NCBI RefSeq assembly: GCF_000378985.1
Contig: NZ_KB905370.1
Span: forward strand, 434,001 to 498,000
DNA: 64,000 nt
From: Ensifer sp. BR816
GTDB taxonomy: Bacteria > Pseudomonadota > Alphaproteobacteria > Rhizobiales > Rhizobiaceae
Direction of reading: 5' to 3'
The notes under the pieces were generated by a model, which was given only the letters and a program-made list of their open reading frames with translations, did not search any database and was not told the DNA's origin. Each line of letters starts with the position of its first letter. Within the stretch, counting starts at the first letter, position 1. This document shows positions 1 through 64,000 of this stretch, piece by piece. The position numbers were made by a program, and so were the translations under genes.

Positions 1-284
1 AAAATCGTGACCTTCAGCTGGTCGCCGACGCCGATCACCACCTGGCCGACGCCGCCGCCAATACCGAAACGGCGGCGCAGCGTCGATGCTTCATATTCGG
101 AAACGAGCCGGGCCGACTGGCCGTCGACATCGACGATATCGAAAACGGTGGCGTTCTTCCTGCCGATCTCAGATCCCGACTGGCCGGCTTCTGCGACGAT
201 TTCGCCTGTCAGGGGGCCTTCGCCCGGTACAGCCTGACATCCCGCGAGCGCGGTACAAAGCAGAAGGGCAGTCACTCGTTTCAC
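1..284 (-). CDS. Polysaccharide export lipoprotein (Wza/KpsD/BexD-like), 5' part only
   Basis: The gene starts at a GTG at 284 (reading left) and runs off the window edge, so only about 94 residues are visible. The start is chosen because a GGAG sits 7 bases upstream and the protein then opens with a short basic N-terminus, a hydrophobic stretch and a lipobox (LAGC, Cys around residue 15), giving a signal-peptidase-II lipoprotein. The following residues (VVIGVGDQLKVTI) match the polysaccharide export sequence motif of outer-membrane Wza/KpsD proteins. By family it would form the outer-membrane exit for a surface polysaccharide. It diverges from rkpA, so it may export the capsule made by that cluster. 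Whether this is the gene called rkpU in S. fredii cannot be decided from this fragment. Confidence 0.75.
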   Translation of the reverse strand, partial: MKRVTALLLCTALAGCQAVPGEGPLTGEIVAEAGQSGSEIGRKNATVFDIVDVDGQSARLVSEYEASTLRRRFGIGGGVGQVVIGVGDQLKVTI

Positions 285-688
285 TACGATACTCCGTCTT
301 CGGCACAGCGATGATTCCATTCAAAAAATCTGCGCCGCATTCTTCCCGGCAGGAATCCGCCGGTCCCTGAAAAGCACAATCGCCGTCCCACAACAAGCCA
401 CCCGCCGTCAAGCGGGCCAAAATATTCGGCGCTGCGCTTTTCCGGCAATACCACCCTCGAAAACGGTTACGCGCTGTCGCCGTAATTGTTTTGGACGAGG
501 GGCAGCGGGACGTTTATCTAGTCCTTTGGGGTTGAAAGCTAGGCACTATGAGTTAAAAGCTCCCTAATACGGCAGGGGGCAAAAGACGGGGAAAATCACC
601 CGGCAAACCTGTCGCCGATTGCAATTTCCGTTTGATACTGCAATTGGCTGGGCAATTTTAACGGCAGTTCTAGAGCGTTCGATCATAC
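285..688. other. 404-bp divergent intergenic region before rkpA
   Basis: No credible gene is seen here. The short ORFs lack ribosome sites and family features. The region must hold the promoters of the divergent export lipoprotein gene and of rkpA. One sigma70-like candidate for rkpA is listed separately; no strong inverted repeat was noticed. Confidence 0.6.
491..519 (+). promoter_or_regulatory. Candidate sigma70-type promoter for rkpA operon
   Basis: TTGGAC (491-496) and TTATCT (514-519) are spaced by exactly 17 bases. It would give a 5' leader of roughly 160 bases before rkpA. This is a pattern match only; other A/T-richer stretches between 530 and 680 could serve as well. Confidence 0.3.
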
Positions 689-3600
689 ATGACTGTTGAA
701 ATCATAGGGCGTGCATGCCTGGCACCTGGAGCGCAATCACCACAGGCGCTCTTCAAGATTCTGCGTCAAGGCATGTGCACCGTGTCCAGCGTGCCCGGCG
801 ACCGTTGGGACTTGGCGCGTTTCTGGCACCCGGTGATGGGAACGCAGGGCAAGACCTATTCGTTTGCCGCCGGCGTCCTCGACACGATCTATGATTTCGA
901 CCCGGCCGTGTTCGGCATGTCGCAGCGCGAAGCCATGTATATGGACCCGCAGCAGCGCGTGCTCCTTCAACTCGCCTGGCGCGCGCTCGAGGACGCAAAT
1001 ATCTCGATCGCGTCGCTGCACGGCGAGAATGTCGGCGTCTATATCGGCGCATCGAGCCTCGACCACGCCAACCTGACGGTCGAAGATCCGGCCGCCGCCG
1101 GCCCCTATTTCATGACCGGCAACACGCTGTCGATCGTCTCCAACCGCATCTCGCACGTCTTCGGGCTGAGCGGCCCGAGCATGACCGTCGACACCGCCTG
1201 TTCCTCCTCGCTCGTCGCGCTCGACCAGGCGATGCGGGCGCTCAATGCCGGCGAGATCGACACGGCGATCGTCGGCGGCGTCAACATTCTCGCCCATCCG
1301 CTTCCCTTCGTCGGTTTCGCCCAGGCGCGCATGTTGTCGCCGGAGGGCCTCTGCCGCGCCTATGACAATGACGGCGCCGGCTATGTCCGCGCCGAAGGCG
1401 GCGTGGTCTTCGTCCTGCGGCGGTCGGATCGGGCCCGTCGGGAAAAGGACCGGAGCTATGCACGGATCGTCGCCTCCGGCGTCAATTCGGCCGGCCGTAC
1501 CAACGGCATCTCGCTGCCGTCGCGCGAGGCGCAGGCCAATCTGCTGCGAGCGATCTACGAAGGCAACGATATCGACGCCAACCAGGTGGCCTTCGTCGAA
1601 GGCCACGGCACCGGCACCAAGGTCGGTGACCCGGCCGAGGTGTGGTCCATCGGCACGGTCATCGGCGCCAAACGGCGCGCCCCGGTGCCGATCGGCTCCA
1701 TCAAGTCGAATATCGGTCACACCGAGCCGGCCTCCGGCCTGTTCGGCATGATGAAGGCCGTGCTGGCGCTCGAGCACAATTACCTTCCGGCATCGCTGCA
1801 CTTCGACACGCCGAACGAGCATATCGACTTCGACGGCCTCAACGTCCGGGTGACGGCCAATCCGATCGAGCTTCTGAAGGGCAAGCGGGCGCGGCTCGCT
1901 GGCATCAACTCCTTCGGCTTCGGCGGTGCCAATGCCCATGTCGTCATCAGCGATCCGGATCCAATCCAGCCGGAAAAGACCGCGCCGGCATCGACGGGAC
2001 ACGTGTTCCTCGTGAGCGCCCACACGCAGTCGAGCCTCGAAAACCTGCTCAAGGACTATAAGGCGACGTTTGCAAGCGCTTCCAAGGAAGAGACGCGCGC
2101 CATCATCGCCGCTTCGGGCGCAAACCGCACCCAGATGCGCCACCGTTTTGCGGCGCGCAGCGACCACCCCGAGGACATCGTCCGGGCGATCGCCAGCCAC
2201 CTCGACAAGCCGGGCTCCGATATCGGCGAAATCGGCGAGGCGCCGGTCAAGAATGCGCCGGTCGCCTTCGTCTTCTCCGGCAACGGCTCCCAATGGGCCG
2301 GCATGGGTGTCGAGGCCTTCCGCGAAAACCTGCACTTCCGCCAGTCCTTCACCTCGGTCAGCGCGCTCTTCAAGTTCCATTCCGACATCGTCCTCACGGA
2401 CCTGCTGACCGATCCGGCGCTGGACAAGAAGCTCGCCGACACCAAGGTCGCCCAGCCGCTGCTGTTCGCGATCCAGGCGGCGCTCTCCGACTCGCTCGTG
2501 GCGATGGGCATTACGCCGACCGCCGTGTTCGGTCATTCCGTCGGCGAAATCGCCGCAGCCTATGCGGCCGGCGCTCTGTCTCTGGTTGACGCGGTGTCGA
2601 TCGTCGCAAAGCGCTCGCTGCACCAGGACCTCTTGGCTGGCCAAGGCACGATGGCGGCCGTGATGCTCGGCGAGGAAGCGGCGAGCGCGTTTGCCCAGGC
2701 GCGCGGCCTCAACGAAGTCTGCGTCGCAGCCGTCAACGCGCAAAATTCGGTGACGATTTCGGGGCCGGCGAATGAGGTCACCGCCTTCCGTGACGCCGCC
2801 CGCAAGGCGAAGATCCCGGTTCAGATCCTCGACATTAACTACCCGTTCCACCATCCGATCATCGACCAGGCGAAAGAGGCGTTCCTCGCCGATATTCCCG
2901 ATATCGCTCCGCGCCGGACAGAGCTGACCTACCTCTCGACGGTCACCGGCGGCGCTCTCGACGGCACGGAGCTCGATCCCGACTACTGGTGGAAGAACGT
3001 CCGCGAGCCGGTGCGCTTCCAGGCCGCGGCCGAGGCCGCCCTCGCGCTCGGCTGCCGGCTGTTCATCGAAATCTCTCCGCGGCCGATCCTCGCCTCCTAT
3101 GTCAAGGAAACGATCAAGCAGGCGGCGGTCCCGGCAAGTGTGGTGCCGACCTTGCTGCGCGACGCCGGAGAGAATGCGCAGGACCCGATCTCCGCGTCGA
3201 TGGCCCGAGCGGTCGCGCACGGTGCGGTAGTTGACCGACCCCGTGTCTTCGGCAAGCGCGATGCCTTCATCGCGCTGCCGAGCCTGCCCTTCGAGCCGGT
3301 CGAACTGCGCCCGCAGACGACCACCGACGCGACGGACCTCTTCGGTCGTTCCAGCAAGCCCTATCGCCTGACAGGCTGGCGGGGCGATCCCAACAGCGGC
3401 AGCTGGAAAAACCATGTCGACGCGCATCTTTTCCCGGATCTTGCCGAGCATGTCGTCGACGGCAAGGCGATCCTGCCGGGCAGCGGCTTCATCGAAATCG
3501 CCGTTTCCGCCGCGCAGCAATATTACGGCGGCGACGAAGTCGAGATCACCAATCTCGAAATCGTCCGACCGCTCGAACTCAGCGACAGCCGGATCATGGA

Positions 3601-6600
3601 GCTGTCGACCATCCTGTCGCCGGAGACCGGCGACATCGAGATCCGTTCGCGCGAGCGCCTGTCCGAGGACGACTGGACCGTGCACGCGGTGGCGAGAAGC
3701 CGCAAGCCGATGGCCGTTGCGAACGGCAAGCACCCGTCCATATCCGGCCTCGCCAAGACAGGCATAGTCACTCCGGCAAAGGCCTATGACACGGCGAGGC
3801 AATTCGGGCTCGACTACGGCTCGAATTTCCAGTTGCTCGCAAAGGCGGTCGCTTACGGGGACCGGCTGGTCGATGTCGAGCTGAAGGCTCCGGCCGGATC
3901 AGGTCATCCTTTCGTCAGCTATGCGCTCCATCCGATCTCCGTCGACGCGACCTTCCACGGGCTGGTGGCGCTCTTCGACCGCTTCACCGGCGACAAGGGC
4001 GGCGCGCCCTATATTCCCGTCCGCTTCGGGTCGGTTCGCGTCGTCAATGCAGGTCGCCCGATTGCGCGGGCGACGATCGAAATCGAGCGCGTCAGCGCCA
4101 ATTCGATCAAGGCACGGTTCCACTTCTTCGATGCGGCCGGCGAGCCTATCGCGCATTTCGACGATTGTCGTTTCCGCCGGACCTATCTGCGCAAGCACAA
4201 GACGCTCGATGGGCTCTCCTTCCACTATGAGTCGGTCCTCTCCGACGTGATCCTGCCCGGCAGGAAGCTGGCAGGAGCGGTCCCGGCGAAGCTGACCAAC
4301 GCGGCCGGCGCCGAAAGCAGCGTCGACAATGCGACGCTGCTCTTCAATGCTGCCATCTATCGCGCCTGTCACGACATCGCGCTCAAGCTGGCGCGTGGGA
4401 AGAGCGCGATCCAGGGTAATGGCCTGCCTGGCGATTTCGCCTTCCAGTGCTTCTTGACAAACTGCCTCTACACACTCGAGGACGCCGGGCTCTGCGAACA
4501 CCAGAACGGCAGTTGGAAAGTTGCGACGGAGTTCACCCTCCCAACCGTCGCGGAGATCCTCGGAGAGCTCTATGGGGAGCGCCCCGACCGGACCGTCGAA
4601 GCGGTGTTGATCAACAACGCCTATGCGGAAGCACTGAGCCGTCTCGGCGTCCTGCTGGCCGGCGTTGGCGGAGAAGCTGCCGCAGCGTTCAACGCCGGCT
4701 TCATCAGCGAGGCGACGCTCGACCACCAGGCTGTCCATTCGGTGGCAAGCCGTTCGCGCATGGAACAAGTCCTTGCCATGGTCGAAAGCGCTTTGGCCGG
4801 CCAGGTGAATGGCGCTCGCCTGCGTCTCGTCGAGTTCGGCAGCGTTTCCGCCGGCTTCACGCGGCGCCTGGCCGATCTTGCGGCAAGCCATGGAACGACC
4901 CTTTCCGTCGTCGAGCCGCGCGACAATGCCCAGCGCAATCTCGAGATTGCCTTCGAGGAAGACGCCCATGTGCGCATCCTGAAGAAGAGCGAATTCGACG
5001 CGATCGGACCGTTCGACCTGGCCGTCAGTGCCTCGGACAAGCTGTACCAATTGATCGAAGAGGACGCCGCCATCCGCACGGCGCTGCGTTCGAAGCTGCA
5101 GGAAAGCGGCGCGCTGGTCGCTGCCGTCAGTGCTCCATCGATCTTCCATGACTTTGCGCTCGGCCTCTCTGAAGGCTGGTTCGAACGCAGCCAGACGGCG
5201 GAGTTCGCGATCGGCAAGCTCGCCGCGGTGTCGCATTGGCAGAAATGCCTGGCCGATCTCGAGCTCAACGACGTCAGCGTAAGCGACTGCGAGTGCCCGC
5301 ATGGCAATACGATCCTGATCGAGGCGCGTGGTGCAGCGGTCGCGGCCCCGGCCGCAAGCGACGCCGGCGCCGTTGTTCCCTATCTGATGATCGAAACGAC
5401 AGCGCGGCGCGGCTCTGCCCCCAAGGGCGCCATCCCGGTCGCAGTCACCGGCGATATGGCCGCCGATGTTGCCGTGCTCGGGGCAGCGCTCGATGGCCTT
5501 GGCGAGAAGCCGGTCCGTGCGGTTTTCGTCTCCCCCGGGGCAGACCGCATCGACGACACCGATTCCGCCCTGCTACAGACGCAGGTCTTGGCACTCAGCG
5601 CCTTTTCCGAAGCGCTCAAGCAGCGTGTCGCGAACGCCGAGCTCGCCGGGAATGAGCGCCCCCGTCTCGTGCTGGTAGCGCCGGGCGGCGCTCCGGTGTC
5701 GGAATCGGCGCGCTCGGGCGTCAATTCGGGATTGTGGACCTTCGTCCGCGTGCTGCAGAACGAGTACGAATTCCTCGACGTTCATTCACTCGATCTCTTC
5801 GGACACGCGAGCGCCAGCCACGACGAGATGCTCGCCGCGGCGCTGCCGCTGCTGGCCATCGAGGGCTCCAACCGCGAATGGCTGCTGGATCGGGCGACCG
5901 GTCTGCTTTCGGAAATCCGGGCGGTGTCTGGTCCCGCCGCCAAAACAGAGGGCAGGACCAGCACCTTCGCGGCCGCCACCATTCGCCAGCGCGTCAGCTC
6001 CCAGGTCAGCAGCATCGCCTGGGAAGAAACCGTTGTGCCGCGGGCCGGACCCGGCGAGATCGTCGTCTCGGTCGCCGCCACGGGTCTCAACTTCCGCGAC
6101 GTCATGTGGGCGATGGGCCTGCTGCCGGAAGAGGCGCTCGAAGACGGCTTTGCCGGCGCGACGATCGGCATGGAGCTGTCCGGCCATGTGGTCGAAGTCG
6201 GCGCAGGCGTTGACGATCTCGCCATCGGCGATGCGGTGATGGCGATCGCCTCGGCCGCCTTCTCGACGCATGCGGTCGTCTCCCGGGCCGGCGTCGCCAA
6301 GCTGCCACGGACGATCAGCCCGGTGGCTGCCGCCACGCTGCCGGTGGCGTTCCTCACCGCCTATTACGCAATGGTCGAGCTCGGCCGCATCCGGGCGGGT
6401 GAAACGATCCTCATTCACGGCGCTGCCGGCGGGGTCGGCCTCGCCGCGTTGCAGGTCGCCAAGCTGAAGGGCGCCAAGGTCATCGCCACGGCCGGAACCC
6501 GTGAAAAGCGACGTTTCCTCACGATGCTCGGGGCCGATCACGTCTTCGATTCCCGATCGCTCGGTTTCGTCAACGATGTCCGCGCCGTGACTGGCGGCGA

Positions 6601-8194
6601 AGGGGTCGATCTCGTTCTCAACTCGCTCTTCGCCGAGGCGATGGAGCAAAGCCTGGCGCTCGTCAAACCCTTCGGGCGGTTCCTCGAACTCGGCAAGCGC
6701 GACTATTACGCCGACAGCAAGATCGGCCTCAGGCCGTTCCGACGCAATGTCAGCTATTTCGGCATCGACGCCGACCAGCTCCTCGTCAATCAGCCGGACC
6801 TGACCAAGCGAATCTTCATGGAAATCGGCGCGCTCTTCGAAGAGGGCCGGCTGACACCGCTTCCCTATCGCGCCTTCGATTTCGATGAAATCGGCAATGC
6901 GTTCCGGCTGATGCAGAATGCCGGCCATATCGGCAAGATCGTCGTGCTCCCGCCGGTCGCCGGCAAGCACGAGATTGCCGCCAAGACGCGCAGCGGCATG
7001 AAGGTCGATCCGGACGGGATGCATCTCGTTGTCGGCGGTATCGGGGGCTTCGGGCTGGTAGCGGCCAAGTGGCTCGTCGACAAGGGCGCGCGCCACATTG
7101 CTCTCTGTTCACGCCGCGGCTTGCCGGATGCCGAGACGAGTGCAGCCATCGAGCGCTGGCAGAAGGCTGGCGTCTCGGCATCTGTCCATGCCTGCGACGT
7201 CACCGATGCCGCGGCCGCCGAAGCGTTGCTTGCAACGCTTCGCGCCCAGGCGCCGCTGCGTTCGGTCGTCCATGCGGCAATGGTGCTCGATGATGCGTTG
7301 ATCAGCAACTTGAACCGCGAGCGCAACCGGCCGGTCATCGACGTCAAGGCGAAGGGCGCGGCGATCCTCGACCGCCTGACGCGCGCAGACGCGCTCGACA
7401 ACTTCATCCTGTTTTCCTCCGCAACGACACTCGTCGGCAATCCGGGCCAGGCAAACTATGTGGCCGCCAACGGCTACCTCGAGGGCCTTGCCCGCGCACG
7501 GCGCGCCGGGGGGCTGGCAGGCTTGGCGGTCGGCTTCGGCGCCATCGCCGATGCGGGCTACCTGACGCAGAATGCCGACGTGAACGACCTGCTCTCCAAG
7601 CGCATCGGCAAGACGGCGCTCAGGGCCCAGGTGGCGCTCGACATGGTGGAGAACCATATCGCGGCCGACCCGGGCAGCGTCGATGCGGCGGTCGTGATAA
7701 TCTCGGAGATCGACTGGGCGGCGGCGCGCAACTTGCCGGTCGCCAAGAAAGCCCTGTTCGAAGTGATCCTGCGCAGCGCCGACCAGCACACCTCCGGCGC
7801 CGAGGGCGCCAAGATGGACCTCGTGGCGATGATCGAGGGCAAGTCGCCGCAGGAGGCGGAGGACATCCTGTTCGATCTGGTGGCGGGCGAGATCGCCGCC
7901 ATTCTCCGCGTCGCCAAGGATACGGTGACGCGCGGCAAGATCCTGAAGGAAATCGGCCTCGACAGCCTGATGGCCGTCGAGCTCGGCATCAGCTTCCAGC
8001 AGAATACAGGGTTCGACATGCCGCTCAGCGGCGTCGCCGACAACACGACCGTCGGGGATGTTGCGCGCAAGCTCTATGAAAAGGTAAGCAAGCGCGATCA
8101 GAGCGACGATAGTGAAGCCGCCGACGACAAGCTCGTCACCGAACTGACGCAACGCCATATCGGAGCTGCCAAGGAAAAAGCACTGGGCCAATGA
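689..8194 (+). CDS. rkpA: Iterative highly reducing type I polyketide/fatty acid synthase RkpA
   Basis: A 2501-residue multidomain synthase expected to build a fully reduced special acyl chain needed for the K-antigen capsule. Domains in order: ketosynthase about 1-430 (active Cys171 in DTACSSS, His306 in EGHGTGT, His344 in NIGHTEP); acyltransferase about 525-830 (Ser617 in GHSVGE; the YPFHH motif with Phe suggests malonyl use); dehydratase about 900-1190 (His921 in HVVDGKAILP, Asp1086); a degenerate methyltransferase-like region about 1270-1500; enoylreductase about 1750-2085 (HGAAGGVG near 1909); ketoreductase about 2105-2310 (GGIGGFG near 2114, Tyr2257); ACP about 2390-2465 (Ser2426 in GLDSL). 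No thioesterase follows. The ATG at 689 has only a weak ribosome site but matches the KS start. It overlaps rkpG by 4 bases. Early reports described this locus as several rkp ORFs; here it is one uninterrupted frame. Confidence 0.95.
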   Translation: MTVEIIGRACLAPGAQSPQALFKILRQGMCTVSSVPGDRWDLARFWHPVMGTQGKTYSFAAGVLDTIYDFDPAVFGMSQREAMYMDPQQRVLLQLAWRALEDANISIASLHGENVGVYIGASSLDHANLTVEDPAAAGPYFMTGNTLSIVSNRISHVFGLSGPSMTVDTACSSSLVALDQAMRALNAGEIDTAIVGGVNILAHPLPFVGFAQARMLSPEGLCRAYDNDGAGYVRAEGGVVFVLRRSDRARREKDRSYARIVASGVNSAGRTNGISLPSREAQANLLRAIYEGNDIDANQVAFVEGHGTGTKVGDPAEVWSIGTVIGAKRRAPVPIGSIKSNIGHTEPASGLFGMMKAVLALEHNYLPASLHFDTPNEHIDFDGLNVRVTANPIELLKGKRARLAGINSFGFGGANAHVVISDPDPIQPEKTAPASTGHVFLVSAHTQSSLENLLKDYKATFASASKEETRAIIAASGANRTQMRHRFAARSDHPEDIVRAIASHLDKPGSDIGEIGEAPVKNAPVAFVFSGNGSQWAGMGVEAFRENLHFRQSFTSVSALFKFHSDIVLTDLLTDPALDKKLADTKVAQPLLFAIQAALSDSLVAMGITPTAVFGHSVGEIAAAYAAGALSLVDAVSIVAKRSLHQDLLAGQGTMAAVMLGEEAASAFAQARGLNEVCVAAVNAQNSVTISGPANEVTAFRDAARKAKIPVQILDINYPFHHPIIDQAKEAFLADIPDIAPRRTELTYLSTVTGGALDGTELDPDYWWKNVREPVRFQAAAEAALALGCRLFIEISPRPILASYVKETIKQAAVPASVVPTLLRDAGENAQDPISASMARAVAHGAVVDRPRVFGKRDAFIALPSLPFEPVELRPQTTTDATDLFGRSSKPYRLTGWRGDPNSGSWKNHVDAHLFPDLAEHVVDGKAILPGSGFIEIAVSAAQQYYGGDEVEITNLEIVRPLELSDSRIMELSTILSPETGDIEIRSRERLSEDDWTVHAVARSRKPMAVANGKHPSISGLAKTGIVTPAKAYDTARQFGLDYGSNFQLLAKAVAYGDRLVDVELKAPAGSGHPFVSYALHPISVDATFHGLVALFDRFTGDKGGAPYIPVRFGSVRVVNAGRPIARATIEIERVSANSIKARFHFFDAAGEPIAHFDDCRFRRTYLRKHKTLDGLSFHYESVLSDVILPGRKLAGAVPAKLTNAAGAESSVDNATLLFNAAIYRACHDIALKLARGKSAIQGNGLPGDFAFQCFLTNCLYTLEDAGLCEHQNGSWKVATEFTLPTVAEILGELYGERPDRTVEAVLINNAYAEALSRLGVLLAGVGGEAAAAFNAGFISEATLDHQAVHSVASRSRMEQVLAMVESALAGQVNGARLRLVEFGSVSAGFTRRLADLAASHGTTLSVVEPRDNAQRNLEIAFEEDAHVRILKKSEFDAIGPFDLAVSASDKLYQLIEEDAAIRTALRSKLQESGALVAAVSAPSIFHDFALGLSEGWFERSQTAEFAIGKLAAVSHWQKCLADLELNDVSVSDCECPHGNTILIEARGAAVAAPAASDAGAVVPYLMIETTARRGSAPKGAIPVAVTGDMAADVAVLGAALDGLGEKPVRAVFVSPGADRIDDTDSALLQTQVLALSAFSEALKQRVANAELAGNERPRLVLVAPGGAPVSESARSGVNSGLWTFVRVLQNEYEFLDVHSLDLFGHASASHDEMLAAALPLLAIEGSNREWLLDRATGLLSEIRAVSGPAAKTEGRTSTFAAATIRQRVSSQVSSIAWEETVVPRAGPGEIVVSVAATGLNFRDVMWAMGLLPEEALEDGFAGATIGMELSGHVVEVGAGVDDLAIGDAVMAIASAAFSTHAVVSRAGVAKLPRTISPVAAATLPVAFLTAYYAMVELGRIRAGETILIHGAAGGVGLAALQVAKLKGAKVIATAGTREKRRFLTMLGADHVFDSRSLGFVNDVRAVTGGEGVDLVLNSLFAEAMEQSLALVKPFGRFLELGKRDYYADSKIGLRPFRRNVSYFGIDADQLLVNQPDLTKRIFMEIGALFEEGRLTPLPYRAFDFDEIGNAFRLMQNAGHIGKIVVLPPVAGKHEIAAKTRSGMKVDPDGMHLVVGGIGGFGLVAAKWLVDKGARHIALCSRRGLPDAETSAAIERWQKAGVSASVHACDVTDAAAAEALLATLRAQAPLRSVVHAAMVLDDALISNLNRERNRPVIDVKAKGAAILDRLTRADALDNFILFSSATTLVGNPGQANYVAANGYLEGLARARRAGGLAGLAVGFGAIADAGYLTQNADVNDLLSKRIGKTALRAQVALDMVENHIAADPGSVDAAVVIISEIDWAAARNLPVAKKALFEVILRSADQHTSGAEGAKMDLVAMIEGKSPQEAEDILFDLVAGEIAAILRVAKDTVTRGKILKEIGLDSLMAVELGISFQQNTGFDMPLSGVADNTTVGDVARKLYEKVSKRDQSDDSEAADDKLVTELTQRHIGAAKEKALGQ

Positions 8195-9606
8195 GCAACG
8201 ACGGAAACGGCCAGACCTTCTCCAAGATGAACAGCAGCCTCAAGGAGAACCTGCTGGACAGGATGAGGAACACGCATCAATCCTCCGAGCGCAACCGCAT
8301 GGCACGCTCGGAACGGGAACTGCCGCCTGCCCCGCGTCGTCAACAGGCTCGCTTCGAGGATCTGCCGGAATACAAGCAGGTTCAGGCGCAGAAATTCGCG
8401 AGCGAGCAGCTTGGCATCGCCAATCCTTTCTATCGGGCGCATCAGACGGCAGCCGGTGCGACCACGGTGATCGATGGCCGCACGCTCATCAACTTCGCCT
8501 CCTATGACTATCTTGGGCTGAACAGGCACTCCCACGTCCTCGACAAAGCACGCGAGACGATCGAAACCTTCGGGATTTCCGCCTCGGCGAGCCGGCTCGT
8601 GGCAGGCGAACGCCCCGTGCATGTCGAGCTCGAGGAGCGGATCGCGCGGTTCTACGGCGTCGAGGCGGCCGTCTGCTTCGTCAGCGGCTACCTCACCAAT
8701 GTCGCGGCCATCGGCTGCCTGTTGGGGCCAAAGGATCTCGTCATCCATGATGAGTTCATCCACAACAGCGCGCTTGCCGGCATCAAGCTTTCGGGCGCCA
8801 CGCGCCGCCTTTTCAAGCACAACGACACGACCGATCTGGAACATGTGCTGCGTACCGTTTCCGGCGACTATCGGCATATCATGGTCATCGTCGAGGGCAT
8901 CTATTCGATGGATGGCGATGTCGCCGAATTGCCGGCGCTGCTGAAACTCAAGGCGGAATTCGGCTTCTGGCTGATGGTGGACGAAGCCCATTCGCTGGGC
9001 GTCCTGGGCCGGCGGGGCAAGGGCCTTGCCGAGCATTTCGGCGTCGATCCGAACGAGGTCGACATCTGGATGGGGACCCTGTCGAAGACCACCTCGAGCT
9101 GCGGCGGCTACATCGCCGGCAGCGAGGCTCTCGCCGCGGTGCTTAAGGCGTCGGCCGGCGGCTTCGTCTACAGCGTCGGCCTCGCCCCCGTTCTCGGAGC
9201 ATCGGCGGTGGCGAGCCTCGACATCCTCGAACGGGAGCCGGAGCGCACCGCCGCACTCAGGCGCAATGGCCACCTGTTCCTGAAACTCGCCAAGGAAGCT
9301 GGCCTCGATACGGGCTTGAGTGGCGGCTACTCTGTCGTGCCGGTGATCGTCGGCGATTCGCTTAGGGCCGTGCAGCTGTCGAACGACCTCCTCGCCGGCG
9401 GCATCAACGTGCTGCCGATCATCCATCCGGCGGTTCAGGAGGGGATGGCGCGGCTGCGCTTCTTCATCACCAGCGAGCATACGGAGGAGCAGATCCGCCG
9501 CACCGTGGCGCTGACCGCCGAGCGCCTGAAGGATCTCACTGAACGGAATTTCGGGCTCGGCGGCGTCGATATCGACCAGATGCTGAAGGCTCTCTCGGCG
9601 CGCTAG
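8191..9606 (+). CDS. rkpG: Alpha-oxoamine synthase RkpG (AONS/serine palmitoyltransferase-like)
   Basis: A 471-residue PLP enzyme of the alpha-oxoamine synthase family, which condenses an acyl thioester with an amino acid with loss of CO2. A polar N-terminal extension of about 80 residues precedes the catalytic core. Visible core motifs are SYDYLGL, the substrate His region HDEFIHNSAL, the PLP-binding VDEAHSLG (Asp264, His267) and the Schiff-base Lys299 in LSKTTSS, so it looks active. The start ATG overlaps the rkpA stop (ATGA), which implies translational coupling and fits direct use of the chain carried on the RkpA ACP. Bacterial biotin enzymes of the family (BioF) are about 390 residues and sit with bio genes; none are here. 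The amino-acid partner cannot be told from sequence. Confidence 0.93.
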   Translation: MSNDGNGQTFSKMNSSLKENLLDRMRNTHQSSERNRMARSERELPPAPRRQQARFEDLPEYKQVQAQKFASEQLGIANPFYRAHQTAAGATTVIDGRTLINFASYDYLGLNRHSHVLDKARETIETFGISASASRLVAGERPVHVELEERIARFYGVEAAVCFVSGYLTNVAAIGCLLGPKDLVIHDEFIHNSALAGIKLSGATRRLFKHNDTTDLEHVLRTVSGDYRHIMVIVEGIYSMDGDVAELPALLKLKAEFGFWLMVDEAHSLGVLGRRGKGLAEHFGVDPNEVDIWMGTLSKTTSSCGGYIAGSEALAAVLKASAGGFVYSVGLAPVLGASAVASLDILEREPERTAALRRNGHLFLKLAKEAGLDTGLSGGYSVVPVIVGDSLRAVQLSNDLLAGGINVLPIIHPAVQEGMARLRFFITSEHTEEQIRRTVALTAERLKDLTERNFGLGGVDIDQMLKALSAR

Positions 9607-9652
9607 ACATTGGGCGCCGCTCCAGGCCAGCGGCGGCAGGCAGGTTCACCGC

Positions 9653-10456
9653 ATGACCCACGTGATCATAACCGGCGGCTCCAGCGGCATAGGCCTGGCA
9701 CTCGCATCCCTCTATGTCGGCCGCGGCGCCCGGCTGTCTCTCGTTGCGCGCTCGCGTGATCTCCTGGAAGCGGCGGCGCAGACGCTCGTTGTGAAATACG
9801 GTGCCGGAGCCGGCGATATCCATATCGAGACGGCCGATGTCGCGAGCGAGGAGGACATCGGCTCGGCGATCGGGCGCTGCGTCGTGGCGCTGGGCCCCTG
9901 CGACATTCTCGTGACCTCGGCTGGGGTCGTCGAACCGGCGTCGTTCCTCGATGCTTCGAGCGCCGCCTTCCGACGGCAGATGGACACGAATTTTTCCGGC
10001 ACCGTCAACGCGGTGCGCGCCGTCTACCCGGCCATGGTGCGGCGGCGCAGCGGCCATATCGTGATGATTTCCTCGGGTTCCGGGCTTATCGGCATCTACG
10101 GCTACACGGCCTATTGCGCGTCGAAGTTCGCGCTCCGCGGCTTTGCCGAGGCGCTGCGTAGCGAAGCGCGCTGTCACGACGTCGGCGTATCGGTGAGCTT
10201 TCCGCCGGATACGGAAACGCCGCAATTGGAGCGGGAGATCGCCGAGCGCCCGCCGGAGGCAAGCGTGGTGATGGGGGTCGTCCGTCCCTGGACCGCCGAA
10301 GCGGTCGCCAGGAAGATCATCGACGGCGTGGAAAGGAAACGGTTTGAGATCTATTTCGGCCTCACGCTTTTCCTGCTCGGACGCTTCGGCCCGGCCGTCC
10401 GGCCGCTCGTCAACTGGTGGTTCGACCGGGCAATCGCGCGCAGTCGTGGACGGTAA
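9653..10456 (+). CDS. rkpH: Short-chain dehydrogenase RkpH (3-ketosphinganine reductase-like)
   Basis: A 267-residue classical SDR. The NAD(P)-binding motif TGGSSGIG is at residues 7-14 and the catalytic pair Tyr154/Lys158 lies in YCASK, preceded by the ISSGSG serine region, so the active site is complete. The sequence resembles 3-ketodihydrosphingosine reductases, including the TETP-type segment after the active site and a hydrophobic, basic C-terminal tail (about 225-265) that may associate with membrane. It lies 46 bases after rkpG with a GGCAGG ribosome site. Its natural role would be to reduce the 3-keto group left by RkpG. Other SDR substrates are possible. Confidence 0.9.
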   Translation: MTHVIITGGSSGIGLALASLYVGRGARLSLVARSRDLLEAAAQTLVVKYGAGAGDIHIETADVASEEDIGSAIGRCVVALGPCDILVTSAGVVEPASFLDASSAAFRRQMDTNFSGTVNAVRAVYPAMVRRRSGHIVMISSGSGLIGIYGYTAYCASKFALRGFAEALRSEARCHDVGVSVSFPPDTETPQLEREIAERPPEASVVMGVVRPWTAEAVARKIIDGVERKRFEIYFGLTLFLLGRFGPAVRPLVNWWFDRAIARSRGR

Positions 10457-10567
10457 ACTTGAGGTTCGCAGCGGCGCTTGTGCCCGCCGTCGTTAGCCTT
10501 TAAGTGTCGGCCGAAAGCCCTGCTGCCGAGGCGGCGCCGGCGCGGAAAATGGCTCGAAGGTATCGGA

Positions 10568-12163
10568 TTGGCGCGACTTCCCTTTGAATTGCACGACTAT
10601 CCGGTGGCATTGACGCTCGGCTGCTATCTGCTGTCCTGCGGGGTGATCTTCTTCACCGATCGGTTCGCCTTGCCGGCACGCGAGCGCAGGAAGAACGCTC
10701 CCCCCTACGGACGCAATCAGGACGTCATCGACGCTCTCGCCCGGCTGCCCGTGATTGCACTCGTCTTCGCCGGATTCTTCGCGATTTCCTGGCGGCCGCT
10801 CTACGCAGCTGCCGGTGTCATGAGCTTCTTCATCATCTTCACCGGCATCTCCCGCGCAAAGTTCAAGTTCATCCGCGAGCCGCTGGTTTTCTCGGACATC
10901 GCCCTCGTCGCCGACGTCTTCAAGTACAAGAGCATTTTCTATGCGACCTCGCTGAACATCCTGTTCTGGATCGTCGCCTTCCTCTACGTCTTCGGGGTTT
11001 CCGGGCTCTATATGTATTTCGAGCCGAGCGTCCTGCCGGCACGCGACAAGCTGTTCTGGGTTTTGGTGATGATCGCGGTCGCCGCCGGACCCTGGCTCCT
11101 GCTGTTCTACGGACCGGTCAACCGCCCGACGGCGGCTCTCGTGCAGCGGCTCGTGGGCAAGAAGGTCAACGTCAAAATGAGCACGGTGCGCTTCGGCACC
11201 TTCGGCTCGGTCGTCTTCCACTTCATCATCTGGCTGGGGGTCAAGCGCGAGAAGATCGTTGCCGAACTCTCCGAACGCCTGCGCGCCGCGGTCCAGGAGC
11301 TCATCGGCCATGAGGAGGCGCCGCTCATCGTCGTCTGGCAATCGGAATCCTTCATCGACATGCGCCACTTCGGCGTGGACACGATCAAGCTGCCGGCGAT
11401 CGACAGGCTGCGTCAGCAGGCGGCGCAGTGGGGGCGGTTGAGCAACGTTTTCGAAGGCGGCTATACGCTACGCACCGAATTCGCGGTCCTGAGCGGCCTT
11501 GTGCCGGACGACATCCACGTCGATGCGAGCTATCCCTATCTTCGCGCCGCCCACTATGCCGATGTCGTCTGGCCGGGAAAGTTGAAGCGCGCCGGCTGGC
11601 GCACCCATTTCATTCATCCCTATGACCGGACGTTCTTCCTGCGGCACAAGGCAATGCCGGTACTCGGTTTCGAAACGCTGACCATGCTCGACGCCTTCGA
11701 TCATGATCCCTCTCAAGACGGTCTCTACGTCTCGGATGCCGCCCTGACCGCGAGAGTTCTGGAGGAGGCGCAAAAGCTTCCCGAGGACGAAAGCGGTTTC
11801 TTCTTCGTCGCTTCGATGGCCAATCACGGCCCTTGGGAGCCCGGTCGCGTCGGAACGCTCACCAATCCGGTCGATATCTACCTGGCGATCCTTCAGCAAT
11901 CGGATATCGCTCTGAGGAAGCTTGTCGATGGTCTCAACAGGCTGGATCGCCCGGTATGGCTCGTCTTCTACGGCGATCACGCACCGCTTCTCAAATCCTT
12001 TGCCGATCCCTTCCCCGATCCGCGCACGGACTATTTCATCGTCCCGCTGGCCAAGGCTCGCCCAGCAAATCACCGTCCCCGAACGTCGCAGGACGAGGAC
12101 CCGTGGAACCTCCTGCGCGCGCTGCTCAAGCACGCCAATGTGCAAAAGGACACGCTGCAATAG
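10568..12163 (+). CDS. rkpI: Membrane sulfatase-fold transferase RkpI (LtaS/OpgB-like)
   Basis: A protein of about 531 residues with four or five N-terminal membrane segments (roughly residues 10-190) and a C-terminal alkaline-phosphatase/sulfatase-fold domain. In the domain the metal ligand Glu260 (QSESF), the presumed nucleophile Thr300 (GGYTLRTEF), the MANHGPW His and Asp470/His471 (YGDHAPLL) correspond to the catalytic set of lipoteichoic acid synthases, which move phosphoglycerol from phosphatidylglycerol. The exact donor and acceptor here are unknown. I chose the TTG at 10568 because GAAGG lies 7 bases upstream and the protein then starts near the first membrane segment; a TTG at 10478 would add 30 very basic residues. 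It belongs to the rkpAGHIJ operon. Confidence 0.85.
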   Translation: MARLPFELHDYPVALTLGCYLLSCGVIFFTDRFALPARERRKNAPPYGRNQDVIDALARLPVIALVFAGFFAISWRPLYAAAGVMSFFIIFTGISRAKFKFIREPLVFSDIALVADVFKYKSIFYATSLNILFWIVAFLYVFGVSGLYMYFEPSVLPARDKLFWVLVMIAVAAGPWLLLFYGPVNRPTAALVQRLVGKKVNVKMSTVRFGTFGSVVFHFIIWLGVKREKIVAELSERLRAAVQELIGHEEAPLIVVWQSESFIDMRHFGVDTIKLPAIDRLRQQAAQWGRLSNVFEGGYTLRTEFAVLSGLVPDDIHVDASYPYLRAAHYADVVWPGKLKRAGWRTHFIHPYDRTFFLRHKAMPVLGFETLTMLDAFDHDPSQDGLYVSDAALTARVLEEAQKLPEDESGFFFVASMANHGPWEPGRVGTLTNPVDIYLAILQQSDIALRKLVDGLNRLDRPVWLVFYGDHAPLLKSFADPFPDPRTDYFIVPLAKARPANHRPRTSQDEDPWNLLRALLKHANVQKDTLQ

Positions 12164-12189
12164 CAGTGGCCCTGGGAAAACACGCAGCG

Positions 12190-13521
12190 ATGACGGCAGG
12201 CATCACCACCAAGCAGCAGCCCCGGCGAACATTCCTGTTCCTGCAAGGCCCTTCGTCGCCGATCTTCGCCAAGATCGCCGCGCGGCTCGAGGCATTCGGC
12301 CATACCTGCCTGCGGATCAACCTCAATGCCGGCGACCAGATTTTCTGGCGGCGCGGCGGCGCGCACAATTATCGCGGCTCGATCGCCGATTGGGCCGCCT
12401 ATGTCGAGGCATTCATCGGCCGCCATGCCGTCAGCGATCTCGTCCTCCTCGGCGAGGAACGCCCTTACCACCAGATGGCTATCGCCGCCGCGCGTCGGCG
12501 CGGGGTGGAGGTCTTCGTCGTCGAGATGGGCTATCTCAGGCCCGACTGGCTGACGCTCGAGCGCGGCGGCATGTCGTCCAACTCGCATTTTCCCGCCGAC
12601 CCGGAGCAGATCCTGCGGGCAGCGGCCGGACTGCCGGAACCGGACTGGCGGCGGCGGTATACGCAGACCTTCTTTGCCGAGGCTGCCTTCGACCTCCTCT
12701 ACAATCTGCCGAACGTCTTCTTCTCGTTTCTTTTCCCGGCTTATCGCCGGCACGCGATCTTTCATCCGCTGGCGGAATATGCCGGCTGGATGAGGCGGCT
12801 GGCTGCAGCCGAGCGCCGGCGAAGCACTGCAGACCGGCTGATCGGCTCGCTTATGTCCGCAAGCACACCCTATTTCGTCTACCCGCTGCAGCTCGAGACC
12901 GATTTCCAATTGCGGGCACACTCTCCCTTCAACAGCCAGAAAGAGGCAATTGCGGACATTCTGGCCTCATTCAGACGCCATGCGCCAGTCGCCAGCAAGC
13001 TCGCCATCAAGGTGCATCCGCTCGACAACGGCCTGATCCCGTGGCGCAGGATCATCGCCGGCCAGGCGGCGGCACTCGGGATCAGCGACCGCGTCGTCTA
13101 TCTCGACGGCGGAAACCTGGATCTGCTGACGGAGAAAAGCGCCGGCATGGTAACGGTGAACTCGACCGCCGGCTTACACGCCTTGAAACAGGGCAGACCG
13201 GTAAAAGTTCTCGGCAGGGCCGTTTTCGATATCGCGGGCCTGACGGACCAGCAGCCGCTTAATGGCTTCTGGACGGCGCCACGGTCGCCGGATCCGGAGC
13301 TGGGCAAAGCGATGCTGCGATTGATGGCGGCGTCGATCCAGGTTCGCGGCAATTTCTATTCAACCGCCGGGACCGACGCCGGCGCCGAGGCCATCGCCGA
13401 GCGGCTGCACCGCAACACCGTCAACGAACCGGGTGCCTTCGTCGATCCTCCGCCGCGGCAAAAGCCGCAAAAGAGAGCAATACCTTCCGATCAGGCAACG
13501 CCGGCACGCAGGAGGTCGTGA
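12190..13521 (+). CDS. rkpJ: KpsS-type capsule Kdo transferase RkpJ
   Basis: A 443-residue cytoplasmic protein matching the KpsS/LipB capsule family along its length: LQGPSSPIF near the start, NLNAGDQIFWR, GEERPYHQ, the signature EMGYLRPDWLTLERGG and the C-terminal VNSTAGLHAL followed by a DIAGL segment. KpsS puts the first beta-Kdo on the lipid acceptor of group 2 capsules, so this enzyme probably starts the Kdo linker on the capsule anchor. The ATG at 12190 lies 26 bases after rkpI; a GTG at 12166 is an alternative. The 3' end overlaps the convergent kpsF gene by 31 bases. Confidence 0.88.
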   Translation: MTAGITTKQQPRRTFLFLQGPSSPIFAKIAARLEAFGHTCLRINLNAGDQIFWRRGGAHNYRGSIADWAAYVEAFIGRHAVSDLVLLGEERPYHQMAIAAARRRGVEVFVVEMGYLRPDWLTLERGGMSSNSHFPADPEQILRAAAGLPEPDWRRRYTQTFFAEAAFDLLYNLPNVFFSFLFPAYRRHAIFHPLAEYAGWMRRLAAAERRRSTADRLIGSLMSASTPYFVYPLQLETDFQLRAHSPFNSQKEAIADILASFRRHAPVASKLAIKVHPLDNGLIPWRRIIAGQAAALGISDRVVYLDGGNLDLLTEKSAGMVTVNSTAGLHALKQGRPVKVLGRAVFDIAGLTDQQPLNGFWTAPRSPDPELGKAMLRLMAASIQVRGNFYSTAGTDAGAEAIAERLHRNTVNEPGAFVDPPPRQKPQKRAIPSDQATPARRRS

Positions 13522-14507
13522 ATATGCAGGATGCCTTCCGGCTTTCCCGTCTCGCCGACGAGGAAAAGTACGGTGACCTTTTGCTCCTGCATGAATTCCA
13601 TGGCCGCGCTCGCCAGCACGTCCGCCTGCACCACCTTCGGATGATGTGACATGACCTCCTCGACCGGCTGGCCGAGCAGGTCGCCGGTCATGTGCCGGCG
13701 CAGGTCGCCATCGGTGATCACGCCGACAAGCACGCCGCCCTCGTCGACAATGCCGACAACGCCGAAGCCTTTTGCCGACATCTCAATGACGGCTTCGCTC
13801 ATCGGCCGGCCGACCGCGAGCAACGGCATCTGGTCCGCCACATGCGCCAGCTCGTGGACCAGCCGTAGCTGCGCACCCAGCTTGCCGCCGGGGTGGAAGG
13901 TCTTGAAGTCCTCGGCCGAAAAGCCGCGCCGTTCCAGGAGTGCGATCGCCAGCGCGTCGCCGACGGCGAGCTGCAGCATGGCCGAGGTCGTCGGCGCCAA
14001 GCCGTGCGGACAGGCCTCCGGGACCTTTGGAAGCACCAGGGCGATCTCGGAATTGCGCGCCAGGATGCTGTCGCGGTTCGACGAGATCGACACGATCGGC
14101 ACCTTGAAGCGCTTGGCATAGGTGAGCATGTTGGCGAGTTCGGCCGTCTCGCCCGACCAGGACAACAGGATGAGCACGTCATCGGAGGTGACCATGCCAA
14201 GATCGCCGTGGCTCGCCTCGGTCGGGTGGACGAAATAGGCCGAGGTGCCGGTGGAGGCGAGCGTCGCGGCGATCTTGCGACCGATATGCCCGCTCTTGCC
14301 GACGCCGGAGACGACGACGCGGCCATGCCCGTCACCGACCAGTTCGACCGCTTCGACGAGGCTGCGCGCAAAGCTTTCGTCCGTCGCCAGGTGGTCCGCG
14401 AGAGCCTTGATGCCGTCCTCCGCCGTCGTCAGCGTCCGGCCGATCGAATCCAGAATGGCGCTCGGAGAATGTCCATCCGCCTTCACATGCCGCAAGCCCA
14501 TCATCAA
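13491..14507 (-). CDS. kpsF: Arabinose-5-phosphate isomerase KpsF
   Basis: A 338-residue protein with an N-terminal SIS domain (about 40-175, with SGVGKSGHIG and the HPTEASHGDLG segment) followed by two CBS domains (about 210-270 and 280-335), the standard KpsF/KdsD/GutQ layout. It converts ribulose-5-phosphate to arabinose-5-phosphate, the precursor of Kdo. Next to a KpsS-type Kdo transferase it probably raises the Kdo supply for the K-antigen; a separate housekeeping copy is usual in this group. Three adjacent Met codons (14507, 14504, 14501) could start it. It runs convergent to rkpJ with a 31-base overlap of coding ends. S. fredii literature calls this neighbour kpsF3. Confidence 0.92.
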   Translation of the reverse strand: MMMGLRHVKADGHSPSAILDSIGRTLTTAEDGIKALADHLATDESFARSLVEAVELVGDGHGRVVVSGVGKSGHIGRKIAATLASTGTSAYFVHPTEASHGDLGMVTSDDVLILLSWSGETAELANMLTYAKRFKVPIVSISSNRDSILARNSEIALVLPKVPEACPHGLAPTTSAMLQLAVGDALAIALLERRGFSAEDFKTFHPGGKLGAQLRLVHELAHVADQMPLLAVGRPMSEAVIEMSAKGFGVVGIVDEGGVLVGVITDGDLRRHMTGDLLGQPVEEVMSHHPKVVQADVLASAAMEFMQEQKVTVLFLVGETGKPEGILHIHDLLRAGVA

Positions 14508-14782
14508 ATCCCAGCTTCAGATACGATATAAGCGCAAACCGCCGTCTCAGCTGCCCGCGCGTAGAACATAGAAGCCAGATAGGCGCTTTTTTTCCGCAAA
14601 CCAAGCCTTTCGCGGCCACGTTTCGGTCAAACGAGCCGATTTTCGCAGCATTCGCGTCAGCGTATTTGATTTTCCACAGTGGTGGCGGCCGGGAGCACGC
14701 GCCGACAATGCCGGAGCGCGAACGACTATCAAGAACGGGCGTGACATCCGGCGATCTTGGCCGGCGGCGGGGGCGCAGGAAA

Positions 14783-14989
14783 TCACGCCGCCGCGCCGAT
14801 GTCGTGTTGGGGCGCGCCCCTGCCGGCCAGCAGGTGGCGTATGGCCGCACGCGCCTCGTCGGCGGAACCGAAACGCTGCGCGTCGAGATCCCAGACATGA
14901 TACTTGACGGCCAGAAACTTCAACCGGTCCCGGTCCGGGACGACGACGCCGACGGCTTCTCCGCCATATTCGATAACTTGCTTGCTCAT
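14783..14989 (-). CDS. Small conserved-looking hypothetical protein (68 aa)
   Basis: This 68-residue frame starts at an ATG at 14989 with GGAGG about 9 bases upstream, so it is very likely translated. The protein is soluble, of mixed charge, with a YGGEAVGVVVPDRDRLKF segment and no membrane part or cysteine. I do not recognise a family with a known function. It is transcribed toward kpsF, 275 bases away, in a region with no other gene, so it may be monocistronic. Confidence 0.6.
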   Translation of the reverse strand: MSKQVIEYGGEAVGVVVPDRDRLKFLAVKYHVWDLDAQRFGSADEARAAIRHLLAGRGAPQHDIGAAA

Positions 14990-15066
14990 GCGAATAACGC
15001 TCCTCCACGCCTGAGGCGCGGATCCTTCAATTCTCGGCAAAAGGTAAATTCGGTAAGTTCAGACGG

Positions 15067-15162
15067 TCACATTCGGCAAAGTTTGCGAATGCGACCTTTC
15101 ACCGTTGCACGACAAAGGGAACGAGAGCCGCAGAAGGCGGCGGTCGAGACGATTCTGGACAT
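15067..15162 (-). CDS. Possible small ORF (31 aa, basic)
   Basis: An ATG at 15162 is preceded by a strong ribosome site (AAGGAGAG, about 5 bases away) and opens a 31-codon frame ending at a TGA at 15067-15069. The peptide is Arg/Cys-rich in its second half (CRATVKGRIRKLCRM). It ends 77 bases before the start of the 68-residue gene on the same strand, so it could be a leader peptide or a small protein. The strength of the ribosome site is the only real support. Confidence 0.3.
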   Translation of the reverse strand: MSRIVSTAAFCGSRSLCRATVKGRIRKLCRM

Positions 15163-15243
15163 GTCACTCTCCTTCGGCTGAGCGCGGCACGATGCGCCGC
15201 GGCGGTTCATGAACAATGTGAAGCGGATTCGGTCCGCGTCACG

Positions 15244-15275
15244 GTTTGCAAACTAGAATAATCTACCAATTTGGT
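15244..15275. promoter_or_regulatory. Two short palindromes, candidate operator
   Basis: GTTTGCAAAC (15244-15253) is a perfect 10-bp palindrome and ACCAATTTGGT (15265-15275) a perfect 11-base one with a central T. They lie in an A/T-rich stretch upstream of the small minus-strand ORFs at 15162 and 14989, where a promoter would be expected. The regulator is unknown. The rest of the 14990-15495 gap shows only the possible sORF and the secDF terminator. Confidence 0.35.
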
Positions 15276-15435
15276 CAATAACAAAAACGAGAAAGAGAAA
15301 AATGATTCCTCGCGCCTCGTTCCTGCCTGCCTCGCAGACAATTCCGTTACCCGTCCCTGCAGGGGCATTCCCTATCTAGGTAGCGCCGAATCGACCTGCA
15401 AGCGACGATTCGCATAAAGGCAGGACTTTCGGACG

Positions 15436-15465
15436 AAAAAGGGGCAGCCCGTTGAGGCTGCCCCT
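15436..15465 (-). terminator. Rho-independent terminator of secDF
   Basis: A GGGGCAGCC/GGCTGCCCC hairpin (15441-15449 and 15456-15464, loop CGTTGA), extended by one A-T pair, is followed on the minus strand by a run of five T (complement of 15436-15440). It lies about 30 bases after the secDF stop. Confidence 0.9.
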
Positions 15466-15495
15466 GACTTGGTCGGCACATTAGCTTGGAGGTCG

Positions 15496-18030
15496 TCAGG
15501 CCGCCGGCGTGCCTGTCTGCTGCGCACCCGAGCGGCCGGCTTCGCGATCCTTCCACCAGCGGCTGAGAAACAGCAGGATCGGTCCACCGATATAGATCGA
15601 CGAGGTCGTCGCGACGATGACGCCGAAGATCATCGGCCAGGCGAAGCTTCGCACCGCCTCGCCGCCCCAGATCGCCATCGGCACCAGCGAAAGCGCGGTC
15701 GCCATCGAGGTAAAGATGCATCGCGCGATCACCTGGTTGATGCTCATGTCGATGAGATCGGAAAACGGCATCGACTTGTACTTGCGCAGGTTCTCGCGCA
15801 TGCGGTCGTAGACGACGACCTTGTCGTTCACCGAGTAGCCGATCATCGTCAGCAAGGCGGCGATCGCCGTCAGGTTGAAGTCGATCCCCATCAGCGCGAA
15901 GAAGCCGACCGTCTTGGTGATATCGAGCAGCAACACCGCGATCGCGCCGACGGCGAAGTGCCATTCGAAGCGGAACCAGATGTAGAGCAGGATCGCCACC
16001 ATGGCGAGGCCAACCGCGAGGAAGCCCGAACGCGCGAGCTCGCCGCTGACAGTCGGACCGACGACCTCGGTCCGCTCCATCGTCGAATCCGGAATCGCTT
16101 TGGTTACCGCATCCTTTATCTTGTTCAGCGCAATGGTCTGCTCCTGTTCACCACCCGGCTGACGCTGGACGCGGATCAGCACCGATTGGCCGCCGCCGAA
16201 GTCCTGCAGCGCCACCTCGCCGAGATTGAGTTCTTCGAGGCTGTGGCGCAGCGTCGGCAGGTCGATCTTGTCCTTGGACACCGCCTCGACCTGGATGCCG
16301 CCGATGAAGTCGATGCCGTAGTTGAGGCCCGGCGTGAAGAACAGGATGACCGAACTGATCGACAGGAAGGCCGAGAAGCCGATCGCCTGGTAGCGGCGCT
16401 TCATGAAGGAGAAGGTCGGCAGGTGCGGAACGCGTCCGAAGAGCGACGGGATTTCCAGCTTCTTCATCTTGCGGCGGACGACCACCTCGCGCATCAGCAG
16501 GCGCACGACGGTGACCGAGGTGAACATCGAGATGATGATGCCGAGCATCATGGTGACCGCGAAGCCGCGGACCGGGCCGCTGCCGAGCCAGAACAGGAGC
16601 ACCGTACCGGCAAGCGTCGTGACGTTGGAATCGAGGATCGTCGCATAGGCCTTGTTGAAGCCGACATCGAGCGCCTTCATCGCACCGGCGCCCGCTTCCG
16701 TCTCTTCACGGATACGCGCGTTGATGAGGATGTTGGCGTCGACCGCCATGCCGATGCCGAGAATGATACCGGCAATGCCCGGCAGGGTCAGCGTCGATCC
16801 GATCAGGCCGAGAACGCCAATCGTCAGAATGGTGTGGAGCACCAGGCCGACATTGGCGATCATGCCCCAGGCGCCATAGAGGACGATCATCAGCGTGACG
16901 ACAAGGCCGAAACCGGCAAGACCGGTATAGAGGCCCATGCGGATTGAATCGCTGCCGAGGTTCGGCCCAACCGAGCGCTCCTCGATGATGGTGAGCGGCG
17001 CCGGCAGCGCACCGGAGCGCAGTAGGGCAGAGAGGACCGTTGCTTCCTCGACGGTGAAGTTGCCGCTGATCTGGCCGCGGCCGCCGAGAATCGGCTCGTT
17101 GATGACGGGGGCGGTCAAGACCTTGCCGTCGAGGACGATGGCAAAGGGACGGCCGACATTTTCGCGGGTGATGTCGGCGAACTGGCGGGCGCCGAGCGAG
17201 TCGAAAGCGAAATCCACCACCGGCTGGTTGGTGCGCTGGTCGAAGCCGACCTTGGCATCCTCGAGCCGTTCGCCGGAAATGGCGACGCGGCTTTCGACCG
17301 GATATTTGTTGCCGTCATCGGCACCCGGCAGGATATCGACGCCGCGCGGGGCCGGCTGCGTGATGTCCACCGTCTGGTCGAGCATGTGGAAGCTCATTTG
17401 CGCCGTCGAGCCGAGGAGTTCGCGGAGCCGCGTCGGATCCTGGAGGCCCGGCAGCTGGACAAGAATGCGGTTCGAACCGATGCGCTGGATCAGCGGCTCG
17501 GCAACGCCGACCTGGTCGACGCGGTTGCGGATGATTTCAAGGCTCTGCTCGACCGCCTTGGTCATACGGTCGGCAAGGCCCGCCTCTGTCATGGCGAGCG
17601 TGATCACGTCGCCGTTCGTCGTCACGTCGAGCTCGGGCGCGGAGGCGCCGAATCCGACCGTGCTGACGGGCGTTGCCAATTCCTGCAGTTTCGGCTGGAC
17701 CTTCTCGCGATCGGCAGCGTCGGGGACGTTGACCGTGACGCTGTTGCCGCTGATGCGTGCGGAGGAGGCGGAGACGCGCTCGCCGCGCAGCACACGACGG
17801 GTGTCGTCGAGAAGCGAGTTGAGGCGGGCCTTCTGCAGCCCTGCCCCGTCAACTTCGAGCACGAGGTGCGAACCGCCCCGGAGGTCGAGGCCGAGGGTGA
17901 CCGGCTTGAAGGGAAGTATCGAAGCGAATTGCTCCCGCAGGGCCGGGGTCAGAATGCTCGGCATCGCCGCGAGGCATCCGAAGATAATGATCGCGACATA
18001 GGCGAGTATCGCCCATCTGGATGTACGCAT
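15496..18030 (-). CDS. secDF: Fused protein translocase subunit SecDF
   Basis: An 844-residue fusion of SecD and SecF, the proton-driven accessory part of the Sec machinery that pulls exported proteins through the inner membrane. The SecD half starts with a membrane segment and the LGLDLRGGSHL motif, followed by the large periplasmic P1 region (about 50-370) and five membrane segments with GIGMAVDANILI. The SecF half begins near residue 540 and has YGIDFIGGI and its own five-segment block with YSVNDKVVVYDR. Total predicted segments are about 12. The frame is intact and ends at a clear terminator. Alphaproteobacteria often have separate yajC-secD-secF as well; yajC is not next to this copy. 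Confidence 0.95.
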   Translation of the reverse strand: MRTSRWAILAYVAIIIFGCLAAMPSILTPALREQFASILPFKPVTLGLDLRGGSHLVLEVDGAGLQKARLNSLLDDTRRVLRGERVSASSARISGNSVTVNVPDAADREKVQPKLQELATPVSTVGFGASAPELDVTTNGDVITLAMTEAGLADRMTKAVEQSLEIIRNRVDQVGVAEPLIQRIGSNRILVQLPGLQDPTRLRELLGSTAQMSFHMLDQTVDITQPAPRGVDILPGADDGNKYPVESRVAISGERLEDAKVGFDQRTNQPVVDFAFDSLGARQFADITRENVGRPFAIVLDGKVLTAPVINEPILGGRGQISGNFTVEEATVLSALLRSGALPAPLTIIEERSVGPNLGSDSIRMGLYTGLAGFGLVVTLMIVLYGAWGMIANVGLVLHTILTIGVLGLIGSTLTLPGIAGIILGIGMAVDANILINARIREETEAGAGAMKALDVGFNKAYATILDSNVTTLAGTVLLFWLGSGPVRGFAVTMMLGIIISMFTSVTVVRLLMREVVVRRKMKKLEIPSLFGRVPHLPTFSFMKRRYQAIGFSAFLSISSVILFFTPGLNYGIDFIGGIQVEAVSKDKIDLPTLRHSLEELNLGEVALQDFGGGQSVLIRVQRQPGGEQEQTIALNKIKDAVTKAIPDSTMERTEVVGPTVSGELARSGFLAVGLAMVAILLYIWFRFEWHFAVGAIAVLLLDITKTVGFFALMGIDFNLTAIAALLTMIGYSVNDKVVVYDRMRENLRKYKSMPFSDLIDMSINQVIARCIFTSMATALSLVPMAIWGGEAVRSFAWPMIFGVIVATTSSIYIGGPILLFLSRWWKDREAGRSGAQQTGTPAA

Positions 18031-18131
18031 GTGGAAATTCCAAAAACGCCTGAACGTGCTGTTCTTGCACCGCTCGGGCCAGGTTTCATCGAGGCAGAAG
18101 CGAAGGCTCCGCCGAATTCTCAGCCGCTACG

Positions 18132-18545
18132 TTACGCCAGGGGCGGTCCGCGGATGCGCCTACTCTCGTGACGAGAGTCGACTGCGACGTCGGCGCGTGG
18201 GAAAGACAGGGACCGGACGTCTTCATAGATCGGCAAGGTCGCCACTTCGGCCGCAACGATCGCAGATGGATCGCTGCCGAGCATTGGCTTTCCGTCGGCC
18301 CGTTCGCCGATGATGCGCAATTCAGGCAAGGCGACGGCGCGGGAAACCTGGCGGGCGGCGGGGCGGTCGGGCGACCCGCTATCGGGCGCGGAGACATTGC
18401 CGGTCTGCGCTCCCGCGGCGACACGGCTGGAAACGCTTTGGCCGACGGCGATGACCTGCATGGCAAAGGAAGCGCAGAACAGCCACAGCACGGCAAGGAG
18501 CCGGCCGGCCTGCATGTTTCTGCTGCCACCACTCAGAAGGTCCAT
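18132..18545 (-). CDS. Secreted hypothetical protein (137 aa)
   Basis: A 137-residue frame on the same strand as secDF, ending 101 bases before it. Near residues 11-30 there is a basic then hydrophobic stretch (MQAGRLLAVLWLFCASFAM) typical of a signal peptide or anchor, followed by a polar region with a Pro/Ser-rich patch and a LPELRIIGERADGKPML segment. No known domain is recognised and it is not YajC. A start at 18545 has a weak AAAGGGA upstream; Met30 at 18515 is an alternative start that places the signal at the N-terminus. It could be lipid- or membrane-linked; the function is unknown. Confidence 0.5.
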   Translation of the reverse strand: MDLLSGGSRNMQAGRLLAVLWLFCASFAMQVIAVGQSVSSRVAAGAQTGNVSAPDSGSPDRPAARQVSRAVALPELRIIGERADGKPMLGSDPSAIVAAEVATLPIYEDVRSLSFPRADVAVDSRHESRRIRGPPLA

Positions 18546-18704
18546 CGAGGACGCGGTCCCTTTCTCTCGGCGCCTTCGCGCTTGCGAGACATGAAATTTC
18601 AACCCCGAACCGCAGCCTAATAGAAGAACATGGCCGGATTCGAGCAGGCGCCCTTAACACCATCCCGGGCCGGAAAAGTCAAATGCGCGCTGGCCCGACG
18701 GTCA

Positions 18705-20318
18705 TCAGCCGCGGACACCGGCGGTCTTCTCCTGGTGGATCTCGATCAGAGACGGGCCTGGCCGCGAAGCCGCATCCGCCAACGCGCGCGGCAGATTTTC
18801 GATCGTCGCCAAACGTTCGGCGGGCACCCCATAGGCACCCGCAGTCATCAGGAAATCCGGCGCCGAAGGCCTTACGCCTTCCGGGGTGACTCCGGCCTCG
18901 ACCATATAGGACTCGATCTCCCGATAGCCGTCATTGTTCCAGACGAGGAAGATGACCCTGGCCGCGGCGTCGACCGCCGAGCCGATCTCGGCCAGCGAAA
19001 ACTGGAAGCCGCCGTCGCCGACAAGGCAGACGACCGGCCTCGTCCTGTCGGCTACCGCCGCGCCGACCGCCGCCGGAGGCGCGTAGCCAAGCGAACCGTA
19101 GCCGGTGGCGGAATTGAACCAGGCCCGCTGCCGCGGCGCATCGCAATAGAGGTTGCCGGCATAGATTGCCTGGGTCGAGTCGCCGACGATCGTACAGTCC
19201 GGGAGCACCTTGTAGATCAGGTCGATGACCCCGATTTCAGCACGCATCTTCGGCGTCAGCTCCTTCAAGGCCGCCTTGCGCGCCGCTTCGGCCCGCGCGG
19301 CGCCGTCCTTCGCGGCCGTGTGTCCGGGCAGGAGGCCCAGTATGCCCGCCGTTGCCGCCCTTGCCCCGGAGAGGATCGACAGCGCCGCCTGCGGCCCCCG
19401 CGCCAGCTGCGCGGCGTCGATATCGGTGCGGATCAGGTTCTGAAGCGCGGGAAAGCCGCCATCGGCATAGAGGTCGTAATCGGTCTGGCCCATTTCGGTG
19501 CCGAGCGCCAGCACGAGATCGGCATCGCGCAACAGAGCACGAACGGCCTTGAGGCTGGGGCTTGCCGGCACGCGCAGCGGTTGATCGGCGAGCATCCCAC
19601 GGGCATTCACCGTCGTGACCACCGGCGCGCCGATCTGCTCGGCGAGCGCACGGACTTCGGCCTCGGCCGTCAGCGCGCCGCCGCCGCAGAGGATGACGGG
19701 GCGCGCGGCTTCGGCACAGAGGATCGCTGCCCTCTGCAGCGTTTCGCTGTCGGAGCGCGGGCGGGTAGCCGCCGCCGGTTTCATCCCCCTCGCCTCTATA
19801 CGCTCGGCCATCACATCGGTCGGAATCTCGATATGCACGGGCCCGGGCCGGCCGGAAAGCAGCACCGCAAAGGCGCGGTCAACGACCAGCGGCAGGTCGG
19901 CCGGATTGATGAGCGTGTGCGAATAGAGCGCCAGGGTCTTCATCATGCCCTGCTGATCCGGCAATTCGTGCAGCAGGCCGCGGCCATGCCCCAGCGAGTC
20001 GCGCCGGTTGACGCCGGAAATCACCAGCATCGGGATCGAATCCTGCCGCGCCTGCGCCATCGCCGTAATCGTATTGGTGAGGCCTGGCCCGGTGATGACC
20101 AGCGCCACGCCCGGCTTGCCGCTGACGCGCGCATAGCCGTCGGCCATGAAGCCGGCACCTTGCTCATGACGGGGCGTCACATGACGGATCTTCGACGCGG
20201 AAAGCCCGCGATAGAGTTCGACCGTGTGAACGCCTGGAATGCCGAACACGACCTCGACCCCGTTCGCTTCGAGCAGATCGACGAGCACCTCGCCGACGGT
20301 TTTCATTCCGGCGCTCAT
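18705..20318 (-). CDS. ThDP-dependent decarboxylase, AruI-like (2-ketoarginine decarboxylase)
   Basis: A 537-residue thiamine-diphosphate enzyme of the acetolactate synthase/pyruvate oxidase superfamily. The N-terminal Pyr domain has the catalytic Glu in RHEQGAGFMADGYAR, and the C-terminal PP domain has GDGGFQFSLAEI followed by NNDGY, the ThDP/Mg motif. The sequence and especially its partner resemble Pseudomonas AruI, which turns 5-guanidino-2-oxopentanoate into 4-guanidinobutanal in the arginine transaminase pathway. It starts at an ATG that overlaps the stop of the aminotransferase gene (ATGA), so both are co-translated. Other decarboxylase/lyase substrates cannot be excluded; a biosynthetic ALS is unlikely because no small subunit or ilv gene is nearby. 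Confidence 0.72.
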   Translation of the reverse strand: MSAGMKTVGEVLVDLLEANGVEVVFGIPGVHTVELYRGLSASKIRHVTPRHEQGAGFMADGYARVSGKPGVALVITGPGLTNTITAMAQARQDSIPMLVISGVNRRDSLGHGRGLLHELPDQQGMMKTLALYSHTLINPADLPLVVDRAFAVLLSGRPGPVHIEIPTDVMAERIEARGMKPAAATRPRSDSETLQRAAILCAEAARPVILCGGGALTAEAEVRALAEQIGAPVVTTVNARGMLADQPLRVPASPSLKAVRALLRDADLVLALGTEMGQTDYDLYADGGFPALQNLIRTDIDAAQLARGPQAALSILSGARAATAGILGLLPGHTAAKDGAARAEAARKAALKELTPKMRAEIGVIDLIYKVLPDCTIVGDSTQAIYAGNLYCDAPRQRAWFNSATGYGSLGYAPPAAVGAAVADRTRPVVCLVGDGGFQFSLAEIGSAVDAAARVIFLVWNNDGYREIESYMVEAGVTPEGVRPSAPDFLMTAGAYGVPAERLATIENLPRALADAASRPGPSLIEIHQEKTAGVRG

Positions 20319-21505
20319 GCGCGGCGTTCCCTTCGATCCGTGCAGCGTTCGGCGAGAGCGACAATGCGCCGGCACGCCTCGTCGAGCGCCGAATCCGGTA
20401 CGGTCAGGCTCGCCCGGACGAAATCCCGCGCTTGCTCACCGAAGGAGGAGCCCGGCATCACTGCCACGCTTTCCTCCTCAAGCAGCGCCCAGGCAAAAGC
20501 CTCGCCCGAGAGACCCGTTCCGGCGACATCGATCAAGGCGAACATGCCGGCCTCCGGCGGCAGAACGGAGACGCCGGGCGTCCGTGCCAGAGCGGCCGAT
20601 ATCCGGCCGGCGCGGCGCCTGTAAGTCTCGCGCATCTGTCGCGCCGTGTCGATCTCATGCGTCAACGCATAGGCGGTCATGTCGGCAATGAACGGCTGCT
20701 GGCCGAACAGCATCGTTTCCGAAACCGGCAGGAGGCGATGGGTAAACTCTGCCGGACCGACCGCCCAGCCGCTGCGGAAACCGGGAGCGGCATGCGACTT
20801 CGAAATGGACGAGACGACCACGGTGCGCTCGGCCAGTTCCGGATTGTCGAAGGGCGATGCGAAGACGGGATCGAAGACCAGCTCCTCATAGACTTCGTCG
20901 CAGACGATCCAGAGATCGTGGCGGCGCGCGACTTCGCCGATCGCCGCGATCTCGGCTTCCGTCAGTACCGCACCGGTCGGGTTGTGCGGCGTGTTCAAGA
21001 GAAGGACGTGGCAGTCGGGCGTGACCGCCCGTTCCAGGTCTTCCGCCCGCATGTGAAAGCCGTTTTCCGGTTTCAGCGGCACGAGGACGGGATGGGCGCC
21101 GGTTGCGCGGATGACGCCTTCGTAGGTGGCGTAAAGCGGATCGCCGACGAGCACGCCGTCACCCGCTTCGGCAAGACCCAGCATGACGGCGAAGAGCGCC
21201 GTCTGGGTGCCGGGAAAACACAAGACGTTTTCCTCAGTCACATCGGCGCGGCGTCGGCGGTATTTTTCCGAAAGCGCGGCAACGATGGCGGGCTCGCCGC
21301 GGCCGTTCGAATAGCGGTAGCGCCCGGCATCCATGGCGCGCTGGCACTCGTCGAGAAGGGCGCGGTCCGGCGGCAAATCCGGCTCGCCGATGGTGAGCTC
21401 GATCACATCCGCGCCGCTCGCCTTCAACTGCCGCGCCCGGATGTGCAGCGACCATTTGCCGGAACCGAGATCCGCCAGGCGCGAGGTGATCGACGCATAA
21501 CGCAT
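20315..21505 (-). CDS. Class I aminotransferase, AruH-like (arginine:pyruvate transaminase)
   Basis: A 396-residue fold-type I PLP aminotransferase. Key features are the NTPHNPTGA substrate/PLP segment, the VCDEVYEELVF Asp/Tyr region, the Schiff-base Lys in SSISKSHA and the C-terminal Arg region. The sequence aligns well from the first residues (MRYASITSRL) with Pseudomonas AruH, which supports the ATG at 21505 with AGGGAG about 8 bases upstream; an ATG two codons earlier is too close to the ribosome site. Paired by ATGA overlap with the AruI-like decarboxylase it probably starts arginine catabolism to 4-guanidinobutyrate. The gene follows the TetR regulator by 18 bases on the same strand. 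Confidence 0.75.
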   Translation of the reverse strand: MRYASITSRLADLGSGKWSLHIRARQLKASGADVIELTIGEPDLPPDRALLDECQRAMDAGRYRYSNGRGEPAIVAALSEKYRRRRADVTEENVLCFPGTQTALFAVMLGLAEAGDGVLVGDPLYATYEGVIRATGAHPVLVPLKPENGFHMRAEDLERAVTPDCHVLLLNTPHNPTGAVLTEAEIAAIGEVARRHDLWIVCDEVYEELVFDPVFASPFDNPELAERTVVVSSISKSHAAPGFRSGWAVGPAEFTHRLLPVSETMLFGQQPFIADMTAYALTHEIDTARQMRETYRRRAGRISAALARTPGVSVLPPEAGMFALIDVAGTGLSGEAFAWALLEEESVAVMPGSSFGEQARDFVRASLTVPDSALDEACRRIVALAERCTDRRERRA

Positions 21506-21523
21506 GGACATTTCTCCCTTTTC

Positions 21524-22147
21524 TTATTCTTCTATCGGCAGGCCGAGCAGTGCCTCGACGGAAGCCATGGCAATGCTGACCAACTCGCCTTCCCGGAAAA
21601 GGTCGCCGGCAAGGCAGCCTTCCACCCACAGCCCGTCGACGAGACCGTTGATCGCGATTGCGTAGCGGCGGCATTCCTCCGGACTGGCGGGCTTGCCCTT
21701 CGCCGCGAGGAAATCGCTCAACAGATCCTGGAGCGCGTTGCGAAAGGCGAGATAGCCTTCGCGGTGAATCTCGGCGAGCACCGGATCGACCCGCACCTGG
21801 CTGATGAAGGCGGCCCAGAGCGAGACGCTGCGGCTGTCGGCGACCGGTTCGGTCAGGTTGATGGCGATGAAGTCCTTGAGCCGCGTCGTCGGCTCGCCTT
21901 CGACATTTTTCGCCTTCTCCGTGAGCGAAGCGATCACGGCGCGATAGGCCTCCGCGACCATCTGATCCTTCGAATCGAAATAGTGGCGGACGAGCCCGGC
22001 GGTGACCCCGGCGCGAACGGCGATCTGCCGGACCGTCGCGCCCTTCAGGCCGAATTCCGATATGCAGTCGAGCGTCGCCTCGATCAATTCCTGGCGACGT
22101 TCGCCTTCCGGAGCGCGATGAAAGCTGCGGCGATTCATGGCCGCCAC
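21524..22147 (-). CDS. TetR/AcrR-family regulator (BetI-like) of the arginine-type divergon
   Basis: A 207-residue regulator with an N-terminal TetR helix-turn-helix (about residues 15-65, with ATVRQIAVRAGVTAGLVRHYF) and an alpha-helical ligand domain of the BetI C-terminal type. It is the first gene of the leftward unit (regulator, aminotransferase, decarboxylase) and is divergent from the ABC transporter, so it most likely controls both sides from the 259-bp gap. The ligand is unknown; arginine, 2-ketoarginine or a related compound is an inference from context. Although similar to BetI, there are no bet choline genes here, so that symbol is not used. Two Met codons (22147, 22138) could start it. 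Confidence 0.82.
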   Translation of the reverse strand: MAAMNRRSFHRAPEGERRQELIEATLDCISEFGLKGATVRQIAVRAGVTAGLVRHYFDSKDQMVAEAYRAVIASLTEKAKNVEGEPTTRLKDFIAINLTEPVADSRSVSLWAAFISQVRVDPVLAEIHREGYLAFRNALQDLLSDFLAAKGKPASPEECRRYAIAINGLVDGLWVEGCLAGDLFREGELVSIAMASVEALLGLPIEE

Positions 22148-22263
22148 CCGGCCGCAGGGCCATTCCTAGAGATCGTGCGTGTCTGTGAACCGGGCAGGTT
22201 CATGTGGTGCTCCACTGGTGGGGCGGCGATTGGGCGAGGTCCGCGAAAAATCAGCGGCGCAGT

Positions 22264-22295
22264 TATTATACACTTGAATAATAGTGGCACAAGTG
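22264..22295. promoter_or_regulatory. Interleaved inverted repeats, candidate TetR operator
   Basis: TATTAT (22264-22269) pairs with ATAATA (22278-22283), and CACTTG (22271-22276) pairs with CAAGTG (22290-22295). They are the most A/T-rich, symmetric DNA in the gap between the TetR gene and the ABC transporter, which is where an operator for a divergent regulator is expected. Confidence 0.45.
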
Positions 22296-22406
22296 CAACC
22301 ATGCCCCCGTGAAACAGCGTGACAAGCCGAAGATGCTGCACGAAAGAGCGACCAGGGGAACTGTTTTCATGCCTTCAAAAGAAGCTCTGCGAGCCAGGGG
22401 AGCCGC

Positions 22407-23186
22407 GTGTCGATGACGGACGCGGCCCAGGCAATTGCGGTCACTGACCTCCACAAGCGTTTCGGGCCATTGGAAGTTCTGAAGGGCGTATCGCTGACCG
22501 CCCGGCAAGGCGACGTCATCGCCATCATCGGCGGCAGCGGCTCCGGCAAGTCCACCTTTCTGCGCTGCATCAACATGCTGGAACTGCCGTCGGCTGGCCG
22601 CATCAGCGTGCATGGCGAAGAGATCCGGATGAAGTCCGACGGCCGCGGTGGGCTGATGCCCGCCGACCGCAAACAGGTCCAGCGCATCCGCACCCAGCTC
22701 GGCATGGTCTTCCAGAGCTTCAATCTCTGGCAGCACATGACGATCCTCGAAAACGTCATCGAGGCTCCCGTCCACGTGCTTGGCAAATCCAGGGCCGAAG
22801 CGGTCGAAATGGCGGAGAAGCTCTTGCGCCGCGTCGGGCTCCACGAGAAGCGCGACGCCTATCCAGCCTTTCTTTCGGGCGGCCAACAGCAGCGCGCCGC
22901 GATCGCCAGGGCGCTCGCCATTCAACCGCTCGTCATGCTCTTCGACGAGCCGACCTCGGCGCTCGATCCCGAACTCGTCGGCGAAGTGCTGTCCGTGATC
23001 GGCGACCTTGCGCGCGAGAAACGGACGATGCTGCTCGTCACCCACGAGATGAAATTCGCCCGCAACGTCGCCAACCATATCGTCTTCCTGCACAACGGCC
23101 TCATCGAGGAACAGGGACCACCCGAGGCAATCTTCGGCGCGCCGAAATCCGAAAGGCTGAAGAAATTCATCAGTTCAATTCATTGA
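22407..23186 (+). CDS. Polar amino-acid ABC transporter ATP-binding protein (HisP/AotP-like)
   Basis: A 259-residue ABC ATPase with Walker A GGSGSGKST, Q-loop in GMVFQSFNLWQHMT, signature LSGGQQQRAAIARAL, Walker B VMLFDEPTSALDPELV and the H-loop LLVTHEM. The pattern DEPTSALDPELV with FNLW is that of the polar amino-acid uptake (PAAT) group including HisP and ArtP. GTG 22407 has AGGGG 6 bases upstream; ATG 22413 is also possible. First gene of a rightward operon of ATPase, binding protein, two permeases and an M20 hydrolase; it probably imports arginine or a derivative for the AruH/AruI-like enzymes encoded divergently. Confidence 0.92.
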   Translation: MSMTDAAQAIAVTDLHKRFGPLEVLKGVSLTARQGDVIAIIGGSGSGKSTFLRCINMLELPSAGRISVHGEEIRMKSDGRGGLMPADRKQVQRIRTQLGMVFQSFNLWQHMTILENVIEAPVHVLGKSRAEAVEMAEKLLRRVGLHEKRDAYPAFLSGGQQQRAAIARALAIQPLVMLFDEPTSALDPELVGEVLSVIGDLAREKRTMLLVTHEMKFARNVANHIVFLHNGLIEEQGPPEAIFGAPKSERLKKFISSIH

Positions 23187-23222
23187 ATTCCGCAATGCTC
23201 AACAACCAAAAAAGGGAACAGC

Positions 23223-24005
23223 ATGACGAAGACATTGAAGCTCCTGGCGCTCGCCGCCGCCCTGTCGATCACCGCTGCCGCCGCTGCCTCGGCCGAACAG
23301 GTCAAGGTCGGCTTTGCTGCCGAACCCTACCCGCCCTTCACCTCGCCTGACGCGAACGGCAACTGGGAAGGCTGGGAGGTCGAGTTCATGAAGGCGATGT
23401 GCGCCGAGGCTAAGCTCGATTGCGTGATCACCCCCGTCGCCTGGGACGGCATCATCCCGGCGCTGACCTCCAAAAAGATCGACATGATCGTCGGCTCGAT
23501 GTCGATCACCGCGGAGCGCCTGAAGACCATCGACTTCTCCGACAAGTACTACAACACCCCGACCGGCATCATCGGCGCCAAGGGCGAGGACATCAAGCCG
23601 ACGCCGGAAGGGCTCGCGGGCAAGACGCTCGGCGTGCAGGTCTCGACCGTGCATCAAGCCTATGCGGCCAAGCACTTCGCCCCGGCCGGCGTGGAGGTCA
23701 AGGAATACCAGACCCAGGACGAAGCCAACCAAGACCTCGCCGCCGGCCGTCTCGACGCCGTGCAGGCCGATGCGATCGCCCTCGAGGCCTTCCTGAAGAG
23801 CGACCAGGGCAAGGATTGCTGCGACTACAAGGGCGAAGTCGCCGAGGACGTCGACGTTATCGGACCGGGCGTTGGCGTCGGGCTGCGCAAGGACGAGACC
23901 GAACTCAAGGACAAGATCAACGCGGCGATCAATGCGATCCGGAAGAACGGCACCTACGACGCCTTCTCGAAGAAGTATTTCGACTTCGACATTTACGGCG
24001 GCTAA
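23223..24005 (+). CDS. Periplasmic amino-acid-binding protein of the ABC transporter
   Basis: A 260-residue family 3 solute-binding protein. Residues 1-24 form a Sec signal peptide (basic KTLK, alanine-rich core, ASA cleavage site before EQVKV). The mature part has the family segments GFAAEPYPPFTS, GWEVEFMKAMC and MIVGSMSITAERLKTIDFSDKYY, close to lysine/arginine/ornithine-binding proteins. Three Cys residues lie in DCVIT and DCCDYKG. The ligand is inferred from operon context as a basic amino acid or a conjugate; sequence alone does not settle it. Confidence 0.93.
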   Translation: MTKTLKLLALAAALSITAAAAASAEQVKVGFAAEPYPPFTSPDANGNWEGWEVEFMKAMCAEAKLDCVITPVAWDGIIPALTSKKIDMIVGSMSITAERLKTIDFSDKYYNTPTGIIGAKGEDIKPTPEGLAGKTLGVQVSTVHQAYAAKHFAPAGVEVKEYQTQDEANQDLAAGRLDAVQADAIALEAFLKSDQGKDCCDYKGEVAEDVDVIGPGVGVGLRKDETELKDKINAAINAIRKNGTYDAFSKKYFDFDIYGG

Positions 24006-24062
24006 GCCGCAGCCGCCCGGCGGTCCACGGCCGCCGGGTCTTGACCTCGACGAGAGTATCAA

Positions 24063-24788
24063 ATGGCCGCCGATTCCATCATCAACTGGAGCCTGCTCGC
24101 GCTCGGGGCGCCCGGCTGGGGCGGCGTTCTGCTGCAGGGCTTCCTGCATTCGATCGAGATCGCCGTCGGCGGCTATGCGCTCGGACTGCTGCTCGGCGTC
24201 GGCGGCGCCTTCGGCAAGCTCTATGGCGGGCCGGTGGTGCGCGACCTGCTCGAGTGCTATACGACGATTGTCCGGGCGGTGCCCGAACTCGTTCTCATCC
24301 TACTTCTCTACTATGCCGGCACCGACCTTCTGAACCAGTTCCTCGGCGCCATGGGGATCGGCACCGTCGATATCAGCGGCTTGGCAGCCGGCATCTTCGT
24401 CATCGGCGTCGTCCAGGGCGCCTATTCGACCGAGGTGCTGCGCGGCGCCATCAAGGCGGTGCCTGGCGGGCAAATCGAGGCGGCGCGTGCCTACGGCATG
24501 TCGCCGATGAAGGTTCTCAGGCGCATCACGCTCCCCGCGATGCTCCCCTATGCCATACCCGGCCTTGCCAATCTCTGGCTGATCGCCACCAGGGACACGG
24601 CGCTGCTGGCCGTCGTCGGCTTCAGCGAACTGACGCTCGTCACCCGCCAGGCCGCCGGCACCACCAAGGCCTATTTGCTGTTCTTCTGCGCCGCCGGGGC
24701 GCTCTATCTCGCCCTGACGCTCGTCTCGAACCTTTTCATCGGCGTCATCGAGCGGCATGCCCGGCGCGGCTTCGCGGAGCAGCGATGA
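24063..24788 (+). CDS. ABC transporter permease (HisQ/ArtQ-like)
   Basis: A 241-residue inner-membrane permease with five predicted segments and the EAA loop (QIEAARAYGMSPMKVLRRITLP) that contacts the ATPase. The N-terminal membrane part has the RAVPELVLILLLYY motif of the amino-acid permease family. It overlaps the next permease gene by 4 bases (ATGA), so the two subunits are made in equal amounts and presumably form the heterodimeric channel. Confidence 0.92.
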   Translation: MAADSIINWSLLALGAPGWGGVLLQGFLHSIEIAVGGYALGLLLGVGGAFGKLYGGPVVRDLLECYTTIVRAVPELVLILLLYYAGTDLLNQFLGAMGIGTVDISGLAAGIFVIGVVQGAYSTEVLRGAIKAVPGGQIEAARAYGMSPMKVLRRITLPAMLPYAIPGLANLWLIATRDTALLAVVGFSELTLVTRQAAGTTKAYLLFFCAAGALYLALTLVSNLFIGVIERHARRGFAEQR

Positions 24789-25720
24789 CCGACGAAACGA
24801 CCCGCGCGCCCGGTCAGAATGATCTTGGGTTGAAACAACCCAAGATCATTCTGACCGATTCCAGCAGGTTGGAGCGGGATGCGGGCGGAAAACCGCTTCA
24901 CACTTTTCCTCATTCCGCTCTTGCGCTCGTCCCCGGGGATCTTCCCAAGCCGGAGAACCTCCTCAAGCCGCATCGCATCGTCCTGATGCTCGTCTTCGCC
25001 GGCGTCGTCGTCGCAGTCGCCGTCTTCATGCGTTGGGATTGGCTGCCGCGCTACCTGCCGAGGCTCGGCTCCGGCATCCTTGTCAGCCTGGCGATGCTGT
25101 TCAGCACCGCGATCCTGGGCTTTCTGCTCGCCGTTCCGCTCGGGCTCGTCCAGGTGACCGGCCCGTGGTTCCTAAAGCTCCCGGCCCGTCTCTTCTGCAC
25201 CGTCATCCGGGGAACGCCGCTGCTCTTGCAGCTCTGGCTGCTCTATTACGGCCTCGGCTCGCTCTTTCCCCAGTTCCCCTGGATCCGCCATTCCTTCCTC
25301 TGGCCCTATCTGCGCGAGGCGTGGCCCTATGGGGTGGCGGCGCTGACGATTTCCTTCGCGGCCTATGAGGGGGAAGTGATGCGCGGCGCCTTTGCCGGAG
25401 TGCCGCGGGGAGAATTGGAAGCTGCTCGTGCCTACGGCATGGGACGCTGGACGATGTTCCGGCGCATCTGGCTGCCGCGCGCCGTCCATCGGGCGCTGCC
25501 GACGCTCAACGGCGAAACCGTGCTGCAGCTCAAATCGACGCCGCTCGTTGCCACCATTACCGTGGTCGACGTCTATGCAGTGATCTCGAAGGTGCGGCAG
25601 GAAACCTTCCTCACCTACGAGCCGTTGCTGCTACTCGCCCTCATCTACATGTGCCTGACCGGAATCCTGGTCGTCACTTTCCGCTATTTCGAAAACCGCA
25701 TCCCAACCCGTGGTGCCTGA
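24785..25720 (+). CDS. ABC transporter permease (HisM-like) with repeat-derived N-terminal insert
   Basis: A 311-residue permease, longer than the usual 220-240. From about residue 60 it is ordinary: a membrane segment, then RGTPLLLQLWLLYYG and the EAA loop LEAARAYGMGRWTMFRRIWLP. Residues of roughly 10 to 45 are encoded by a 110-bp RIME-like palindromic element that keeps the frame open (see repeat at 24811-24920); they are polar and unrelated to permeases. The normal-looking cytoplasmic tail GDLPKPENLLKPHR follows. The start overlaps the previous gene (ATGA). No good internal start between the element and the first membrane segment was seen, so the insert is probably translated. Confidence 0.88.
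   Translation: MTDETTRAPGQNDLGLKQPKIILTDSSRLERDAGGKPLHTFPHSALALVPGDLPKPENLLKPHRIVLMLVFAGVVVAVAVFMRWDWLPRYLPRLGSGILVSLAMLFSTAILGFLLAVPLGLVQVTGPWFLKLPARLFCTVIRGTPLLLQLWLLYYGLGSLFPQFPWIRHSFLWPYLREAWPYGVAALTISFAAYEGEVMRGAFAGVPRGELEAARAYGMGRWTMFRRIWLPRAVHRALPTLNGETVLQLKSTPLVATITVVDVYAVISKVRQETFLTYEPLLLLALIYMCLTGILVVTFRYFENRIPTRGA
24811..24920. repeat. RIME-like double palindrome inside a permease gene
   Basis: The left half is a perfect inverted repeat with 22-base arms (24811-24832 and 24836-24857) around AAA. The right half is a second palindrome starting GAGCGGGATG (24872-24881) and ending CATTCCGCTC (24911-24920), with an inner GCGG-AAAA-CCGC hairpin. Two adjacent palindromes in about 110 bp, and the wording of the second one, match what I remember of Rhizobium intergenic mosaic elements. 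These are normally intergenic; this one is inside a reading frame. Confidence 0.8.
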
Positions 25721-25721
25721 C

Positions 25722-26891
25722 ATGAAAATTTCCGCTGCGATCGGCAATGCCCTGCCGGAACTCGTCGCCATTCGCCGCGACCTGCACGCCCATCCGGAAC
25801 TCGGACTGGAGGAGACGCGCACATCGGCCTTCATCGCCGGCCACCTCGAAGCACTCGGCTACGAGGTGACGACGGGACTGGCGAAAACCGGCGTCGTTGG
25901 CACACTCAGGAATGGCAGCAGCCCCCGTTCGATCGGCATCCGCGCCGATATCGACGCCTTGCCGATCCATGAGGAGACCGGCCTCGACTATGCCAGCACG
26001 ACGGTGGGGCTGATGCATGCCTGCGGCCACGACGGCCACACGGCAATGCTGCTCGGCGCCGCCCGGGCGCTTGCCGAGCGGAAGAATTTCGACGGCACCG
26101 TCCACCTCATCTTCCAGCCGGCCGAGGAGAATTTCGGCGGTGCGAAGATCATGATCGACGAGGGCCTGTTCGAAAGATTTCCCTGCGACGCTGTCTTCGC
26201 GCTCCACAACGAGCCGAATCTCCCCTTCGGGCAGTTTGCATTGCGTGAGGGCCCGATCGGGGCGGCCGTCGACGAGGCGCGGATCACCGTGCACGGCCGC
26301 GGCGGCCACGGCGCCGAACCGCAGGAGACGGCCGACCCGATCGTCTGCGGCGCCAGCATCGTCATGGCGCTGCAGACGATCGTGTCGCGCAACATCCATC
26401 CGATGGACCCGACCGTCGTCACGGTCGGCGCCTTCCACGCGGGTTCGGCGAGCAACATCATTCCGGAACGGGCGGAGATCGTCGTCGGCATCCGGTCCTT
26501 CGATCCGGTGGTTCGCGACGAACTGGAACGCCGAATCCGGATGATCGCCGAGGTGCAGGCGGCGAGCTTCGGCATGCGCGCCACCGTCGACTACCAGCGC
26601 AGCTATGACGCGACGATCAATCACAAGGCGGAGACGGATTTCGTCCGCGACCTGGCGATCCGCTTCGCCGGGGCGGACAAGGTCGTCGATCTGGCCCGGC
26701 CCTATATGGGCAGCGAGGACTTCGCCTATATGCTTAAAGAGAGGCCCGGGACCTATTTCTTCCTGGGGTCGCGGGCGACCGGCGAGGAGAAGCCGCTCCA
26801 TCACCCCGGCTACAACTTCAACGACGACCTGCTGCCGATCGGCGCCGCCTTCTGGACGGAACTCGCCGAGGCCTATCTCGCGCGTCCCTGA
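25722..26891 (+). CDS. M20 family amidohydrolase (hippurate hydrolase-like)
   Basis: A 389-residue metallopeptidase of the M20D group. It shows the metal-site motifs IRADIDALPIHEETGL and HACGHDGHTAMLLGAA, QPAEENFGGA with the catalytic Glu, HGRGGHGAEP in the lid domain and the late YMGSEDFAYML metal ligand. Family members cleave N-acyl amino acids to a free amino acid and an acid. The ATG at 25722 follows the permease stop by one base (TGACATG), so it is coupled to the transporter, which suggests that the imported substrate may be an acylated amino acid, perhaps N-acyl-arginine, that is freed inside. The exact substrate is not determined. Confidence 0.88.
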   Translation: MKISAAIGNALPELVAIRRDLHAHPELGLEETRTSAFIAGHLEALGYEVTTGLAKTGVVGTLRNGSSPRSIGIRADIDALPIHEETGLDYASTTVGLMHACGHDGHTAMLLGAARALAERKNFDGTVHLIFQPAEENFGGAKIMIDEGLFERFPCDAVFALHNEPNLPFGQFALREGPIGAAVDEARITVHGRGGHGAEPQETADPIVCGASIVMALQTIVSRNIHPMDPTVVTVGAFHAGSASNIIPERAEIVVGIRSFDPVVRDELERRIRMIAEVQAASFGMRATVDYQRSYDATINHKAETDFVRDLAIRFAGADKVVDLARPYMGSEDFAYMLKERPGTYFFLGSRATGEEKPLHHPGYNFNDDLLPIGAAFWTELAEAYLARP

Positions 26892-26986
26892 AGTTCCAAC
26901 GCCGCGCGTCCCATCGGTAGCTGCGGTCGCAAATGCCGCAGGCGAAACATTGCCGCAGTGTGACAACGTGGCGGTTCGCCCTTCAT

Positions 26987-27009
26987 TGACGTTTGGCAAT
27001 ATTGCGTCA
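26987..27009. promoter_or_regulatory. Palindrome upstream of the quinol oxidase operon
   Basis: TGACG (26987-26991) pairs with CGTCA (27005-27009) and a perfect GCAATATTGC palindrome (26996-27005) lies between and partly inside. It is about 80 bases before the oxidase start. It does not match the FNR/FixK box well. It may be an operator or part of the promoter. Confidence 0.3.
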
Positions 27010-27090
27010 GATTCAATCGCACGATGCAGATCGCTGATACGAGATGCATTCGCGTCTGATCTGCCGGCTTCCGTCTGAAAGGATTGCGCC

Positions 27091-28506
27091 GTGTTTGAAG
27101 CCTTCGATGCGACACTGCTTGCGCGCATTCAGTTCGCCTTCACGGTCTCGTTTCATATCATCTTTCCCGCTTTCTCCATCGGGCTCGCCAGCTATTTGAC
27201 GGTTCTGGAGGCGCTTTGGCTCTGGAAGAAGGACGCGGTCTATCTGGAGCTCTTCAACTTCTGGAAGACGATCTTCGCCGTCGCCTTCGGCATGGGCGTC
27301 GTCTCCGGAATCGTCATGTCCTACCAGTTCGGCACCAACTGGAGCGTGTTCTCCGACAAGGCCGGCCCGATCATCGGGCCGCTGATGGGCTACGAAGTGC
27401 TGACCGCTTTCTTTCTCGAGGCCGGCTTTCTCGGCGTCATGCTCTTCGGCTTGAACCGGGTGGGGCCAGGCCTGCATTTTCTCGCGACAGCCATGGTCGC
27501 CACCGGCACGCTGATCTCGGCCACCTGGATCTTGTCCGCGAACTCCTGGATGCAGACCCCGGCGGGCTTTGCCATGAACGAGGCCGGGCAATTCATGCCG
27601 GTCGACTGGTGGGCGATCGTCTTCAATCCGTCCTTCCCCTACCGCCTCGTCCATATGGTGCTTGCCGCCTATTTGACGACGGCCTTCGTCGTCGGCGCCT
27701 GCGGCGCCTGGCATCTCTTGCGCAAGACCGCACCACGCCGCGCCCGAAAAATGTTCTCGATGGCGATGTGGATGGCGGCCATCGTCGCGCCGATCCAGAT
27801 TTTCGCCGGCGACCAGCACGGGCTCAACACGCTCGAGCACCAGCCGGCCAAAGTGATGGCGATGGAAGGCCACTTTCACAGCCATCCCGACGGTGCTCCG
27901 CTGGTTCTCTTCGGCATTCCGAATTCGGCGGAGAAGCGCATCGACTACGCGATCGAAGTGCCAAAACTGGGGAGCCTCATCCTGAAACACGATCTCGATG
28001 CGCCGCTTGCCGGATTGGACACGATTCCCGAGGAACTGCATCCGCCGGTCCCTGTCGTTTTCTGGTCGTTCCGCATCATGGTCGGCATGGGCTTGGCCAT
28101 GCTCGGCATCGGGCTATGGTCTCTCTGGTGTCGGTATCGCGGGACACTTGCTACCAGTGCCTGGCTGCATCGCATGGCAGTGGCAATGGGTCCGGCGGGG
28201 TTTGTCGCAGTGCTTGCCGGCTGGATCACGACCGAGGTCGGGCGACAGCCCTATACGGTCTATGGCCATTTGCTGACGGCCGATTCGGTATCACCGATCG
28301 AGGCTCCGGCCGTCGGCGCGTCGCTCCTCGCCTTCATCATCGTCTACTTCCTCGTCTTCGGCGCCGGCACCTTCTACATCCTGCGGCTGATGGCGCGCCT
28401 GCCGCGCGATACCATGCCGGAGCTCGACGAGGGGCCGCTGCGCACAGCCGGCGTCACCCCTGGCCCGGCAGCGGTGAAACCCCATGGAGGCCCGCATGGC
28501 CATTGA
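27091..28506 (+). CDS. Cytochrome bd-type ubiquinol oxidase subunit I (CydA/CioA)
   Basis: A 471-residue inner-membrane protein with nine predicted segments. His22 (VSFHIIFPAFSIG), the His in YRLVHMVLAAY and the Met in FWSFRIMVGMG are the three heme ligands of bd oxidases; Glu pairs lie in GYEVLTAFFLEAGFLG. The quinol loop is short, and the GWITTEVGRQPY motif is present, so the CioA (cyanide-insensitive) subtype is favoured over long-Q-loop CydA. It reduces O2 to water with electrons from quinol under low oxygen or when cytochrome c oxidases are blocked. GTG start at 27091 with AAAGGA upstream. First gene of a three-gene operon; no cydCD transporter genes adjoin. Confidence 0.93.
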   Translation: MFEAFDATLLARIQFAFTVSFHIIFPAFSIGLASYLTVLEALWLWKKDAVYLELFNFWKTIFAVAFGMGVVSGIVMSYQFGTNWSVFSDKAGPIIGPLMGYEVLTAFFLEAGFLGVMLFGLNRVGPGLHFLATAMVATGTLISATWILSANSWMQTPAGFAMNEAGQFMPVDWWAIVFNPSFPYRLVHMVLAAYLTTAFVVGACGAWHLLRKTAPRRARKMFSMAMWMAAIVAPIQIFAGDQHGLNTLEHQPAKVMAMEGHFHSHPDGAPLVLFGIPNSAEKRIDYAIEVPKLGSLILKHDLDAPLAGLDTIPEELHPPVPVVFWSFRIMVGMGLAMLGIGLWSLWCRYRGTLATSAWLHRMAVAMGPAGFVAVLAGWITTEVGRQPYTVYGHLLTADSVSPIEAPAVGASLLAFIIVYFLVFGAGTFYILRLMARLPRDTMPELDEGPLRTAGVTPGPAAVKPHGGPHGH

Positions 28507-29500
28507 CCTGCCGTTCATCTGGGCCGCGCTTATCGCCTTCGCGGTGCTCGCCTATGTGGTGCTCGACGGCTTCGACCTCGGCGTCGGCATTCTCTTTCCG
28601 TTTTTCCCGGAGAAACACGATCGCGATGTGATGATGAATTCCGTGGCACCGGTGTGGGACGGCAACGAGACCTGGCTGGTGCTCGGCGGCGGCGGCCTGA
28701 TGGCCGTCTTCCCGCTCGCCTATGCGACGGTGCTGCCGGCGCTCTATGCACCGATCATCGCCATGCTTCTCGGCCTTATCTTCCGCGGCGTCGCCTTCGA
28801 ATATCGCTGGCGTACGCGGCGCGGCGAGTTTTTGTGGAACTGGGCCTTTGCCGGCGGCTCGACGCTCGCAGCCTTTTCCCAGGGGCTGGCGCTCGGCGCG
28901 CTGGTCCAGGGAATTCCTGTCGAGGACCGGGCCTATGCCGGCGGCTGGTGGGACTGGCTGACGCCGTTCTCGATCGTCACCGGCTTGGCGATCGTCGTCG
29001 GCTACGCACTGCTCGGCGCGACCTGGCTGATCATGAAGACGCAGGGCGAACTTGCCGAGCAGGCCCGCGCGATCGCCCTCAAAAGTGCCTTCGCCACAGT
29101 TGCGGCGATGGGCATCGTCAGCCTGTGGACGCCATTTCTCGAGCCGGTCTATCTGCAGCGCTGGTTCGGCTGGCCGACGGCGATCTTCAGCGTCATCGTG
29201 CCGCTGCTCGTTCTCGGCTGCCTTTACCTGCTGCTCAAGGGCATCCAACAGCGCCACGACCGCCAGCCCTTCATCGCCGCCCTCGGCCTCTTCCTGCTCG
29301 GCTATATCGGCATCGGTATCAGCTTCTACCCTTATATGGTGCCGCCGTCGCTGACCATCTGGGACGCTGCGGCGCCGAACGACAGCCTCGCTTTCCTGCT
29401 CGTCGGCGCGCTCGTGCTGGTGCCGATCATCCTTGCCTATACGGCCTATGCCTACTGGGTGTTCCGCGGCAAGGTTGATCCGGAAGAGGGCTATCACTGA
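28496..29500 (+). CDS. Cytochrome bd-type ubiquinol oxidase subunit II (CydB/CioB)
   Basis: A 334-residue membrane protein with eight or nine predicted segments, partner of the preceding subunit I. The N-terminal LDGFDLGVGIL and the NSVAPVWDGNETWLV motif are the hallmarks of the family, followed by RGVAFEYR. The ATG at 28496 is chosen because TGGAGG lies 6 bases upstream; it overlaps the end of subunit I by 11 bases. Its stop overlaps the start of a small third ORF (TGATG). Confidence 0.93.
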   Translation: MAIDLPFIWAALIAFAVLAYVVLDGFDLGVGILFPFFPEKHDRDVMMNSVAPVWDGNETWLVLGGGGLMAVFPLAYATVLPALYAPIIAMLLGLIFRGVAFEYRWRTRRGEFLWNWAFAGGSTLAAFSQGLALGALVQGIPVEDRAYAGGWWDWLTPFSIVTGLAIVVGYALLGATWLIMKTQGELAEQARAIALKSAFATVAAMGIVSLWTPFLEPVYLQRWFGWPTAIFSVIVPLLVLGCLYLLLKGIQQRHDRQPFIAALGLFLLGYIGIGISFYPYMVPPSLTIWDAAAPNDSLAFLLVGALVLVPIILAYTAYAYWVFRGKVDPEEGYH

Positions 29501-29607
29501 TGAGCGCGCTCGGGCGCAGGATTCTCTGGTTCGTCGGGCTCTGGCTCGCCGGCGTCGCGGCGGTCAGCGTGGTCGGCCTCGCAATCAAGCTTGCGCTCGG
29601 CGGTTAG
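29500..29607 (+). CDS. Small CydX-like/DUF2474-type oxidase subunit (35 aa)
   Basis: A 35-residue frame starting at the ATG that shares its A with the subunit II stop (TGATG) and ending at a TAG at 29605-29607. The peptide has a basic start (GRRILWF) and a single membrane helix of about 20 residues, ending in IKLALGG. Third genes of this size and layout follow bd/Cio oxidase operons (CydX, CbdX, DUF2474) and stabilise the heme-bearing complex. Position and shape strongly support it although it is too short for routine gene callers. Confidence 0.8.
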   Translation: MSALGRRILWFVGLWLAGVAAVSVVGLAIKLALGG

Positions 29608-29774
29608 AAAGCCCCGCTCAAGTTTGCGCGCCTACCGTCTTCCCACACATCGGCAGGCAATCGCCGGCAGAGACAGGACCGCACCCTACTCCCCAGCGAT
29701 CGCCTGCCGAGGTGACCAGTTTCGGCTGGAGCGGGACAAGCTTCTGGTCAGCTTTAGCACACGATCCATGTTCT

Positions 29775-29809
29775 TTCGTCATCCTCCGGTCAAGCCCGAG
29801 GATGACGAA
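29775..29809. repeat. Short palindromic repeat
   Basis: TTCGTCATCCTC (29775-29786) and GAGGATGACGAA (29798-29809) are perfect 12-base inverted arms around a GGTCAAGCCC core. The same words occur in the larger repeat at 59938-60058. The surrounding 29608-29964 gap shows no gene; it also contains a CGGCAGGC/GCCTGCCG pair near 29651-29710. Confidence 0.6.
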
Positions 29810-29964
29810 GCATGAGGATGGCATGGCGTACCACGACGCGCTAAGCACGCTGCAAGGGCTGTCTCTCAAGCGCCGCACCGTTTTTCCCCTTCTCAGCCGG
29901 CATCCCCTTTGCTAGCAGTTCGGCGCAAGAAAACGGGGCGCGATCCGCCCCGCAGGAGCCGGAT

Positions 29965-30270
29965 ATGCAGAAGAGCCCCGCAGAATGCACGACGATGGCG
30001 GATGTGCGCGCCGAAATCGATCGGCTCGACCGCGCCCTGATGTCGCTCTTTGCCGAGCGCTGGGGCTATATCGACCGCGCTGCCGAAATCAAGCGTCCGC
30101 TGAACTTGAAGGCCGACATTCCGGCGCGCGTCGCCGAGGTCCGGGAGAATGCCCGCAGGCACGCAATCGAGTTCGGCCTGGAGCCGGGCTTCTATGAGGG
30201 CCTGTGGGCGCAACTGATCGAGCATGCGATCGCGCATGAGCGTCGCCTCCTCGGTGAAGACGAGGGATAG
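29965..30270 (+). CDS. Chorismate mutase, AroQ type
   Basis: A 101-residue all-alpha protein with the AroQ pattern: MADVRAEIDRLDRALMSLFAERWGYIDRAAEIKR with the active-site Arg and Lys, then a second half ending in the EGLWAQLIEHAIAHE helix. It converts chorismate to prephenate for Phe/Tyr synthesis. No secretion signal is present. ATG at 29965 has AGGAG about 7 bases upstream. It ends 13 bases from the convergent galE gene. Similar size to PchB, but no salicylate genes are near, so a housekeeping mutase is more likely. Confidence 0.88.
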   Translation: MQKSPAECTTMADVRAEIDRLDRALMSLFAERWGYIDRAAEIKRPLNLKADIPARVAEVRENARRHAIEFGLEPGFYEGLWAQLIEHAIAHERRLLGEDEG

Positions 30271-30283
30271 GACTCGAGCCGCG

Positions 30284-31318
30284 TCAGCCGTTGGCTACCA
30301 GCCGCCCGTCGTCGCCGCGCCCATCGTCGAAACTGTTCTTGCGGCTGAGATAGCCTTCCCAGTCGAAGGCGCTCTGGACGATATGCTCGAGGCTGGCATG
30401 GGTCGGGACCCAGTCGAGCTTCAACCGCGCCATGCTTGGATCGGCGACCACCTGGGCCGCATCGCCCGGGCGCCGCGGGGCATAGTCGACCCGGAAATTT
30501 CGGCCGGAAACCTGGCGCACCGTGTCGAGGACCTGCAGCACGGAAAAGCCGTCGCCATAACCGCAATTGGCGACGAGCGGCTCGCCGCCGCAGCTCAGAT
30601 AATCAAGCGCTTTCCGATGCGCGGCAACCAGATCGCTGACATGGATATAGTCGCGAATCCCGGTGCCGTCCGCCGTCGGATAGTCGGTGCCGAAGACATC
30701 GACCTTGCGGCGCCTGCCGAGCGCAGCTTCACAGGCAACCTTGATGAGATGGGTGGCGCCGAAGGTCGACTGGCCGGCGCGACCCAGCGGATCGGCCCCA
30801 GCGACGTTGAAATAGCGCAAGGCGACATAGCTGAAATCATGCGCCGCGGCCGCGTCCTCGAGCATGATTTCCGACATCAGCTTGGAACGGCCATAGGGGC
30901 TTTCCGGGCGCAAGGCCGCCGTTTCCTTGACCGGATCCGGCGTATCCTGGGTGCCGTAGACAGCCGCCGTCGACGAGAAGACGAAGCGGCGCACGCCGGC
31001 CTCCACGGTCGCGGCAATCAGCGTGCGCGTCTTCGCCGTATTGTTCTCGTAATAGGCAAGCGGCTTGGAAACGGATTCCGGCACGACGGCCGAGCCGGCA
31101 AAATGGACGACGGCGTCGATCGTGTTTTCGGCGAAGATCCGCGCCAGCACCGCGCGATCGCCGACATCGCCGAAATAGAATCGCGCCTCCGGCGCCACCG
31201 CCCAGCGGAACCCGGTCGTCAGGCTGTCGAGCACGACGACGGCCTCGCCCGCGTCGAGCAACGACCAGATCATATGGCTGCCGATATAGCCCGCTCCGCC
31301 CGTCACCAATATGGCCAT
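30284..31318 (-). CDS. galE: UDP-glucose 4-epimerase
   Basis: A 344-residue extended SDR with the GGAGYIGSH NAD motif at residues 6-14, catalytic SSTAAVYG serine region and the YxxxK motif in SPYGRSK, then RYFNVAGAD typical of GalE. It interconverts UDP-glucose and UDP-galactose for surface polysaccharides. Rhizobia often have another copy called exoB with exopolysaccharide genes; this one stands alone, convergent with chorismate mutase. The C-terminal tail after residue 325 is Asp/Gly-rich and variable. Confidence 0.9.
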   Translation of the reverse strand: MAILVTGGAGYIGSHMIWSLLDAGEAVVVLDSLTTGFRWAVAPEARFYFGDVGDRAVLARIFAENTIDAVVHFAGSAVVPESVSKPLAYYENNTAKTRTLIAATVEAGVRRFVFSSTAAVYGTQDTPDPVKETAALRPESPYGRSKLMSEIMLEDAAAAHDFSYVALRYFNVAGADPLGRAGQSTFGATHLIKVACEAALGRRRKVDVFGTDYPTADGTGIRDYIHVSDLVAAHRKALDYLSCGGEPLVANCGYGDGFSVLQVLDTVRQVSGRNFRVDYAPRRPGDAAQVVADPSMARLKLDWVPTHASLEHIVQSAFDWEGYLSRKNSFDDGRGDDGRLVANG

Positions 31319-31497
31319 GGCTGATTTTCCACCCCGATAAATCCCGGGAACAGCAAAGACGGGCGATGCTTACGGAATTGGTAAATCGGGGCGCCGGAGC
31401 CACCATTCTCCGCCACTTCTCGTCCGCGTGGTTAAGTCCGGGCGACGACAATCATTCGGATTTTATCGATCGGCCCGGAGTGGACGAAATTCTGGCA

Positions 31498-32664
31498 TCA
31501 GCGGTCGAGGACGTAGGCGCGCAGCCGGTCCGCGGCTTCCGCGATCTGGGCCGGATCGCGCAGGAAGCAGGCGCGCATGAAGAGCGATCCGCCTTCGCCG
31601 AAGGCCGTTCCGGGCGCGAGGCCGACGCCGGTCTTGTCGACGATGTCGAGCGCGGTACGGCGCGAGTCCGTGACGCCATCGATCTTCAGGAAGGCGTAGA
31701 TCGCCCCGTCCGGCTTCAGGGTCTCAACGCGGTTGGTGGAGATCAGTGCATCGCAAAGCAGATCGCGATTGCGCCTGGCCTTGGCAACATTATCGTCGAC
31801 GAAGCCGTCCCCTTCATCCAGGGCGACGACCGCGCCGCGCTGCATGAATTGCGCAACCCCGGAGGTCGAATACTGGATCAGGTTCTCGAGCACCTGGCCC
31901 ATTGCCGGCGGCGCCACGATCCAGCCGACGCGCCAGCCGGTCATCGCCCAGTTCTTGGAGAAGGAATTGACGAAGAGGATGTGCTCGTCCGCCTCCATGA
32001 TGTCGAGAAACGACGGCGCGCGTCCGCCGACATAGGCGTAGAGCGCATAGATCTCGTCGGCGATGATCCAGATGCTATGCTTGCGCGCCAGCGCCAGGAT
32101 GGCCTTGAGATCGTCCTGCGTCGCCGTCCAGCCGGTCGGATTGGACGGGGTGTTGATGAAGAGCGCCCGTGTCTTCTCCCCGATCGCCTTCTCGAGTCGG
32201 TCGAGATCGAGCTGCCACTTGCCGTTCTCGAAGCGCAGCGGCACCGAGACCGGCCGTACGCCGGAGAGGTCCGCGGCGGCCGCGAAATTCGGCCAGGCTG
32301 GGGTCAAGAGCACTATCTCGTCGCCGGGCGAGGCGATCGCCTCGATCGCCAGCTTGATCGCCTGCATTCCCGATCCGGTGACGTAGAAATTCTCCGGCGC
32401 GAGCGTCTTCTGGAAGCGGCGCTGATAGTAGCGCACCAACGCCTCGCGCAGCGGCGGGATGCCGCGCTGCCACGTATAGAAGGTCTCGCCAGCCACCAGT
32501 GCTTCCGCCGCTGCCCGGCTGATGAATTCCGGCGTCGGAAGATCGCCCTCGCCGACCCAGAGCGGAATGAGTCCGTCGCGGCCGCGCGCATAGTTCACCA
32601 CTTCGACGATGCCGCTTTCGGGCGCCGAAACTGCGCGAGGGCTGAGGTTGGTGATGTTCGTCAT
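31498..32664 (-). CDS. PLP-dependent class I aminotransferase
   Basis: A 388-residue fold-type I aminotransferase with NTPSNPTGW, IIADEIYALY, the Schiff-base Lys in NSFSKNWAMTGWRVGW and a C-terminal Arg. It is close to the AspC-like aspartate/aromatic group but the amino donor cannot be set from sequence. The ATG at 32664 has CAGGAG 9 bases upstream, which decides against a start 19 codons earlier. It lies between galE and mscL on the same strand, 105 bases after mscL; no metabolic partner gene is adjacent. Confidence 0.9.
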   Translation of the reverse strand: MTNITNLSPRAVSAPESGIVEVVNYARGRDGLIPLWVGEGDLPTPEFISRAAAEALVAGETFYTWQRGIPPLREALVRYYQRRFQKTLAPENFYVTGSGMQAIKLAIEAIASPGDEIVLLTPAWPNFAAAADLSGVRPVSVPLRFENGKWQLDLDRLEKAIGEKTRALFINTPSNPTGWTATQDDLKAILALARKHSIWIIADEIYALYAYVGGRAPSFLDIMEADEHILFVNSFSKNWAMTGWRVGWIVAPPAMGQVLENLIQYSTSGVAQFMQRGAVVALDEGDGFVDDNVAKARRNRDLLCDALISTNRVETLKPDGAIYAFLKIDGVTDSRRTALDIVDKTGVGLAPGTAFGEGGSLFMRACFLRDPAQIAEAADRLRAYVLDR

Positions 32665-32769
32665 CGGCGGCGGGCTCCTGAATTTCCCGGCGCTTCTAGA
32701 CGCTTTCGCGCCTGCGATCACGCGATTTTCTCTGACGGATTTATCGATTCCTGTGATGATTCGCTGCCG

Positions 32770-33198
32770 TCAGGCGCGTTGCTTCAGGATATCCCTTATT
32801 TCCGACAGGAGTCGGACATCCTCAGGCGGCGGAGCTGCCGGGGCCGGTGCCTTCTCCCGTTCCACCGAGGCGCGGATGCGGTTCACCACCTTGACCAGCA
32901 GGAAGATGATCCAGGCAAGGATCAGGAAGTTGATGAACACGGTGATGAAGCTGCCATAGGCGAAGACGGCGCCTTGCTGGCGGGCGGCGGCAAGCGTCGG
33001 CGCGGTGACGTTGGCGGAAAGCGGCAGGAAATAGTTGGAGAAATCGAAGCCGCCGCCGGTAATCGCGCCGACGACCGGCATCACGAGATCGTCGACGACC
33101 GACGTGACGATCTTGGTGAAGGCGGCGCCGATGATCACGCCGACTGCCAGGTCCATCACATTGCCGCGCGCGATAAACTCTTTGAATTCGTTCAGCAT
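32770..33198 (-). CDS. mscL: Large-conductance mechanosensitive channel MscL
   Basis: A 142-residue protein matching MscL throughout: [23 protein letters not shown] (amphipathic helix and first membrane segment with the gate), a periplasmic loop with FDFSNYF, the second segment [19 protein letters not shown], and a C-terminal helix. It opens as a pentamer on hypo-osmotic shock. ATG at 33198 with GGAGAG 4 bases upstream. A Pro/Ala-rich linker precedes the last helix. Probably its own transcript. Confidence 0.95.
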
Positions 33199-33434
33199 AC
33201 GTCTCTCCATGATATCCCCGTCCTGGAACGGCTGGCCGCGCCTGTCCCGCGCGGCAACCGCTGGTAGGAATCTAGACGAAAGCTCGGTGCGATGGAACCG
33301 CCCTTCGAGATCAAGGTGGGCAGCGGCACGTAACACGCGACGGCCGCCCCGTCCCGTCTTGGACTTAAGACGCATAAAGCAGCCAATTCTCAATGGGATG
33401 GACTTGCCCTATGCTGCCCGTCGAGGAGTGAGGC

Positions 33435-36400
33435 ATGCTTTCGGGTTCGGTCATTTTCGCCTCGGCCTTCGCCTATCTGCTGCTGCTCTTCGCAGTCGCA
33501 AGCTACGGCGACCGGCGGGCCAGCAGAAGCAAGATTGCCAGCAAGGGCAGGCCGCTGGTCTATGCGCTGAGCCTGGCGATCTACTGCACCTCCTGGACCT
33601 ATTTCGGCGGCGTCGGGCTCGCCGCCGAGCATGGGCTCGAATTCACCGGCATCTATATCGGGCCGATCCTGATGTTCACGCTCGGCATGCCGCTGATCCG
33701 CAGGATCGTGCAGCTCGCAAAGACCGAGAAACTGACCTCGGTCGCCGACTTCGTGGCGGCGCGCTACGGCAAGAACCCGGCGGTGGCGGCGATCGTCGCG
33801 CTGATTTCGCTGGTGGGGGCCATTCCCTATATCGCCCTTCAGCTCAAGGCGGTGTCGAGCTCGGTCGCGGCGATGATCGATACCAGCGACTACGGCATCG
33901 GCGCAGGCGAGAATTTCATCGACCTGCCGCTGCTCGTCACGCTCTTCCTCGCCTGCTTCGCGATCGTCTTCGGCACGCGCCACACGGATGCGACCGAGCA
34001 TCAGGACGGGCTGATCCTGGCGATCGCGATGGAATCGGTCGTCAAGCTCGTCGCCATGCTCACGGCGGGCTTCTACATCGTCTTCGTCCTGTTCGACGGG
34101 CCGGCAAGCCTGCTGGCCGCAGCCCAGCAGAGCCCCGCGGTCCTTTCCGCGCTCGAATACCAGACGCCGGTTGCGCGCTGGATCCTGCTGATCGTGCTCT
34201 CCGCCTTCGGGATCATCATGCTGCCGCGGCAGTTTCACGTCACCGTCGTCGAAAACCGCACCGACAACGAACTGCGCACCGCCGGGGTCCTGTTTCCGCT
34301 CTATCTGATCGCCATCAACCTCTTCGTTCTGCCGATCGCCATTGCCGGCATCCTGACCTTTTCAGGCTCCGGCGATGCCGATCTCTACCTCCTGGCCCTG
34401 CCGCTCGCCAGCGACGTGCCGTTGATCACGCTTCTCACCTTCATTGGCGGCTTTTCCGCCGCAACCGCGATGGTCATCGTCGCCTCGGTGGCGCTGTCGA
34501 TCATGATCTCCAACGACATCGTCATGCCGGTCTTTCTGCGCCAGAGGCTCGGCACCCGCGGAACGCTGCAGGAGAGCATGGCCGGGACGCTGCTCAACAT
34601 CCGCCGCACCGCGATCTTTGTCGTCCTGCTGCTCGGCTACGGCTACTATCGCTCGGCAGACATGAGCTCCGGCCTCGCCTCGCTGGGGCTGCTCTCCTTC
34701 GCCGCCATCTCGCAGATGGCGCCGGCCCTCCTCGGCGGCCTCGTCTGGCGGCAGGCAAACGCCCGCGGCGCGATTGCCGGAATGGTCAGCGGCTTCCTCG
34801 TCTGGGCCTATGTGCTGTTCCTGCCGAGCCTCGGCGGACCCGACAATTCCCACGTGGCCTCGACGATCCTGAGCTTCCTCCTGCCGTTCACGGATCTCTT
34901 CTCGGGCCCGCAATCCGACCCGCTGGTCAACGCGTCGACGCTCAGCATGCTCGTCAACGTGTCCGCCTATGTGCTCGGCTCGCTGACCCGCACGCCGAAG
35001 CCGCTCGAGCGCTTCCAGGCCGGCGTTTTCATCACCCGGCGCTCGCGCACGGAACGGGCTTTCCGCGGACGCAAGACGAAGGTGACGGTGCGCGACCTAA
35101 AGACGACGATCGCCCGCTACATGGGCGAGGAGCGCATGCAGCGATCGTTTCACACCTACGAGCAGCAATCCGGCCGCTGGCTCGACGAAAACGCCTCCGC
35201 CGACATGGCGCTCGTCCATTTTTCCGAACAATTGCTCGGCAGCGCCATTGGCTCCTCTTCGGCCCGGCTGGTGTTTTCGCTCGTGCTGCAGCGCATGGAC
35301 GACACCTCATCGGACACCGCCTGGCTGCTCGACCAGGCGAGCGAGGCCCTGCAGCATAACCAGGACATGCTGCAGACGGCGCTCTCGCAGATGGACCAGG
35401 GAATCGCCGTCTTCGACAACGCCAGCAACCTGATCATCTGGAACCGCCGTTTCCGGGAACTGCTCGATCTGCCCGAGGCCGCCGGTCAGGTCGGCTTCCC
35501 GCTTGCCGACATCGTGGCGATCCTGGCGCGCCGCGGCGACATCCGCAAAGACTACGAAAAGACGCTGGTCACCAACTTCCTGACGCTCGACAAACCGTTC
35601 CTGCTGGAACTCGGCAATGGCGCCCGCATCATCGAGGTGCGGACCAACGCGATGCCCGACAAGGGAATCGTCACCACCTATACCGACATCACCCCGCGCG
35701 TGGCCGCCGACATGGCGCTGAAGCAGGCGAACGAGACGCTGGAACTGCGCGTCGCCGAACGGACGAGCGAGTTGACGCGGGTCAACAAAGAACTTGGCGA
35801 GGCGCGCGCCGCCGCAGAAGACGCCAATATTGGCAAGACCCGCTTCTTCGCAGCCGCTGGACACGACATCCTGCAGCCCCTGAACGCGGCGCGCCTCTAC
35901 TCCTCATCGCTTGTCGAGCGGCTAGGTGGTTCGGACAACAGGGCGCTGGTGCAGAACATCGATTCCTCGCTCGAATCGGTGGAGGCCATTCTCGGCGCCG
36001 TGCTCGACATTTCGCGGCTCGACACAGGGGCGATGAAGCCGCGGCTGCAGGCCGTGCAGCTCGATGATCTCCTGAGGCGCATCGAGACGGACTTCGCCCC
36101 GATGGCGCGGGCGAAGGAAATCGAGTTCATCGTCATGCCGACTTCGCTCGTCGTGCGCAGCGACCCCAACCTTTTGCGGCGCGTGGTCCAGAATCTCGTC
36201 TCCAATGCGATCAAATACACGCTTGAGGGCAAGGTGCTCGTGGGGGTGCGGCGACACGGGCAGGCGGTGACGATCGAAGTGCTCGACTCCGGCATCGGCA
36301 TTCCGGCGTCGAAGTTCCGCACCGTGTTCAAGGAATTCGCGCGCCTCGACGAAGGGGCGCGCACGGCCTCCGGGCTTGGCCTCGGACTCTCGATCGTCGA

Positions 36401-36941
36401 CCGCATCTCGCGTGTCCTCAACCATCCGGTCGGCCTGCAGTCGAAGCCGGGAAAGGGGACCGGGTTCAAGGTTACCGTACCGCTCGATACAAGCACCGGC
36501 GAACCATCAAGGTCGCAGCCGGTCGTCGCGACGAAGACGAGCGACGCGCTGACCGGGCTCACCGTCGTCTGCATCGACAACGAACCGAAGATCCTCGAAG
36601 GCATGGCGCTGCTCCTCGGCGGCTGGGGCTGCACCGTCACGACGGTGGAATCGGTTGCCGCCTGCGACAAGATAGGCCCGAACGACCTGCCGGCGCGGCC
36701 CGACGCGATCGTCGCCGACTACCACCTCGACGACGGCACCGGCATCGAGGCGATCGCGTCGATCCGTGGGCTTTGGAAGGACAGTATTCCGGCGCTGATG
36801 GTGACCGCCGACCGCACGCCGGAGGTTCGCGGCGCCGCCGAGCGCGACGGCGTGTCGCTGCAGCACAAGCCGGTGCGCCCTGCCGCCTTGCGCGCCTGGC
36901 TGACGCAGCTTGCCGCAGCGGCACGGGCGGCGGCGGAGTAG
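33435..36941 (+). CDS. SLC5-type symporter/hybrid sensor histidine kinase
   Basis: A 1168-residue membrane sensor. Residues 1 to about 520 form a sodium:solute symporter-like domain with about 13 segments (ATYFGG-type TWTYFGGVGLAAEHG region), as in CbrA-like kinases. A linker (about 525-645) is followed by a PAS domain (about 645-760, WNRRFRELLDLP), a coiled coil, a HisKA domain with phospho-His810 (AAGHDILQPLNAA), a HATPase domain about 915-1020 (NLVSNAIKY, GLGLGLSIV) and a receiver domain about 1045-1165 with phospho-Asp1095 (VADYHLDDG). It is convergent with a LuxR-type response regulator 28 bases away. The input is probably a nutrient sensed or moved by the symporter part; none is identified. 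Confidence 0.93.
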   Translation: MLSGSVIFASAFAYLLLLFAVASYGDRRASRSKIASKGRPLVYALSLAIYCTSWTYFGGVGLAAEHGLEFTGIYIGPILMFTLGMPLIRRIVQLAKTEKLTSVADFVAARYGKNPAVAAIVALISLVGAIPYIALQLKAVSSSVAAMIDTSDYGIGAGENFIDLPLLVTLFLACFAIVFGTRHTDATEHQDGLILAIAMESVVKLVAMLTAGFYIVFVLFDGPASLLAAAQQSPAVLSALEYQTPVARWILLIVLSAFGIIMLPRQFHVTVVENRTDNELRTAGVLFPLYLIAINLFVLPIAIAGILTFSGSGDADLYLLALPLASDVPLITLLTFIGGFSAATAMVIVASVALSIMISNDIVMPVFLRQRLGTRGTLQESMAGTLLNIRRTAIFVVLLLGYGYYRSADMSSGLASLGLLSFAAISQMAPALLGGLVWRQANARGAIAGMVSGFLVWAYVLFLPSLGGPDNSHVASTILSFLLPFTDLFSGPQSDPLVNASTLSMLVNVSAYVLGSLTRTPKPLERFQAGVFITRRSRTERAFRGRKTKVTVRDLKTTIARYMGEERMQRSFHTYEQQSGRWLDENASADMALVHFSEQLLGSAIGSSSARLVFSLVLQRMDDTSSDTAWLLDQASEALQHNQDMLQTALSQMDQGIAVFDNASNLIIWNRRFRELLDLPEAAGQVGFPLADIVAILARRGDIRKDYEKTLVTNFLTLDKPFLLELGNGARIIEVRTNAMPDKGIVTTYTDITPRVAADMALKQANETLELRVAERTSELTRVNKELGEARAAAEDANIGKTRFFAAAGHDILQPLNAARLYSSSLVERLGGSDNRALVQNIDSSLESVEAILGAVLDISRLDTGAMKPRLQAVQLDDLLRRIETDFAPMARAKEIEFIVMPTSLVVRSDPNLLRRVVQNLVSNAIKYTLEGKVLVGVRRHGQAVTIEVLDSGIGIPASKFRTVFKEFARLDEGARTASGLGLGLSIVDRISRVLNHPVGLQSKPGKGTGFKVTVPLDTSTGEPSRSQPVVATKTSDALTGLTVVCIDNEPKILEGMALLLGGWGCTVTTVESVAACDKIGPNDLPARPDAIVADYHLDDGTGIEAIASIRGLWKDSIPALMVTADRTPEVRGAAERDGVSLQHKPVRPAALRAWLTQLAAAARAAAE

Positions 36942-36969
36942 CGGCGGTTTTTCTTAAATTAGCTGGTTC

Positions 36970-37617
36970 CTAAGCCGCCGCCACACTCCCGAGTTTTGAA
37001 AGCTGGATGACCGCCTGGGTGCGGCTGTCGACATTGAGCTTCAGCAGGATCGCCGAGACATGCGCCTTGATGGTCGCCTCGGAGACGCCGAGTTCGTAGG
37101 CGATCTGCTTGTTGAGCAGGCCCTCGGCAAGCATCGACAAGACGCGCGATTGCTGTGGCGTCAAGGTCTGCAGGCGATGCATAAGGTCGGCCACTTCCGG
37201 CTCGTATTCCTGGTTCCCGTCGTAGCCGGCCGGGACAAAGATCTCGCCGGCGATAACCTTGCCGATACCGTCGCGGATTTCCTCGATGCCGGCGGATTTT
37301 GAAAGGAAGCCGGCCGCGCCGAGATCGATGGCGCGGTGGATCGTCGCCGGATCGTCATGAGCCGAGACGATCATCACCGGCAGGCTTGGGAATTCGGCGC
37401 GCAGCGCAATCAGGCCGGAAAGGCCGCTGACGCCCGGCATGGTGAGATCCAGAAGCATCAGATCGGCATCGGGATTGTCCACCGCGGCCTTGCGAGCGGC
37501 CGCAAAATCGCCGGCCTCGACGACGGTTGGCGCGCCCGCCATGCCGCTCAGCGCCTGGCGCATCGCACCGCGGAACAGCGGATGGTCGTCAGCAATGATG
37601 ATGGTCATGTCGGGCAT
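36970..37617 (-). CDS. LuxR/NarL-type response regulator
   Basis: A 215-residue regulator with an N-terminal receiver domain (IIIADDHPLFR, phospho-Asp in LMLLDLTMPG, SAHDDPATI and the Lys in FLSKSAG) and a C-terminal LuxR helix-turn-helix (LTPQQSRVLSMLAEGLLNKQIAYELGVSEATIKAHVSAIL). The ATG at 37617 has GGGAGGGAG 6-8 bases upstream, which decides the start against an earlier frame start. It faces the SLC5-hybrid kinase across 28 bases and is its likely output; NarL-type regulators of this kind control alcohol or carbon use in related bacteria, but targets are not visible here. Confidence 0.92.
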   Translation of the reverse strand: MPDMTIIIADDHPLFRGAMRQALSGMAGAPTVVEAGDFAAARKAAVDNPDADLMLLDLTMPGVSGLSGLIALRAEFPSLPVMIVSAHDDPATIHRAIDLGAAGFLSKSAGIEEIRDGIGKVIAGEIFVPAGYDGNQEYEPEVADLMHRLQTLTPQQSRVLSMLAEGLLNKQIAYELGVSEATIKAHVSAILLKLNVDSRTQAVIQLSKLGSVAAA

Positions 37618-37723
37618 GGTGACGCTCCCTCCCAAGAGCCTCGGATGCAGCATTGGCATGCTGCATGTTCGTTCACCGATCGGCTTCGTCCCCCACGCGC
37701 CACTCGGTGTTTGTTCAGGACAC

Positions 37724-38155
37724 TCAGGTCTTGTCGGGCACCGGTCCACCGTCTTCGGTAGGATCGCGACCCTCAAGTTCCTTCACGATATCCATGAACT
37801 TGCGCATCATTCTTTCCATGATGCTCATGGTCCGGTCAATCTCTTCGTCGGTCGGAAGATCGGGTTTCGCGGCTGTCGCCCCGCTCTGCACGGCCTTTTC
37901 CAAGGCTTCTACCCGTTTCGTCAGAAGGTCGAGTTCCCGCTCGAAGGCGGCACGCTCGTCGGCGGCCATCCGGCAGACGAGTTCGCCGTTCTTCTCCTGG
38001 CAGAGGGTGACCTCGCCAGTCTCGGTATCGAGCCGGGCGAAGCCTGTCTCCGCCTTCTGCATGCTGAAGCGACCCGGCGCCGGTTCCTGGGCGCCAGCCA
38101 TCTGGCCCCAGCCGAGAACCAAGCCGAACGCGAGCGCTGTGATTGCCTGCCTCAT
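37724..38155 (-). CDS. Periplasmic hypothetical protein (143 aa)
   Basis: A 143-residue protein with a clear signal peptide (MRQAITALAFGLVLGWGQMAGAQ, cleavage after AGA). The mature part begins with a compact FARLDTETGEVTLCQEKNGELVCRMAADERAA segment holding two Cys that could pair, followed by a helical, coiled-coil-like segment rich in Glu/Arg and Met and an acidic tail. The ATG at 38155 has GGGAGAGG 5 bases upstream. I do not recognise a characterised family. It lies upstream of the response regulator gene on the same strand, 106 bases away. Confidence 0.75.
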   Translation of the reverse strand: MRQAITALAFGLVLGWGQMAGAQEPAPGRFSMQKAETGFARLDTETGEVTLCQEKNGELVCRMAADERAAFERELDLLTKRVEALEKAVQSGATAAKPDLPTDEEIDRTMSIMERMMRKFMDIVKELEGRDPTEDGGPVPDKT

Positions 38156-38338
38156 GACATCCTCTCCCTTGGATGCTCTGGTGATCGCTTCTTGTAGATA
38201 TAGCGGCATGCGCGCGGAAAACCGCGTGCAGTTTCCTCTTCCCCGCAAATCCGCCTTCGATCTGATGCTCGGCGGTGGACATGCGGCGATATTTGCGGCA
38301 AGGCCATGGCTCGGTTTCATGACGGACGAGCGGACCAG

Positions 38339-38686
38339 ATGAACGCTACCATATACAAGATCGTTCCGGCGCTTCTATGGCAGGAAGCGCGGCGCGCGGG
38401 GCAGTTCGCCGGCGCGCCCGTCGATCTCGCCGACGGCTTCATTCATTTCTCAACGGGCGAGCAGGTCGCGGAAACGGCGGCGCGACACTTCGAGGGACAG
38501 ACGGATCTTCTCATCGTCGCCGTCAACGCAGGCGCCCTCGGCGACAAGCTCGTCTACGAGCCCTCGCGCGGCGGCGCGCTGTTTCCGCATCTCTACGGGC
38601 CACTGACGCTCGACGCGGTGTTGTGGGAAAAGCCGCTGCCGCTCGGCGCCAATGGCACGCATATTTTCCCCGAGCTCGCGCCATGA
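38339..38686 (+). CDS. DUF952 family protein
   Basis: A 115-residue cytoplasmic protein of the DUF952 family. Typical segments are YKIVPALLWQEA, the DGFIHFST motif, and YEPSRGGALFPHLYGPLTLDAV near the end. No enzymatic role is established for the family; the fold is related to glutathione-S-transferase-like/ADP-ribosyl folds in some annotations, which I treat as unproven. It overlaps pyrD by 4 bases (ATGA), so the two are co-translated, an arrangement common in alphaproteobacteria. Confidence 0.85.
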   Translation: MNATIYKIVPALLWQEARRAGQFAGAPVDLADGFIHFSTGEQVAETAARHFEGQTDLLIVAVNAGALGDKLVYEPSRGGALFPHLYGPLTLDAVLWEKPLPLGANGTHIFPELAP

Positions 38687-39771
38687 CTGGACCTCTTGAA
38701 CGCCTCGCCCGCCGCGGCCTGTTCCTCCTCGACCCCGAAACCGCCCATGGCGTCTCGATCAAGGCGCTGAAGAGCGGCGTCGTGCCAAGCTGTGCTGCGC
38801 CTGCCGATGCCAGGCTCAAGCAGACCATTGCTGGCCTCACTTTTCCGAATCCGCTCGGCATGGCCGCCGGCTACGACAAGAATGCCGAGGTGCCGGAGGC
38901 CCTGTTGAGACTCGGCTTCGGCTTCACCGAGATCGGCACGGTGACGCCGAAGCCGCAGCCGGGCAATGACAAGCCGCGGATTTTTAGGCTCGTCGAGGAC
39001 GAGGCGGTGATCAACCGGCTCGGATTCAACAATGATGGGCACGGTGCGGCGCTGGCGCGCCTTCAGGCCTGTTCGCGCCAAGCGCTGATCGGCGTCAATA
39101 TCGGCGCCAACAAGGACAGCGCCGACCGGATTGCCGACTATGTCGCCGGCATCCGCACCTTCCATGCCGTCGCCCGCTATTTCACCGCCAACATCTCCTC
39201 GCCGAACACGCCCGGCCTGCGCGACCTGCAGGCGCGCGAAAGCCTGGCGGCGCTGCTTTCGGCCGTGCTTGCCGCCCGCGACGAGGAAGCCGCGAAGGAA
39301 GGAAGACACGTTCCGGTGTTCCTGAAGATCGCCCCGGATCTCACCGAGGAAGGTATGGACGACATCGCGGCGGAGGTGCTGGCGCACGATCTCGACGGTT
39401 TGATCGTCTCCAACACGACCCTGTCGCGCGAAGGTCTCAGGGACCAGCGCCACGCCAAGGAGGCTGGCGGCCTTTCCGGCAAGCCGCTCTTCGAGAAATC
39501 GACGGCGGTGCTCGCCCGCATGCGCAAGCGCGTCGGGCCGAACCTGCCGATCATCGGGGTCGGCGGCGTCAGTTCGGCGGAGACGGCGGCGGAAAAGATC
39601 CGCGCGGGCGCCGATCTGGTACAGCTCTATTCCTGCATGGTCTATGAGGGGCCGGCGCTTCCCGGCCGAATCCTGCGCGGCCTTTCGGCGCTCTGCGATC
39701 GGGAGAAGCTTGCCTCGATCCGCGAGATCCGCGACAGCCGTCTCGACTACTGGGCCGGGCGGAAGATCTGA
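38683..39771 (+). CDS. pyrD: Dihydroorotate dehydrogenase (quinone), class 2
   Basis: A 362-residue flavoprotein of de novo pyrimidine synthesis that oxidises dihydroorotate to orotate using quinone. Motifs include NPLGMAAGYDKN, GFTEIGTVTPKPQPGN, NRLGFNNDG, the ANISSPNTPGLRDLQ region with the catalytic Ser, KIAPDLTEEG, SNTTLSR and the FMN site GVGGVSSAETAAEKIRAGA. The N-terminal amphipathic helix (residues 1-35) is the membrane-binding part of class 2 enzymes. It starts inside the DUF952 stop and ends overlapping the convergent MATE gene by 25 bases. Confidence 0.95.
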   Translation: MTGPLERLARRGLFLLDPETAHGVSIKALKSGVVPSCAAPADARLKQTIAGLTFPNPLGMAAGYDKNAEVPEALLRLGFGFTEIGTVTPKPQPGNDKPRIFRLVEDEAVINRLGFNNDGHGAALARLQACSRQALIGVNIGANKDSADRIADYVAGIRTFHAVARYFTANISSPNTPGLRDLQARESLAALLSAVLAARDEEAAKEGRHVPVFLKIAPDLTEEGMDDIAAEVLAHDLDGLIVSNTTLSREGLRDQRHAKEAGGLSGKPLFEKSTAVLARMRKRVGPNLPIIGVGGVSSAETAAEKIRAGADLVQLYSCMVYEGPALPGRILRGLSALCDREKLASIREIRDSRLDYWAGRKI

Positions 39772-41114
39772 GCGGCCCGCCGCGGCAGCAATAGCACCAG
39801 GAACAGGCCCCGCAGCAGCAGGAACAGGTTGAGCGCCGCCCACAGGCCGTGATTGCCGAAGACCGGTACGAGAACGACGAGCGCCGCGCCATAAACGAGG
39901 AAGGCGGCGAGCATCATGTTGCGCATGTCGCGCGACCAGGTGGCGCCGATGAAGACGCCGTCCATCAGGAAGGCCATCGCGCCGGTGAGCGCCGTCAGCG
40001 CCGCCCAGGGCATATATTCATAGGCGAGCGCGCGCACATCCGGCGCCGTCGTCAAAAGATCGACGAGGATGTTGCCGAAGGCGAGGAAAAACGCCGTCGT
40101 CAATAAAGCGAGGCCGAGCGACCAAAATGCTGTCATTCTGAGCGCGCGATCGAAGGCGGGGCGATAGCCGGCGCCGATCGAGCGGCCGGTCAGCTGCTCG
40201 GCCGCATTGGCAAGGCCATCGAGATAGTAGCCGGCGACCAGAAAAATCGTCATCAACACCGCATTGGCCGCGAGCGTCACCGGGCCGAGGGACGTGCCGA
40301 TCCGGGTCATCAGCGTGAAGGCGGCGAGCAGCACGAAGGAGCGGATCATGATGTCGCGGTTGAGCCCGAACAGCGCCTTTAGCCGGTCGCCGGCAAAGAT
40401 CGTCGCCCAGTCCGGCGCGTCCCTCTTGTCAAACCGGCCGTAGACGATCGCGAAGCCCGCGAGCGCACCGATCAGCTCGCCCGCGACCGTGCCGATTGCA
40501 ACCCCTGCCACGCCCCAGCCGAGGGCGAGTCCCAGCAAAATCGACAGCACGATGTTGGTGCCGTTGATGAGGGTCTGCAGCAGGAGGCCGATCGAGCCCT
40601 CGCCGCGACCAAGGACGAATCCGAGGATGGCGTAATTGGCGAGCGCCGCCGGACCGGAAAGAATCCGATAGAGAAAATAGGTGCTCGTGACTGCCGCCAC
40701 CTCTGCGTCCGGCGCCATCAGCCACAGACCGAGTGCGAGCAGGAGCGGCGACAGCAGGACGACGGCGATGCCGCAGACGAGGGCGATCACCATCGAGCGC
40801 CAGAACACCGCCTGTTGCTCGCGCCGGTCGCCGCGGCCATAGGCCTGCGCGACGAGGCCGGTCGTCGAAGCGCGCAGAAAATTGAAGGTGGCGAAGATCA
40901 GATCGAACAGGACGGCGCCGACGGCGAGGCCGGCGAGCATCTCCGCCCGGCCGAGCCTGCCGACGACGCCGGTGTCGACGAGGCCGAGAAGCGGCGTCGT
41001 CAAAAATCCGAGCGTCATCGGCAGGGCGATCGAGAAAATCAGCCGATTGGTGACGTCGAACGGACCCGCCTCGCGGGCAAGCTTTTCACGCTCGATACTT
41101 TCCATGGCAGACAT
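39747..41114 (-). CDS. MATE family efflux transporter (DinF-like)
   Basis: A 455-residue protein with 12 predicted membrane segments in two halves. The first half starts IFSIALPMTLGFLTTPLLGLVDTGVVGRLG, a MATE signature; the second half has LDGLANAAEQLTGRSIGAGYR, the DinF-like subgroup motif. By family it exports drugs or metabolites in exchange for H+ or Na+. A Met at 41105 is an alternative start. Its 3' end overlaps pyrD on the other strand by 25 bases. It lies 48 bases downstream of the CAP lipoprotein gene on the same strand, perhaps one unit. Confidence 0.9.
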   Translation of the reverse strand: MSAMESIEREKLAREAGPFDVTNRLIFSIALPMTLGFLTTPLLGLVDTGVVGRLGRAEMLAGLAVGAVLFDLIFATFNFLRASTTGLVAQAYGRGDRREQQAVFWRSMVIALVCGIAVVLLSPLLLALGLWLMAPDAEVAAVTSTYFLYRILSGPAALANYAILGFVLGRGEGSIGLLLQTLINGTNIVLSILLGLALGWGVAGVAIGTVAGELIGALAGFAIVYGRFDKRDAPDWATIFAGDRLKALFGLNRDIMIRSFVLLAAFTLMTRIGTSLGPVTLAANAVLMTIFLVAGYYLDGLANAAEQLTGRSIGAGYRPAFDRALRMTAFWSLGLALLTTAFFLAFGNILVDLLTTAPDVRALAYEYMPWAALTALTGAMAFLMDGVFIGATWSRDMRNMMLAAFLVYGAALVVLVPVFGNHGLWAALNLFLLLRGLFLVLLLPRRAAQIFRPAQ

Positions 41115-41162
41115 CGTCGCTACCCCGCGGCCGTCTCCGCAAGGCGATCTTGGGGAATCAAC

Positions 41163-41666
41163 TCAGCCGGACAGCACCATGGCCCAATAGGGGCGGTTCC
41201 CGGAAGCGGTATTTTGCGCCACGGCCACGCCCAGGCCGCGATAGCCGCCGAGCATGTTTTCGAGGTGCTTTGGCGACTTGAACCAGGCTTCATAGGCCCG
41301 TTCGGGGGTGTCCTGGCCCATGGCGATGTTCTCGGCGGCGGGAAGTGTCACGCCATCGCCCTTCATCCGATCGGAAAAATCGTCGCGCCAGCCGATATTG
41401 TGCTTCATCTTGCCGGCGCGGGCCATGCGCGCGGCCTGGTGCATGGCGGCGACGGAGGCGGCCGGGTCGCGCGAAAGCGTCGAGAGCCCTCTGCCCTTGC
41501 GCAACGCGTTGACGTAGCCGAGCGTCGCCTCGGTCTGGTCGCTGCCCGTCCCGTCGTCAGCCGTGAGCAGGCCGGAGGTCGAGCAGCCGGCGACGAGCCC
41601 AAGCGAAATCACGGCACCGGCGGACAGAATGAGCCGTCTGCGGGGAAGGAAGAACTGATCCTGCAT
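41163..41666 (-). CDS. CAP-domain (SCP-like) lipoprotein
   Basis: A 167-residue protein with a basic start (PRRRLILSAG), hydrophobic core and lipobox LVAGC (Cys around residue 28), so a lipoprotein. The rest is a CAP/SCP domain: YVNALRKGRGLSTLSRD, AARMARAGKMKHN, ENIAMG, AYEAWFKSPKHLENMLGG and a final YWAMVLSG strand. CAP proteins of bacteria are secreted and of largely unknown role. The ATG is 3 bases after the stop of the small membrane gene upstream, so both form an operon, likely with the MATE gene. Confidence 0.87.
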   Translation of the reverse strand: MQDQFFLPRRRLILSAGAVISLGLVAGCSTSGLLTADDGTGSDQTEATLGYVNALRKGRGLSTLSRDPAASVAAMHQAARMARAGKMKHNIGWRDDFSDRMKGDGVTLPAAENIAMGQDTPERAYEAWFKSPKHLENMLGGYRGLGVAVAQNTASGNRPYWAMVLSG

Positions 41667-41668
41667 GG

Positions 41669-41935
41669 TTAACGCCGATAGCTCAAGAGACGGAGGATGA
41701 TGAAGGCGGGAATGACCACGGCGGCGCCGAGCAAAAGGTAATCGCCGACCCGTCCCAGCGCGGCAAAGCCCGTCCGCCAGAGGTCGACGACGAAGTCGCG
41801 GATACCGTCGAGAAGGTCCATGGGGCGCCAATCGAAGACGGTCATGACGAAGCCGACGAGGATCGACACGACAACGAGCTTGACGAGCACGCGCAGCGGT
41901 GAATCGCCGAGAAATTTGTTTACGCCGTCCGACAT
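41669..41935 (-). CDS. Small integral membrane protein (88 aa)
   Basis: An 88-residue protein with two predicted membrane helices (about 17-35 and 65-83) flanking a DWRPMDLLDGIRDFVVDLWRTGF segment, and a basic C-terminus. The pattern is that of a conserved alphaproteobacterial membrane protein of unknown function. It is immediately upstream of the CAP lipoprotein gene and divergent from the TPR-methyltransferase gene with a 143-bp gap holding both promoters. Confidence 0.78.
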   Translation of the reverse strand: MSDGVNKFLGDSPLRVLVKLVVVSILVGFVMTVFDWRPMDLLDGIRDFVVDLWRTGFAALGRVGDYLLLGAAVVIPAFIILRLLSYRR

Positions 41936-42078
41936 CAGCGAAGAATTCTCCTGTTTCCCATCACATAAGCCGCTCTGCCAGCCCCCGCAAGCCGCGAGAA
42001 ACGCGGTCTTTCAGATTCCGCTTGTGTTTTGTCGCGTCCGGCGCCAGAAGCGTCCGTCGCAAACCAACTGTCACCCTC

Positions 42079-43017
42079 ATGGCCGCCCACCAGCTCTCCT
42101 CCGGCGATCTGATCGCCGATCGCCGCGCCGACTATGCAAAGATGCTCGCCGAAAGCGGCGACCACCAAGGCGCGGCTGAGCTCATGGCCCAGGCGCTGGA
42201 ACTGGTGCCGAATTGGGCAGCCGGCTGGTTCCGGCTGGCGGACTATGAGGAGAAATCGGGCCGAAAAGAGGCGGCGGTCGCGGCCCTGCGCCGCACGCTT
42301 CGGCTCAACCCTCAGGACATTTACGGCGCCAGCCTGAAACTGGCCCTGCTCGGCGCCTGCGAGACGCCGGAGCAGCCGCCGAGCACCTATGTGGAGCGGC
42401 TTTTCGACGACTATGCCGAGCGGTTCGACCAGGCCCTCGTCGAGAAGCTCGCCTACAGTGTCCCGGAAAAACTCGCGGCGCTGACCGACAGGACGACCGG
42501 CGGGCAAAAATTTCGCCATGTTACCGATCTCGGCTGCGGCACCGGGCTCTTCGGCGAGCGCATCCGCGGCCGCGCCGACTTTCTCGAGGGTTTCGATCTT
42601 TCGGCCAACATGCTTGCCAAGGCAGAAGGCAAGGCACTCTATGACCGGCTGGGCCAGGCGGACCTGTCGCAGCCGCCGGAGGTTTCCGGCTTTTTCGGCG
42701 AACTCGCCGAAGCGCGCGCGGACCTCGTCAGCGCGGCGGACGTGCTGATGTATCTCGGCAATCTCGAACGCCCATTCGCCATCACGCACCGGCTGCTGGC
42801 GCCCGGCGGGCTGTTTGCCTTCTCCGTCGAGGACGCGGCGAATGGCGACGGCTTCCTGCTTCGACCATCGCTGCGCTACGCCCATTCGGAAGCCTATGTC
42901 GCCGCGCTCTGTGCAGAGTTTCAGCTCGAGATGATCGCCGTCGAACGGACGATCATTCGCATGGATGCCGGCCTGCCGATTGCCGGCATCCTGTTTGTCG
43001 CCCGCAAGTCTGCATGA
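42079..43017 (+). CDS. TPR-domain SAM-dependent methyltransferase
   Basis: A 312-residue protein. Residues 10-95 form two or three tetratricopeptide-like helices pairs (ESGDHQGAAELMAQALELVPNWAAGWFRLAD and a second unit). The C-terminal part is a class I methyltransferase with the SAM motif VTDLGCGTGLFGERI near 150 and a LLAPGGLFAFSVED post-motif strand. Family members are often annotated as contractile-injection or biotin-type methyltransferases without proof; the substrate is unknown. ATG at 42079 has only a weak ribosome site. No operon partner is evident. Confidence 0.85.
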   Translation: MAAHQLSSGDLIADRRADYAKMLAESGDHQGAAELMAQALELVPNWAAGWFRLADYEEKSGRKEAAVAALRRTLRLNPQDIYGASLKLALLGACETPEQPPSTYVERLFDDYAERFDQALVEKLAYSVPEKLAALTDRTTGGQKFRHVTDLGCGTGLFGERIRGRADFLEGFDLSANMLAKAEGKALYDRLGQADLSQPPEVSGFFGELAEARADLVSAADVLMYLGNLERPFAITHRLLAPGGLFAFSVEDAANGDGFLLRPSLRYAHSEAYVAALCAEFQLEMIAVERTIIRMDAGLPIAGILFVARKSA

Positions 43018-43121
43018 ATCGCAACGACGGCTTGCAAAAATAGGTCAGCGTTACTTACATATTTTTCTTGATTATCTTCATGCGCCGCAGCAAATGATGG
43101 AGCTCTTCGCGGGAGTTCGCC

Positions 43122-43757
43122 ATGGCAGAGATGAGCAGCGTTTTCGGTCTCTGGAATACCAGCCCCACCAGGCACACGCCGCTCGAGGATGTGCAGGGCG
43201 TTTTTTCCGGCAGCCTCGTCGCCGCGCTCGGCCTCTATTTCCTCGCCAGCGCCGGACTGCTGACCGGAAGCACCGCCGGTGTCGCGTTCCTGCTGCACTA
43301 CGCGACCGAGGTGAATTTCGGCCTCGCCTTCTTCCTGCTCAACCTGCCGTTCTTCTACCTGTCGCTGAAGCGCTTGGGACCAGCCTTCACCATCAAGACC
43401 TTCATTGCCATCGGACTCACCTCGTTGCTGACCGATGCGCAGTCGAGATTGTTCGAGATCGAACAGATTCATCCCGGTTGGGCAGCGCTTCTCGGCGGCC
43501 TGTTGTTGGGCTACGGCGTTCTGGCACTCTACCGCCACCGCGCCAGCCTCGGCGGCGTCGGCATCCTCGGCGTCTATCTGCAGGAGCGCTTCGGCATCCG
43601 CGCCGGTCTCGTGCAACTGGCGATCGACATGGTGGTTCTGGCCGTTGCCTTCGCGGTCACGACGCCCTGGGTCGTTCTGTGGTCGGTGCTCGGCGCGGTC
43701 GTCCTCAACCTCTTCGTGGCAATCAACCACCGCGCCGATCGATATATCGCGCTTTGA
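43122..43757 (+). CDS. YitT family membrane protein
   Basis: A 211-residue inner-membrane protein with five or six predicted segments of the YitT/UPF0750 type: GLYFLASAGLLTGSTAGVAFLLHY, NLPFFYLSLKRLG and GYGVLALYRHRASLGGVGILGVYLQERFG. The characteristic GSTAGV and GGVGIL glycine motifs are conserved. The transport substrate is unknown. It precedes the Lhr-like helicase by 69 bases on the same strand but need not be co-transcribed. Confidence 0.85.
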   Translation: MAEMSSVFGLWNTSPTRHTPLEDVQGVFSGSLVAALGLYFLASAGLLTGSTAGVAFLLHYATEVNFGLAFFLLNLPFFYLSLKRLGPAFTIKTFIAIGLTSLLTDAQSRLFEIEQIHPGWAALLGGLLLGYGVLALYRHRASLGGVGILGVYLQERFGIRAGLVQLAIDMVVLAVAFAVTTPWVVLWSVLGAVVLNLFVAINHRADRYIAL

Positions 43758-43826
43758 AGCTTGGTTGGCCTGCAATCTCGGGCATGACGAGGTACAGGCT
43801 TCTCTTTTGCCGCGTTTGATCTACCT

Positions 43827-46382
43827 TTGTTCACCGTGAACAGGATCGATTCCCCATTGCCGGAAAGCGACGTCCTGACGTTGCCGGCGCCTTTTCTGCG
43901 ATGGTTCGCCGAAAAGGGCTGGAGGCCGCGCGCCCACCAGCTCGAATTGCTGTCGCGCGCCGAAGCCGGGCAAAGCACGCTGCTGATCGCGCCGACGGGC
44001 GCAGGCAAGACGCTTGCCGGATTTCTGCCGTCGCTGGTCGATCTCACGCGGCGCGGCAGGATACCGCCCGGCTCCGCCTTCGTCGGCATCCACACGCTCT
44101 ATATTTCGCCGCTCAAGGCGCTCGCCGTCGATATCGAGCGCAACCTGACGAAGCCGGTCAGTGAAATGGGCCTGCCGGTCAGGATCGAGAACCGCACCGG
44201 CGACACGCCGCAGGGCAAGAGGCAGCGCCAGAAGCTCAATCCGCCCGACCTGTTGCTGACAACGCCGGAGCAGCTTGCGCTGCTCATTGCCGATGGCGAG
44301 GCTGACCGCTTCTTCAAAAACCTGCGCTATGTCGTGCTCGACGAACTGCATTCGCTCGTCACCTCGAAGCGCGGCCATCTGCTGGCCCTCGGGCTGGCGC
44401 GGCTGCGCCGCTTGGCGCCCTGCCTGCAGACGATCGGCCTTTCGGCGACGGTGGCCGAGCCGATGGAACTGCAGCGCTGGCTGGTCGGCCAGCCTCCTGG
44501 CGAGCAAAGTCATGCCGGATTGATCACCGTATCCGGCGGGGCCAAACCCGAAATCTCCATCCTTCGCGGCGAGAATCATGTGCCCTGGGCGGGGCATTCG
44601 GCCCGCTATGCGATCCCGGACGTCTATGCCGCGATCAAAGAGCACGGCACGACGCTGCTCTTCGTCAACACGCGCAGCCAGGCGGAAATGCTCTTCCAGG
44701 AGCTCTGGACGATCAACGACGACAACCTGCCGATCGCGCTCCACCACGGCTCGCTCGACGTCGCCCAGCGCCGCAAGGTGGAGGCCGCGATGGCGGAGAA
44801 CCGGCTGCGCGCCGTGGTCGCCACCTCGACGCTCGATCTCGGCATCGACTGGGGCGACGTCGACCTGGTCGTCCATGTCGGCGCCCCGAAGGGGGCGAGC
44901 CGGCTGGCGCAGCGCATCGGCCGCGCCAACCACCGCATGGACGAACCGAGCCGGGCGATCCTCGTGCCGGCCAACCGCTTCGAGGTGATGGAATGCCAGG
45001 CCGCCCTCGACGCCAACTATATCGGCGCCCAGGATACGCCGCCGGTCGGCAGGGGCGCGCTCGACGTGCTAGCGCAGCATGTGCTCGGCATGGCCTGCGC
45101 CAGACCCCTCGACGCGGTCGAGCTTCATGACGAAATTACCACCGCGGCCCCCTATGCCGATCTTTCCTGGGAAACCTTCGAGCGGGTCGTCGACCTCGTT
45201 GCCACCGGCGGCTATGCGCTTCGAACCTATGAGCGCTACGCCCGCATCCGCAAGACGAAGGAAGGGCTGTGGCGGATCTCCAACCCTATGGTCGCGCAGC
45301 AATACCGGCTGAATGTCGGCACGATCGTCGAATCGCCGATGCTGAACGTGCGCATGGTGAAGAGGAATGCACGCGGCTCGCTCGGCCGCGGCGGCATGCC
45401 GCTCGGCAAGGTGGAGGAGTATTTCCTCGAAATGCTGTCGCCCGGCGACACGTTTCTCTTCTCCGGCAAGGTGCTGCGCTTCGAAGGTATCCGCGAGAAC
45501 GAATGCCTCGTTTCGCAGGCCTTTTCCTTCGATCCCAAGGTGCCGACCTATGCCGGCGGCAAATTCCCGCTCTCCACCTATCTCGCAGCCCAGGTGAGAA
45601 AGATGCTCGCCGACCCGGCGCGGCGCGCCAGCCTGCCGGACCAGGTGCGCGACTGGCTGGCGCTGCAGGGCGACATTTCGATGCTGCCCGGCGAGAGCGA
45701 GTTGCTGATCGAGACCTTCCCGCGCGGCAGCCGCCACTACATGGTCAGCTACGCCTTCGAAGGACGGCTCGCCCACCAGACGCTCGGCATGCTGCTCACG
45801 CGCCGCCTCGATCGGGCCGGCCTGAAGCCGCTCGGCTTCGTCGCCACCGACTATTCGCTGGCCGTCTGGGCGCTCGACGATCTGGGCGCGGCGTTCCGGG
45901 AGCGGGCGCCATCGCTCGCCGAGCTCTTCGACGAGGACATGCTCGGCGACGATTTGGAGGCCTGGCTCAACGAATCCTTCCTGCTGAAGCGCACCTTCCG
46001 CACCTGTGCGGTGATCGCCGGGCTCATCGACCAGCGCCATCCGGGCAAGGAGAAGACCGGGCGGCAGGTCACCGTATCGGCCGATCTCATTTACGACGTA
46101 TTGCGGATGCACGAGCCCGACCACATCCTGCTTGAAGCGACCCGCAACGACGCGGCCGCCGGACTTTTGGACATTGGCCGCCTCGGCTCTATGCTCAAGC
46201 GAATCAAGGGCCACATCACTCACCGCCAACTCGACCGCATCTCGCCGCTCGCCGTGCCGGTCATGCTGGAAATCGGCCGGGAATCGGTCCACGGGGAAGC
46301 GCAGGACTTCCTGCTCACGGAAGCGGCGGCCGATGAGTTGATCAACGAGGCGATGGGGATTGGGCACGGTGCAGGCGAATAG
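43827..46382 (+). CDS. Ligase-associated Lhr-like DEXH-box helicase
   Basis: An 851-residue superfamily 2 helicase: Walker A APTGAGKT at residues 55-62, DELHSL box near 173, SATV motif III (LSATVAEP), the helicase C-terminal domain with TSTLDLGIDWGDVDLVVHVG and QRIGRANHR, then the long Lhr-type winged-helix and C-terminal domains. Its length fits the bacterial 'ligase-associated DNA damage response' helicase group rather than the 1,500-residue Lhr-HTH form. It translocates 3'-5' on ssDNA. The PdeM phosphoesterase, its usual partner, follows after a repeat. The expected ATP-dependent ligase and MBL exonuclease genes are not in this window. TTG 43827 or GTG 43836 may be the start. Confidence 0.92.
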   Translation: MFTVNRIDSPLPESDVLTLPAPFLRWFAEKGWRPRAHQLELLSRAEAGQSTLLIAPTGAGKTLAGFLPSLVDLTRRGRIPPGSAFVGIHTLYISPLKALAVDIERNLTKPVSEMGLPVRIENRTGDTPQGKRQRQKLNPPDLLLTTPEQLALLIADGEADRFFKNLRYVVLDELHSLVTSKRGHLLALGLARLRRLAPCLQTIGLSATVAEPMELQRWLVGQPPGEQSHAGLITVSGGAKPEISILRGENHVPWAGHSARYAIPDVYAAIKEHGTTLLFVNTRSQAEMLFQELWTINDDNLPIALHHGSLDVAQRRKVEAAMAENRLRAVVATSTLDLGIDWGDVDLVVHVGAPKGASRLAQRIGRANHRMDEPSRAILVPANRFEVMECQAALDANYIGAQDTPPVGRGALDVLAQHVLGMACARPLDAVELHDEITTAAPYADLSWETFERVVDLVATGGYALRTYERYARIRKTKEGLWRISNPMVAQQYRLNVGTIVESPMLNVRMVKRNARGSLGRGGMPLGKVEEYFLEMLSPGDTFLFSGKVLRFEGIRENECLVSQAFSFDPKVPTYAGGKFPLSTYLAAQVRKMLADPARRASLPDQVRDWLALQGDISMLPGESELLIETFPRGSRHYMVSYAFEGRLAHQTLGMLLTRRLDRAGLKPLGFVATDYSLAVWALDDLGAAFRERAPSLAELFDEDMLGDDLEAWLNESFLLKRTFRTCAVIAGLIDQRHPGKEKTGRQVTVSADLIYDVLRMHEPDHILLEATRNDAAAGLLDIGRLGSMLKRIKGHITHRQLDRISPLAVPVMLEIGRESVHGEAQDFLLTEAAADELINEAMGIGHGAGE

Positions 46383-46425
46383 GAAAGCGGCATGAGAGAG
46401 ACTCGCCGGCTAATTCGGAGTGGAG

Positions 46426-46580
46426 ACCCCTCCCCAACCCCTCCCCACAAGGGGGAGGGGCTTCGCTGCGGCACCGACTTGCCGCTTCCCACGGCTCAAC
46501 ACGTAGGTAGAGCAAAGATAGTGTACGGAGGGCGCGGCAACCTAGTCCCTCCCCCTTGTGGGGAGGGGTTGGGGAGGGGT
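46426..46580. repeat. 155-bp element with perfect 34-bp inverted arms
   Basis: The segment 46426-46459 is the exact reverse complement of 46547-46580, with 87 unique bases between. The arms are made of CCCCTCCCCA-type runs. No ORF is present. It separates the helicase gene from pdeM and could fold into a long hairpin in RNA or behave as a MITE; similar C/T-rich inverted repeats are common in Rhizobiales intergenic DNA. Confidence 0.85.
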
Positions 46581-46612
46581 TTTGTTCTACATCCGAGAGC
46601 GTCGGGGTAACG

Positions 46613-47338
46613 ATGCACCGGCTCCTTCACGCGACATCGGCTCCGGCGACGGGCGCCTTCTTCCAGGCCCGCACGACGATCAACGGCGTTAGCGGCATCT
46701 GCGATCCGCTCGGCGGCCTCTTTCTGCCCGACAGCGGGACATTGGTCGTCTCCGACCTCCACCTCGAAAAAGGCTCCGCCTTCGCCAGGCGCGGGATGAT
46801 GCTGCCGCCCTATGACACGCTCGCGACGTTGCGCATCCTGGAGGCGATCATTCTTCGCCATGATCCCGCAACGGTGATCAGCCTCGGCGATAATTTCCAC
46901 GACCGCGCCGGATCGGCAGCGATGCCGGAGACCTTCCGCCAGATGATCGCGGCAATGGCGCACGGGCGCGACTGGATCTGGATCAATGGCAACCACGATC
47001 CCGACGGCGCCTCGGGGCTGCCCGGCGCGTCGATGGACGAGCTTCGTCATGCCGGCCTGGTCTTCCGCCACGAGCCGTCTCTGGCAGACGGGCTCGGCGA
47101 AGTCGCCGGCCACCTGCATCCCTCGGCGACCGTCCGACGCCGGGAAAGATCGGTCCGGCGCGCCTGTTTCGCAACCGACGGCAAGCGGCTGCTGATGCCC
47201 GCCTTCGGCGTGACCACCGGCGGGCTGGATCTGCGGCACCGCGCCATGACCGGCCTTTTCGACCGGCAGCAGCTCGTCGCCCATCTGATGGGCCGCGACC
47301 GGATCTATTCGGTGCGCTTTGCCAACCTCTTGGGGTAG
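46613..47338 (+). CDS. pdeM: Ligase-associated phosphoesterase/endonuclease PdeM
   Basis: A 241-residue calcineurin-like metallophosphoesterase. The metal ligands are in SDLHLEKGSAF, SLGDNFHD, INGNHDPD, and the late GHLHPS; this is the PdeM type that accompanies the Lhr-like helicase. A role as an endonuclease or phosphodiesterase in DNA repair is assigned by family association. ATG at 46613 is chosen over a longer frame that would run through the repeat; GGGG lies upstream. Downstream a RIME remnant overlaps its stop. Confidence 0.87.
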   Translation: MHRLLHATSAPATGAFFQARTTINGVSGICDPLGGLFLPDSGTLVVSDLHLEKGSAFARRGMMLPPYDTLATLRILEAIILRHDPATVISLGDNFHDRAGSAAMPETFRQMIAAMAHGRDWIWINGNHDPDGASGLPGASMDELRHAGLVFRHEPSLADGLGEVAGHLHPSATVRRRERSVRRACFATDGKRLLMPAFGVTTGGLDLRHRAMTGLFDRQQLVAHLMGRDRIYSVRFANLLG

Positions 47339-47372
47339 AGCGGGATGAAGGTTTCCGCCCCGCATCCGCTCT
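47337..47372. repeat. Short RIME-like palindrome remnant
   Basis: AGAGCGGGATG (47337-47347) pairs with CATCCGCTCT (47363-47372) with one bulge; it has the same words as the second palindrome of the element at 24872-24920. It covers the end of pdeM and lies between two convergent genes, so it could also act as a two-way terminator. A still weaker relative is at about 55860-55892. Confidence 0.6.
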
Positions 47373-47388
47373 ATCTATAGGAACCGAA

Positions 47389-47625
47389 TCAGAAAGCGTT
47401 GAAGGTGAGCGTCGTCAGCGAACGGGAAATGCCCGGAACGGTGGCGATGTTGTCGTTGATGTACTTGCCGATGTCCTGGCCTTCCTCGACATAGATCTTC
47501 AAGAGCAGGTCATAATCACCGCTCGTCGAATACATCTCCGAGACGATCTCCTTGCGGTAGATCTCGTCGGCGACCTCGTAGGTGCGGCCGGGCGCGCATT
47601 GCAGTTGCACGAAAATCGGTTTCAT
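47389..47625 (-). CDS. Stand-alone Lrp/AsnC ligand-binding (RAM) domain protein
   Basis: A 78-residue protein that is only the alpha/beta RAM domain of Lrp/AsnC regulators (FVQLQCAPGRTYEVADEI, SGDYDLLLKIYVEEG, VPGISRSLTTLTF) without a helix-turn-helix. Such stand-alone domains form oligomers that bind amino acids and may modulate full-length Lrp proteins. The ATG has AGAGGA about 9 bases upstream. It is convergent with pdeM. Confidence 0.88.
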   Translation of the reverse strand: MKPIFVQLQCAPGRTYEVADEIYRKEIVSEMYSTSGDYDLLLKIYVEEGQDIGKYINDNIATVPGISRSLTTLTFNAF

Positions 47626-47787
47626 CGGGGTTTTCCTCTGCTTCCGGGAAGTATGGCGGCCTCCCGATCACGCGCACCGTTCCCAGCCCGGGACCAGACG
47701 GGCGGTGCTGATTCAATCTTCTCCTTAAACCACCACGGCACAAAAGAGAACGTGCCCGCAATGCGACCGCCCGGGCTCCATTCCGCA

Positions 47788-48591
47788 TCAATCCTTGCGG
47801 AAGAGCAGGCTCGCGCCCCATCCGGTGATCACCGCCAGAGTCACCGCAAAAAGGCCGTAGATCACCGGCTGCTCGTGCGCGGCGCGGGTAATCGCCTGTT
47901 CGAGCCCGGTTTTCACCACCCTCAGCGGCAACGCCTTGGCGGCGACGAAGAGGCCCTCGCGGAAGAGATAGGCGCGCACCACATGGACGCCGTTCGGGAC
48001 ATTGGCCGGCAGGCGGACGGATGCCTTGAACAGGCTCGAACTGATGAACTGCACGCCGCCGGGATCGCGCTGGTAGACGCCACTTTCTTCGCGGATGCGG
48101 CGGAAGGCGTTGCGGAACTCGCCGAGGCTGCTGCCGTCGCCGATGAAGCCGAGCGGCACCAGCCGCATGTGATCGACGCCGATGCCCATATTGGCGATGT
48201 CGCGCGGCGGTGCGATCGTCGCGATATCGCGCGTGCTCGACAGCGAATAGGCTTCGGGAACGAGCTCGAAGGTCATCGAGTGGGTGTTGACCCAGATGCC
48301 GAAGACGCGCTCCTTCTTGCGCACCGTCGCATTGTCCTTTGGCCCTTCGAGCACGACGATGATGTTGTACTTGCCCTGGGCGAGAAGGTTGGCGTCGAAG
48401 CCGTCGATAGCGCCGAAGATCGTCAGGTCGGCGCCGCGAAAGTCGGAGGTGATGGAGATTTCGTCCGTCGAGATGCCGATCTCGAGCTTCTCGGGGAAGT
48501 TGCCGACCTCACGCTCCAGAGACTGTGCCGATGCCGGCGCGGCGGCCGAAAGCGCGAGCGCAAGCAGAACGAGACGGGCGAGCGCGCGCAT
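47788..48591 (-). CDS. TIGR02186 family membrane-anchored protein
   Basis: A 267-residue protein with a signal peptide (RALARLVLLALALSAAAPASAQ), a periplasmic beta-rich domain with EKLEIGISTDEISITSDFRGADLTIFG and a C-terminal membrane helix (about 240-262) ending in a short basic tail. This is the TIGR02186 family, usually next to TauE/SafE permeases; function unknown but probably the outer part of a sulfur-compound exporter. It shares one base with the upstream permease stop (TGATG), so they are co-translated. Confidence 0.85.
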   Translation of the reverse strand: MRALARLVLLALALSAAAPASAQSLEREVGNFPEKLEIGISTDEISITSDFRGADLTIFGAIDGFDANLLAQGKYNIIVVLEGPKDNATVRKKERVFGIWVNTHSMTFELVPEAYSLSSTRDIATIAPPRDIANMGIGVDHMRLVPLGFIGDGSSLGEFRNAFRRIREESGVYQRDPGGVQFISSSLFKASVRLPANVPNGVHVVRAYLFREGLFVAAKALPLRVVKTGLEQAITRAAHEQPVIYGLFAVTLAVITGWGASLLFRKD

Positions 48592-49517
48592 CAGAAGCCG
48601 AACCCCGCTGAAACGACCGAATAGATGTCCTTCGGCGGAATGATGAGCTCGATCGACAGGCGAACGCCGACGGCAAGGACGAGCAGCGCCAGCAGCGCCC
48701 GCAATTGTTCGCCACGCAGCCGCTGGCCGACGCGCACGCCGTATTGGGCGCCGATGACGCCGGCGATCATCAGCACGAAGGCCAGCACGATATCGACCGT
48801 ATAGTTGGTCGAGGCCTGGACGATGACCGTATAGGCGGAGACGAAGACGATCTGGAACAGCGAGGTCCCGACGACGACGCTGGTCGGGATGCGCAGGAGA
48901 TAGATCATCGCCGGCACCATGATGAAGCCGCCGCCGACGCCCATGACCGATGTCAGGATGCCGATGCAGAAGCCGAGCGTGGCAACCGGGATGACGCTCA
49001 GATAGATCTTCGACTTCTTGAAGCGCATCTTCAGCGGCAGCCCGTGGATCCAGTTGTGCTGACCGGGTCGGCGCAATTGCGTGGGCTGGTTCTTGGCGGC
49101 CTTGCGCATGGCAATGATGCTCTCCCAGAGCATCAAACCGCCGACCGAACCAAGCAAGACGACATAGAGCAGCGAAATGACGAGATCGAGCTGGCCGATG
49201 CGGCGCAGCACCGAGAAGAGCCAGACGCCGACGGTCGCTCCGACGAGACCGCCGCAGAGCAGCACCGTGCCGAGCTTGATGTCGATCGTGCCGCGGCGGA
49301 AATGGGTGATCGCACCGGAGATCGACGAGGCAACCACCTGGTTCGCGCCGGTCGCCACCGCCACCACCGGCGGAATATTGTAGAAGATCAAGAGCGGCGT
49401 GATCAGAAAGCCGCCGCCGACACCGAACATGCCCGACAGAAAACCGACGGCCGCGCCCATGCCGAGAATGATGAATATGTTCACCGACAATTCTGCAATG
49501 GGGAGATAGACCGTCAC
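48591..49517 (-). CDS. TauE/SafE family sulfite/organosulfonate exporter
   Basis: A permease of about 308 residues with eight predicted membrane segments in two pseudo-repeats, each with the GMFGVGGGFLITPLLI and GILTSVMGVGGGFIMVPAMIYLL glycine motif typical of the TauE/SafE group. It likely moves sulfite or sulfonates. I place the start at GTG 49517 with GAGG 8 bases upstream; a TTG seven codons earlier would add a few polar residues. Forms an operon with the TIGR02186 gene. Confidence 0.9.
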   Translation of the reverse strand: MTVYLPIAELSVNIFIILGMGAAVGFLSGMFGVGGGFLITPLLIFYNIPPVVAVATGANQVVASSISGAITHFRRGTIDIKLGTVLLCGGLVGATVGVWLFSVLRRIGQLDLVISLLYVVLLGSVGGLMLWESIIAMRKAAKNQPTQLRRPGQHNWIHGLPLKMRFKKSKIYLSVIPVATLGFCIGILTSVMGVGGGFIMVPAMIYLLRIPTSVVVGTSLFQIVFVSAYTVIVQASTNYTVDIVLAFVLMIAGVIGAQYGVRVGQRLRGEQLRALLALLVLAVGVRLSIELIIPPKDIYSVVSAGFGF

Positions 49518-49700
49518 GGCCGAACCTCGATGTAACAACGGACCCGCAAGGCGGATGAAAATTGCAACCGCACAACTCCTAACCGGAAACGATTTAGGAA
49601 TCGTGCAACGCTTTGAATTATTCGCACCCCCACCTTGGAGGGAGGCGCTGCGGGATGCTTCGAAGTGGCAAGAACATCACGAGCGGGATTTTTCGGCTAC

Positions 49701-49802
49701 TGCATGATTCCTCTAATCGAGACCGATTTAAGGAAAAATCATGCAGCATTTCAAAGTGCTACAGCGACCCTTGCGCGTCCAATTGGACGCGCGCCGCTGT
49801 AG
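49701..49802. repeat. About 100-bp double-palindrome repeat (RIME-like)
   Basis: TGCATGATTCCT (49701-49712) pairs imperfectly with the AGG...AATCATGCA segment ending at 49745, and a second palindrome runs from CTACAGCG (49759-49766) to CGCTGTAG (49795-49802) around a perfect 20-base palindrome GCGCGTCCAATTGGACGCGC (49773-49792). It lies in the gene-free gap 49518-49968, where I see no other feature. The two-palindrome plan resembles rhizobial mosaic elements, but the words differ from the copy at 24811. Confidence 0.75.
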
Positions 49803-49968
49803 TCGCCTGCGTCTTCAAACGGACGGCACACGACGCCTTCGCTCATGCGCCCTCGGGCGGGAGCTGTCAACCTTTTCAGGGACATGGCGGGCAGTTTTCA
49901 GCGGGTGCCGCTAGCATCTTCGGTTTTGCAGAGGCCAAGATGCAGCAGGACGGTCGCCCGGTCCGCCA

Positions 49969-52900
49969 TTACGAATTGCGCTTCAAGAGTTCCTTCACCA
50001 GCCCGTCGGTGATCTCGCCGGTCGGCTCGTGGCCGATCGACTTCTGGAACGCCTTGATCGCGGCGACCGTCTTCTTGCCCATCTGTCCGTCGGGGGCGCC
50101 CGCGTCGAAGCCATTATTGTTGAGAATGGCCTGGATGTTGCGCACGGCCTTCGTCATGTCGACCGACGCCGTCTTCGTCGAAGGGCCGACCCAGGCGTCG
50201 GGCACGTCGACCGTATTCGCGCCGGCGTCGACCGGCTGCATCTTCCAGGCTTCGACCTTCGCCTTGGCGCTCGAGAGTTCATCGGGCTTCATCGCCTTGG
50301 CGATCTCGTCGCGCTTTTCACCCGCGTCCTTGTCGCCGTCGCGCGCAGCGATCGCGAACCATTTGTAGGATTCCCCAAGGCTCTGATCGACGCCGTTGCC
50401 GCGGGCGTAGAGCACGGCCAGATTGAATTGGCTGTCGCGGACCCCGAGATTGGCGGCTTTCTCGAACCATTTCGCCGCCGCGGCAAGATCAGGCGCACCG
50501 TCGCGACCGCTGGCGAGCATGACCGCGAGATTGTGGGTCGCACTGGCGTTACCCGCCTCGGCAGCCTTCTGATAGAGGGCCTTGGCCTTGGACGCGTCGC
50601 GCGTAACCCCCGCCCCCTTCTCGTAGAGATTAGCAAGCCGGTATCCGGCCGGCACGACGCCGGCATCGGCCGCGCGCTGATACCATCTGGCAGCCTCGGC
50701 GAGATCTTCCTTCACCCCGCGTCCCTCGGTGAAGCGGGTGCCGATCTCGTAATAGGCGAGAGGATCGCCGCCCTTCGCCGCCGTCACCAGCGCCGGGGGG
50801 CCAAAGCCTTCCGGCAGGACGATTTCGCTCGCCTTGACCGGTGCAAAACTCGCGACCGTCAGCGCGCCTGTGGTCGTCGGCTGGAACGTCGAGACCGGAC
50901 CGGTCGGCGCCGGCTCGGCTGCCGGCTGCAGCAGCGGCGCCGCTGCCGGAACGGCTGCGGCAGGTTCGTCGGCCCCCGCTACGGGTGCCTTTGCCGATAT
51001 CGTCTCGACCGGAGCCGCAACCGACTGTGCCGCGGGTGCCGTTACCGCGACTGCGGCAGATGCCGGCTCGGCCGCTTCCTCGACGGTGGCCTTCGGCGCA
51101 ATTTCCACTTCCGCCTTGCGTTCGACCGCCGAGACGGGCTTGCCGTTCTCAGCGTCCCTTCCCTTCAGCATCGTGCTGACCAGCGGATAGGACATGATCG
51201 CCAGCAATACGGCGCCGACCGCCATCAGGATCGGGCGACGATGACGGGCAAAGGCACCGCCGCCGGACGAAGGGAGCCTGTCCCTGGCGCCTTTCAGCGA
51301 ATCGGCTTCCTCGACGGCCATTTGCGCCGCACGGCGAGCCGCGGCGATGAAGTCCGCCTTTTCGCCGCCGGCAGCCGGCTCGCCGCCGCGGGCCATTTGT
51401 CCGGCACGCACCCGTTCGAGGATCTTCTTGACGTCCGGCACGCCCGAGCCCGGCTCGAGCAACTGGTTGGCGTCTTCCGGCGCAAGCATTTCCGACGGGT
51501 CGATCGAAGGCGCCGGCTCGACCATCTGGCGCGCCTTAACGGTCGCCGTCTCGCCACGCTTGGCGGAGAAACGCCGAGTAAGACCGGCCAGCAGGCCGGC
51601 TTTTGCTGCGGGAGGATCTGCCCGCGGTTCATCCCGCTCGACGATCGAAACATCGACGGAGGAGGACAATTCGGCGGCAACCGGGCTTGCGACAACGACG
51701 TCGGCTTTGGACTCGGTCACCGATCCGTCCTGCTGAAGTTCTGCGTGCCGCTGATCGGCTGCGTCGAAAAACTCCGGCTGCACTGCTTTCGGCATCGCCG
51801 GTACGTCATGCGAGGCATTCCGTGCTCCGGCACTCGGCTCCCGTTCTTCGAGCCGTTCCAGTTTCTCGGCGATGTGGATGAGCGTGTCGTGCAGGGCCTC
51901 GAACGTACGCGCCGTGCGTTCTTCGCTCGAACGGCTAAGATCTTCAAGCGTCCGAAGGTCGTCGGCGAGCGCCGAGATCGCGGCCATGTCGGCGCCGGCT
52001 GCCGTCTGCGGCATGCCGTTCCTGGCATAGGCTTCCATCACCGCTTCGGCGGCCTGTCGGGCGGCTTCGATGATATATTCGTCGCTGGTCGCCAGATAGT
52101 CTTCGAGCGCCGTCATGCGGCTTTCGAACTCCACCGGTGCAGCGGCGGCCGGCTCCTGGCGCGACTGACTGACGAGCGCCGAGAGGGTGCTGATCTGGGC
52201 TTCGAGATTGCGCAGCGCGTCGCGATCGTCAAAGGGCGCGGCTTGTGTCTCTTCCAGGCGCTGGGCGATGTCGGCAAGCCGGTCTTCGAGCCGCTCGAAG
52301 CGCATGTCGGGCACGGGCGATTCGGCATGCCCGTCCAGCTCGTCGATGCGGCGGGCGAGATAGTCGAGCCGTTCCGCCAGCGCGTCGTTGACGCTGCCCT
52401 GGTCCAGGGCCTCGATCCTGCGCGAAATATCGGCGAGATAGCCCGCCAGTTCCGGCGCCGCATTGCGCTGGCTGCGCTCGAGCAGCGTCGAAAGCTGGTC
52501 AAGCCGTTCCTCGAGCCGAGCCGCAGCCCTTTCGCCGGCAAGATCTTCGACACGCGCCGTCAGCGCTTCGATCCGTGCGCCGAGACCGGCGTCCACCGGG
52601 CGGGCAAGGTTGTCGATCTGGTGCGACAGATCGCCGAGACGGCTTTCCAGCCGGTTGACGAAGGCATTGTCGAGGCTCGCGGCATTGCGGCCGGCGGCGA
52701 CCGCCCGGCCGATTTCATCGAGCCTATGATCGAGCTCGGCGAACTGCGAAACGAACCGGTCGTCCGGCTCTATCTGGCGCCCGAGCATCTCGATCGCCCG
52801 GGCCACCGCAACGAGCTTGTCTTCCAGCACATCGACCACCGGGGCCTGGTTCAGCGTGCCGATCTGCGACTTGATTTCGTCAAGACGGTAGGCGAGCGCC

Positions 52901-53622
52901 ACGAGTTCGTCGTCGCGGCTCTGGTCGAAGGCGTTCAGCCGATCCTCGACGCCGGTCCAGCGACTTTCCATGCGCCGCATGCTATCTTCGCGCGCCAGCC
53001 CATCGATCATCGTCCGAAGGTCGTCAAACTCGACGCGGAGCGCGTCCGCCTGCGCGGACGGCGCCTGGCGGCCGAGCTGATTGATGCTGTCGGCAAGCCT
53101 CTGCAGATCGGCCCTGATATCGGCAGCGTAGCCGCTGTCTTCGGAGGCCTCCGCCTTGATGCCGCGGATTTCGGAACGAAGGGCGTGCATTTCGCGAGCA
53201 AGCCCATCACTGATGTCGCGCTTCAGATCCTGCCTCAAGCCGACGAGAGCCTCGGCGATATCGGCTGCGGCGGACGGGCGCGACGACGGGGCGGGCGCGG
53301 GCTGGGCGGGCTGATATTGCGGCTCTTCCGCAAGGCGCACGGGAGCGGAGCGAGCTGCTTCCCGCGCCGCAATTCGCTCGCGCAACGGCGATCGCTCGCG
53401 TGCGGCGCTGAGCGCGCGCTGGCGTTCGAGGATTTCCGAGACGGCGGTGCTCGCCGGTGCAGTCGGACGCTCCGGCTGGCGCTGCTCGCGGCTGACGCTG
53501 CTCATCAGGCCCTCGATGCGCGCCTCGAGGCCTTCGATGGTTCGGTTGAGGGCATCGAGCGACGGCCTGTCGCCATAGGACGGGTTGCTTGTGCGCTGAG
53601 GATTGGATCGTGACCCGTTCAT
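49969..53622 (-). CDS. podJ: Polar localisation protein PodJ
   Basis: A protein of about 1217 residues. Residues 1-770 are mostly long coiled coil with Asp/Arg-rich heptads (repeated RIEAL, RLDEL-type units). A single membrane helix is near 795-815 (ILMAVGAVLLAIMSYPLVS), followed by a Pro/Ala/Val-rich periplasmic linker, four Sel1-type repeats about 945-1095 (GVKEDLAEAARWYQRAADAG and similar) and a C-terminal peptidoglycan-binding domain about 1155-1215 (GAPDGQMGKKTVAAIKAFQ). This is the layout of PodJ, the pole organiser that in alphaproteobacteria directs cell-pole identity, polar growth and cell division. ATG 53622 is chosen because GAAGAG precedes it; ATG 53745 would add 41 low-complexity residues. 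Confidence 0.88.
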   Translation of the reverse strand: MNGSRSNPQRTSNPSYGDRPSLDALNRTIEGLEARIEGLMSSVSREQRQPERPTAPASTAVSEILERQRALSAARERSPLRERIAAREAARSAPVRLAEEPQYQPAQPAPAPSSRPSAAADIAEALVGLRQDLKRDISDGLAREMHALRSEIRGIKAEASEDSGYAADIRADLQRLADSINQLGRQAPSAQADALRVEFDDLRTMIDGLAREDSMRRMESRWTGVEDRLNAFDQSRDDELVALAYRLDEIKSQIGTLNQAPVVDVLEDKLVAVARAIEMLGRQIEPDDRFVSQFAELDHRLDEIGRAVAAGRNAASLDNAFVNRLESRLGDLSHQIDNLARPVDAGLGARIEALTARVEDLAGERAAARLEERLDQLSTLLERSQRNAAPELAGYLADISRRIEALDQGSVNDALAERLDYLARRIDELDGHAESPVPDMRFERLEDRLADIAQRLEETQAAPFDDRDALRNLEAQISTLSALVSQSRQEPAAAAPVEFESRMTALEDYLATSDEYIIEAARQAAEAVMEAYARNGMPQTAAGADMAAISALADDLRTLEDLSRSSEERTARTFEALHDTLIHIAEKLERLEEREPSAGARNASHDVPAMPKAVQPEFFDAADQRHAELQQDGSVTESKADVVVASPVAAELSSSVDVSIVERDEPRADPPAAKAGLLAGLTRRFSAKRGETATVKARQMVEPAPSIDPSEMLAPEDANQLLEPGSGVPDVKKILERVRAGQMARGGEPAAGGEKADFIAAARRAAQMAVEEADSLKGARDRLPSSGGGAFARHRRPILMAVGAVLLAIMSYPLVSTMLKGRDAENGKPVSAVERKAEVEIAPKATVEEAAEPASAAVAVTAPAAQSVAAPVETISAKAPVAGADEPAAAVPAAAPLLQPAAEPAPTGPVSTFQPTTTGALTVASFAPVKASEIVLPEGFGPPALVTAAKGGDPLAYYEIGTRFTEGRGVKEDLAEAARWYQRAADAGVVPAGYRLANLYEKGAGVTRDASKAKALYQKAAEAGNASATHNLAVMLASGRDGAPDLAAAAKWFEKAANLGVRDSQFNLAVLYARGNGVDQSLGESYKWFAIAARDGDKDAGEKRDEIAKAMKPDELSSAKAKVEAWKMQPVDAGANTVDVPDAWVGPSTKTASVDMTKAVRNIQAILNNNGFDAGAPDGQMGKKTVAAIKAFQKSIGHEPTGEITDGLVKELLKRNS

Positions 53623-53897
53623 TGTCTCTTCGCCCCTGTCGCCGACGATCGTGGAAGCCGCGGAAGGGCGCTGACCCCGTTCCTCTTCAGCGGCCGATGC
53701 GAGCAAAGCCACACTACGCGAGCTTGCGGTTGCAGCTTTGACCATCTCACAGCCGACAATTCATTAAACGTGGTAAACAAGCCGTTAATCCCTGCGATTT
53801 TTTAACGATTTATCCATCCGGACCGGTCCTAATCTTCGGCGGAGGGGCGTTTGGGACCGGCAACAACCTCGCTGCCAGAATTTTGCGATGCGCCATT

Positions 53898-53923
53898 TTT
53901 TGACGTTTACGCAAACGTCAAAA
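53898..53923. promoter_or_regulatory. Perfect palindromic operator of the fad operon
   Basis: TTTTGACGTTT (53898-53908) and AAACGTCAAAA (53913-53923) are exact 11-base inverted arms around ACGC, 113 bases before the acyl-CoA dehydrogenase. The A/T-flanked TTTACG(C/T)AAACG core resembles sites I associate with LiuR-type MerR regulators of acyl-CoA catabolism, but that identification is from memory. The 53623-54035 gap holds nothing else obvious. Confidence 0.6.
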
Positions 53924-54035
53924 TTTTGTAGCATCCTGCCAACGATGCGACACCGATCCCTTCGGCTCGCGCTCAGGACAGCAAAAATCGGGCAGGCGGC
54001 GGCGCGGCCCGAGGGGACATCAAGGCGAGGAAAGA

Positions 54036-55832
54036 ATGCCCATCTACAAGGCTCCGGTCGACGACACCCTGTTCATCCTCAACGACGTGCTCGGTATCGA
54101 GCGCTACCACAACCTGCCGGGCTTTGCCGATGCGACGCCGGACATGGTGGCGGCGATCGTCGGCGAGGCCGCCAGGCTCGCCGAGGAAGAACTCTTCCCG
54201 ATCAATCTTTCCGGCGACCAGGAGGGCTGCAAGCGCCGCGACGACGGCTCCATCAGCGTGCCGAAGGGCTTCAAGGAAGCCTATGACCTCTATCGCGAGG
54301 GCGGCTGGCTCGGTCTTGCCGTGCCGGAGGAGTTCGGCGGCCAAGGCCTGCCCTACACGCTGCACACCGCCGTCGGCGAATACATGTCCTCCGCCAACAT
54401 GGCGCTGATGATGTATCCCGGCCTGACGCAGGGCGCCATCGCCGCGATCATCGAGCATGGTTCGGATGAACAGAAGCGGACCTACCTGCCGAAGATGGTG
54501 CAAGGCACCTGGACCGGGACGATGAACCTGACCGAGCCGCATTGCGGCACCGATCTCGGCCTGTTGCGCACCAAGGCCGTGCCGAACGGCGACGGATCGT
54601 ACAGGATATCCGGGCAGAAGATCTTCATCTCCGCCGGCGAGCACGACATGGCGGAGAACATCATCCACCTGGTGCTTGCCCGCATCGAGGGCGCGCCGGA
54701 AGGCGTCAAGGGCATCTCGCTCTTCATCGTGCCGAAGTTCACGCTCGATGGCAGCGGCGAGCCGGGCGAGCGCAATGGCGTTTCCTGCGGCGCGATCGAA
54801 CACAAGATGGGCATTCACGGCAACTCCACCTGCGTCATGAACTACGACGAGGCGACCGGCTATCTGATCGGCACGGAAAACAAGGGCCTCAACGCCATGT
54901 TCGTGATGATGAACGAGGCGCGTCTCGGCGTCGGCATGCAAGGACTGTCGATCGCCGAGATCGCCTACCAGAACGCCGTCAATTATGCGCGCGAACGCAT
55001 CCAGGGCCGCTCGCTTTCCGGCCCGAAGGCACCGGACAAGAAGGCCGATCCGATCATCGTCCACCCGGACATTCGCCGCACGCTGATGACCATCAAGGCC
55101 TTCACCGAGGCCGGCCGCGCCTTCACGCTCTGGACGGCGCTGAAATCCGACATCGCCCATCGCTCCGACAACGCCGAGGAGCGGCAGACCGCCGACGACA
55201 TGCTCGGACTGATGACGCCGATCCTGAAGGGCGTTCTGACCGACAAGGGCTTCGACCATGCGGTGATGGCGCAGCAGGTGTTCGGCGGCCACGGCTATAT
55301 CGAAGAGCACGGCATGAGCCAGTATGTCCGCGACGCCCGCATTGCGATGATCTACGAGGGCGCGAACGGCATCCAGGCGCTCGACCTCGTCGGCCGCAAG
55401 CTCGCAATCAATGGCGGCCGCGCCGTCATGGCGCTGTTCAAGGAGATCGGCGACTTCTGCGAGGAGAACCGCGGCGACGAAAGTCTCTCCGGCTACACCA
55501 AGGCCCTGAAGAAGGGGCTGAACGACCTGCAGGCGGCCACCATGTGGTTCATGCAGAATGCCATGGCCAAGCCCGACAATGCCGGCGCCGGCTCGACCGA
55601 CTACATGCATCTCTTTGGCCTCGTCGTGCTCGGCTACATGTGGGCGAAGATCGCCAAGGCGGCGGAGGAGAAGCTTGCAGCGGGGGAAACCGCGCAGGCG
55701 GACTATCTGAAGAACAAGCTGATCACCGCCAAGTTCTTCATGGAACGCATCCTGCCGGAAACGGCGCTGCGCAAGGCCCGTATCGAAACCGGCGCCGACA
55801 CGCTGATGGCGCTGGACGCCGCCGCGTTCTGA
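54036..55832 (+). CDS. Acyl-CoA dehydrogenase (FadE-like, long C-terminal form)
   Basis: A 598-residue flavoenzyme catalysing the first step of beta-oxidation. It has a short N-terminal extension, the acyl-CoA dehydrogenase N/M/C domains with [13 protein letters not shown] and ISAGEHD flavin contacts, catalytic Glu441 in [14 protein letters not shown], and a C-terminal extra domain of about 120 residues typical of the ~600-residue subgroup (AcdA/DmdC-like). It is the first gene of an operon with thiolase and the bifunctional FadB, 109 bases upstream of the thiolase. DmdC-type or long-chain specificity cannot be read from sequence; the fad context favours fatty acids. Confidence 0.92.
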
Positions 55833-55940
55833 TTTCAGAGTGGAGAATGGGGAACGGACTGCGTGGCGGCTTTCCGCCCGCACTCCGCTCCAATCGATAA
55901 TGCGCGGCCCGACCAGGCGCCGACGAAAGGGAGATGAGAC

Positions 55941-57149
55941 ATGACGAAAGTCTTCGTTTACGACCACGTGCGCACACCGCGCGGCCGTGGCAAGAAGGAC
56001 GGATCGCTGCACGAAGTGCCGTCCGTCCGGCTCGCCGCCAAGGTGCTCGAGGCGGTCCGCGACCGCAACGGGCTCGACACGTCGACCGTCGACGACATCG
56101 TCATGGGTTGCGTCGATCCGGTGATGGATGCAGGCTCGGTGATCCCGAAGGCCGCCGCCTTCGAGGCGGGCTACTCGACGCGCGCCCCCGGCATGCAGAT
56201 CTCCCGCTTCTGCGCCTCCGGCCTCGACGCCGTCAATTTCGGCGCGGCCAAGATCGCCCAAGGGGCGGACGACATCGTCATTGCCGGCGGCGTCGAATCG
56301 ATGTCGCGCGTCGGCCTCGGCATGTCCGGCGGCTCCTGGTTCATGGATCCCTCCGTCAGCCTGCCGGCCTATTTCATGCCGCAGGGCGTCTCGGCCGACC
56401 TGATCGCCACCAAATACGGCTTCTCGCGCGATGACGTCGACGCCTATGCGGTCGAAAGCCAGAAGCGCGCTGCGCATGCCTGGGAGAAGGGCTACTTCAA
56501 GAACTCGATCGTGCCGGTCAAGGACCAGAACGGCCTGACGATCCTCGACCGCGACGAGCATATGCGCCCCGGCACCGACATGCAGGCGCTCGCCTCGCTC
56601 AACCCGTCCTTCCAGATGCCCGGCGAGATGGGCGGCTTCGAGGCCGTCGCCATCCAGGCGCATCCGGAAATCGAACGGATCAACTATGTCCATCATGCCG
56701 GCAATTCCTCCGGCATCGTCGACGGTGCTGCGGCGGTGCTGCTCGGCTCGAAGGCCGGCGGTGAATCCATGGGGCTGAAGCCGCGCGCCCGCATCCGCGC
56801 CTTCGCCAATGTCGGCTCCGATCCGGCGCTGATGCTGACCGGTCCGGTCGACGTCACGGAAAAGCTGCTGAAGCGCGCTGACATGAAGCTTTCGGACATC
56901 GACCTTTTCGAGCTCAACGAGGCCTTTGCCGCCGTCGTGCTGCGCTTCATGCAGGCCTTCGACATTGACCACGATCGCATCAACGTCAATGGCGGCGCGA
57001 TCGCCATGGGCCATCCGCTCGGCGCGACCGGCGCGATGATCCTCGGCACCGTGCTCGACGAGCTCGAACGCCGCGACCTCAACACGGCTCTGGTGACGCT
57101 CTGCATCGGCGCCGGCATGGGCACTGCCACGATCATCGAACGCGTCTGA
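55941..57149 (+). CDS. fadA: Acetyl-CoA C-acyltransferase (thiolase FadA)
   Basis: A 402-residue thiolase that cleaves 3-ketoacyl-CoA. Active-site Cys91 ([12 protein letters not shown]), the NEAFAAV region, the His in [15 protein letters not shown] and the second Cys in TLCIGAGMG are all present, so it should be active. It is followed by fadB after 21 bases; a half RIME-like palindrome lies just upstream in the gap to the dehydrogenase gene. In S. meliloti the matching trio sits beside podJ as here. Confidence 0.93.
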
Positions 57150-57170
57150 TCCGATCCCGGGAGAGAGAAT

Positions 57171-59384
57171 ATGTCTTACACGAACTTCAAGATCGAAACC
57201 GACGCCGACGGCATCGCACTCGTCACCTGGGACATGCCGGAGAAGTCAATGAACGTCTTCACCCAGGAGGTGATGGACGAACTGGACGCGATCGTCGACC
57301 AGACGACCGCCGACGCCGCCGTCAAGGGCGTCGTCTTCACCTCCGGCAAATCCTCCTTCTCCGGCGGCGCCGATCTCTCGATGATCAAGTCGATGTTCAC
57401 GCTACAGGCCGAGGAGAAGAAGAACGATCCGGCCAATGCCGCGCAGAAGCTCTTCAACCTCGTCGGCCGCATGACCGGGCTGTTCCGCAAGCTCGAAACC
57501 TCAGGCAAGCCCTGGGTGTCGGCGATCAACGGCACCTGCATGGGCGGCGCCTTCGAGCTGTCGCTCGCCTGCCACGGCCGCGTCGCCTCCAATTCGAAAT
57601 CCGTGAAGATCGCCCTCCCCGAGGTCAAGGTCGGCATCTTCCCGGGCGCCGGCGGCACCCAGCGCGTACCGCGCCTCACGAACACCCAGGACGCGCTGCA
57701 GATGATGACCACCGGTTCGTCGCTGACGGCGGCACGCGCCAAGGCGATGGGCCTCGTGCACGAGGTGGTCGAACCGGAGAAGCTGGTCGAGGCCGCCAAG
57801 GCGATGATCAAGAGCGGGCTCAAAGCCGTGCAGCCCTGGGACGAGAAGGGCTTCAAGCTTCCGGGCGGCGGCGTCTGGACGCCCGCCTCGGCGCAACTCT
57901 GGCCGGCGGCTTCCGCCATTCTTCGCCGCGAAACCTACGGCAACTATCCGGGCGCGATTGCCATCCTGAAATGCGTCTATGAAGGGCTGCAGGTGCCGTT
58001 CGACACGGGCCTCAAGATCGAGCAGCGCTATTTCACCGAGATCCTGCAGACCACCGCGGCCTTCTCGATGATCCGCTCGCTGTTCGTCTCGATGCAGGAA
58101 CTCGGCAAGGGCGCCCGCCGCCCGGCTGGCGTGCCGAAGTCCGAATTCAAGAAAGTGGGCGTCCTCGGGGCTGGCTTCATGGGCGCCTCGATCGCCTATG
58201 TGACGGCCGCCGCCGGCATTCCGGTCACCCTCATCGACCGCGATATGGAAGCGGCCGAGAAGGGCAAGGCGCATTCGGAAGGCCTGGTCAAGGACTCCAT
58301 CGGCAAGGGCCGGCTGACGAAGGAAGAGGGCGAAGCGCTGCTCGCCCGGATCACCCCGTCGGCCGACTATGGCGACCTCAAGGACGTCGGTCTCGTCGTC
58401 GAGGCGGTGTTCGAGGACCGGCAGGTCAAGAAGGACGTGATCGAGAAAGTGGAGGCCGTCATCGCGCCCGACGCGATCTTCGCCTCCAACACCTCGACGC
58501 TGCCGATCACCGGACTTGCCAGGAATTCGAAGCGGCCGGATCAGTTCATCGGCGTCCATTTCTTCTCGCCGGTCGAGAAGATGATGCTGACCGAAGTGAT
58601 CCTCGGCAAGGAGACGGGCGACAAGGCACTCGCCACTGCCCTCGACTATGTCGCGGCGATCAAGAAGACGCCGATCGTCGTCAACGACACCCGCGGCTTC
58701 TATGTCAACCGCTGCGTCTTCCGCTATATCCACGAAGCCTATGACATGCTGATCGAAGGCGTGCCGCCGGCGATGATCGAGAACGCCGCCAAGATGGCCG
58801 GCATGCCCGTCGGGCCGCTGTCGCTCAACGACGAGGTGGCGATCGACCTCAGCCAGAAGATCCTCAAGGCGACGGTCGCCGATCTCGGCGAGAAGGCTGT
58901 CGATCCGCGCCATCTGGCGCTGGTCAACAAGCTGGTCGACGAACTCGACCGGCGCGGCCGCAAGAACGGCAAGGGCTTCTACGAGTATCCGGCAAAGCCG
59001 GCCAAGAAATATCTCTGGCCGGACCTCAAGGAGCTCTATCCGCAGAAGGCGGCCGACAAGGTCGACGTCGAGGTGCTGAAGCAGCGCTTCCTGGCGACGA
59101 TCGCGCTGGAAGCGGCCCGGACGATCGAGGAAGGCATCGTCACCGATCCGCGCGAGGCGGATGTCGGCTCGATCCTCGGCTTCGGCTTCGCGCCCTATAC
59201 CGGCGGCACGCTCTCCTATATCGACGGCATGGGCGCCAAGGCCTTCGTCGCGCTCTGCGAGAAGCTTGCCAAGGAATATGGCGACCACTTCAAGCCGACG
59301 CCGCTCTTGAAGGAGATGGCCGAAAAGGGCGAGACCTTCTACGGCCGCTTCGATCCCTATGGCGAGGCGCAGAAGGCGGCGTGA
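57171..59384 (+). CDS. fadB: Bifunctional enoyl-CoA hydratase/3-hydroxyacyl-CoA dehydrogenase FadB
   Basis: A 737-residue trifunctional-type alpha subunit. Residues 1 to about 190 are the enoyl-CoA hydratase domain ([32 protein letters not shown] with catalytic Glu), followed by a linker and the NAD-binding HAD domain ([16 protein letters not shown] near residue 326, catalytic His in [11 protein letters not shown]) and two C-terminal HAD domains. It performs the middle two steps of beta-oxidation and pairs with FadA upstream. The operon ends 29 bases later at a clear terminator. Confidence 0.94.
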
Positions 59385-59412
59385 ACCGCTCGCCTGACCC
59401 GAGACTATCGGA

Positions 59413-59445
59413 GGGCCGGCCCATTGGGGGCGGCCCTTTTTCTTT
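59413..59445 (+). terminator. Rho-independent terminator of the fad operon
   Basis: GGGCCGGCCC (59413-59422) pairs with GGGGCGGCCC (59427-59436) with one mismatch and a 4-base loop, followed by TTTTTCTTT. It lies 28 bases after the fadB stop. Confidence 0.92.
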
Positions 59446-59548
59446 GTCATGATTCGAGAAGCGGCACATATTCGGCGCGTCGGTCCGACGAAGCTATGTC
59501 GGCCGCCACCTCGCTCAATCGTCCTTCGGAAAAACTGGAGGAACCGAG

Positions 59549-59845
59549 ATGTCGAAACCTCACAAAGTCGCTGTCGAAAACGTCATCCGACCCGGCAAGA
59601 CGAATTTCGTCGACGCCGAAAAATATGCGGCGATGAAGGCCGCCTGGATGGCCGTCATCCCCTCCGAGCCACCCGGCCTTACGTTGGCGGAGATCCGCGA
59701 GCGGATCCCCGGCCGTTTGCCGGAGGAGGAATTCCCGGGCGGCAAGGGGGTCTCCTGGTGGTCGAAAACCGTGCAGCTCGACCTCGAGGCAAAGGGAGTG
59801 ATCGTGCGGGAGAAGACGCGGCCGATCCGGCTGCACAGGGGCTGA
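59549..59845 (+). CDS. DUF6958-like small protein (98 aa)
   Basis: A 98-residue soluble protein with a helical N-terminal half (DAEKYAAMKAAWMAVIPSE) and a winged-helix-like second half ending in a SWWSKTVQLDLEAKGVIVREKTRP strand. This matches what I know as DUF6958, possibly a small HTH-like protein; no role is established. The ATG has AGGAACCGAG upstream. It is the only gene between the fad terminator and the repeat at 59938. Confidence 0.78.
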   Translation: MSKPHKVAVENVIRPGKTNFVDAEKYAAMKAAWMAVIPSEPPGLTLAEIRERIPGRLPEEEFPGGKGVSWWSKTVQLDLEAKGVIVREKTRPIRLHRG

Positions 59846-59937
59846 CGCCCGTTTCTTCCCGACCGCAATGTCGCTTCGCACGGGAACCCCCGCAGCCTGC
59901 GAAGCGCCCCCTGTGGGCTCGCTCGTGCCAACACCTT

Positions 59938-60058
59938 CCGTCATCCTCGGGCTTGACCCGGATCCAAACACGAGCGACCATTGGCCACTGTGTGCAATGC
60001 CGCCCGGACTAATTCTGGATCCTCGGGTCAAGCCCTGGGTCAAGCCCGAGGATGACGG
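59938..60058. repeat. 121-bp repeat with 22-bp perfect inverted ends
   Basis: The first 22 bases (59938-59959) are the exact reverse complement of the last 22 (60037-60058), using CGTCATCCTCGGGCTTGACC words; a third partial copy (CTCGGGTCAAGCC, about 60022-60035) precedes the right end. This family of motifs is common in alphaproteobacterial intergenic DNA, and a shortened copy is at 29775-29809. A small GCTTCGCA/TGCGAAGC pair (59873-59905) lies just before it. No gene is in the 59846-60163 gap. Confidence 0.8.
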
Positions 60059-60163
60059 AGCAAGGGGGACGCCGCGCTTACAAGCGCAGTTGACCAGAAT
60101 CAAGTCGCCACGCTGGCGACTGGGCTAAGAGCATCTGTCATCACCGAAAGCCGAACATCCACA

Positions 60164-60745
60164 ATGCAGCCGCTCCCCTTCGCCCTTGCCATCCTGCTTC
60201 TGCTCGCAACACCCGGACCCACCAACACGCTTTTGTGGCTTTCCGGTGCGGCGGTCGGCTTGCGCCGTTCCCTGCCCCTTCTACTTGGCGAACTCGGCGG
60301 CTATCTGACGGTGATCGTCCCGATGGCGGTGCTGGCGGCGCCGCTCATTTCCGCCCATCCCGAGATCGGCCTTTTGCTGAAGCTCGCCGCCGCCTGCTGG
60401 ATCCTCTTCATGGCGCATGCCCTCTGGACGATGAAGGCGCACAGCGCGAGCGAGCGGCCGATCACCCCCGGACAGGTCTTCGTCACCACCATCCTCAACC
60501 CGAAGGCGCTGATCATTGCGCTCGTCATCATGCCTGAGGTCGGGCTTTTCGCGATGCTGCCCTGGCTTGTCGGCCTTGCGGGGCTGACGCTAAGCGCCGG
60601 CTCCCTGTGGATTGGCGCCGGCACGCTTCTGGCGCGCCTGCCGAGGCGGCCGGTCGGCCCACGTCTTCCGCGCCGCATCGCCGCTGCCTGCCTTGTCGCC
60701 TTCTCCTTCGGCATTGCCGGCAGCGCACTGGCTTCGATGTTGTAG
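60164..60745 (+). CDS. LysE/RhtB family amino-acid exporter
   Basis: A 193-residue membrane protein with five or six predicted segments. The LATPGPTNTLLWLSGAAVGLRRSLPLLLGELGGY segment is the family signature (PGP.N followed by a G-rich stretch), and NPKALIIALVIMP matches the conserved second-half motif. It probably exports an amino acid or related compound; the substrate is unknown. It ends 12 bases from the convergent SRPBCC gene. Confidence 0.87.
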   Translation: MQPLPFALAILLLLATPGPTNTLLWLSGAAVGLRRSLPLLLGELGGYLTVIVPMAVLAAPLISAHPEIGLLLKLAAACWILFMAHALWTMKAHSASERPITPGQVFVTTILNPKALIIALVIMPEVGLFAMLPWLVGLAGLTLSAGSLWIGAGTLLARLPRRPVGPRLPRRIAAACLVAFSFGIAGSALASML

Positions 60746-60757
60746 GCGATCTGCAGG

Positions 60758-61231
60758 TCAGGCGGCTTCGGCCGTCTCGCCAAGCTCGGCCGCCAGAAAA
60801 CCGATCAGTTGCTCCCAGCCGCTGCGGCGATACTCGACTTGGTCGAGGCCATCGAGAAAGGCCGCCTGCTCGGTAAATATGACGCGTGTACCGCTTGCTT
60901 CCGGCACCAATTCGACGGTGGCGATGGAAGCGGAAATCGGCCGATCGTCCTTTGCCATCCTATAGGCCGAAATGATGCGCCGGTTCTCGACGATGTCGAG
61001 ATAGACGGTCTCGTTGAAATAAAAGGTCTTGCCGTCCTGGCTGAAGCGGCCGTTTTCCCGGCCGCCGACGCGGAAATCGTGGCGGTACTCCGCCACCGGC
61101 CAATTGTCGGCCTTGACGAACCAGCGGTCGTGGGCGGCGGGGTCGGAAAAGGCGTTGAAGACTCGCTCCTGGGACGCCTTGAAGACGCGCTCGATGGTGA
61201 AGCTTGCATGCTCGACGGAAGACTGGGTCAT
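60758..61231 (-). CDS. SRPBCC/AHSA1-domain protein
   Basis: A 157-residue START-like (Bet v 1 fold) protein: SFTIERVFKASQERVFNAFSDPAAHDRWFV at the start and the conserved LFTEQ-type region IFTEQAAFLDGLD with a C-terminal helix (GWEQLIGFLAAEL). Such proteins bind hydrophobic ligands. The ATG at 61231 has GAGGAGAG 6 bases upstream. It is divergent from the HxlR regulator over 162 bp, so that regulator likely controls it, a pairing often seen with DoxX or SRPBCC stress genes. Confidence 0.88.
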   Translation of the reverse strand: MTQSSVEHASFTIERVFKASQERVFNAFSDPAAHDRWFVKADNWPVAEYRHDFRVGGRENGRFSQDGKTFYFNETVYLDIVENRRIISAYRMAKDDRPISASIATVELVPEASGTRVIFTEQAAFLDGLDQVEYRRSGWEQLIGFLAAELGETAEAA

Positions 61232-61393
61232 CGCTTTCTCTCCTCCTCGGCGGCCGGCCCTGTGCCGGACGCGCCGCAACACTGATTGTATTTTGAAAGC
61301 AGTTGCACTGTAATGTCACTGCTGCAATAATGCAAGCAGTTTTGAAGGATTGGAATCGCCAATCCGCATCCGCCCTCCGGTACAGAGACCAGA

Positions 61394-61918
61394 ATGACTG
61401 ACGATCACCGCTCGGCCTGCCCGATCAACCTCTCGCTCGAAGTCTTCGGCGACAAATGGAGCCTCCTGATCATCCGCGACATGATCTTCGGCGGCAAACG
61501 CCACTTCCGCGAGTTGCTGCGGTCGCAGGAGGGCATTTCCTCCAATATTCTCGCCGACCGGCTGAAGACGCTGCTCGAAATCGGCATGCTGACGAAGAGA
61601 GACGATCCGAGTCACAAGCAGAAGGCGATCTACAGCCTCACGGAGATGGCGATCGCTCTGGTGCCGATCATGGCCCACCTTGGCGCCTGGGGGCGACGCT
61701 ATCTGCCGGTCAGCGAGGAACTAAGCATCCGCGCCCAGTTGATGGAGGAGGGCGGCCCGGCCCTTTGGGAACGATTCATGGACGAACTCAGGGCAGAACA
61801 TCTCGGCGAGACTGGCGCACCATCTGGCCCATCGGTGCGCCAGACGCTGCAGGCGGCCTATGAAGAGGTGATGAACCGCAAGGCCAAGGAACGGGAGCTC
61901 GCCGGCGCCGGTTCGTGA
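61394..61918 (+). CDS. HxlR-family winged-helix regulator
   Basis: A 174-residue regulator with the HxlR pattern: CPINLSLEVFGDKWSLLIIRDM (CPI followed by GDKW), HFRELLRSQEGISSNILADRLKTL recognition helix and YSLTEMAIALVPIM. A single Cys9 is at the redox-sensitive position used by some family members (as in HypR/QorR), and the C-terminal extension of about 60 residues is longer than usual. Divergent from the SRPBCC gene. The gap has AAGCAGTT repeats (near 61298 and 61335) and a GCAGT/ACTGC pair that may be operator elements. Confidence 0.87.
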   Translation: MTDDHRSACPINLSLEVFGDKWSLLIIRDMIFGGKRHFRELLRSQEGISSNILADRLKTLLEIGMLTKRDDPSHKQKAIYSLTEMAIALVPIMAHLGAWGRRYLPVSEELSIRAQLMEEGGPALWERFMDELRAEHLGETGAPSGPSVRQTLQAAYEEVMNRKAKERELAGAGS

Positions 61919-62048
61919 GCCTGCCGGTTGCGGCTGGAACAGGACTATTTTCCTGCCCTTTCTTTACGGCCGTCCCGGGCTTCGGTAATGTGCGCTCCGT
62001 ATGGTTCTCGTGGCGCCGCATCCGCCGCGCCTGCGGGGTGGGATCGAC

Positions 62049-62702
62049 ATGCTTTCACATGACAGCATCTGGCGGGCGATCGATGCGCTGGCGGAGCGCC
62101 ACCAGCTCTCGCCATCCGGCCTTGCGCGCCGCGCCGGTCTTGACCCGACGTCATTCAACAAGTCGAAGCGCCAGTCGCCCGATGGCCGTGACCGATGGCC
62201 GTCGACGGAATCGATCTCGAAGATCCTCGAGGCGACCGGCGCGACGGTCGACCAGTTCATGGCACTGCTGCAGTCCAGCAGCGGCAGACCGACGCATTCC
62301 GGCCGGCCGGCTTCCGGCATTCCTCTCATCGGCTTCGCGCAGGCCGGCGCAGGCGGGTTCTTCGACGATGGCGGCTTTCCCGTCGGCCAGGGCTGGGACG
62401 AGGTCGAGTTTCCCGCCGCGCCGCAGAGCAAGGCCAGCGTCTATGCGCTGGAGGTCCAGGGCGACAGCATGCTGCCGCTTTATCGCGACGGGGATATCCT
62501 GATCGTCGATCCGGGAGCGCAGGCGCGCCGCGGCGACCGCGTCGTCCTCAAGAGCCGCGAGGGCGAGGTGATGGCGAAGATCCTGGCACGCCAAACGCCG
62601 CGCGGCGTCGAGCTTCTGTCGCTCAATCCGGACCATCCGAACCGCCGTTTCGAGATGAAGGACGTCGAATGGATCGCCCGGATCATCTGGGCCAGCCAAT
62701 AG
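62049..62702 (+). CDS. LexA-like phage-type repressor with S24 peptidase domain
   Basis: A 217-residue protein with an N-terminal XRE-like helix-turn-helix (about 15-55, LSPSGLARRAGLDPTSFNKSKR) and a C-terminal S24 serine peptidase. Catalytic Ser140 (QGDSMLP) and Lys177 (VMAKIL) are 37 residues apart, as in LexA, so self-cleavage is plausible. A cleavage site Ala/Gly (FAQAGAGGF, about residues 94-102) lies in the linker. It is thus an SOS or stress-cleaved repressor type; the ATG at 62049 has GGGTGGGA upstream. Downstream SNase gene is 12 bases away. Confidence 0.85.
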   Translation: MLSHDSIWRAIDALAERHQLSPSGLARRAGLDPTSFNKSKRQSPDGRDRWPSTESISKILEATGATVDQFMALLQSSSGRPTHSGRPASGIPLIGFAQAGAGGFFDDGGFPVGQGWDEVEFPAAPQSKASVYALEVQGDSMLPLYRDGDILIVDPGAQARRGDRVVLKSREGEVMAKILARQTPRGVELLSLNPDHPNRRFEMKDVEWIARIIWASQ

Positions 62703-62714
62703 GATAACGTCAAG

Positions 62715-63539
62715 ATGCGGCCCCAGACCATCTCCATCGCCGGCGGGCTAGCCGCCCTCGCTCTTTACGCCGGTATCCTTCTGAGCGGTGCCACGGCGAT
62801 CCGCGGTCGCGAAAGCGCGGCGACGCCTGATTTCGTGCTCGAGACGCCGGACGCCGCCGCGATCGAGAGCCCGGCTGCGGAACCTGCCGAGGAACCGGAT
62901 CCCGTGGAGCAAATTCCGGCCGAGCCGACGCCGCCGCCAGTCGACGAGGAGGCCGCCGCCAAGACGTCGCGGGTGCCGGTGCGGCCCGTCGACCCGAACC
63001 TCTTCGCCCTGCCGGAAGAGGGCGTTGCGAAACCGCTCGAACGCATCGCGCCGCGGCCGCCTCTTTCCGCGCCGGAAAAGAAGATGACCCCCCTCGTCCT
63101 GCAGCGACCCGTCGCGCTTGCCGCCGGCCTCGTCCAAACCGGCGACAAGACGCTGCAGATCAAGGACATCGAGCCGGAGAAGGCGGACAAGGTTTGCGAA
63201 GGTAACGGCAAGAGCTGGCCCTGCGGCATGATCGCGCGCACCGCGTTCCGCAATTTCCTGAGGGGACGGGCGCTGGTCTGCGCCGAGATCGACGAGAAGG
63301 CCGAAGGTGCCGCCGCCGCAAGCTGCACGGTCGGCAAGATGAATGTCGCCGAGTGGCTGGTCACGAACGGCTGGGCAATACCGCTGCCCGGCACTGCGCT
63401 CGAAACGAAAGCGGAGGCGGCCCGAAGCGCCAAGCGCGGTTTCTACGGCAGCGACCCGCGTGATCTGAGCCGGAGGCCCCGGGTGATCGAGGAGCCGGCG
63501 GACGGCATGAACTTCGGCGAGACCGCACCGGACTTGTAA
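62715..63539 (+). CDS. SNase-fold (thermonuclease-like) secreted protein
   Basis: A 274-residue protein with an N-terminal membrane/signal segment (about 5-27), a Pro/Ala/Glu-rich linker to residue 120 and a C-terminal staphylococcal-nuclease-type domain (LQIKDIEPEKADKVCEGNG, WPCGMIARTAF, NVAEWLVTNGWAIPL). The Arg of the nuclease FRL motif and the second catalytic Arg are not evident, so it may not be a nuclease. Three Cys pairs in the domain could form disulfides, in line with periplasmic location. It follows the S24 repressor by 12 bases, probably in one operon. Confidence 0.8.
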   Translation: MRPQTISIAGGLAALALYAGILLSGATAIRGRESAATPDFVLETPDAAAIESPAAEPAEEPDPVEQIPAEPTPPPVDEEAAAKTSRVPVRPVDPNLFALPEEGVAKPLERIAPRPPLSAPEKKMTPLVLQRPVALAAGLVQTGDKTLQIKDIEPEKADKVCEGNGKSWPCGMIARTAFRNFLRGRALVCAEIDEKAEGAAAASCTVGKMNVAEWLVTNGWAIPLPGTALETKAEAARSAKRGFYGSDPRDLSRRPRVIEEPADGMNFGETAPDL

Positions 63540-63587
63540 GCCCGCTCGGGAATTCCTAACTGACGGCTACCCGTTCCAGGAGAGCCG

Positions 63588-63998
63588 ATGTCCGCAAGCC
63601 TCAGCCAGCACGAAGCCCTCGTCTATGTTATGGTCATGATGTCGGCGGTCGACCGAAGCATGAGCGATGACGAGTTCGCCCGCATCGGCGGGCTCGTGCG
63701 TTTCCTGCCGGCCTTCGACGGCTTCGACGAGGATCGGCTGATCCATATCGGCCGCGAATGTGCGGCCCAGCTTGCCGCTCCGGAAGGGCTCGACGTGACG
63801 CTCGAAATGGTCCGCGAATCGCTGCCGCAGCGGCACTATGAGACGGCCTACGCGCTCGCCGTCGAGATCGCCGCCGCTGATCAACGCATCCGCACCGAGG
63901 AGATCCGGCTGCTGCAGTTGTTGCGCGATCGTCTCGCCCTCGACAAGCTCACCTGCGCGGCGATCGAGCGCGGCGCCCTCGCCCGCTTTCGCAAGTAG
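63588..63998 (+). CDS. TerB-like family protein (136 aa)
   Basis: A 136-residue all-helical acidic protein with the tellurite-resistance TerB/DjlA N-terminal pattern: ALVYVMVMMSAVDRSMSDDEF, then a repeated half AYALAVEIAAADQRIRTEEIRLLQLLRD. The two Asp/Glu-rich AADxxxxxEE motifs are the metal-binding-like sites of the family. Role unknown. ATG 63588 with GGAG 6 bases upstream. The gene is complete, ending 3 bases before the window end. Confidence 0.85.
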   Translation: MSASLSQHEALVYVMVMMSAVDRSMSDDEFARIGGLVRFLPAFDGFDEDRLIHIGRECAAQLAAPEGLDVTLEMVRESLPQRHYETAYALAVEIAAADQRIRTEEIRLLQLLRDRLALDKLTCAAIERGALARFRK

Positions 63999-64000
63999 AG

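What the first reader, a model, noticed from the sequence alone, without database searches (positions are those of the whole stretch)
689..10456. rkpA-rkpG-rkpH has the enzyme logic of a sphinganine-analogue (fumonisin-type) pathway
Seen: a KS-AT-DH-(degenerate MT)-ER-KR-ACP synthase, then an alpha-oxoamine synthase with intact PLP Lys299, then a ketosphinganine-reductase-like SDR with intact Tyr154/Lys158, in that order. Established: fungal FUM1 (reducing PKS), FUM8 (oxoamine synthase releasing the chain with alanine) and FUM13 (3-ketoreductase) build the fumonisin backbone, and SPT/KDSR build sphinganine. Inference: the rhizobial trio makes a long-chain amino alcohol, a sphingoid-like lipid that anchors the K-antigen, rather than a simple fatty acid. 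The lipid made by rkpAGH is usually described only as a special fatty acid.
Basis: partly seen in the sequence, partly recalled or inferred. Interest (0 to 1): 0.85.

Follow-up and report, generated by a model that had tools for sequence, protein, structure and literature searches.

The report
Sphingolipid-type capsule anchor genes in rhizobia
A set of five neighbouring genes that nitrogen-fixing soil bacteria need for their capsule looks like a complete assembly line for a sphingolipid-like grease anchor that would hold the capsule sugar chain to the cell, a role unexplained for about thirty years.

Summary
In detail: RkpA is a KS-AT-DH-(dead MT)-ER-KR-ACP synthase, RkpG a PLP alpha-oxoamine synthase with its catalytic residues, RkpH an intact SDR. 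A PKS lies upstream of the RkpG homologue in 76 of 80 named loci and is fused to it in L047. RkpG falls on the serine-palmitoyltransferase side of the family tree. I then found the chemistry in print for a homologous pair: Pseudomonas SgaAB makes C24-C28 sphinganines from L-serine, plus phosphoglycerol-sphingolipids (PMC12134224); that text holds neither 'capsul' nor 'rhizob'. Added here: (1) RkpI is of the phosphoglycerol-transferase family (GacH 4e-38), the activity such lipids call for; (2) a Pseudomonas SgaAB-type locus sits in a Kps-type capsule cluster; (3) RkpJ is KpsS-like, and KpsS puts the first Kdo on (lyso-)PG. So rkpA-G-H-I-J reads as one line to a sphingoid mimic of lyso-PG as capsule anchor. 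The anchor role is inferred; a 2005 structure (recalled) gives a nitrogen-free anchor, 1.03 Da lighter.

The parts
689..8194 (+). rkpA: iterative, fully reducing type I PKS, KS-AT-DH-(degenerate MT/KR structural region)-ER-KR-ACP, 2501 aa
695..1807 (+). KS domain (aa 3-373)
   Evidence: Pfam PF00109/PF02801; motifs
2267..3184 (+). AT domain (aa 527-832); GHSVGE and YPFH, malonyl-type by motif (recalled rule)
3398..4180 (+). DH domain (aa 904-1164)
   Evidence: PF21089/PF14765
6047..6946 (+). ER domain (aa 1787-2086)
   Evidence: PF08240/PF13602
7016..7549 (+). KR domain (aa 2110-2287)
   Evidence: PF08659
7880..8068 (+). ACP domain (aa 2398-2460), the part once named RkpF; no thioesterase family found after it
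   Evidence: PF00550; RkpF named as ACP in PMC9386255 (passage)
8191..9606 (+). rkpG: alpha-oxoamine synthase, predicted serine-using SPT acting on the RkpA acyl chain; start overlaps rkpA stop by 4 bases
9653..10456 (+). rkpH: classical SDR, predicted 3-keto-sphinganine-type reductase
10478..12163 (+). rkpI: five hydrophobic segments then a PF00884 domain; predicted phosphoglycerol transferase (GacH/LtaS family); E290, T330, H450, D500, H501 (metal/nucleophile roles recalled) in 16 of 16 aligned sequences
11833..13521 (+). rkpJ: single-domain Capsule_synth protein (KpsS-like beta-Kdo transferase); true start probably near the end of rkpI
   Evidence: PF05159 aa 202-509 of the 562-aa ORF
13491..14507 (-). 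SIS+CBS protein of KpsF/KdsD type (arabinose-5-phosphate isomerase, Kdo supply; reading by family), convergent with rkpJ
   Evidence: PF01380, PF00571

Best explanation
rkpA-G-H-I-J encodes one linear pathway for the lipid end of the capsule. (1) RkpA builds a saturated very long acyl chain on its ACP (domains shown; chain inferred). (2) RkpG takes the chain off by decarboxylative condensation with L-serine, giving a 3-keto long-chain base (residues and homologue biochemistry shown; RkpG itself untested). (3) RkpH reduces it to a sphinganine, likely C24-C28 (inferred from homologue products). (4) RkpI moves glycerol-phosphate from phosphatidylglycerol to the base's primary hydroxyl, giving a phosphoglycerol-sphinganine, a sphingoid copy of lyso-phosphatidylglycerol (family membership shown; donor and acceptor inferred). 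(5) RkpJ, KpsS-like, adds the first Kdo to the glycerol, and the polymer is then made and exported by the Kps-type machinery (inferred). Step probabilities: RkpG acts as SPT 0.9; sphinganine product 0.85; RkpI phosphoglycerylates it 0.65; product is the covalent anchor 0.55-0.6.
For: PKS-AOS adjacency 76 of 80 and natural fusion in L047 (2611 aa). 99 of 99 RkpG-clade rows keep K299, H191, D264, H267, T296, R423 (roles recalled), and the Ser134-Arg135 pair seen in 16 of 16 rows found with SPT models and in plant LCB2a, while KBL has Val-Arg, the ALAS-like rows Thr-Arg, BioF Ser-His/Gly. Tree of 68 rows (25 of 99 RkpG-clade and 9 of 16 SPT rows used): RkpG clade with LCB2a and SPTs, apart from BioF, KBL, ALAS-like rows (SH-aLRT 91 for the joint clade). 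RkpG-family profile: best PDB chain is an SPT, 4.2e-97. Homologous SgaAB makes sphinganines and phosphoglycerol-sphingolipids; SgaB is serine-specific. A ceramide-synthase-family N-acyltransferase follows the AOS in L032, L039, L105; the same family holds E. coli YghO, 1.9e-79, listed with Caulobacter CC_1154 in PMC9386255, and was found in all 16 SPT genomes of 249. RkpI profile: 7 of 8 PDB matches are phosphoglycerol or lipoteichoic-acid transferases, the eighth uncharacterised. RkpI-type proteins (E<=1e-100) in 12 of 18 RkpG genomes, three of which gave rows to the profile, against 2 of 380 others, p 6e-17. Pseudomonas SgaAB-type locus lies in a cluster with KpsC, KpsS, SDR, RkpI type, cytidylyltransferase, Poly_export, Wzz, ABC ATPase and ABC-2 permease genes. 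KpsS starts by putting Kdo on (lyso-)PG (PMC7694667 passage).
Against: Fraysse 2005 (recalled abstract; paper not held; only the title 'phospholipid anchor' seen) describes the S. meliloti 1021 anchor as phosphoglycerol with a hydroxy-octacosanoic acid, without nitrogen. RkpI's catalytic domain should face the periplasm by family (recalled), whereas KpsS/KpsC work at the cytoplasmic side, so the order of steps 4 and 5 needs a flip or a different order. 6 of 18 RkpG genomes lack an RkpI-type protein at E<=1e-100 and 5 at E<=1e-40, among them G265, which has rkpA-G-H; only the top 3 candidates per genome were scored. RkpH: rhizobial profile ranks TSC10 16th; 13 of 18 RkpG genomes showed no RkpH-type SDR at 1e-50 and in G262 it lies in another operon (top 6 candidates per genome scored). 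RkpG passes no NCBIfam SPT cut-off and its highest NCBIfam score is BioF, 354 against a cut-off of 426; in the profile search SPT leads Thermus BioF/Kbl by only 6.6 bits. 36 of 80 loci showed no KpsS-, KpsC- or KpsE-type gene in the fetched stretch; 21 of these 36 stretches are under 20 kb, 15 are full length.
Confidence: 0.62

Rival explanations
1. RkpA-G-H(-I) makes a phosphoglycerol-sphinganine, but as a free outer-membrane lipid or a helper for export; the covalent capsule anchor is an ordinary phosphoglycerol lipid (lyso-PG or one with the 27-hydroxy-C28 acid).
For: Fraysse 2005 anchor (recalled) has no nitrogen; MYb115 has free sphinganines and phosphoglycerol-sphingolipids in lipid extracts.
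Against: Operon with rkpJ and, in Pseudomonas L162, position inside a capsule cluster; the recalled anchor formula differs from C28-phosphoglycerol-sphinganine by only 1.0316 Da.
Confidence: 0.22
2. Older view: RkpA makes a special fatty acid and RkpG merely transfers it; no amino acid is involved.
For: Review wording that rkp-1 products make and modify a specific lipid carrier (passage); database names for such proteins are generic, aminotransferase or 8-amino-7-oxononanoate synthase.
Against: PLP and amino-acid carboxylate residues kept in 99 of 99 rows; SgaB biochemistry; ceramide-synthase-family gene directly after the AOS in three loci.
Confidence: 0.06
3. True fumonisin-type chemistry: alanine or glycine is used, giving a 1-deoxy base that RkpI could not phosphoglycerylate at C1.
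For: Enzyme order as in fungal PKS-AOS-KDSR clusters (FUM13 named as KDSR homologue in PMC12134224).
Against: Ser134-Arg135 as in SPT rows, not Val (KBL) or Thr (ALAS-like); [quoted passage not shown] no MT glycine motif.
Confidence: 0.06
4. The base is N-acylated to a ceramide before use, as the PKS-AOS-CerS loci suggest.
For: CerS-family gene after the AOS in L032, L039, L105 and beside an RkpI type, PKS and AOS in G041.
Against: The window's genome has no member of that family (no match at E<=1e-10, 46 of 46 candidates scored).
Confidence: 0.04

Closest known systems
PfSgaAB(C), PKS-derived sphingolipid cluster of Pseudomonas fluorescens MYb115 (PMC12134224; abstract, sections 7, 8, 15 and passages read)
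   Same: Iterative reducing type I PKS followed by an AOS with SPT activity, plus an SDR; very long sphinganines and phosphoglycerol forms. RkpG is 53% and RkpA 35% identical to the Pseudomonas L162 pair.
   Different: RkpH is only 28% identical to the L162 SDR, another subfamily. In the text 'capsul', 'rhizob', 'rkpA' and 'wcb' have no hit, and I saw no phosphoglycerol transferase named in the parts read.
WcbR/RkpA family of capsule-cluster PKSs (PMC3908369, PMC4245539; passages read)
   Same: RkpA belongs to it by name and domain order; capsule export genes in the same clusters.
   Different: No hit for 'oxoamine' in either; no sphingoid product in the passages seen.
Canonical bacterial SPT-CerS-CerR pathway of Caulobacter and E. 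coli B (PMC9386255, PMC11324152, PMC11087976; passages)
   Same: PLP condensation of acyl-ACP with serine; specialised ACP.
   Different: Chain made by a PKS, not loaded by an acyl-ACP synthetase; no CerS and no SPT match at the cut-offs used in the window's genome.
Fungal PKS-AOS-KDSR clusters (fumonisin, sphingofungin)
   Same: Order of chemical steps.
   Different: No fungal cluster sequence was fetched or compared here; predicted serine and no methylation; a surface anchor, not a toxin.
E. coli group 2 capsule anchor, poly-Kdo on (lyso-)PG by KpsS/KpsC (PMC7694667, passages)
   Same: Kdo linker on a phosphoglycerol headgroup; RkpJ is KpsS-like.
   Different: Predicted single sphingoid chain in place of an acyl-glycerol.
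GacH/LtaS/LtaP phosphoglycerol transferases
   Same: 7 of 8 PDB matches of the RkpI profile; key residues kept.
   Different: Acceptor predicted to be a long-chain base.

Membership tests
alpha-oxoamine synthase | PLP Lys, stacking His, Asp, His, Thr and carboxylate Arg | tested here: met
   99 of 99 RkpG-clade rows; roles recalled
serine palmitoyltransferase (canonical, NCBIfam equivalogs NF047599/NF047600/NF047603) | score over the curated cut-off | tested here: not met
   RkpG 269/300/201 bits against 500/640/670
serine palmitoyltransferase (by activity) | L-serine as substrate | not testable with these tools
   shown for homologue SgaB; Ser-Arg pair and tree place agree
BioF / KBL / ALAS | falls in their clades, family residues | tested here: not met
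   apart in the tree; differs at columns 105, 134, 135; ALAS rows labelled by me from their Thr, no curated scan
PKS-derived sphingolipid cluster (SgaAB type) | reducing PKS followed directly by AOS | tested here: met
PKS-derived sphingolipid cluster (SgaAB type) | sphinganine product | not testable with these tools
   needs lipidomics
3-ketosphinganine reductase (KDSR/TSC10) | SDR catalytic Tyr/Lys | tested here: met
   Y154, K158
3-ketosphinganine reductase (KDSR/TSC10) | closest solved relative is a KDSR | tested here: inconclusive
   5-row profile with L047/L053/L054: TSC10 first of 697; 13 rhizobial RkpH: 16th of 696; RkpH alone 16th of 573; NCBIfam KDSR 95 against cut-off 400
phosphoglycerol transferase (GacH/LtaS) | profile match and metal/nucleophile residues | tested here: met
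   GacH 4e-38, LtaP, LtaS; E290, T330, H450, D500, H501 in 16 of 16
phosphoglycerol transferase (GacH/LtaS) | transfer of glycerol-phosphate from PG | not testable with these tools
   assay needed
KpsS-type first beta-Kdo transferase | single Capsule_synth domain in a capsule operon | tested here: met
   PF05159 2.3e-110
fumonisin-type pathway | active C-methyltransferase in the PKS | tested here: not met
   glycine motif tried not found
fumonisin-type pathway | alanine as amino acid | not tested
   residues favour serine; needs an assay

The most novel reading that the evidence does not exclude
rkp-1 is a self-contained assembly line for a phosphoglycerol-sphinganine, a sphingoid mimic of lyso-phosphatidylglycerol on which the Kdo linker of a whole class of ABC-exported capsules is built. 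The published SgaAB 'secondary-metabolite' sphingolipids would then be capsule anchor precursors, RkpI the missing phosphoglycerol transferase, and bacteria counted as sphingolipid-free (no canonical SPT), rhizobia among them, would carry sphingolipid-anchored capsules. The 2005 rhizobial anchor formula would be a 1.03 Da misassignment.
Probability: 0.5. Interest if true: 0.88.

Novelty: new variant of a known kind. Interest (0 to 1): 0.76.

Why it matters
rkp-1 has been tied since the 1990s to K-antigen production and to nodulation of several hosts (review passages), yet what its gene products make was left at 'a specific lipid carrier'. A sphingoid anchor would give each of the five genes a step, explain what the PKS is for, tie a 2025 sphingolipid pathway to capsule assembly, and supply a testable enzyme for its phosphoglycerol forms. 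Legumes and animals sense sphingoid bases (recalled), so such an anchor might also be a signal in symbiosis (speculation).

Tried and rejected
Structure prediction of RkpI and of the N-acyltransferase: tool switched off; sequence profiles were used instead (sent in the same turn). Reading Kiss 1997, Muller 2009, Fraysse 2005: not held, so their content is recalled or taken from passages of other papers. The claim 'RkpH is a KDSR' from the A1 profile alone was withdrawn after the rhizobial-only profile. Alignment A6 held a wrong row (the L099 stretch is an RkpJ homologue); A7 drops it, 16 rows used. Two of the four genes aligned (L040, L033; 18 and 22%) were taken as unrelated and dropped. Subsets given to calls: tree 25 of 99 RkpG-clade and 9 of 16 SPT rows; RkpH profile 13 of 22 at hand. 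Of the 16 'SPT' rows, 9 are over a curated cut-off, and L170 and L174 are one gene. RkpI as phosphoethanolamine transferase or true sulfatase: rejected, no such chain among the 8 PDB matches at E<=0.01. Biotin role for RkpG: rejected. No Rfam family at gathering score and no tRNA in the window. Paper searches bearing on novelty; among the titles and abstract starts listed I saw none that joins rkp or capsule to sphingoid bases, but lists were capped and the library holds open-licence papers only.
Full report
WHAT IS THERE. Three ORFs at 689-8194, 8191-9606 and 9653-10456 encode a one-module PKS with KS, AT, DH, ER, KR and ACP, an aminotransferase-fold alpha-oxoamine synthase (AOS) and a short-chain dehydrogenase. 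The PKS active-site motifs looked for are present except a methyltransferase glycine motif; no thioesterase family follows the ACP. Two further genes run on in the same direction: 10478-12163 (PF00884 domain behind five hydrophobic segments) and an ORF ending at 13521 with a Capsule_synth domain. By order and family these are rkpA-G-H-I-J of the rkp-1 region (region described in passages; no annotated rkp record was compared). The nearest RkpG relatives are from Ensifer/Sinorhizobium (88-93% identical); the window's genome is 6.95 Mb.

PKS AND AOS ARE A UNIT. In 398 genomes of the phylum, 19 matches in 18 genomes had at least 46% identity to RkpG. The 18 regions fetched around those other than the window's own (L031-L048) all hold a PKS beside or, in L047, fused to the AOS: one 2611-aa KS-AT-DH-ER-KR-ACP-AOS chain; in L043 an LpxC-like gene lies between the two. 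A more distant AOS in L050 ends a KS-DH-ACP-AOS protein. In 80 named loci a PKS ends just upstream in 76, with all of KS, AT, ER, KR seen in 69. By record title these range from Rhizobiaceae to Nitrosomonas, Pseudomonas and Desulfomicrobium; Rhodopirellula (L160) has the AOS on a short contig with no PKS visible.

RKPG IS ON THE SPT SIDE. NCBIfam alone misleads: the highest score is BioF (354, cut-off 426), and no equivalog cut-off is met. A family profile finds an SPT first (328.8 bits), Thermus BioF/Kbl next (322.2), so the margin is small. The tree (68 rows, quick method, SH-aLRT only; 25 of 99 RkpG-clade rows used) puts the RkpG clade with L021 and with AOSs lying beside ceramide-synthase-like or inositol-phosphate-synthase genes (31 rows, 99), then with plant LCB2a and L024 (84), then with SPTs (91), away from BioF, KBL and ALAS-like rows. 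LCB2a is a long branch and its place is unsure. Residues: K299, H191, D264, H267, T296, R423 in 99 of 99; Tyr105 in 99 of 99 and in LCB2a where BioF, KBL and ALAS-like rows have Asn (SPT rows 11 Asn, 5 Tyr); Ser134-Arg135 as in 16 of 16 SPT rows, though five unassigned AOS rows (L025-L027, L068, L080) share it.

CONTEXT SAYS AMINE. In L032, L039 and L105 the gene directly after the AOS is a ~380-aa GNAT-type acyltransferase. Its family profile matches E. coli YghO over 370 columns (E 1.9e-79, 36%); YghO is listed with Caulobacter CC_1154, the N-acyltransferase needed for dihydroceramide, and lies in the BL21 spt cluster (PMC9386255 passages). The family was seen within 10 kb of 6 of 8 canonical SPT genes, one cut at the stretch end, and in 20 of 249 genomes: all 16 SPT genomes of the same draw, G187 and G191 beside an AOS, G041 on the PKS-AOS contig, and G101, for which no AOS was found at the cut-off used; three of the 20 (G095, G187, G191) gave rows to the profile. 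Related AOSs in L053 and L054 (not PKS-linked) sit with a KDSR-like SDR and inositol-1-phosphate synthase; L047 joins all of these to a PKS-AOS fusion. The window's genome has no member of that acyltransferase family and no SPT match at the cut-offs used.

RKPH. Catalytic residues are intact. A profile of two RkpH with the L047, L053, L054 SDRs ranks the solved 3-ketodihydrosphingosine reductase TSC10 first of 697 (4.5e-44) and at E<=1e-50 rings in six of 398 genomes, five of them its own sources, the sixth an RkpG genome, 20 kb from its PKS-AOS pair (top 6 candidates per genome scored). But 13 rhizobial RkpH alone rank TSC10 16th, and other PKS-AOS loci use an SDR of a different, FabG-like subfamily, in L119, L137, L155 and L162 set between rkpJ and rkpI homologues. 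A reductase at this step is well supported; common descent with KDSR is not settled.

PRIOR ART FOUND LATE. PMC12134224 (June 2025; abstract, sections 7, 8, 15 and passages read) shows that Pseudomonas fluorescens MYb115 SgaAB, a PKS-AOS pair, makes C24, C26 and C28 sphinganines; SgaB forms the serine aldimine, condenses L-serine with acyl-CoAs and hardly uses alanine or glycine; labelled serine is incorporated in vivo; an SDR (SgaC) is proposed as KDSR; +154 Da compounds are read as phosphoglycerol-sphingolipids; 6,101 homologous clusters are reported, dominantly in Burkholderia. My computed masses agree with those compounds. In locus L162 (Pseudomonas putida 31753) the PKS start matches the published sgaA forward primer 22 of 22 (next best locus 6 mismatches) and the sgaA end with 4 mismatches of 23; the sgaB end primer gave no close match there. 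So the sphinganine chemistry is not new; its extension to rkp is a homology inference.

WHAT IS ADDED. (a) RkpI: alone it matches only the phosphoglycerol transferase GacH among solved chains (2.5e-7); the 16-row profile matches GacH (4e-38), lipoteichoic primase/synthases and one uncharacterised chain, 8 distinct sequences in all. Nucleophile and metal residues (roles recalled) are kept in 16 of 16. At E<=1e-100 it occurs in 12 of 18 RkpG genomes and 2 of 380 others; three of the 12 (G000, G050, G395) gave rows to the profile; at 1e-40 in 13 of 18 and 20 of 380, the weaker ones including relatives in many Rhizobiaceae (top 3 candidates per genome scored). In L041, L042, L044 and L157 it is directly upstream of the PKS. 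This is the activity needed for phosphoglycerol-sphingolipids, for which I saw no enzyme named in the parts of the paper I read. (b) The Pseudomonas L162 locus is a capsule cluster: PKS, AOS; then on the other strand an RkpI type, an SDR, a KpsS type, a two-part KpsC type, a cytidylyltransferase (CMP-Kdo-synthetase type by family), Poly_export, Wzz (just under Pfam's cut-off), ABC ATPase and ABC-2 permease; two more Capsule_synth genes, a small acetyltransferase, a PhyH protein, two APH-like proteins and proteins without a family lie among them. The paper's text has no 'capsul'. Of the 80 loci, 44 showed a KpsS-, KpsC- or KpsE-type gene within the flank held. (c) In E. coli KpsS puts the first Kdo on (lyso-)PG (passage). 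RkpI's product would be the sphingoid copy of lyso-PG, and RkpJ is KpsS-like. A Kdo-supply isomerase type gene follows (13491-14507), and further Capsule_synth genes lie elsewhere in the genome.

THE CASE AGAINST. The one rhizobial anchor that I know of, as I recall the abstract of Fraysse 2005, is phosphoglycerol with a hydroxy-octacosanoic acid. C28 phosphoglycerol-sphinganine (C31H66NO7P, 595.4577) and that structure (C31H63O8P, 594.4261) differ by 1.0316 Da, so a misassignment is possible in a 4-4.5 kDa polymer (size recalled), but this is a conjecture until the spectra are read again. Topology (RkpI outside, KpsS inside) is unsolved; free sphingoid bases cross membranes easily (recalled), the phosphoglycerol form would not. 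Some genomes with rkpA-G(-H) lack RkpI.

VERDICT. New here is the proposal that rkpI and rkpJ complete the line to a Kdo-primed phosphoglycerol-sphinganine.

Noticed in passing
L047 (G169:C320), 2920-3729, 9832-17667, 17664-18791: A natural PKS-AOS fusion (2611 aa) with a KDSR-like SDR and an inositol-1-phosphate synthase nearby: a possible PKS-made inositol sphingolipid locus.
   Followed up: partly
L053 8997-17112; L054 2766-12323: AOS with inositol-1-phosphate synthase, KDSR-like SDR and LptF/LptG-type permeases, in L053 also a cytidylyltransferase and GT4: candidate inositol phosphosphingolipid operon without PKS.
   Followed up: partly
G041:C102 2460-4954 and L048: CerS-type acyltransferase, RkpI-type transferase, PKS and AOS along one contig: a candidate ceramide-phosphoglycerol cluster.
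   Followed up: partly
L043 7942-8883; L143 8953-9858: An LpxC-family deacetylase paralogue sits between PKS and AOS; its substrate is unclear.
   Followed up: no
L050 371-8014: KS-DH-ACP-AOS fusion (1937 aa) with an AMP-ligase-like N-terminus (by eye), preceded by a second AOS-like protein behind a cyclic-nucleotide-binding-like segment (by eye).
   Followed up: no
L189 11044-12216 (E. coli K-12 yghO): K-12 keeps a full-length CerS-family gene, labelled a putative transcriptional regulator, next to an IS5 insertion where BL21 has the spt cluster.
   Followed up: partly
window 13491-14507 (-): KpsF/KdsD-type isomerase directly behind rkpJ, fitting Kdo supply for the capsule linker.
   Followed up: no
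G303:C1:1505544-1507079; G327:C1:1234370-1235860: Strong RkpI-type proteins in two genomes in which no RkpG of 46% identity or more was found; another acceptor or an unseen pathway.
   Followed up: no
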